A stretch of DNA of 24,843 bases from a virus, in IMG/VR virus record IMGVR_UViG_3300031565_000342, positions 1 to 24,843 of that record; one strand, 5' to 3'. The notes under the pieces were generated by a model. It ran no database searches. It was not told the DNA's origin and saw only the letters and a program-made list of their open reading frames with translations. Below, piece by piece: positions 1 to 24,843 of the stretch (within the stretch, counting starts at the first letter, position 1; the number at the start of each line of letters is the position of its first letter). A program made the position numbers and the translations under genes.

Positions 1-2
1 TG

Positions 3-341
3 GGCACCAATGGGCGGCACTATGGCGACCTGGATCGCCTGGAGCAATCCATCGAGGACCTGGCCCAGGCCCTGAATACCAGGCTGGACCAGCAGTTGGG
101 CAGGATCAAAGAGGGCGCATCGAGCACCGAGGCTGCCCAGAGCCCCCGGGAGCGGCTGGCCACCCGATTTATGGATACGGCTGTGCGGCTCGCCAGCGGA
201 GGCAGGGTGGATGAGGAGATGGCCGATCAGTTCGAGCAGGCCATCGATATGTTCGATATCGCGGCCGATTTCAAGCGCAAGTCGGAGACGGCCACGGATG
301 CGGCAGAGAGCGCGGCGATCAAGCACAAGCGGGGGAGATGA
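3..341 (+). CDS. Hypothetical phage protein, 5' end outside window
   Basis: The frame is open from the first bases of the window to the TGA at 339-341, so the true start probably lies upstream; a TTG at 96 is the only convenient internal start. About 112 residues are visible, hydrophilic and rich in Glu, Asp, Arg and Ala, with predicted helical stretches (for example RLEQSIEDLAQALNTRL near the start and MADQFEQAIDMFDIAADFKR later). There is no signal peptide or membrane segment. The stop overlaps the start of the next gene (ATGA at 338-341), which indicates translational coupling. Mu-like phages carry several small unnamed genes between lysis and terminase, and this fits that place. I do not recognise a family. 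Confidence 0.6.
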   Translation, partial: GTNGRHYGDLDRLEQSIEDLAQALNTRLDQQLGRIKEGASSTEAAQSPRERLATRFMDTAVRLASGGRVDEEMADQFEQAIDMFDIAADFKRKSETATDAAESAAIKHKRGR

Positions 342-538
342 CCCCGTATCTCATCAAGATGATCGCGGCGTCAAAGGACGTCGCCCTGGTGCTGAGCCTG
401 GTGTTCAACCTGATCGCCTGCGGGGCCATTTATAAATTATGGCGGAGCCGTGAGACTCTCCAGGATAAAGTAACCGCGCTTCTCAGCCAGGTGATCGAGG
501 AGCTCAATCGCAGGTATTGGAGCGAACGGGGAAAATGA
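338..538 (+). CDS. Small single-pass membrane protein upstream of terminase
   Basis: A 66-residue protein. Residues about 15-34 form one hydrophobic helix (VALVLSLVFNLIACGAIYKL), followed by a basic and amphipathic tail (residues 35-66). The start overlaps the previous stop (ATGA). A G-rich stretch at 331-336 lies very close to the ATG, so coupling rather than independent initiation is likely. The position just upstream of the small terminase matches the small membrane proteins of Mu-like phages (around Mu gp23-gp26, DUF2730-type), some of which are suspected lysis accessories. It could be a holin or inner-membrane spanin component, but no endolysin is in the window to support that. The function is unassigned. 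Confidence 0.65.
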   Translation: MTPYLIKMIAASKDVALVLSLVFNLIACGAIYKLWRSRETLQDKVTALLSQVIEELNRRYWSERGK

Positions 539-645
539 GAATAAAAAACAAGCTCAGGCGTACGCTCAAGCAGCTCATACTCTTTTTAAGTATCCGGGCG
601 CTCGAGCAGCATATCCAGATGCTCAGGGAACAGAATGCGCGGTAG
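535..645 (+). CDS. 36-residue microprotein bridging membrane protein and terminase
   Basis: The ATG at 535 overlaps the preceding TGA (ATGA at 535-538), and the TAG at 643-645 falls 11 bases inside the next gene. The ORF therefore links two genes through a continuous chain of overlaps, which argues that it is translated. The product begins MRIKNKLRRTLKQLILFLSI: a basic N-terminus, a short hydrophobic patch (residues 13-20) and a polar amphipathic C-terminal helix. CGGGGA lies 2 bases before the ATG. No family is recognised. It may be a genuine small protein or may serve mainly to carry ribosomes to the terminase start. Confidence 0.45.
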   Translation: MRIKNKLRRTLKQLILFLSIRALEQHIQMLREQNAR

Positions 646-1114
646 GAAATACAGCCCGGAGCTCAGGCAGGAGGCCGAGGATCTCTGCGTGGAGGACGGC
701 CTCACCTATGAGGAGGCAGGTGCAAAGACGGGCGTGCCGGTCAAGACGCTCAAGCGCTGGGGCATCGAGGGACGTTGGCAGGAGCTGAGAGGCGAATACC
801 GCCAGGTACAGCGCGATCTCAAACGGAATCTCAGAAAGCTCCGTTTGAACCTCATGAAAAAGATGGCCGACAGCGAGACTCTCGACCCGCAAGCCTTCTT
901 TGCGCTGATCCGGCTCGAGAACCTGGCCCTCCAGCGCGAGAGAAAGGCCGAGGACAGGATACCCGATATCGACCGGCCAAAATTATTCCTCGAGGGCCTG
1001 GAGTTTATCGCGGAAACCCTCAGGGAGATTGATCCGGAGGGACTGAAGATCCTCTCGAGGGATTTTGAAATTATCATAAACCGATTTAAGGAACGGCATG
1101 AAAAAGCGGCCTAA
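635..1114 (+). CDS. Phage terminase small subunit (Mu-like, HTH)
   Basis: A 159-residue protein. The N-terminal 50 residues contain a helix-turn-helix of the terminase small subunit type (TYEEAGAKTGVPVKTLKRW, about 25-43, followed by an aromatic RW.EL stretch). The rest is charged helix suited to oligomerisation. In the family this subunit recognises phage DNA and stimulates the ATPase of the large subunit during headful packaging. AGGGA at 625-629 is 5 bases before the ATG, which supports this start. The 3' end overlaps the large terminase by 17 bases. The HTH and the neighbouring TerL make the call fairly safe; assignment to a specific DUF (DUF1804-like) is from memory. Confidence 0.8.
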   Translation: MRGRKYSPELRQEAEDLCVEDGLTYEEAGAKTGVPVKTLKRWGIEGRWQELRGEYRQVQRDLKRNLRKLRLNLMKKMADSETLDPQAFFALIRLENLALQRERKAEDRIPDIDRPKLFLEGLEFIAETLREIDPEGLKILSRDFEIIINRFKERHEKAA

Positions 1115-2627
1115 GATCACCGAATACCGATTCGACCAGTGGGCCGAGGATCTCAAGTCCTGGATCCAGGAGAGCGTCTCGCCCTTTGAAAATGATACCC
1201 CGGAGAAGCAGGCCGAGCGAAAGTCCCGCGCCAAGTGGGACAAGCTCTTTTTCATGGAGACCTATCTGCCGCATTACTTTTTCAAGCCCTTCGGTGAATT
1301 TCATGAGGAGTGGGCCGAGCTGGGTGATCTCAGAGATGAGGCCGCCTTTGTGGCCGCACCCAGGGAGCACGCAAAATCCACCTTCTTCACCTTCGGAGAT
1401 CCTATCCACGATATCTGCTATGAGCTCAGGCACTTCATAGAAATCATCTCAGACAGCCATGAGCTTGCTACACAATTCACGCTCCCGATCCGGCTTGAGT
1501 TCGAGGACAATCCTCGCATACGCCACGACTTCACGGACCTGAAAGGCCGTAGCTGGGCTGAAGATGACTTTGTCCTGAGAAATGGCATAGAGGTGCTGGC
1601 CCGAGGCAAAAAAGACAAGCTCAGGGGCCTTAAAAACCGCCAGTGGCGGCCTGATAAGATCATCGTGGATGATTTCGAGAACGATGAAAACGTGGCCAAT
1701 CCCGACCTGGTAAAGAAGGGCAAAAAGCTCTTACAGGGCGCTGTCATGGGCTCCGCGGGCGAGGGTTTCTGCTTCCTCATGGTGGGAAATATCTTTCACC
1801 CGAAGAGCGTGCTCGCACAATTCATGGCGGAGAAGGATCCGGAGACAGGGGAGCCGCTTTATATTTCCAGGATCTATCGCGCCATTATCGATGAGGGCAA
1901 GCCCACAGAGCGGCCGCTCTGGCCGGGGCTCTGGCCGATGGAGCGGCTCAGGCAAAAGCGCCGCATGATGTCCTCGATGTCATTCAACATCGAGATGATG
2001 AATCTCGTCGGCGCCGAGGATAGCCCGTTCAAGGAGGAATGGTTCAAATATTATAAACGCGATGAAATTGATTTTACCAATCACCGGGTAGCCACCGGCG
2101 TGGATCCATCTGCAAAACACGGCGAGGCGAATGATTTTAAATCCGTTGTAACTGTGAGCCTGGACCCGGAGAAAATGCTCTTCTACTGCCGCCATGCCTG
2201 GATCAGGCATGCCTCCCCGGGCGGGATGTTCCTGGCTTGTTACCGACAGAACGATGATTATGGCGGCAGGGTGGGGATCGAGGAGAACATGCTCGAGGAT
2301 TTCCTCCACGAAGCCATCTGGAACTATGCCAAAGAAGCCGGTCGATACCTGCCCTGGCAGGGGATCAAGCACACCACCAACAAGGAGCAGCGGATCATCG
2401 GCACGCTCCAGTATTTAGTGGAACACGGCAAGATATTTTTCGAGAAGGGCCACTCGGATCAGGATATCCTGGTGGAACAGCTCATCTACATCCTCAACAA
2501 GAACGTGCACGACGACGGCCCCGATGGCCTGGAAGAGGCGGTGAGCATGTTGCAGGGAGGGGGGGGCGCTGTTGAATATGAAACCGTTTCAACCCGCAGG
2601 TTTGCGGGGATGAAGGGAGCGTATTAA
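1098..2627 (+). CDS. terL: Phage terminase large subunit (Mu gp28-like)
   Basis: A 509-residue packaging motor. An ATPase domain with a deviant Walker A (APREHAKST, residues 87-95) and a Walker B (DKIIVDDFE, 186-194) is followed by an RNase H-like nuclease domain. In the nuclease, GVDPS (D336) and the acidic GIEEN (E395/E396) are likely metal ligands, with a further acidic cluster near 472-480. The APREHAKS form of the P-loop is typical of Mu-like terminases. AAGGA at 1088-1092 is 5 bases before the ATG, inside the terS 3' end. The stop at 2625-2627 is directly followed by the portal start. The length is normal for the family and the gene appears intact. It should cut concatemer-free, integrated DNA by headful packaging, as Mu does. 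Confidence 0.93.
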   Translation: MKKRPKITEYRFDQWAEDLKSWIQESVSPFENDTPEKQAERKSRAKWDKLFFMETYLPHYFFKPFGEFHEEWAELGDLRDEAAFVAAPREHAKSTFFTFGDPIHDICYELRHFIEIISDSHELATQFTLPIRLEFEDNPRIRHDFTDLKGRSWAEDDFVLRNGIEVLARGKKDKLRGLKNRQWRPDKIIVDDFENDENVANPDLVKKGKKLLQGAVMGSAGEGFCFLMVGNIFHPKSVLAQFMAEKDPETGEPLYISRIYRAIIDEGKPTERPLWPGLWPMERLRQKRRMMSSMSFNIEMMNLVGAEDSPFKEEWFKYYKRDEIDFTNHRVATGVDPSAKHGEANDFKSVVTVSLDPEKMLFYCRHAWIRHASPGGMFLACYRQNDDYGGRVGIEENMLEDFLHEAIWNYAKEAGRYLPWQGIKHTTNKEQRIIGTLQYLVEHGKIFFEKGHSDQDILVEQLIYILNKNVHDDGPDGLEEAVSMLQGGGGAVEYETVSTRRFAGMKGAY

Positions 2628-4193
2628 ATGGGGCTGATTGTTGATCAGTTCGGCAGAGAGATCAAGGTCGAGAAGCGGCCGGAGACCAGGGAGATCGCCG
2701 TCACCACGATCCGCGACCGGTGGTCCGGCTACCCGAGCCAGGGGCTCACCCCGGAGAGCCTGGCCACGATCTTCAAGGAGGCCGACGCCGGCAACGTCTA
2801 CCGGCAGGCAGAGCTCTTCGAGGAGATGGAGGAGAAGGACGCCCACCTCTTCTCCCAGCTTCAGACTAGGAAGAACGCGGTGATGGGATTGGAATATGAA
2901 ATCCTGCCCTACTCCGAGAGCGCAGAGGACAAGAAGATCAGGGATTTTGTCGAGGACGTGATCTTGAATATCCATGAATTTGATGACGCCCAGCTGGATC
3001 TCCTGGATGCCATCGGAAAAGGATTCGCCCTCTGCGAGATCAATTGGGACGTGCAGGGCAAAGAAGCCGTAATCGCGAACTTCAACTGGATCCATCAGAA
3101 GCGGGCACTTTTTTACTCCGACTATGAGAAGGGCTTCTGGGAAAAGCAGCTCGAGATGCCCCGTATCATCACCGAGGCCGAGCAGGTCAAGGGCGAGGAG
3201 ATGCCCCCTTTCAAGCTTGTCTACCACAAATATAAGGCCCGCTCGGGATACGACACCCGCGCAGGCGTGCTCAGGACATGCACATGGATGTATCTCTTCA
3301 AGAATTACGCAATAAAAGACTGGGTGGCCTTTGCCGAGGTATTCGGCATGCCGCTTCGCGTGGGCAAATTCGACTCCGGAGCCAGCAAGGAGGATAAGGA
3401 GGCCCTGGTGGCCGCCATCCGCAGCCTGGGCTCCGATGCGGCCGGCATCATCTCGAAGAGCACCGAGATCCAGTTCATCGAGACCGTGAAGGCCGCGGCA
3501 AAGGAAAATATTTATAAATCCCTCGCGGATTTTGCCGACAAGCAGATGTCCAAGGCAATCCTGGGCCAGACGGCGACCACCGAGGGCACGCCCGGCAAGC
3601 TCGGCAATGAGACGGCCCAGGAGAATGTACGTTTCGATCTCATCAAGGCGGATCACGAGTCGCTCGGAAAGACGTACCGCGGCCAACTGGTCCGGCCACT
3701 TGTGGGTTTTAACTACGGTTGGGACAAGCCGCTTCCCTGGTTTATCTTCAAGCACGAGATCCCGGAAGATCTCAAAGAGCTCTCCGAGGTGTACAAGAAC
3801 CTGCACGAGATCAATTTCCCGCTTGCAGCCGAGCATATATCTGAGCGGTTCAAGGTGCCCCTCCCTGGAAAAGGCGAGACCGTGCTGGAGGGACCGTCAA
3901 GTCCGATGGCGATGAAACGAATCGCGGCGATGAGGGAAAAATGGCCTGGATTTACGCCCGAACAGGAGAGGGTCGAGGGATTGGTCGAGGAAACACATAA
4001 ACGCGCAGCCAGGGCCATGTCAGGGCTCCAGGAGCCCGTAAAAAGGCTCATCAAGGAGGCGGGATCCCTGGAGGAGATCAGGGATGGGCTTTATGCCCTG
4101 TACGGGGAGATGGATCAGAAGGACATGGAGGAGCTGATCGCGCGGGCCACGTACGTGGCGGAATTGTACGGGAGGGCAACCGTTGCCGAATAA
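2628..4193 (+). CDS. Portal protein, DUF935 family (Mu gp29-like)
   Basis: A 521-residue protein. Its N-terminal region carries the family signature DRWSGYPSQGLTPE (about 30-43), followed by ADAGNVYRQAELFEEMEEKD, which is characteristic of the DUF935 Mu gp29 portal. The middle contains the core, with AFAEVFGMPLRVGK and a later QTATTEGTPGKLG stretch. Portals form the dodecameric ring at the head vertex through which DNA enters and leaves and on which the head assembles. AAGGGAG at 2613-2619 is 8 bases upstream of the ATG. The gene abuts terL with no gap and overlaps the minor head gene by 11 bases. It has full family length and nothing appears missing. Confidence 0.93.
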   Translation: MGLIVDQFGREIKVEKRPETREIAVTTIRDRWSGYPSQGLTPESLATIFKEADAGNVYRQAELFEEMEEKDAHLFSQLQTRKNAVMGLEYEILPYSESAEDKKIRDFVEDVILNIHEFDDAQLDLLDAIGKGFALCEINWDVQGKEAVIANFNWIHQKRALFYSDYEKGFWEKQLEMPRIITEAEQVKGEEMPPFKLVYHKYKARSGYDTRAGVLRTCTWMYLFKNYAIKDWVAFAEVFGMPLRVGKFDSGASKEDKEALVAAIRSLGSDAAGIISKSTEIQFIETVKAAAKENIYKSLADFADKQMSKAILGQTATTEGTPGKLGNETAQENVRFDLIKADHESLGKTYRGQLVRPLVGFNYGWDKPLPWFIFKHEIPEDLKELSEVYKNLHEINFPLAAEHISERFKVPLPGKGETVLEGPSSPMAMKRIAAMREKWPGFTPEQERVEGLVEETHKRAARAMSGLQEPVKRLIKEAGSLEEIRDGLYALYGEMDQKDMEELIARATYVAELYGRATVAE

Positions 4194-5505
4194 GTTGCCA
4201 AAGCACATAGAATTGAAACCGCTCCCCTTTGAGGAGGCCATCGAGGCATTCAAGGGCACGGTGCCCATGACCCCGGAGGGGTTCTATGCCCTGGCGGACG
4301 AGGCCCGAGCAGCGGCATTTATGGTGAGTGGCGTCACACGGATGGATATCCTGGTGGATTTCCACAATGCGGTGGGCAAGGCCATCACAGACGGCGAGAC
4401 CCTGGCGGATTTCAGGAACCGGGTGGACAACATCTTCGAGGCGCGGGGCTGGAGTGCGCCAGTTGACATGACGCCCTGGAGGCTGGAGACCATCTTCAGG
4501 ACCAACGTGCAGACTGCGTATCAGACGGGCCGCTATAAGCAAATGGTGGATCAGAAGGACGCGTTTCCCTACTGGGAATATGATGCGGTCAATGATTCCC
4601 GCACCAGGCCATCCCATGCCGCCCTGGACGGTAAGATTTTCGCCGCGGACCATCCGTTCTGGGACACTTGGTATCCGCCCAACGGGTACAACTGCCGCTG
4701 CGGGGTGAACCCGGTGCATAAGTATGAAGCAGAGGGGCTGGAAATCGAGACAGAGGACCCCACCGGGGGGCTCATTGAGCCGATTGACCCGGTTACCGGC
4801 AATAAGATGCCGGCCAGGCCGCTGATCCCCGATCCGGGCTGGGGCCACAACCCGGCGAAAAGCCGGTGGCAGCCCGATCTGAACAAATATCCGAATGAAT
4901 TGGCAAAGCAATTTCGCGTCGTGAAAAATCTGGATGTAGGCGGTGGCCATACTTTTCCCGGCGTTGTCGATGAGATTCGCGGAGATGTCACTATCTATCG
5001 GGATGTCGGACTTGATCCCGATGATGCTCGTTATATCAAAATGAAAAACGGGATCGGAAAAGACATTGATCGTATTACATCGAAGGTGCCCCCGGAACAC
5101 CGGAAGCTGAGGGAGATTAGGATCTGGGATCGCGAAGATCCTGATAACGCATATTTCGCAAAAAAGTATCACATACCGTCATTCAAAGCGGCAGCGAGCG
5201 CGGGCCGGGATGAAATAAATTTCTATAAGGGCAGTTTAGATGGCCCTGTATCCTCGGTTAGAGGCTATTTTGCCCATGAATATGGTCATATTTATGCCCA
5301 CTCAGCGTATGGATGGGCTGGCGCGCCCCAGGAGTGGGATGATCTTACTAAAAAGGAAGGCTGGGTCTCTTCATATAGCAAGGCAAGTAAAATGCTATCA
5401 GAAAATTTCGCTGATACTTTCAAACTGTTTCTCGCGGGCAGCTGGCAGCTGGATACATTCAAACTGAAAAAGGCATTTATCAAGACACTCCTGGGAAGGG
5501 GATAG
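4183..5505 (+). CDS. MuF minor head protein fused to a C-terminal zincin metallopeptidase domain
   Basis: The start is a TTG at 4183 with GGAGGG at 4171-4176, 6 bases upstream, inside the portal end. Of 440 residues, the first 230 or so are the Mu gpF/gp30 head-morphogenesis domain, with YDAVNDSRTRPSHAALDGK (133-151) and YPPNGYNCRC (164-173). After a linker, residues about 245-440 form a separate domain with HEYGH (365-369), a HExxH zinc site, and SENFAD (E407) downstream as a plausible third ligand, as in gluzincin-type toxins and peptidases. MuF proteins sit inside the head near the portal and may be injected with the DNA. The zincin half is lower in GC by eye (about 45-57 percent in sampled lines against about 60-65 percent in core genes), which suggests a swapped-in domain. 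The catalytic role is inferred. Confidence 0.85.
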   Translation: MPNKLPKHIELKPLPFEEAIEAFKGTVPMTPEGFYALADEARAAAFMVSGVTRMDILVDFHNAVGKAITDGETLADFRNRVDNIFEARGWSAPVDMTPWRLETIFRTNVQTAYQTGRYKQMVDQKDAFPYWEYDAVNDSRTRPSHAALDGKIFAADHPFWDTWYPPNGYNCRCGVNPVHKYEAEGLEIETEDPTGGLIEPIDPVTGNKMPARPLIPDPGWGHNPAKSRWQPDLNKYPNELAKQFRVVKNLDVGGGHTFPGVVDEIRGDVTIYRDVGLDPDDARYIKMKNGIGKDIDRITSKVPPEHRKLREIRIWDREDPDNAYFAKKYHIPSFKAAASAGRDEINFYKGSLDGPVSSVRGYFAHEYGHIYAHSAYGWAGAPQEWDDLTKKEGWVSSYSKASKMLSENFADTFKLFLAGSWQLDTFKLKKAFIKTLLGRG

Positions 5506-5643
5506 ATGGAAAAGGTTATTTACCTTGATGATCAGGACAACCCGACAAGTAAGGAAAAGGCCACCCGCGTGCGAATCATTATCTATGAAAAAGGGAAACG
5601 CGTGCGCGAGGTTTATGGTGTGTTAGAGCCAAAGAAAAGTTGA
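5506..5643 (+). CDS. 45-residue protein directly after the MuF-zincin gene
   Basis: The ATG at 5506 follows the zincin stop (TAG 5503-5505) with no gap, and AAGGGGA at 5496-5502 is a good though close ribosome binding site. The product is MEKVIYLDDQDNPTSKEK followed by a basic stretch with RIIIYEKGKRVREVYG, which looks like a small beta-rich fold with two or three strands. There is no signal peptide or Cys. Its composition resembles the zincin domain rather than the core head genes, so the two probably arrived together. A partner, inhibitor or immunity role toward the metallopeptidase is possible; an unrelated small virion protein is equally possible. I do not recognise a family. Confidence 0.6.
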   Translation: MEKVIYLDDQDNPTSKEKATRVRIIIYEKGKRVREVYGVLEPKKS

Positions 5644-5667
5644 GGGAAATATGCCAGAGGGAAGGCA

Positions 5668-6960
5668 ATGAAAGCGTATTTGATCTTAAAAGCAATCGAG
5701 GGCGCGCCGAATGAGTTCCAGGTGCTGCCGTTCGGCACGGTGGAGATCGAGGGCGAAGAAGATGCGTTTCTGGATGAAGAGTCGATGGATTCCATTATCG
5801 CCGAATTCACACGCCGCGGGAACGACATGGTCATCGATTACGAGCATCAGACGCTCACCGGCAAGGAGGCCCCGGCCGCGGGCTGGTTAAAGAAGTTCGT
5901 GAAGAAAGGCGCCGAGGGCTTGCATGCCGTGGTGGAATGGACGGAGCGGGCGAAGCAGTATTTTGCAAACAAGGAGTATCGCTACTTCTCGCCCGTGTTT
6001 TGGGTAAGAAAAGCGGACCGGAAGATCATCTCCATCGATCATATCGCGCTCACTAATGACCCGAAGATCAATCACCTGCGCCCCATTATCGCGAAGATGT
6101 CGAGAGATGAAGCAAAAGAGGCCCAGGAGGCCCGGAGTAAAAAATACAAGATTGCCATTAAGGAGGGGGGCCATGTGACCAGGCCCTCCGAGTGGGAAAG
6201 CGTGCCTGACGATGAATGGCTTGATCCTGTGAACTATCGGTACCCGTGTCCCGATGCGGCCCAGACGGGGGCGGCTGCCAGCTACTGGGGGCAGGAGAAG
6301 AATCAGGCACAGTACACACCCGGGGAACGCTCCATCATTACGGAGCGATTAGATAGGTTCAGGAAGAAATTCAAGATCGGTGAATACCGAAAGGAGGCAA
6401 AAGCCATGTTAGCAAAACTTAAAAAACTGTTTGTGCTGGCGGATGACGCCGGCGAGGACAAGGTGGTCGAGGCCGTGGAAGCGGTCATGGCCAAAGTCAA
6501 GAAACTCGAGAAGGGCGCTGGCGGCAAAAGCATAGTGGCCTGCAAGGAGGTCCTGGCAGCGCTCGGGCTCAAGGAGGATGCCGCGCTCGAGGATGCAACG
6601 AGGGCCGTCGAGGGCCTGAAGTCCACCGATACCGCGGCCCAGGAATTGAGCCAGCAAGTGGCAAAGCTCACCGCCAGGATCGCTGGGATGGAGCAGGGAG
6701 ATCTCACCGCCCTGGCCCTCAAGGAAGGCAAGATATCCCCCGAGGAGCTGGAGAAATGGGGCAATGATCTGGCGCTCAAGAGCCCGGATCAATTCACCAA
6801 GATCGTACTCTCCAGGCCCGCCGGAAGCGTGATCCCGGTGCAGGGAATCCCGCCCGGGCCAAAAGACAGAGACGGCGCCCTGAGCGAGGCGGCCCTCACC
6901 ATTGCCAAACAATTCGGCAACACCGAGGAGGACCTCAAGAAGCACGGGGGGATTCAGTAA
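5668..6960 (+). CDS. Mu gpI-like head maturation protease with C-terminal scaffold
   Basis: A 430-residue protein. Residues 1-145 match the Mu I protease fold, with DYEHQTL (57-63) and YRYFSPVF (104-111), whose His60 and Ser108 are candidate catalytic residues. Residues about 158-245 are an extra module (PSEWESVPDDEWLDPVNYRY, then SYWGQEKNQAQY) resembling a DUF6582-type segment. Residues 247-430 are charged helix of the scaffold type. In Mu the protease cleaves the scaffold inside the prohead and then itself. AGGGAAGG lies just upstream of the ATG. An internal in-frame start at 6406 probably yields a separate scaffold. It is followed by a heptamer-repeat spacer. Confidence 0.88.
   Translation: MKAYLILKAIEGAPNEFQVLPFGTVEIEGEEDAFLDEESMDSIIAEFTRRGNDMVIDYEHQTLTGKEAPAAGWLKKFVKKGAEGLHAVVEWTERAKQYFANKEYRYFSPVFWVRKADRKIISIDHIALTNDPKINHLRPIIAKMSRDEAKEAQEARSKKYKIAIKEGGHVTRPSEWESVPDDEWLDPVNYRYPCPDAAQTGAAASYWGQEKNQAQYTPGERSIITERLDRFRKKFKIGEYRKEAKAMLAKLKKLFVLADDAGEDKVVEAVEAVMAKVKKLEKGAGGKSIVACKEVLAALGLKEDAALEDATRAVEGLKSTDTAAQELSQQVAKLTARIAGMEQGDLTALALKEGKISPEELEKWGNDLALKSPDQFTKIVLSRPAGSVIPVQGIPPGPKDRDGALSEAALTIAKQFGNTEEDLKKHGGIQ
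6391..6408 (+). promoter_or_regulatory. Internal ribosome binding site for nested scaffold
   Basis: AAGGAGG (6391-6397), spacer GCAAAAGCC-type, then ATG at 6406, all in frame inside the protease gene. It encodes the residues RKEAKAM, so the Shine-Dalgarno match coexists with the coding constraint. It lies exactly where the extra module ends and the scaffold begins. Confidence 0.65.
6406..6960 (+). CDS. Nested in-frame scaffold protein (Mu gpZ-like)
   Basis: The internal ATG at 6406 (Met247 of the protease reading frame) has AAGGAGG at 6391-6397, 8 bases upstream. That is a better ribosome binding site than the one in front of the full-length gene. The product would be 184 residues starting MLAKLKKLFVLADDAGEDK, rich in Lys, Glu and Ala and predicted helical, with a coiled region (AQELSQQVAKLTARIAGMEQ). 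In Mu and lambda, a scaffold is made from a start nested in the 3' part of the protease gene, which keeps scaffold in excess over protease. The position and properties here are the same. Translation from this start is inferred from sequence only. Confidence 0.7.
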   Translation: MLAKLKKLFVLADDAGEDKVVEAVEAVMAKVKKLEKGAGGKSIVACKEVLAALGLKEDAALEDATRAVEGLKSTDTAAQELSQQVAKLTARIAGMEQGDLTALALKEGKISPEELEKWGNDLALKSPDQFTKIVLSRPAGSVIPVQGIPPGPKDRDGALSEAALTIAKQFGNTEEDLKKHGGIQ

Positions 6961-6963
6961 CTA

Positions 6964-7017
6964 AGGTTCACCGTTCCAGGTTCACCGTTCAAAGGTTAAC
7001 CTCTGAACCCTGAACCC
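6964..7017 (+). repeat. Intergenic heptamer repeat spacer 1
   Basis: Two copies of a 14-base unit (AGGTTCACCGTTCC and AGGTTCACCGTTCA) are followed by the palindrome AGGTTAACCT and two TGAACCC units. The forward (GGTTCA) half and the complementary (TGAACC) half can fold back on each other in the transcript. It fills the space between the protease stop and the AAGGAGG of the decoration gene. Confidence 0.75.
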
Positions 7018-7034
7018 AAAAAGGAGGTTTTATC

Positions 7035-8114
7035 ATGACAGCATTAACAAAGGATAAAAAATTGGAGTACACAGAGGGCGTCGAGCTGGCCTTTCTGGTG
7101 TTAGCGACAGCTGAGATCTTCGCTGGCTCATTCGTGTGTGTCGATGCGAATGGCTATAGCCAGCCAGGTGCAGATACCGCAGGGTTCATCTTCGAGGGCG
7201 TGGCCATCGAGCACGTGGATAACTCCCTCGGCTTAGACGGTGCCAAATCCGTAGTCCTGCGAAGGCGCGGATTGATCAAGGCGCTTTTTGGCACTGCCAT
7301 CAGCATCGCGAACGTGGGAGACAACGTCTTTCTCGTCGACGACCAGACTGTGGATCTCACGGCACACACTACCAACGATATCTTCTGCGGCGTCATCGCG
7401 GGATATATCGACACCACTCATGCGTGGATCGATATCGAGCCCGCCATCCGCCAGGCAGACGTAGCCACCCACATCGCGGACGCAAGCGGGGCGCATGCGG
7501 CATCGGCCATCAGTATCGCGGATGCCGGGCTATTCACGGCCCAGACCGAGATGGAGGCGGCCCTCCAGGAGATCTACCAGCACATTATCAGCACGAAGGG
7601 GATTATTACCATTCCCATGCCCACCATCACCGACGCCGGGATCGCCCTGGCCGCGTTTGCGGATGCTGAAGATCCACTGCCCGGCTTTTGCGTGACCGCA
7701 AAGGGGCTCGGCATCAGGTGGAACGACCATGCCACGCCGACCGCGGTGGGGACCAAGGTCATGATCCCGCCAGATATGGATATCGCCGCCAATGCGGTGG
7801 TTCATATCCTGGCGGCCAAGGTCGGGGCTACTGTGGGCGATGCGACCAAGTTCACTGTGGTGGCATATAATAACGAGGTGGCCGCTCTCTATGACGCGGA
7901 TGATGATTTCGGCGGCGACACCGATGCGATGGTCGGGGATGCTGATACAAAGACGGTCCAGCATGTGACCCTCACCCTGGCCCTGGCAAACCTGGCGGCC
8001 TATCCGGCGGCACTGGAGTTGACTCTCCAGCCCAAGGACGGAACGCTTGGCACCGATGATGTCATCATGCTGAGCCAGTGGATCGAGTACACGAGGAAGT
8101 TGTTAACATCATAA
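7035..8114 (+). CDS. Capsid decoration/cement protein with extra C-terminal domain
   Basis: A 359-residue protein between protease-scaffold and major capsid, the usual place of a head decoration protein. Residues 1-139 are beta-rich and resemble DUF2190-like cement proteins (GFIFEGVAIEHVDNS and VLRRRGLIKALFG). Residues about 143-185 are an Ala-rich helical linker (HIADASGAHAASAIS, then EMEAALQEIYQHI), a motif that recurs in phage fibre and head ornament proteins. Residues about 190-359 are a second beta-rich domain, probably exposed on the capsid surface. AAGGAGG at 7021-7027 is an optimal ribosome binding site, suggesting strong expression. The length is about twice that of a minimal cement protein. 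The decoration role is inferred from place and fold-like pattern. Confidence 0.7.
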   Translation: MTALTKDKKLEYTEGVELAFLVLATAEIFAGSFVCVDANGYSQPGADTAGFIFEGVAIEHVDNSLGLDGAKSVVLRRRGLIKALFGTAISIANVGDNVFLVDDQTVDLTAHTTNDIFCGVIAGYIDTTHAWIDIEPAIRQADVATHIADASGAHAASAISIADAGLFTAQTEMEAALQEIYQHIISTKGIITIPMPTITDAGIALAAFADAEDPLPGFCVTAKGLGIRWNDHATPTAVGTKVMIPPDMDIAANAVVHILAAKVGATVGDATKFTVVAYNNEVAALYDADDDFGGDTDAMVGDADTKTVQHVTLTLALANLAAYPAALELTLQPKDGTLGTDDVIMLSQWIEYTRKLLTS

Positions 8115-8117
8115 AGT

Positions 8118-8212
8118 ACGTTTACCGCTTTAAGGCGTTCACCGTTGACCGTTAATCGAACGGACAACGGAGAACGGACAACGGAGAACGGACAAACGGA
8201 TAACGGTTAACG
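8118..8212 (+). repeat. Intergenic heptamer repeat spacer 2
   Basis: The left half holds CGTTCAC, CGTTGAC, CGTTAAT units. From 8160 comes a tandem heptamer array, ACGGACA alternating with ACGGAGA five times, then degenerate ACGGATA and ACGGTTA. CCGTT in the left half and AACGG in the right half are complementary, so the spacer can form a stem. It ends directly before the AAAAGGAGG of the major capsid gene. Confidence 0.8.
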
Positions 8213-8233
8213 AATTAAAAGGAGGATTAAACC

Positions 8234-9139
8234 ATGTTAGTAAACAAAGCAAACATAGCAGCGGTTTTCATCAACCTGAAAACCACGTTCAACAAGGCAT
8301 TCGATGCGGCCCCGGCACTGTGGCAGCAGACTACCATGCTGGTGCCGAGCGGCTCGGGCCAGAATGATTATTCCTGGCTCTCCAACTTCCCCAAGATGCG
8401 GAAGTGGCTGGGCGACAAGGTAATCAAGTCCCTGGAGGCTTTCAAGTACACTGTCGTCAACGATGATTTTGAGGCCACCGTGGAGGTGGACCGGAACGAC
8501 ATCAAAGATGACAATCTCGGCATCTATGCCCCCCAGGCACAAGATGCGGGCTTCAGCGCCAAGCAGCTGCCCGACGAAATCGATGCCGATCTCAAGAACA
8601 ACGCCTTCACCAATCTCTGCTATGACGGCCAGTTCTTCTACGATGACGATCATCCAGTGGCAGGCGCGAGCGTGAGCAATAAGAGCACGGCTGCCTTATC
8701 TGCCGCGGACAAGGCTGGGGCAGCCGCGAGCTACGGTGCGGCCAGGCTGGCCATTATGAGCATCACCGATGATGAGGGCAGGCCCCTGGGTCTGGTTCCT
8801 GATCTCCTTGAGGTGGGACCTGCCTTGGAAGCCACCGGGAAGATTCTTGTAGAGAACGCCAAGCTCGAGGATGACAAACCCAACCCGTATAACGGAACAG
8901 CAAAGCTCCTGGTGAACCCCAGGATCACAAGCACGACTCAATGGATGCTCCACGTGACCAACCGGCCGCTGAAGCCCTTCGTCTATCAGGAGCGAGAAAA
9001 GCCGAATTTCGTGCAGCAGACCAACGAAGAATCCGACAGCGTGTTCATGAGAAAGAAGTTCCGGTTCGGTGCCGAGGCGCGGGCCGCCGGCGGGTATGGT
9101 CTCTGGCAGCTCAGTCACGGCAGCACGGGAGCTGGTTGA
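8234..9139 (+). CDS. Major capsid protein, Mu gpT-like
   Basis: A 301-residue protein with the characteristic gpT pattern: an N-terminal NLKTTFNKAFDAAPALWQQ stretch, then SGSGQNDYSWLSNFPKMRKW, DDFEATVEVDRNDIKDDNLG and YDGQFFYDDDHPV. The length and order match the Mu-like prophage major head subunit family (HK97-fold). It is preceded by AAAAGGAGG at 8217-8225, 8 bases from the ATG, consistent with high expression. It is followed by a 9-bp perfect hairpin at 9163-9186 inside a heptamer spacer. The gene is intact, with codon use like the other core genes. Confidence 0.92.
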   Translation: MLVNKANIAAVFINLKTTFNKAFDAAPALWQQTTMLVPSGSGQNDYSWLSNFPKMRKWLGDKVIKSLEAFKYTVVNDDFEATVEVDRNDIKDDNLGIYAPQAQDAGFSAKQLPDEIDADLKNNAFTNLCYDGQFFYDDDHPVAGASVSNKSTAALSAADKAGAAASYGAARLAIMSITDDEGRPLGLVPDLLEVGPALEATGKILVENAKLEDDKPNPYNGTAKLLVNPRITSTTQWMLHVTNRPLKPFVYQEREKPNFVQQTNEESDSVFMRKKFRFGAEARAAGGYGLWQLSHGSTGAG

Positions 9140-9147
9140 TAAATAGA

Positions 9148-9200
9148 AGGTTCTAGGTTTAAGGTTCAGGGGCTAAACCCTGAACCCTGAACGGGGAACC
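9148..9200 (+). repeat. Heptamer spacer 3 with perfect hairpin after capsid gene
   Basis: Heptamers AGGTTCT, AGGTTTA, AGGTTCA, GGGGCTA, AACCCTG, AACCCTG, AACGGGG run without a break. The middle forms a perfect 9-bp hairpin: GGTTCAGGG (9163-9171), loop GCTAAA, CCCTGAACC (9178-9186). No U-run follows, so it is more likely an mRNA-stabilising or processing structure than a terminator. Confidence 0.8.
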
Positions 9201-9218
9201 CAACAATGGAGGTTTGTC

Positions 9219-9680
9219 ATGATCCGGATACGAGGTAAACGGCATAACTTTCGCCGCTGCGGGATAGCTCACCCAAAGGACCCGGTGGATTACCCAAACG
9301 ACCGGTTCACGGAGAAGGAGATCGAAATCCTGAAGGCCGAGAGTATGCTCATCGTGGAGCTGATCCCTGATGAGCCCGCACGGGAATCCCGAGAGCGGTC
9401 CGAGACAGAGCAGGATGTTTTTCCGAAATCTGAGCCCGAGGTAGAAGAGGAGGCGAAAATTGACATCGAGGAAAAAGCCGAGGAGGAAGCCGAGGAGGAA
9501 GCTGAAGAGATTGAAATCGGCGAGCCGCCCATAGTGCTCGCAGCCAGGCAGGCCATCGAGGCGGGCAAGGTCACCAGGGACGGGAGACCACTGGTGGAGG
9601 CGATCGAGGAGATCCTGGGACGCGATATTAACGCAGCGGAGCGGGATCGTGCCTTTGAGCAATTAACAAGTGACAAGTGA
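9219..9680 (+). CDS. Mu gp35/HI1506-like small structural protein, acidic middle
   Basis: A 153-residue protein. Residues 1-48 (RIRGKRHNFRRCGIAHP, then FTEKEIEILKAESMLIVE) resemble the N-terminal part of HI1506/Mu gp35-like proteins, which sit between capsid and DUF1320 genes. Residues about 57-100 are extremely Glu-rich and probably disordered. Residues 118-150 (RDGRPLVEAIEEILGR, then NAAERDRAFEQL) are a helical tail. TGGAGG lies upstream of the ATG. The last residues TSDK and the stop codon are supplied by a tandem AAGTGAC repeat, so the 3' end has been remodelled by the repeat. The function is unproven; a head or head-tail joining role comes from position. Confidence 0.65.
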   Translation: MIRIRGKRHNFRRCGIAHPKDPVDYPNDRFTEKEIEILKAESMLIVELIPDEPARESRERSETEQDVFPKSEPEVEEEAKIDIEEKAEEEAEEEAEEIEIGEPPIVLAARQAIEAGKVTRDGRPLVEAIEEILGRDINAAERDRAFEQLTSDK

Positions 9681-9688
9681 CAAGTGAC
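9668..9688 (+). repeat. Tandem heptamer AAGTGAC x3 across a gene junction
   Basis: Three exact copies of AAGTGAC. The first two contain the last codons and TGA of the upstream gene, and a fourth degenerate copy begins AAATGGC, which contains the ATG of the next gene. No Shine-Dalgarno sequence is left for the downstream gene. Confidence 0.85.
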
Positions 9689-9690
9689 AA

Positions 9691-10116
9691 ATGGCCTATT
9701 CAACGGAAACAGATATCCTGGACCAGCTGGATGAGGACATCCTGATCCAGCTCACCGATGATGCCGATACCGGCGAGGTGGATGACGATAAAGTGAGCCG
9801 TGCCATCGCTGATGCGGACGCGGAGATCGACTCCTACTGCGGTGTGCGGCACACGGTGCCATTTTCGACAGTGCCGGCGGTGATTCTCAAGCTCTCGGTC
9901 GATATCGCAATATATAATCTCTACGCCCGCCGCAAGGGAGCGCCCGAGGATAGAAAGACCCGCTATGATAACGCAATCAGGTTTCTGAAAGACGTGGCCA
10001 AGGGTCTGGCTACCCTGGGAGGGGATGATCCCGACGGAACGCCCCCGGAGTCGCACAAGCCGGATATCGATCAGGCCGACCGGATTTTCACGAGGGATAA
10101 GATGAAGGGATTTTGA
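9691..10116 (+). CDS. DUF1320 head-tail connector protein (Mu gp36-like)
   Basis: A 141-residue protein with the DUF1320 pattern: N-terminal YSTETDILDQLDEDILIQLTD, then VSRAIADADAEIDSYCG and a hydrophobic segment followed by YNLYARRKGAPEDRKTRYDNAI. In Mu-like phages gp36 lies between the capsid and tail genes and is a likely head-tail adaptor. The start has no ribosome binding site because the AAGTGAC repeat runs into it; initiation may depend on coupling to the upstream stop 10 bases earlier. The family call is firm and the precise role less so. Confidence 0.87.
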   Translation: MAYSTETDILDQLDEDILIQLTDDADTGEVDDDKVSRAIADADAEIDSYCGVRHTVPFSTVPAVILKLSVDIAIYNLYARRKGAPEDRKTRYDNAIRFLKDVAKGLATLGGDDPDGTPPESHKPDIDQADRIFTRDKMKGF

Positions 10117-10119
10117 GGC

Positions 10120-10266
10120 ATGAGCGCGCGGGTGCACAAGAAGATCCGCAGGGTCGCGAACAAGAAATTCCTGGCAATGGTGCGGGCCATCGGGAAGCTC
10201 CCCTTTAGACAGAGGCTCTGGTTCGCCTGGCGCATAGTGAGGGGCGTGTCCGCCAAAGGTGGATAA
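10120..10266 (+). CDS. Basic 48-residue protein between DUF1320 and tail completion genes
   Basis: The ATG at 10120 follows the DUF1320 stop by 3 bases and the TAA at 10264-10266 is 3 bases before the next ATG, so it sits snugly in the operon. AAGGGA at 10105-10110 and GAGG at 10115-10118 give ribosome binding. The product is strongly basic (MSARVHKKIRRVANKKF), with a C-terminal LPFRQRLWFAWRIVRG. That LPF..RL..AWRI.RG motif recurs, to my memory, in small unnamed proteins of Mu-like phages. It could bind DNA or the inner face of the neck. The function is unknown. Confidence 0.65.
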   Translation: MSARVHKKIRRVANKKFLAMVRAIGKLPFRQRLWFAWRIVRGVSAKGG

Positions 10267-10269
10267 AAA

Positions 10270-10776
10270 ATGATCGGTATCAGATACAAGATTTATGATC
10301 GGGAATTCAGACAGGCCATCGACGGGCTCACGGGGAGGCTCAAGAACCTCAGCAAGCCCCTGCGCGAATGCGGCCTGGTGGGACTGCGCTCGATCAGTAA
10401 GACCTTCAAGGCGGGCGGCAGGCCCGTGCGCTGGAAGCCCAGCAAGCGCGCCAAGATGACCGGCGGCCAGACCCTGATTGACACCGCCCGGCTGCTGCGC
10501 TCCATCACGATGGAGGTCAAGGCCACGAGCGTATCCTGGGGCACGAAGCTGAAATATGCGGCCATTCACCACCTCGGCGGAACGATTCCGGCAAGGGTTG
10601 TTTTGCCCAGGAGGGCCAAGGCCCTCAGGTGGATCGATAGGCAGGGTAACGTACGGTTTGCAAAAAAGGTGCATATCCCGGCATTCACCATGCCCGCCCG
10701 GGAGTTCCTCGTGATCCAGGATGAGGATTGGCGGGTGTTCAAGCGAATATTCGCGGATTACATAACCGGCACATAA
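10270..10776 (+). CDS. Phage virion morphogenesis / tail completion protein (Mu gpG, P2 gpS-like)
   Basis: A 168-residue protein with the phage_tail_S-type signature: an N-terminal region with REFRQAIDGLTGRLKNLSKPL, then a Trp-rich linker (GRPVRWKPSKRAK), LIDTARLLRSI, and a YAAIHHLGG motif followed by IPAFTMPAREFLV near the end. Members are needed for joining or stabilising heads and tails. AAGGTGG at 10257-10263 gives ribosome binding. Mu itself has gpG further upstream next to gpF; here it lies after DUF1320, an order seen in other Mu-like prophages. Confidence 0.87.
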   Translation: MIGIRYKIYDREFRQAIDGLTGRLKNLSKPLRECGLVGLRSISKTFKAGGRPVRWKPSKRAKMTGGQTLIDTARLLRSITMEVKATSVSWGTKLKYAAIHHLGGTIPARVVLPRRAKALRWIDRQGNVRFAKKVHIPAFTMPAREFLVIQDEDWRVFKRIFADYITGT

Positions 10777-10778
10777 TA

Positions 10779-10807
10779 TGTCATTGCGAGCGTAGCGAAG
10801 CAATCTC
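10779..10807 (+). repeat. Short dispersed-type element (ATTGCGAGC...GCAAT)
   Basis: The 29 bases between two genes begin TGTCATTGCGAGCG and end CGAAGCAATCTC, with ATTGC and GCAAT as inverted ends. From memory, this sequence type is a very widespread interspersed repeat in many bacterial genomes. It runs right up to the ATG at 10808 and has replaced any ribosome binding site there. Confidence 0.7.
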
Positions 10808-11254
10808 ATGAAGGCACTTTTAATCCGCATTAAATCGAAGTTACAGACGGATTTAACGTATGTCAGGGACGGGGACATTTTTATAACCGAGGGTGAAGGT
10901 GTGATCCCGGATCACGTGAAGTCTCCGGCAGTCGGCCTTAAGGATGGGGAGGTGCTCTACAATATCGAAACCGGCGACCAGGAGACCGATGAGCTTTTTG
11001 TAAAGGCCATAGTGTATGTGCAGCTGCAAAAGCCGGAGGCAGCCGTTATGGGTGATGCATCGACGGGACAGAAAGGAGTACTCGATATTATCGCCGACAT
11101 CAAGGCTTCGCTTGATGATGAGAAATTTTCAGGCATTTACGAGGCGGCTATACCGATGTCGGAATCCGAGAGTGAGCTTATTATCGATGATGATACAAAA
11201 ACAGGTTTTCAGATGAAATCAATCATCATGCGGTATATGAAATTAGTCACCTAA
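10808..11254 (+). CDS. DUF1834-like tail terminator protein (Mu gp37-like)
   Basis: A 148-residue protein between the virion morphogenesis and tube genes, the place of the tail terminator. It starts MKALLIRIKSKLQTDLTYVR and has the alternating strand-helix character of tail terminators (VKAIVYVQLQKPEAA, then GVLDIIADIKASLDDEKF and a final strand MKSIIMRYMKLV). Tail terminators cap the tube at its final length and join it to the head. No ribosome binding site precedes the ATG because a dispersed repeat element abuts it; no earlier in-frame start is available, since a TAG within the element blocks the frame. The family name rests on position and general pattern. Confidence 0.68.
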   Translation: MKALLIRIKSKLQTDLTYVRDGDIFITEGEGVIPDHVKSPAVGLKDGEVLYNIETGDQETDELFVKAIVYVQLQKPEAAVMGDASTGQKGVLDIIADIKASLDDEKFSGIYEAAIPMSESESELIIDDDTKTGFQMKSIIMRYMKLVT

Positions 11255-11267
11255 TCGGGAGGATGCC

Positions 11268-11522
11268 ATGAAAGTCTATTACCCAGGCCCGGGACACGAG
11301 ACATACCACCCTGAGCTGGGCATGCTTGTCCCGGACAAACCATTCGATCTGGATGCCAAGACGGCCAATAGATATATCAAGTCCGGTTTGCTCAAGCGGT
11401 GTCCGGAGAATAAAAAAAAGAAGTCAGCGAAAACTGTTCGCCCTGCAAACAGCGAATCAGGAGAGCAAATCAGTGGCATTACAGCTGACGGTCAGATATT
11501 AAAACCCTGTATCTCAGACTGA
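11268..11522 (+). CDS. Small hypothetical protein, tail module
   Basis: An 84-residue protein. The first 45 residues (MKVYYPGPGHETYHPELGML, then KPFDLDAKTANRYIKSGLL) form a small conserved-looking domain similar in style to short proteins (DUF2635-like or Mu gp38-like) found before the tube or sheath gene. Residues 45-84 are Lys/Ser-rich and look disordered. GGGAGGA precedes the ATG. It is followed only by a 37-base leader for the first tube gene. The function is unknown. Confidence 0.55.
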   Translation: MKVYYPGPGHETYHPELGMLVPDKPFDLDAKTANRYIKSGLLKRCPENKKKKSAKTVRPANSESGEQISGITADGQILKPCISD

Positions 11523-11540
11523 CAACGAAAAATAATCTTC

Positions 11541-11554
11541 CGATTAAAAGGAGG
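11541..11554 (+). promoter_or_regulatory. Ribosome-binding block CGATTAAAAGGAGG of tube gene A
   Basis: An exact 14-base match to the block in front of tube gene B (12941-12954), with a near copy before the major capsid gene (8211-8225, one extra A). An A/T-rich enhancer plus perfect AAAAGGAGG marks the genes expected to be translated most. Confidence 0.7.
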
Positions 11555-11559
11555 CAATT

Positions 11560-12846
11560 ATGGGCACACCACTCACGGGCCGCGAGATCCTGATCGGGCT
11601 CAAGAAGGCCGCAAAGGCCGCGGCCGGATCCACCACCGTCGACGCCGACTCGGCGGCGGGTCAGAAGGTGCTGAACGTCGCTGCAACCACCGATTTCGCG
11701 GCCGGCGAGACAGTGAAGATCGGCGCGGATACTGCCAGGGAGGAGTATGGCGTGATCAATACGATCCAGGCGGGAGAATCGCTCACCCTGCACGACAATC
11801 TTACCTACACTCACACCCTGGTCCAGGCCGATCCGGTGGTCAATGACGTGGTGTGGCGATACGCGCACCCGTGCGGGGCAGGCGACGGGATCCTGATCAA
11901 ATCGGAGAGCGTGAAACAGACCATCGAGGAGCTCCTCGATGACAGCCTCGGGCTCGATTTCATCCAGAGAACGGATCCCGGCAAGATCGAGGCTTCCGGG
12001 GCATTAGAGGCCTTTCTCAGGTACGAGGGCCTGGACGTGGCCATTGCGCTCGCGATGGGCGTCGCGGGCACACCGAGCCAGCAGGGCGGGACGGCGGCCT
12101 GGGCAAACGCCTACACGCTCAAAGATGATCTGACCGGGTATTTCGCAACCCTGGCCATGCTCAAGAAGAGCGATAAGGTCTTCGAGTATCCCTCGGTGAA
12201 GCTGCACGGCTTCAAGATCAGCGGGGAAATGAACGCGCCGCTCACCATCTCCTTGAGCGGCATTGCAAACAAGCTGGTCCTGGCCTCCACGATCAACACC
12301 GCGGCCACGATGGCCGCCATTGACTATCCGGATAAGGGAAACCGGATCATCTTCAACAAGGATGCCACCTTCAAGATGAACGATAAATCGGGTGCGGCCC
12401 TCGATGACAGCAACAAGATCTACCCTGCGAGCGTCGAGTTGACCTTTGCCAGGCAGATAGAGGGAGACCTCACGGCCGGCCACGAGGACATCAACGAGCC
12501 GGATGAGAATAATGTTCCGGAAGCAATGCTGACCCTGAACTTCCCGCGCTACAACGACGCCAACCATGCCTTCTTCACCGACTGGGAGGCCTTCACCGAG
12601 AAGAAGATGGAGATCTACTTCAAGGGGCCGCTCATTGCGACCACCTACTACTACGAGCTCAAGATCTCCATGCCGTGCCTCAAGGTCATCAACCCCGATG
12701 CGGCAATCGGGGGGCCGGGCAAGATCCCCGCGACCCTGAGCCTCAGGCTCCTGGGCACCGACACGGCGCCCGAGGGAATGACCGGGATCACCCTGCCGTT
12801 TCAGATCGATGTGCAGAATAAGCGGACAACCGATCCGCTCGCATAA
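11560..12846 (+). CDS. Tail tube-like protein A, with inserted beta domain
   Basis: A 428-residue protein, paralogous to the next gene over its whole length except for about 80 extra residues (18-100). Shared landmarks are an N-terminal PLTGREILIGLKKA, then EASGALEAFLRYEGLDVAIA, KLHGFKISGEMNAPLTISLS, YNDANHAFFTDWEAFTEKKM and a C-terminal PLPFQID-type VQNKR. A tandem large pair between terminator and chaperone genes fits major tail tube proteins of long-tailed siphophages. The insert (STTVDADSAAGQKVLNVA, then FAAGETVKIG) is a beta-type module resembling one in the tail tip protein near its residue 930, probably displayed on the tube surface. Blocks of 68 and 72 bases are identical to copy B. 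The tube role is inferred. Confidence 0.72.
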   Translation: MGTPLTGREILIGLKKAAKAAAGSTTVDADSAAGQKVLNVAATTDFAAGETVKIGADTAREEYGVINTIQAGESLTLHDNLTYTHTLVQADPVVNDVVWRYAHPCGAGDGILIKSESVKQTIEELLDDSLGLDFIQRTDPGKIEASGALEAFLRYEGLDVAIALAMGVAGTPSQQGGTAAWANAYTLKDDLTGYFATLAMLKKSDKVFEYPSVKLHGFKISGEMNAPLTISLSGIANKLVLASTINTAATMAAIDYPDKGNRIIFNKDATFKMNDKSGAALDDSNKIYPASVELTFARQIEGDLTAGHEDINEPDENNVPEAMLTLNFPRYNDANHAFFTDWEAFTEKKMEIYFKGPLIATTYYYELKISMPCLKVINPDAAIGGPGKIPATLSLRLLGTDTAPEGMTGITLPFQIDVQNKRTTDPLA

Positions 12847-12940
12847 AGGTTCAAGGGTTCACGCGCAGCGCAGGCGCTTGCGCCGCGTGAAGGTTCAAAG
12901 GTTCAGGGCTAACTCAGAACGGGGAACCCTGAACGGTAAA
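12847..12940 (+). repeat. Intergenic repeat spacer 4 with strong hairpin
   Basis: GGTTCA-type units at both sides surround a GC-rich hairpin at 12858-12891: outer stem TTCACGCG/CGCGTGAA, 2-base bulge, inner stem GCGCA/TGCGC, 6-base loop. AACGGGG and AACCCTG heptamers follow up to the ribosome binding block of tube gene B. There is no U-run after the hairpin. Confidence 0.8.
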
Positions 12941-12954
12941 CGATTAAAAGGAGG
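12941..12954 (+). promoter_or_regulatory. Ribosome-binding block CGATTAAAAGGAGG of tube gene B
   Basis: Identical to 11541-11554. The ATG follows at 12960, a 5-base spacer. Confidence 0.7.
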
Positions 12955-12959
12955 TAAAC

Positions 12960-14006
12960 ATGGCAAATCCATTGACAGGAAGAGAGATCCTGATCGGCCT
13001 CAAGAAGGCCACCCCGTGGGGTACGGCGGCTGCTTGTGGGGCAAACGACGGGGTCCTGATAAAATCGGAGAGCCTGAAGCAGACCATCGAGGAGCTGCTC
13101 GATAATTCCCTGGGGCTGGCCTTCATCCAGCGGACCGATGCCGGCAAAATCGAGGCCTCCGGAGGACTCGAGGCCTTTCTCAGGTACGAGGGCCTGGACG
13201 TGGCCATCGCGCTCATCATGGGCGTCGCGGGAGATCCTACCTTGCTTGACACCACCGCATACTCCAACAGCTACACGCTCGCCACAAATCTGGCCGGCCT
13301 TTTCGCCACCATCGCCATGCTCAAGAAGAGCGATAAGGTGCACGAGTACCCCTCGGTGAAGCTGCACGGCTTCAAGATCAGCGGGGAAATGAACGCGCCG
13401 CTCACCATCTCCTTGAGTGGCATCGCGGATGAGCTCGAGCTGGCTTCTGCCATCAACACCTACGCCACGATGGCCAACATCACCTATCCGGACAAGGGAA
13501 ACCGGGTGATCATGAACTCGGACGCCACCTTCAAGATCAACGATGAATCCGGGGCCGCCCTGGGAGATGGCGACAAGATCTACCCAGCGAGCTTCGAGCT
13601 GAGCTTCAACCGCCCTGTCGGGGGTGATCATCTGGTGGGCTCTACCACCATCGATGAGCCGGGGGGCACCGATTTTCCAGAGGCCACGGTTACGTTGAAT
13701 TTTCCGCGCTACAACGACGCCAACCATGTTTTCTTCACCGACTGGGAGGCCTTTACCAGGAAGAAGATGGAGATCTACTTCAAGGGCGCGCTCATCGAGG
13801 CGACCTATTACTACGAATTGAAGATCAGCATCCCCAATTGCAAGGTTGTCAATCCCGACGCGGCAATCGGGGGGCCGGGCAAGATCCCCGCGACCCTGAG
13901 CCTCAGGCTCCTGGGCACCGACACGGCGCCCCTGGGAATGACCGGGATCACCAAGCCCTTCCAGATCGACGTGCAGAACAAGCGGGACACGGATCCGTTG
14001 ACATAA
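12960..14006 (+). CDS. Tail tube-like protein B (paralogue without the insert)
   Basis: A 348-residue protein collinear with protein A but lacking the insert of about 80 residues after LIGLKKA. All other landmarks are shared (KLHGFKISGEMNAPLTISLS, NDANHVFFTDWEAFTRKKM, GKIPATLSLRLLGTDTAP). The ribosome binding block is identical to that of copy A. Divergent stretches lie between perfectly identical DNA blocks (12190-12257 against 13350-13417, and 12700-12771 against 13860-13931). Two tube-type proteins could form one mixed tube, or one could be a tube and the other a minor or decorated variant comparable to the split forms known in some siphophages. No sheath gene is present, so a contractile tail is unlikely. 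Confidence 0.72.
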   Translation: MANPLTGREILIGLKKATPWGTAAACGANDGVLIKSESLKQTIEELLDNSLGLAFIQRTDAGKIEASGGLEAFLRYEGLDVAIALIMGVAGDPTLLDTTAYSNSYTLATNLAGLFATIAMLKKSDKVHEYPSVKLHGFKISGEMNAPLTISLSGIADELELASAINTYATMANITYPDKGNRVIMNSDATFKINDESGAALGDGDKIYPASFELSFNRPVGGDHLVGSTTIDEPGGTDFPEATVTLNFPRYNDANHVFFTDWEAFTRKKMEIYFKGALIEATYYYELKISIPNCKVVNPDAAIGGPGKIPATLSLRLLGTDTAPLGMTGITKPFQIDVQNKRDTDPLT

Positions 14007-14010
14007 TAGA

Positions 14011-14058
14011 CAATTGTCATTGGTCATTTGCCATTGGTCATTTGTCATTGATCAATTG
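14011..14058 (+). repeat. Intergenic heptamer spacer 5 (ATTGGTC/ATTTGTC type)
   Basis: Successive units ATTGGTC, ATTTGCC, ATTGGTC, ATTTGTC, ATTGATC are bounded by CAATTG at both ends (14011-14016 and about 14053-14058). It sits just before the AAGGGAGG of the tail chaperone gene and belongs to a different heptamer family from the other spacers. Confidence 0.8.
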
Positions 14059-14071
14059 AAGGGAGGTAAAC

Positions 14072-14452
14072 ATGTCATACGTGGAAATCGTGGAAGATGA
14101 AGAACAGTTCGATCTTCCGATCGGCGAGAGCATCTTCCACCTCAAACGACTGGACAGCGAGGTCTACGAGAGGATCGTCAAGCAGCACACAACGACGAAG
14201 TGGCGGCGCGGCCAGCGGGTGAAGGAGACCGACGATTTCGCGGTCAACAAGGATCTGCTCGATCACCTCATCGACGGCTGGGAAAAGGTGAAATCGCCTA
14301 CCACGGGGAAAGACGTACCGTGCACCAGGGAGAGCAAACTCAAGCTCCCGAGTTCGACCAAGGTGGACATCATCGAGGCCTGCGATGCGGATCATATCAC
14401 CACCGGCCCTCCCGAGGGAGAGGATAAAAAAAAACAGCTTGAGCAATCTTGA
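14072..14452 (+). CDS. Tail assembly chaperone, short form (lambda gpG / Mu gp41 role)
   Basis: A 126-residue protein between tube and tape measure genes, the invariable place of tail assembly chaperones. It starts MSYVEIVEDEEQFDLPIGES, and its second half contains LLDHLIDGWEKV; the C-terminus is charged (EGEDKKKQLEQS). AAGGGAGG lies before the ATG. Near its 3' end the codons AAA AAA AAA fall on an A9 run (14426-14434), and the overlapping downstream frame continues to the tape measure start. The short form is expected in excess, with a minor frameshifted G-T product. The role comes from position and architecture; the sequence itself is too diverse for a family match. Confidence 0.75.
   Translation: MSYVEIVEDEEQFDLPIGESIFHLKRLDSEVYERIVKQHTTTKWRRGQRVKETDDFAVNKDLLDHLIDGWEKVKSPTTGKDVPCTRESKLKLPSSTKVDIIEACDADHITTGPPEGEDKKKQLEQS
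14426..14434 (+). other. Programmed frameshift/slippage site, A9
   Basis: Nine A residues in phase with AAA AAA AAA in the chaperone frame. A -1 shift meets a stop at 14440-14442; only a -2 or +1 shift (or RNA polymerase slippage losing one A or gaining two) enters the open downstream frame. Mu is known to use a -2 shift at the equivalent point. Confidence 0.7.
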
Positions 14453-14765
14453 GGAATACGTCCAATTCACCCTGGATTATCCCAAGCAAAACTGCACGCA
14501 ATGCGAGGAGAACTACGACACCGACGGCATCGAATCCGATTGCGAGAGTTGCGGGCTGCCGGATCTATCCAGCCAGGATCAAGAGATCCTGGATCTCTAC
14601 CACGAAATCAACTCACAGTTTGTCTACGATTTCCATGCCCTGGAGCTGGTCTTCGAGGTCCATGCTATCCGCTGCACCAGATCGGAGGCAAAGAAGCTCG
14701 TGAGAAAGCTCATCATGATCCACAAACTTGAAGGCACCAGGAAACCTGAACGAGAACATGGCTAA
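14433..14765 (+). CDS. Tail assembly chaperone extension (T region), made by frameshift
   Basis: The frame entered after the A9 run runs for about 110 codons to the TAA at 14763-14765, giving a fusion of about 230 residues with the upstream gene. No credible independent start exists: an in-frame ATG at 14385 lacks a ribosome binding site. The segment contains two paired cysteines, CTQC and CESC, spaced by 14 residues, which suggests a small zinc ribbon. A helical part follows (QEILDLYHEINSQFVYDFHA) and a basic end (SEAKKLVRKLIMIHKLEG). In lambda the T part binds the tail tube protein while G coats the tape measure. Its stop overlaps the tape measure start by 8 bases. Confidence 0.7.
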   Translation, partial: NSLSNLEEYVQFTLDYPKQNCTQCEENYDTDGIESDCESCGLPDLSSQDQEILDLYHEINSQFVYDFHALELVFEVHAIRCTRSEAKKLVRKLIMIHKLEGTRKPEREHG

Positions 14766-17700
14766 TAAAGTCTACATAACCCTCGAGGTGGATGATAGAG
14801 GCACCGCGGTTGTCAAAGGCTTCGACAAAAATACCCAGAAGGCCTTCGACAACATGAAGGCCCAGGCACACAAGGCATCCACCGGCATGGGCGGCTCTTT
14901 GCAAAAACTGAAGCAGCACTGGCTCGCCGTCACCGCGGTGATGACAGTGGCGATATTGGCCGCGAAAAAAATTATCGATGTCGCCCAAAAATGGGTCGAT
15001 GCCGCATCCAACCTCCAGGAGGTCACGAGCAAATTCAACGTCGTGTTTAAGGATCAGATAAAGAGGGCCGAGGAGTGGGCTGCGACTCTTGTCAAGAGCT
15101 ACGCGATGTCCCGGCGCGAGGCGAAACAATACCTCGCCTCCATGCAGGATCTGCTCAAGCCGATGGGCATGGCCAGCAAGGAAGCCGGTAAGCTCTCCTA
15201 TGAGGTCGTGAAGCTCGCCGCGGACCTGGGGAGCTTCAACAATATGCCCACCGCCCAGGTGATGGGCGACATCCAGTCGGCCCTGGTGGGCAACTACGAG
15301 ACCATGAAAAAATACGGCGTGGTGCTCAATGCCACCGTGGTGCAGGAAAAGGCCCTGGCAATGGGCCTTGCGGGCACCAAGGAGGAGCTCACCGCGGCAC
15401 ACAAGGCCCAGGCAGCCTATAGCCTGATCGTCGGGGGCTCCAAGGACGCAATTGGTGACATGGCCCGCACCTCCGGGGACTACGCAAACGTCTCAAAGAA
15501 GCTCGAGGGTAAGATCGAGGATGTCTCGGCGGCATTGGGAAATAAGTTGATTCCCCGTCTCACAGACGTCAAGAAAGGCCTCATCGAGGTAATTGACCTG
15601 ACTATGAAGTGGCTGGGACCCGAAAAGACGATCGCTGAGGAGCTCCTTGAAGGCTACCTGAAACGGCAGAAGAGCATCGTCGAGCGGATTGCCGAGATAC
15701 GGCAGGCCTTAGTTGAGGCAACCAAAACCCCCCGGTATTTACGCGAGCTCACCGGGGAAGCAGCGATAGACATCGCTGAAACACACACTGAGCTCGTCTC
15801 GCTCAACAAAGAGCTTGCCATCCTGGAGAGGAAGATAGGTTTCGTCAGGCAGGGAATGAGCGGAGCGGCGGAAGAGAGCAAAGAATCAACTGAAAAGCTC
15901 GCAAAGCCGATGAAGGATTATCTCTATATCCTGAAAGATGCGTCCGATGAGATGGATATTATGGCAGCACAGACCCAGGACGCATGGAAGAATTATGGCG
16001 AGCTGATGGCTTCGAATGTTGCAAAGAACGAATCCTTTCTTTACACGCTGGGCGAGGTCTCCGATGAGATGGACATTCTGGAGACCCAGACCCAGGAGGC
16101 ATGGAAGAATTACGGCGAAGCCCTGACTTCAGATGTCGTAAAGCCGACACAGGCATTTTTATATACCCTGAAAGAGGTCTCCGATGAGATGGACATTCTG
16201 GAGACCCAGACCCAGGAGGCATGGAACCATTACGAGAAAGGAGTCAAGAGATCGTATGCAGGCACCAAAGAACTGGCAGAGGCCGCCAGGGAGCTCTACC
16301 GGGATCTGAGAAAATATGAGGCGGACTACTATAAGTACAGCGATAAGCTCATAGAGATTCAGGCACAGCGCTATCGGGACCTGGGCATCGAGGAGGCCGC
16401 TATAGAGGTCTGGGTCACCAAGATGAAAAGGGAGGCATGGAAGGCCAGGACCCTGGCCGCAGGCTCCTTTTTTGAAGGCATGAAGGTGGGCTATGAGGAC
16501 ATGAAAGACGCCCAGGAGACCTGGGCGGAGCACGGAAAATACCTCTTCAATACCATAACGGACGAGTGGAAATCGGCGGTGCACGATATGGTGGACGCCT
16601 TCATCGCCGGCGAGAAAGAGAAACGGAACGTAGCCGAGATCACCTGCGACGTGCTCTCGAACATATCGGGCCGCATGGCCAAGCGCATGTTCGACGCTGC
16701 CATCGATAAGATCATCCAGCTGATCGGTGCCGAGATCGGCCTCGGTGTCTCGGGTGCCGGCGCATCGGGGGCGATGGCCGGAGGAGTCCCGGGGGCGCTG
16801 AGCCAGATCGGCATTTACCTGGCGAGCGGCGTCGGCGCCATGCTGGCAGGCAGGTTCCTGGCGGAGCAATTCCGGGCCGGGGGAGGGCCTATACTGAGCC
16901 CGTCGAAGGGATGGATCGAGCGCCACCCCGCAGGCGGCGTGATCCGGGAGGGTTCCGGGGCCACCGATGATGTCCTGCTCGGCTATACACCGGGGCTCAG
17001 GCACTGGGGCATGGGCGGCGAATATGTCATCAACCCCGAGTCCACGGCACGCCACCGGGAGCTCCTGGATCTCATCAACCGGGACCGGGGCCTGGCCACC
17101 GGCGGATATCTGGACCGGCGATATCAGGAGGGAAGCCAGATCGACTGGCGGCTCGCAGCGGATATGCTGGCGATAGGAGGGGCGGGTACGGCCGCACACG
17201 GTTTCGTCAAGGGAGGCCCTCCCGGGGCCTTAGCCGAGCTCATCACCTTTTTTGCCGTGGCGGTCCCGGCCATGTTCGCCGGCAAGCTACTCGCCAATCA
17301 ATTCAAGGCACGGGGCGGCCCCGTCGATATGGGCCACGGGCTGGGCGATTTCATTGGAGACATCGTCGGCACCGTCACCTCGCCTCTCGAGGGCCTTCCC
17401 ATTATCGGCGACGATATCAGGGCCATCAACGACTATCTGAAGAAGCGGCTGGGCTGGCTCGAGGGCATGATGGATCCGGAAGAGCTCTGGGAGCATGTCC
17501 TGACTTTGATCCGCACGCCCCTGGAAGCGGTGGCCAGGGATCTGGTCACACCGGGGAAATACTACTCCAATCCCCTGGATACGATCGGCAGCGTGCTGGA
17601 TCTGCTCAAAAAAGAAACCGAGCCGGAGCGGGAGCTGCTCAGCGAGCTGCTCAGCTTCCAGCAGGGAGGCCTGGCCACCAGGCGCTCGGTGATCGGAGAG

Positions 17701-17943
17701 AGAGGGCCTGAGTGGGCGGTCCCGACTTACGAGCCGGAGCGCTCGCGCTTCCTGCGGGATGTGGGAATGGAGCCCGAAAGGCTCGCCCGGGCATTGGCCG
17801 AGCAGATGGCCGGGGCCGAGACCGAAACCCACATCCACCTCCACATGGACGGCCGCGAGGTCACCCACGTGGTGGCCCGGCGCGCCGTGGGGGACCGGGA
17901 TGTGCAGAAACTCTTTGCCAAAGCCCTGAAGATACCGGGCTAG
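14758..17943 (+). CDS. Tail tape measure protein
   Basis: The start chosen is the ATG at 14758 (MANKVYITLEVDDRGTAVVK), which overlaps the chaperone stop; an upstream TTG at 14728 is possible but less typical. Of 1061 residues, a hydrophobic segment lies near 56-76 (LAVTAVMTVAILAAKKII), then the conserved minor-tail region (LASMQDLLKPMGMASKEAGK, FNNMPTAQVMGDIQSALVGN). A long helical centre includes three tandem repeats of 39-40 residues at about 394-490. Two related hydrophobic Gly-rich modules lie near 675-711 and 819-855. The C-terminal region has VIGERGPEWAVP, common at tape measure ends, and HIHLHMDGREVTHVV. By the usual 1.5 angstrom per residue rule, the tail would be of long siphovirus type. 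Confidence 0.92.
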   Translation: MANKVYITLEVDDRGTAVVKGFDKNTQKAFDNMKAQAHKASTGMGGSLQKLKQHWLAVTAVMTVAILAAKKIIDVAQKWVDAASNLQEVTSKFNVVFKDQIKRAEEWAATLVKSYAMSRREAKQYLASMQDLLKPMGMASKEAGKLSYEVVKLAADLGSFNNMPTAQVMGDIQSALVGNYETMKKYGVVLNATVVQEKALAMGLAGTKEELTAAHKAQAAYSLIVGGSKDAIGDMARTSGDYANVSKKLEGKIEDVSAALGNKLIPRLTDVKKGLIEVIDLTMKWLGPEKTIAEELLEGYLKRQKSIVERIAEIRQALVEATKTPRYLRELTGEAAIDIAETHTELVSLNKELAILERKIGFVRQGMSGAAEESKESTEKLAKPMKDYLYILKDASDEMDIMAAQTQDAWKNYGELMASNVAKNESFLYTLGEVSDEMDILETQTQEAWKNYGEALTSDVVKPTQAFLYTLKEVSDEMDILETQTQEAWNHYEKGVKRSYAGTKELAEAARELYRDLRKYEADYYKYSDKLIEIQAQRYRDLGIEEAAIEVWVTKMKREAWKARTLAAGSFFEGMKVGYEDMKDAQETWAEHGKYLFNTITDEWKSAVHDMVDAFIAGEKEKRNVAEITCDVLSNISGRMAKRMFDAAIDKIIQLIGAEIGLGVSGAGASGAMAGGVPGALSQIGIYLASGVGAMLAGRFLAEQFRAGGGPILSPSKGWIERHPAGGVIREGSGATDDVLLGYTPGLRHWGMGGEYVINPESTARHRELLDLINRDRGLATGGYLDRRYQEGSQIDWRLAADMLAIGGAGTAAHGFVKGGPPGALAELITFFAVAVPAMFAGKLLANQFKARGGPVDMGHGLGDFIGDIVGTVTSPLEGLPIIGDDIRAINDYLKKRLGWLEGMMDPEELWEHVLTLIRTPLEAVARDLVTPGKYYSNPLDTIGSVLDLLKKETEPERELLSELLSFQQGGLATRRSVIGERGPEWAVPTYEPERSRFLRDVGMEPERLARALAEQMAGAETETHIHLHMDGREVTHVVARRAVGDRDVQKLFAKALKIPG
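15937..16235 (+). repeat. Three tandem repeats inside the tape measure gene
   Basis: Units start at about 15937, 16054 and 16174 (periods 117 and 120 bases). Each encodes SDEMDI followed by a QTQ.AW..YG-type helix. The second and third share 53 identical bases (16054-16106 and 16174-16226), so the last duplication is recent. Unit gain or loss would change tail length by about 40 residues per step. Confidence 0.85.
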
Positions 17944-17952
17944 GGGAATCCA

Positions 17953-18363
17953 ATGGCCGAGAAAGAGATGTACGACTACCTGACCGTGAAGACCCCGGAC
18001 AACGACGTGACGCTGTCAACCCCGAAGCCGTGCGAGGTTATCGAGGACTGCGGCAGGAGCCAGGTAATCCATCCGGGAGACGATGGATCAGAGGAGGTAA
18101 TCACCCGCGACCCCGATGTGGTGTGCTATGCCACGGTGCTCTTCCCCGATCGTTTGAACGCCTCCGATGCGGGGACCATCCTGGATTTCTATCTCTCGGA
18201 CACCAAGGGCAACTGCATGGCCGAGAGCTTCAAGTGGGAGCACCCCTCGGACGGCCATACTTACGTGGTGAAATTCCGGTCCGACGTCACCAGGATGCTG
18301 AAATATACGATCTTCGGGTTTCCCCATATCAAGCTCAAGGTGATCGGGAAGATAGCCGACTGA
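17953..18363 (+). CDS. Probable distal tail protein
   Basis: A 136-residue protein between tape measure and tip protein. It is beta-rich, beginning MAEKEMYDYLTVKTPDNDVT, and has YATVLFPDRLNASDAGTILD in the middle with a strand-rich end (TRMLKYTIFGFPHIKLKVIG). AGGGGA lies 5 bases before the ATG. The place between tape measure and tail-tip hub is that of the distal tail (Dit-like) protein that closes the tube. I recognise no specific family, so the role is positional. It is followed by the longest heptamer spacer in the window. Confidence 0.6.
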   Translation: MAEKEMYDYLTVKTPDNDVTLSTPKPCEVIEDCGRSQVIHPGDDGSEEVITRDPDVVCYATVLFPDRLNASDAGTILDFYLSDTKGNCMAESFKWEHPSDGHTYVVKFRSDVTRMLKYTIFGFPHIKLKVIGKIAD

Positions 18364-18494
18364 TGAGGTTCAGGGGTTCAAAGATTCAGGGTTGAGAGGC
18401 TTAAAGGTGCAGAGGTTTAAGGGTTTAACCTTTGAACCCTAAATCCTGAACGGGGAACCCAGAACCCTGAACGCTGAACCCAGAACGGAAAACG
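18364..18494 (+). repeat. Intergenic heptamer repeat spacer 6, longest
   Basis: 131 bases with a forward half (AGGTTCA, GGGGTTC, AGGGTTG, AGAGGTTT) and a complementary half (TGAACCC, CCTGAAC, AACGGGG, CTGAACC). It can fold into a long imperfect stem centred on GGGTTTAACC. It continues to the ATG of the tip protein, leaving no clear ribosome binding site. Confidence 0.8.
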
Positions 18495-21400
18495 ATGTTA
18501 TCATTAGATGGGACACAGCAGGCAATCGTCGATGCCGACAACAAGGATGAGGTCTCCTGGCTCTTCGAGGTGGACCGCAATGGCAACGGCACTGTCGATT
18601 ACTACTGGTCCACCAAGGCCAAGACCTGGAGCGCCCAGGCCTACACCTTCAAGGTAACCGATTTCAGCCCCATTTCGATGAAGCGGAATCGCTCCGAGGA
18701 CGGCATCATCACGCCCGGGGAGTTCTCTTTCACTATCACCAACAAAGATAATGCCCTCTCGCCCGGTGATTTCTCGGGCGGCAATGTCACCGTCAAGCTC
18801 GTGATCAAGGCCGGGGCAGACGAGGCGGTGATCCGTACCTGGAATTTCGACTTCGTGGGGATCCCCGAGGCTGCGGAGCAGACCCTGGTATTTCGCTGTC
18901 GCGACTGGCTCCAGAAATATCTCGAGGGCTCCTGGTCCAATACCCCCTTGATCCATTACCTGTTTCCACGCAAATACGCGGCCGACGGGGGGGGTAAGAA
19001 GAGCAGGTTTAACGTCACCGTAGAGGCATCCAATGCCTGCGTGCCGGTGATCTTGGGGAAGCCCACCATCCCGATAACGCCCATCATCAACCAGAAGATC
19101 ACCAACGGCAGCATGGAGAAGAACGCAAACTGGACTGCCGTGGGCACCCCGGTGATCTGCCAGCAGAGCTCCGCCCAGGCACACGGCGGCACTTACTCCT
19201 GGTATGTCTCCGCGGATACCGCCGGCGACGGCGTGAAAGGCGCGACCTTTCCCACCAACAACGGGTATCTTTATAATGTTGTCTTCTGGGTGTATTCCGC
19301 CGAGGCCCACGCCTGGGACGTGAAGGTTCGAAAAGGGGATAACTCGGGCTGGATAACCGCTACGGGACTTTTCGTTACCAGGCCGAACACCTGGACGAGA
19401 TTCGAACGCAGGTTTCTGGAGGGCGCCGCCTCGGAAGGCCCCGGGGCCTACGTACAGTTTGAGGCCCATGAGGACGGCGCGCGCGATATCTATATCGACG
19501 ATGTTTCCATCATCGAGCGCTTCTATCTGGTGGGTCCCGATACGCCCACCTATACCTATCATGATGTCCGGAACCTGCCGCCGTTCGGCTCTCAAAGATA
19601 CAAGTGGTGGGATTACAACGCGAAAGAGAAGAATCTCACCGGCACTGACGGCAACAGCTACCACGTCATGCAGGTGATATTGACCGATGCGGATGGTGAC
19701 GGCATATCCGATAGCAACCTGGTCTACCGCGAGGGCGACCGGTACCTGCCGATCGGACTCCAGTATACCCGAGACGATACGAGCGGCATAACGAATCCGG
19801 GCGATGCGCTTGATTATATCCTCCAGGATTTCGGCATCCCGGCCGCCAGGATCGATGCCACCACGCTGGCCACCGTGAAATCTACGTACTCGGGCTGGGG
19901 CCTTACCTGGAACGCGGGTTTCTGGTTTCAGGAGCCGAGGGAGGAGATCCTGGCCAGGCTCCTGGTGATGTGCCACACCGAGCTTATCATCAGGGATAAG
20001 ATCTACTTCAAGGTCCACTCAAAGACATCCCAGAAGACGATCACCAAGGCCCACGTGCAATCCCAGGAGGAAAAGGGACCTAGTAGCTTCGAGTATCACA
20101 GCATCCAACTGCCCGAATTGAGCGACTCGGGCTACGTGGCGTTCGAGGACGGCGACGGATGCCTGAGCAATCTCATGAGCTGGCCTGTTTCGGTCAAGGG
20201 CGTCTATGATCATCGCTCCGACGCGGTGGTACGCGCCGATTACGTTCAGAATTCCCAGAATGCGCAGAGGATCGGGACCCTGGCCCTCCAGCGGAAATTT
20301 CTGCCGATGGCCGATGCGTCGTTTCTCGGCAAGGGGATCCTCCTCGCCCTGGAGCCCGACGATGTGATCACCCCCAGCCATGCCGACTACGGGGGCACCT
20401 ACCAGGTGCTCATCGATTCCATCGAGTTCGGCAGGGATCTCGATGTGGCGATTGAGGCCACCCGGTTCAAGGAGGCCCTCGATGATTGGGGCGATCTCGC
20501 GCCCTCCGCGGTCTCCCTGCCCGACGATGATGATTCATGCAGCGTCTATGAGGTCATGGTATCCGGCCCGGATGGGCTCGGCGACTCCGGCAATCCTATG
20601 TGCAACGTGATACCCGGCAGATTTCGGATAGGGCAAACCGGAAACTATATCCTCTTCGATCCCTCCAGGCCGATCCAGCATTTCGTCGAGGGCGGGGTCG
20701 TCCGCATGAAAATAGGGGATCTCGGCACCGAGGATTACGGCATCGAATTCCTGGATCATGCCGGGATTTCCATCCTGAAGCTCGACGGCGCAGGAGGTAA
20801 TCTGCTATCGGGCTGGTCCCTGAGTGAGCATAAATTTACGTGCCAGAGCGGTCAGGTGGGCCTGAATGCCGAGGTGACCGAGGACACCGACTGGCGCATC
20901 TGGGCGGGACACGCTACCCCGGGATCCGCTCCCTTCCGGGTGGATGAGGCAGGCAATCTCTACTGTAGCTTGATCCATGCCATCGGCGGAACTATCGGCG
21001 GCTGGACCGTCGGCGCCACCACGCTCGCCTCTGAGAATATCACGCTGGATTCCGACAACGATAAGATCACGGTCAATGGTATCACCATCGACGGGGCGAA
21101 TAACCGCATCAGGAGCGCGAATTACGTATCCGGATATATGGGCGCAGGCTTCACGCTTGAGCCGGATCTCCTGGAAGTGGGAAATGCCGCGATCCGGGGT
21201 ATCATCAGGACCGCGGTATTTCAAAAGGATATCATCAGTGCTGTCGGAGGCAATCTTGCCGTGATCCCTTCCGATGTGCTCGCCGCCGATATGACCGCCG
21301 AGGATGCCTCCACTCTTACCATCGAAGGAAATGAGACTTTCGCCGTAGGGGATCTCCTTAGGATCAAGGACGCAGCGGATGACGAATGGATGCAGGTCAC

Positions 21401-23021
21401 CAACATCGCGGCAGCTCCCATCTATATGGTCACCAGGGATAAGGCAGACTCCTACGGGGCGGATGCAAACCCTGCGTGGAAGAAGGGTGCGGCCGTGGTG
21501 AACTATCTCCGGGCCGGCCAGAGCTTCATTTATATCACCGCCTCGGAGATCAATGCCCCCTATCTCGCGCTGATCACCCACGCGGGCTCGCCCTGGACCA
21601 GCCTCACTACCAGGTTTAGAGTTGGCAACTTAAACGGATATTTAGGGTATTCTGCCGATATTTACGGAATCGGCATTGGCAGCAGTGCAACGGGTAAAGC
21701 TAACCTCACTTTTGATCCCACGAACGGAATAAGGCTGAGGATAGCGACCGCGGATAAGATCGTGCTCGATAACGCTGGCAATGTGTATATAGCGGGTACC
21801 GTTAGGATTGGTGGGAGCGGCGCCGTATTAGCCTCCTCTATTGACGGCTGGAAACACGCTATCGATGCCACCAAGATCGACGGTGGGAAAATCTACACCA
21901 ATACGATTATAGCTGCACAGATAAAAGGCGCTGATTTCGGCACCCTGACTATCACGAGCGGGAAAATCGCCATCAATACGGCAGACGCCCTGGAGATCCA
22001 GGCGGCTGGGAATATCAAAGTGCTGGCCGGTGGCGATATTATTATGAATCAGGGTGATGCTGATCCTGCTCTTATTAAATGGGGGACTGTGCATAATTTT
22101 GGGGCGGGATTCATTGCATCAAGAGGGTTGTGTCTATGGCCTACTACATCAGATCAGGATTATTTTTATATTGGGTACGATCCTGTAAATGAAGTTGTGA
22201 AAAGATACAAATATTTCTATGCGTATGCAAATCGGATTTATTTTAATGCCACTCAGGATGCCACTCACTATGCTGAGATATATTTGTATACTGCTGCTGC
22301 TGCCGGTTGGGTACAATTAAGAGCACGTTCAGGTGGTGATCATATCCAAGTAACCCTTGATGGTGGTGCGCTTGCCTTTTATCCGACTGGCAATCTCATT
22401 AGTTTAGGAAAAGTAGGCGCTAAATGGGTGGATGGCTTTTTTGCGGGTAATTTGGTGGTGGATGGGGTTGTCCGTATTGGAGGTGTCGGGTCAGCTAAAG
22501 TCAACATTCATTCTGCCACAAACACCAATCCAATTTTGATCTATGAGGACACCGACGACAGTATAACACATAATTTTATAGTTGATGCAAATGATGGTGG
22601 TTCTATCGGCTTATACGCTAATGGAGGGATCTGCACTATTTTATTGGTTGGTGCGGCGGGGACAGGTAATTTTACAGGCTGCGTCGCAGACGGAACTTGT
22701 GAGATATTTACTGAGGATGCCCTGGTAGTAATAGCTGATATAATGAGAACCGGAAGCGGAAAATTCGATGAATTTGGACATGAACACTTTGATATGAGAA
22801 AGTTGTTCAAAAAATATCCCTACCTTATTATGCAAAGTGAAATGGAAATAGAGGATAGCAAGAAAGGCCCTCGCTATTTTGACAGACTTGGTGCAAAGTC
22901 TGATCTTCTTTATCGAGCAACGATGCAACTTAAAGAACAAAATGACTTCCTCAAGTGCGAAATCACACGGCTTGAGGGATTGATTTCGAAAATTAGTAGA
23001 AATGACCGCTTAGGGTCATAG
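18495..23021 (+). CDS. Tail tip hub and fibre protein with inserted carbohydrate-binding-like module
   Basis: A 1508-residue protein. Residues 1-195 look like the hub region of siphovirus tip proteins (FSPISMKRNRSEDGIITPGE, then LQKYLEGSWSNTPL and VPVILGKPTIPITPI). Residues about 196-342 are a jelly-roll insert of CBM4/9 style (ITNGSMEKNANWT, NTWTRFERRF, ARDIYIDDVSI). The hub resumes at YLVGPDTPTYTYHDVRNLPP and includes EILARLLVMCHTELIIRDKI (about 475-500). From about 830 comes a beta-rich fibre (GGTIGGWTVGATTLAS), a small beta module near 930, and a terminal part (about 1425 on, FDEFGHEHFDMRKL, then a coiled end). From about 22000 the DNA becomes strongly AT-rich (about 33 percent GC in 22141-22260), which suggests a recently acquired receptor-binding tip. 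No ribosome binding site is seen. Confidence 0.8.
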   Translation: MLSLDGTQQAIVDADNKDEVSWLFEVDRNGNGTVDYYWSTKAKTWSAQAYTFKVTDFSPISMKRNRSEDGIITPGEFSFTITNKDNALSPGDFSGGNVTVKLVIKAGADEAVIRTWNFDFVGIPEAAEQTLVFRCRDWLQKYLEGSWSNTPLIHYLFPRKYAADGGGKKSRFNVTVEASNACVPVILGKPTIPITPIINQKITNGSMEKNANWTAVGTPVICQQSSAQAHGGTYSWYVSADTAGDGVKGATFPTNNGYLYNVVFWVYSAEAHAWDVKVRKGDNSGWITATGLFVTRPNTWTRFERRFLEGAASEGPGAYVQFEAHEDGARDIYIDDVSIIERFYLVGPDTPTYTYHDVRNLPPFGSQRYKWWDYNAKEKNLTGTDGNSYHVMQVILTDADGDGISDSNLVYREGDRYLPIGLQYTRDDTSGITNPGDALDYILQDFGIPAARIDATTLATVKSTYSGWGLTWNAGFWFQEPREEILARLLVMCHTELIIRDKIYFKVHSKTSQKTITKAHVQSQEEKGPSSFEYHSIQLPELSDSGYVAFEDGDGCLSNLMSWPVSVKGVYDHRSDAVVRADYVQNSQNAQRIGTLALQRKFLPMADASFLGKGILLALEPDDVITPSHADYGGTYQVLIDSIEFGRDLDVAIEATRFKEALDDWGDLAPSAVSLPDDDDSCSVYEVMVSGPDGLGDSGNPMCNVIPGRFRIGQTGNYILFDPSRPIQHFVEGGVVRMKIGDLGTEDYGIEFLDHAGISILKLDGAGGNLLSGWSLSEHKFTCQSGQVGLNAEVTEDTDWRIWAGHATPGSAPFRVDEAGNLYCSLIHAIGGTIGGWTVGATTLASENITLDSDNDKITVNGITIDGANNRIRSANYVSGYMGAGFTLEPDLLEVGNAAIRGIIRTAVFQKDIISAVGGNLAVIPSDVLAADMTAEDASTLTIEGNETFAVGDLLRIKDAADDEWMQVTNIAAAPIYMVTRDKADSYGADANPAWKKGAAVVNYLRAGQSFIYITASEINAPYLALITHAGSPWTSLTTRFRVGNLNGYLGYSADIYGIGIGSSATGKANLTFDPTNGIRLRIATADKIVLDNAGNVYIAGTVRIGGSGAVLASSIDGWKHAIDATKIDGGKIYTNTIIAAQIKGADFGTLTITSGKIAINTADALEIQAAGNIKVLAGGDIIMNQGDADPALIKWGTVHNFGAGFIASRGLCLWPTTSDQDYFYIGYDPVNEVVKRYKYFYAYANRIYFNATQDATHYAEIYLYTAAAAGWVQLRARSGGDHIQVTLDGGALAFYPTGNLISLGKVGAKWVDGFFAGNLVVDGVVRIGGVGSAKVNIHSATNTNPILIYEDTDDSITHNFIVDANDGGSIGLYANGGICTILLVGAAGTGNFTGCVADGTCEIFTEDALVVIADIMRTGSGKFDEFGHEHFDMRKLFKKYPYLIMQSEMEIEDSKKGPRYFDRLGAKSDLLYRATMQLKEQNDFLKCEITRLEGLISKISRNDRLGS

Positions 23022-23034
23022 GAAAGGAGAGGAT

Positions 23035-23583
23035 ATGGGCGATAAAGCCAAGAGTAAGGCCAAGGCCGAAAATAGGGAGACCATCAAGATCAAGAATAGG
23101 TATTTCGAGGAAAGGGTCCTGGGGCCCATGAGGCAGGATGGATCGCAGCTGGTATCGAGGAATTTCCAGTCACTCATGGATAAAAAGATTTTCCCCCATG
23201 AGTATAAGCCGAATTGGTGGGTCGGGAGAGCTTTTGATAAGATCGTCCAGGAGATGAAGGCTTATATTAAAGCGCGCCAAGATCTCATCCGTCAGTATGC
23301 CAAAAAACACGAGAAGGACGGCAAGGAGACAGACGAGAACGGAAAGATCATCAAGGAGTGGAAGAAAGGTGACCCGATGTCCTTTGCCGATGGGACCCCG
23401 GTTTGGGAGGATTATGATGCCTTCGTGAAGGATTTGGAGGAGCTCCAGGAGATCGAGATCGACCTCGGCATCTGGAAGATCGAGTTCGACCCGGAGAAAG
23501 GGCCTGACTCCACGCCGGGAGAGGACCAGATCCTCATCCCACTCCTCAAGGAGCCACAGGAAGGCAAAGAGAAAGACCAATAA
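23035..23583 (+). CDS. DUF1617-like phage protein
   Basis: A 182-residue, highly charged protein. The centre (FDKIVQEMKAYIKARQDLIR, then GKETDENGKIIKEWKKGD) and the following YDAFVKDLEELQEIEIDLGI resemble DUF1617 proteins, found after tail tip genes in many siphophages. AAAGGAGAGG stands just before the ATG, and the gene begins 13 bases after the tip gene stop. The N-terminus is Lys/Ala-rich. It may be a fibre-assembly or minor tail protein; the function is not known. It is the last structural-type gene before the methylase. Confidence 0.6.
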   Translation: MGDKAKSKAKAENRETIKIKNRYFEERVLGPMRQDGSQLVSRNFQSLMDKKIFPHEYKPNWWVGRAFDKIVQEMKAYIKARQDLIRQYAKKHEKDGKETDENGKIIKEWKKGDPMSFADGTPVWEDYDAFVKDLEELQEIEIDLGIWKIEFDPEKGPDSTPGEDQILIPLLKEPQEGKEKDQ

Positions 23584-23607
23584 TTTCGGATGAAAAAGGA
23601 GCAAGCA

Positions 23608-23727
23608 GGGAGAATTTGCCTCTCCCCACCGATCCCATTTTTGGAAACGGGATCATCCCATTGCCGGGACTGCTCCTAAGACAAGACCATTTAAGCAGAA
23701 ACGGCACTGGTTGTAAAGGGAGAGGCA
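23608..23727 (+). promoter_or_regulatory. Methylase leader with sequestering complement to its ribosome binding site
   Basis: TGCCTCTCCC at 23617-23626 is a perfect 10-base complement of GGGAGAGGCA at 23718-23727, the ribosome binding region of the methylase (ATG 23731). TCTCCC can alternatively pair with GGGAGA at 23608-23613 in a local hairpin, so two mutually exclusive folds exist. A second hairpin lies between them, GATCCC (23631-23636) with GGGATC (23649-23654), plus an inner TTT/AAA. The layout resembles the translational control of Mu mom, although no Com-like zinc protein is recognisable here. Confidence 0.5.
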
Positions 23728-23730
23728 TAC

Positions 23731-24498
23731 ATGAACAGTCCTTTAAGCTATGTAGGAGGCAAATCACGGCTGGCCAGGCAAATTATAGAGCGGTTCCCCA
23801 AGCACACTTGTTACTGCGAGGCATTCGCCGGCGGGGCCTGGGTCTTTTTTAAGAAGGAGCCCTCCAAGGTGGAGATTCTCAACGATAGGGATGAAGACCT
23901 GGTGAACTTATATCGGATCGTCCAACAGCATTTTGAGGAGTTTGTGAAGCAGTTTAAATATATGGTCATCTCCAGGAAGATCTTTGAGATCCTGAAGCAT
24001 CAGGATCCCTTCACACTGACCGATATCCACCGGGCGGTGAAATATTTTTACCTGCTCAAAACAAGCTTCAGCGCACGGCTCAATAAGCCGGGATTCGGCT
24101 ACGGGACAGACAGTCCCTCGCGGCTCAACCTCTTGACCCTTGAGGAGACCATCCTTGAGATGCACTGGCGCCTGGCCAGGGTAACCATCGAGAATCTCGA
24201 CTGGAGGGATTGCATCAACCGGTATGATCGCCCTCACACGCTATTTTATCTGGATCCTCCTTATTATCAGGCAAAAGACTATAGGTATAACTTTAAGGAG
24301 GAGGATTTCGTCGCTCTAGCGGCCATTTTGGGCCAGATAAAGGGTAAATTCGTGCTCTCCCTCGGTGATCATCCTCTAATGCGGAAATTCTTCAAATCGT
24401 TTAAAATAGAGCAACTCACAGTGAAATATAGCACGGCCAGGAAAGAGGAGAGCAAAGGCAAGCCCAGGCAGGAACTATTGGTAAATAATTTTGGTTGA
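23731..24498 (+). CDS. dam: DNA adenine N6-methyltransferase, D12 (Dam) class
   Basis: A 255-residue protein. An N-terminal YVGGKSRL (7-14) and AFAGGAWVFF (31-40) form the SAM-binding motif I region, followed by the acidic ILNDRDEDLVNLY (49-61). The catalytic DPPY is at 175-178 (FYLDPPYY). The order motif I then DPPY, and the length, fit the alpha-class D12 family, which methylates adenine in GATC or related sites. It occupies the last-gene position where Mu carries the mom DNA modification gene, so protection of phage DNA from restriction or control of transposition is a reasonable role. GGGAGAGG at 23718-23725 is the ribosome binding site, and its leader may hide it. The stop lies inside the first terminator hairpin. 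Confidence 0.92.
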   Translation: MNSPLSYVGGKSRLARQIIERFPKHTCYCEAFAGGAWVFFKKEPSKVEILNDRDEDLVNLYRIVQQHFEEFVKQFKYMVISRKIFEILKHQDPFTLTDIHRAVKYFYLLKTSFSARLNKPGFGYGTDSPSRLNLLTLEETILEMHWRLARVTIENLDWRDCINRYDRPHTLFYLDPPYYQAKDYRYNFKEEDFVALAAILGQIKGKFVLSLGDHPLMRKFFKSFKIEQLTVKYSTARKEESKGKPRQELLVNNFG

Positions 24499-24528
24499 AA
24501 AAGGGCCTTAATAGGCAGTTTTTCAACC
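24493..24528 (+). terminator. Terminator-like hairpin 1 (overlaps methylase stop)
   Basis: GGTTGAAAAA (24493-24502) pairs with TTTTTCAACC (24519-24528), 10 bp, with an inner GCCT/AGGC stem and TAAT loop. The A-run and T-run flanks allow termination in either direction. Confidence 0.7.
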
Positions 24529-24543
24529 GTTTAAGACCCATTT

Positions 24544-24589
24544 AATCGATGAATTGATCGCCGAATTGAACGGCGATCTCATCGATTTT
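24544..24589 (+). terminator. Terminator-like hairpin 2
   Basis: AATCGATGA (24544-24552) pairs with TCATCGATT (24579-24587). After a 3-base bulge, GATCGCCG (24556-24563) pairs with CGGCGATC (24571-24578), loop AATTGAA. Seventeen base pairs in all, ending in TTTT at 24586-24589. Confidence 0.75.
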
Positions 24590-24603
24590 CAAGTGTGATT
24601 ATA

Positions 24604-24642
24604 ACCTGTCGATCCGGAGTGCCCGGATTGAACAGGTCTTTT
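24604..24642 (+). terminator. Terminator-like hairpin 3
   Basis: ACCTGT (24604-24609) pairs with ACAGGT (24632-24637); CGATCCGG (24610-24617) pairs with CCGGATTG (24623-24630) with one G-T pair, one bulged A and loop AGTGC. CTTTT follows at 24638-24642. Confidence 0.7.
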
Positions 24643-24668
24643 GCGCCCTGATCCAACCCGGCCGATTT

Positions 24669-24711
24669 GAGTCGCACCTTGTGTTGCAACGAGTCGCACT
24701 TTGCGTTGCAA
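24669..24711 (+). repeat. Two direct repeats, putative transposase binding sites at phage right end
   Basis: GAGTCGCACCTTGTGTTGCAA (24669-24689, written here as GAGTCGCACC then TTGTGTTGCAA) and its copy at 24691-24711 match at 19 of 21 positions with a period of 22 bases. Mu has two abutting 22-bp MuA sites, R1 and R2, at its right end, the same spacing. They lie between the terminators and the recJ fragment, just where attR is expected. Confidence 0.75.
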
Positions 24712-24715
24712 TTGT
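24709..24715. other. Predicted phage right end (CA) and 5-base target duplication
   Basis: CA at 24709-24710 is the only CA at the outer edge of the second repeat and would be the terminal dinucleotide of a TG...CA element of the Mu family. The following five bases ATTGT (24711-24715) would be the host target duplication. From 24713 the sequence reads in frame into RecJ. The boundary is inferred to within a few bases. Confidence 0.55.
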
Positions 24716-24843
24716 AAAAAGAAAAGGATAACAATCTACGGTGATTACGATGCAGATGGAGTGACCGCAACAGCTCTACTGGTCGATTTTTTCTCCAGAT
24801 TGGACACCCCGATTTCCTTCTATATCCCACACAGACTTGAAGA
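24713..24843 (+). pseudogene. recJ: recJ, single-stranded-DNA exonuclease, interrupted by the phage and cut by the window end
   Basis: The frame at 24713 reads CKKKRITIYGDYDADGVTAT and continues to the window end. YGDYDADG contains DxDxDG, motif I of the DHH phosphoesterase family, and the following TALLVDFFSRL is typical of bacterial RecJ. RecJ normally has about 60-80 residues before this motif. Here the frame runs back only into the phage repeats and a stop at 24668, so the N-terminal part is missing. The simplest reading is insertion of the phage into the 5' part of host recJ, with the rest of the gene beyond the window. A TTG at 24701 could start a shortened product. RecJ acts in recombination repair, and its loss is usually tolerated. 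Confidence 0.75.

What the first reader, a model, noticed from the sequence alone, without database searches (positions are those of the whole stretch)
24660..24843. attR with paired transposase sites and disruption of recJ
Two 21-base repeats with a 22-base period and a terminal CA are followed directly by an in-frame RecJ fragment that begins near its DHH motif. This predicts that the missing recJ 5' part lies beyond the left prophage end, flanked by ATTGT, and that the left end carries sites related to TTGCAAC.CAA.GTGCGACTC.
Basis: partly seen in the sequence, partly recalled or inferred. Interest (0 to 1): 0.66.

Follow-up and report, generated by a model that had tools for sequence, protein, structure and literature searches.

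The report
Mu-like phage right end in recJ
The window ends at the right tip of a transposing (Mu-like) phage joined to a piece of the bacterial DNA-repair gene recJ, which is what such jumping phages leave behind; the only mild surprise is that the phage tip may end in TA instead of the usual CA.

Summary
Two 21-base repeats (19/21 identical, 22-base period) at 24669-24711 are far above chance, and an in-frame RecJ fragment follows. They are the R2 and R1 transposase sites of a Mu-like transposable phage. More than 20 other right ends, plus phage Mu and Mushuvirus, carry the same tandem 22-bp pair, and flanking DNA differs between relatives. None of 48 related records has a DHH (RecJ-type) domain, so recJ is host DNA.

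In 17 relatives, Mu and Mushuvirus the phage ends exactly 24 nt from the start of the R1 core; G021 and G054 confirm this with perfect 5-bp duplications and TG starts. In the window this puts the junction at 24716-24718. The CA at 24709-24710 is an internal site feature, also present in R2, and ATTGT is probably phage DNA. The window ends ...TTGTA(A), not CA. Six other right ends also lack CA but have TA there, so a TA-ended subgroup is possible; TA ends are published for Leptospira prophages.

The left end lies outside the record, so the recJ 5' part and the duplication could not be tested. Resident prophage versus packaged host DNA is also open.

The parts
1..24716 (+). Mu-like phage, left part missing (no transposase genes in the record); right end at 24716 or 24717
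   Evidence: Portal_Mu, Phage_Mu_F, Mu-like_Pro, Mu-like_gpT, terminase PHROG
23731..24498 (+). D12-class N6-adenine DNA methyltransferase, last phage gene before the right end
   Evidence: PF02086 E 2e-28
24605..24649 (+). Hairpin plus T-run and GCGCCCT tail just upstream of the right-end sites, shared with relatives
24672..24693 (+).
   Evidence: tandem with R1 at 22 bp
24694..24717 (+).
24718..24843 (+). Host DNA: recJ fragment (frame 24719-24841), starting about codon 70, before motif I GDYDADG
   Evidence: PF01368; aligns to T. thermophilus RecJ from residue 73; absent from 48 related records

Best explanation
This is the attR junction of a Mu-like transposable phage. Two tandem 22-bp transposase sites (R2 24672-24693, R1 24694-24717) let the phage's MuA-type transposase (not in this record) hold the right end, cut it at 24716/24717 and join it to a near-random target, here about codon 70 of a bacterial recJ read in the same direction as the phage. 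Shown: the sites, their geometry, the recJ fragment, its absence from relatives, and different host DNA at the right ends of relatives. Inferred: that a MuA-type transposase acts at these sites in this phage, that the cut was staggered with a 5- or 6-bp duplication, and that recJ was interrupted in the molecule that was sequenced.
For: Mu-type head genes. Same paired sites at right ends of relatives, Mu and Mushuvirus. CA exactly 24 nt from the R1 core in 17 relatives. TSD and TG left end in G021 (CCAGC) and G054 (TTCAT). G021 encodes a Mu-transpos_C transposase, an AAA ATPase and a CI-type repressor. No DHH domain in 48 related records. RecJ match.
Against: The window's own left end, transposase and duplication are not in the record. 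At the predicted position it reads TAA, not CA. Only 126 bases of recJ are present.
Confidence: 0.85

Rival explanations
1. One reading: the phage ends at CA 24709-24710 and ATTGT is the 5-bp target duplication.
For: CA is the canonical terminal dinucleotide, and the position predicted by the 24-nt rule lacks it.
Against: The same CA occurs in R2, which is not an end, and at offset 17 in R1 of G004, G010, G021, L124, L132, L137 and L138, all of which have CA again at offset 24; in G021 the duplication proves that offset 24 is the end. ATTG after the CA matches G001 in register, and TGTAA matches L131, whose contig stops there.
Confidence: 0.1
2. The recJ flank is not from a resident prophage but from host DNA packaged with, or joined during replication of, the phage; recJ was hit in one or a few molecules only.
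For: Mu-like phages replicate by transposition to many sites and package host DNA at both ends (PMC5977238). The flank is about one read long. Contigs L131 and L136 stop at or within 3 nt of the predicted end. G061 has left and right flanks that do not match.
Against: The assembly gives one clean flank. Relatives G021 and G054 are single insertions with matching duplications.
Confidence: 0.4
3. The recJ fragment is phage cargo carried near the right end.
For: None found.
Against: No DHH domain in 48 related records; the fragment lies outside the transposase sites, where relatives have unrelated host DNA.
Confidence: 0.02

Closest known systems
Escherichia phage Mu right end (R1-R2; NC_000929)
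   Same: Two sites at 22-bp period, core 24 nt from the end; Mu-type portal, F, protease and gpT proteins
   Different: Site sequence differs; Mu ends in CA, the window reads TA(A); low protein similarity to cultured phages
Mushuvirus mushu (BK063464)
   Same: Terminase homologue (29.9% over 92%) and the same right-end geometry
   Different: Firmicute host in the record; canonical end
D3112/B3-type Pseudomonas transposable phages
   Same: Terminase homologues at 28%; transposable lifestyle (PMC5977238)
   Different: D3112-group genomes start TGT and finish ACA (PMC5977238)
Leptospira TA-TA transposable prophages (WETA1; PMC8705779)
   Same: Ends in TA instead of TG/CA, if the TA reading of the window is right
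   Different: B3/Tn552-type transposase and 6-bp duplication there; only the right end is seen in the window

Membership tests
Mu-like transposable phage | Mu-type head module (portal, F, protease I, gpT) | tested here: met
   Pfam matches, E 2e-27 to 2e-100
Mu-like transposable phage | Paired transposase sites at the right end, 22-bp period, 24 nt from core to end | tested here: met
   Pair met; offset fits at 23-24 but without CA
Mu-like transposable phage | TG...CA termini | tested here: inconclusive
   Right end reads TTGTA(A) at the expected place; left end absent
Mu-like transposable phage | DDE transposase (MuA) and ATPase (MuB) | not testable with these tools
   Left part missing from the record; present in relative G021
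Mu-like transposable phage | 5- or 6-bp target duplication | not testable with these tools
   Left flank missing; shown in relatives G021 and G054
RecJ exonuclease | DHH-family N-terminal domain with motif I | tested here: met
   PF01368; RecJ structures
RecJ exonuclease | Motifs II-IV including DHH | not testable with these tools
   Window ends after 41 residues
TA-TA transposable prophages (Leptospira type) | TA at both phage ends with 6-bp duplication | tested here: inconclusive
   TA at 24715-24716 in the window; left end absent; G025 is compatible

The most novel reading that the evidence does not exclude
The window belongs to a lineage of Mu-type phages (Mu-like capsid genes, 22-bp paired sites, 24-nt geometry) that ends in TA instead of CA, outside the Leptospira group in which TA ends were reported. 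The window, L131, L127, L361, G025, L125 and L126 lack CA and have TA at offset 23-25; in G025 a right end ...TATA, six bases and a left-end-like TACC... are adjacent.
Probability: 0.45. Interest if true: 0.5.

Novelty: new member of a known kind. Interest (0 to 1): 0.3.

Why it matters
It shows how to read the ends of uncultured Mu-like phages: find the paired 22-bp sites and count 24 nt, rather than taking the first CA. This changes the inferred target duplications and the base at which a host gene is interrupted. A TA-ended Mu-type group would bear on how strictly this transposase family needs CA ends.

Tried and rejected
The exact end-site pattern found no relative in viral contigs and one stray Pseudomonas match that was not followed up. 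A tail-protein query found no relatives. L384, a third match to the L131/L361 end pattern, lies in unrelated DNA without a detected Mu-type transposase. Duplications were not found for G001, G004, G010, G013 and G022 (left end missing, decayed or not located) and did not match in G060 or G061. G020 has a candidate, CTCCT at L101:8454, with a weak left site. Rfam gave only one sub-threshold chance match.

Full report
What the window is. It is one virus record of 24,843 bases. Its genes are those of a Mu-like phage: terminase, Mu portal, Mu F, Mu protease I, Mu gpT and, as the last gene, a D12 methyltransferase. The left part, where transposase genes would lie, is missing.

Check of the observation. 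The two repeats are exact to the pattern GAGTCGCACNTTGNGTTGCAA at 24669-24689 and 24691-24711, and none is expected by chance. 19/21 identity at period 22 is the best in the window, against at most 16 in 60 shuffles. The frame 24719-24841 encodes KKRITIYGDYDADGVTATALLVDFFSRLDTPISFYIPHRLE. It matches PF01368 and solved RecJ proteins, aligning from residue 73 of T. thermophilus RecJ. About 70 codons are therefore missing, and the fragment starts before motif I, not at the DHH motif.

Relatives. The terminase finds 66 loci, and records were opened at their ends. A tandem pair of 22-bp sites sits at right ends of relatives, with differing DNA beyond it. Phage Mu and Mushuvirus show the same layout. 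A scan for site pairs with ACA at 24 nt hits almost only right ends. A hairpin element just upstream served as a bait that does not depend on the terminus, and gave further right ends.

Where the phage ends. In 17 relatives a CA lies exactly 24 nt from the first base of the R1 core. G021 confirms the rule: right ...CGGACA|CCAGC, left CCAGC|TGGGG with an L1-like core again 24 nt in and further sites about 100-160 nt in. Its left part encodes a Mu-transpos_C transposase, an AAA ATPase and a CI-type repressor. G054 confirms it again, with TTCAT on both sides and the left end TGTTGACTGGCAGGTGGTATGAGA. In the window, 24 nt ends at 24717. It is equally present in the window's R2, and in R1 of G004, G010, G021, L124, L132, L137 and L138, which have CA again at offset 24. 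The bases after it, ATTG, match the closest relative G001 in register, and TGTAA matches L131, whose contig stops exactly there. ATTGT is therefore probably phage DNA. The predicted duplication is AAAGA, or AAAAGA if the end is TA with 6 bp.

The missing CA. The window reads TTGTA(A). Six other right ends also lack CA and have TA at offset 23-25; two of them, L127 and L361, are related to each other. G025 shows ...TATA, six bases, then a left-end-like TACC.... TA-TA ends with 6-bp duplications are published for Leptospira prophages, with the remark that all Mu and B3 types described before were TG-CA (PMC8705779). A TA-ended subgroup is a fair reading, but the offsets are not constant (23, 24, 25), and a misread or mutated base in the window cannot be excluded.

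recJ. No DHH domain occurs in 48 related records, and the flank of G001 is another gene, an FAD/pyridine-nucleotide oxidoreductase. So recJ is host DNA, and the insertion interrupts it in the same orientation as the phage. Whether this was a stable lysogen is open. Mu-like phages package host DNA at both ends (PMC5977238), the flank is only 126 bases, and relative G061 has flanks that do not match each other.

Verdict. This is an ordinary attR of a Mu-like transposable phage, recognised correctly in kind. The boundary should be moved by 6-7 bases, and the duplication and left-end predictions corrected accordingly.

Noticed in passing
window 24605-24649; also L078, L088, L090, L093, L108, L116, L124-L132, L136-L138, L156, L361: A hairpin (CCTGTCG...CGAACAGG) with a T-run and a conserved GCGCCCT tail sits about 25-55 bases upstream of the right-end sites in many relatives. 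It looks like a terminator, but the tail beyond the T-run is conserved too; no Rfam family.
   Followed up: partly
window 11560-12846 and 12960-14006: Two neighbouring genes encode proteins 77% identical over 329 residues: a tandem duplication of a phage structural gene of unassigned family.
   Followed up: partly
L116:2400-2900 (G025, about 22.5-22.8 kb): The right end of one Mu-like prophage and the left end of a second, different one are separated by only 5-6 bases.
   Followed up: partly
L087:6819-8546 (G010): Prophage G010 appears to have lost its left end and the N-terminal part of its transposase; only a 446-residue C-terminal frame remains.
   Followed up: no
G021 L089:2099-2164; G024 L107:170-224: Left ends carry two further sites in opposite orientation about 45 bases apart, G021's about 100-160 bases from the tip.
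   Followed up: partly
window 8173-8220, 14009-14055, 18445-18490: Short 21-22-base repeats between genes, of low complexity and unrelated to the end sites.
   Followed up: no
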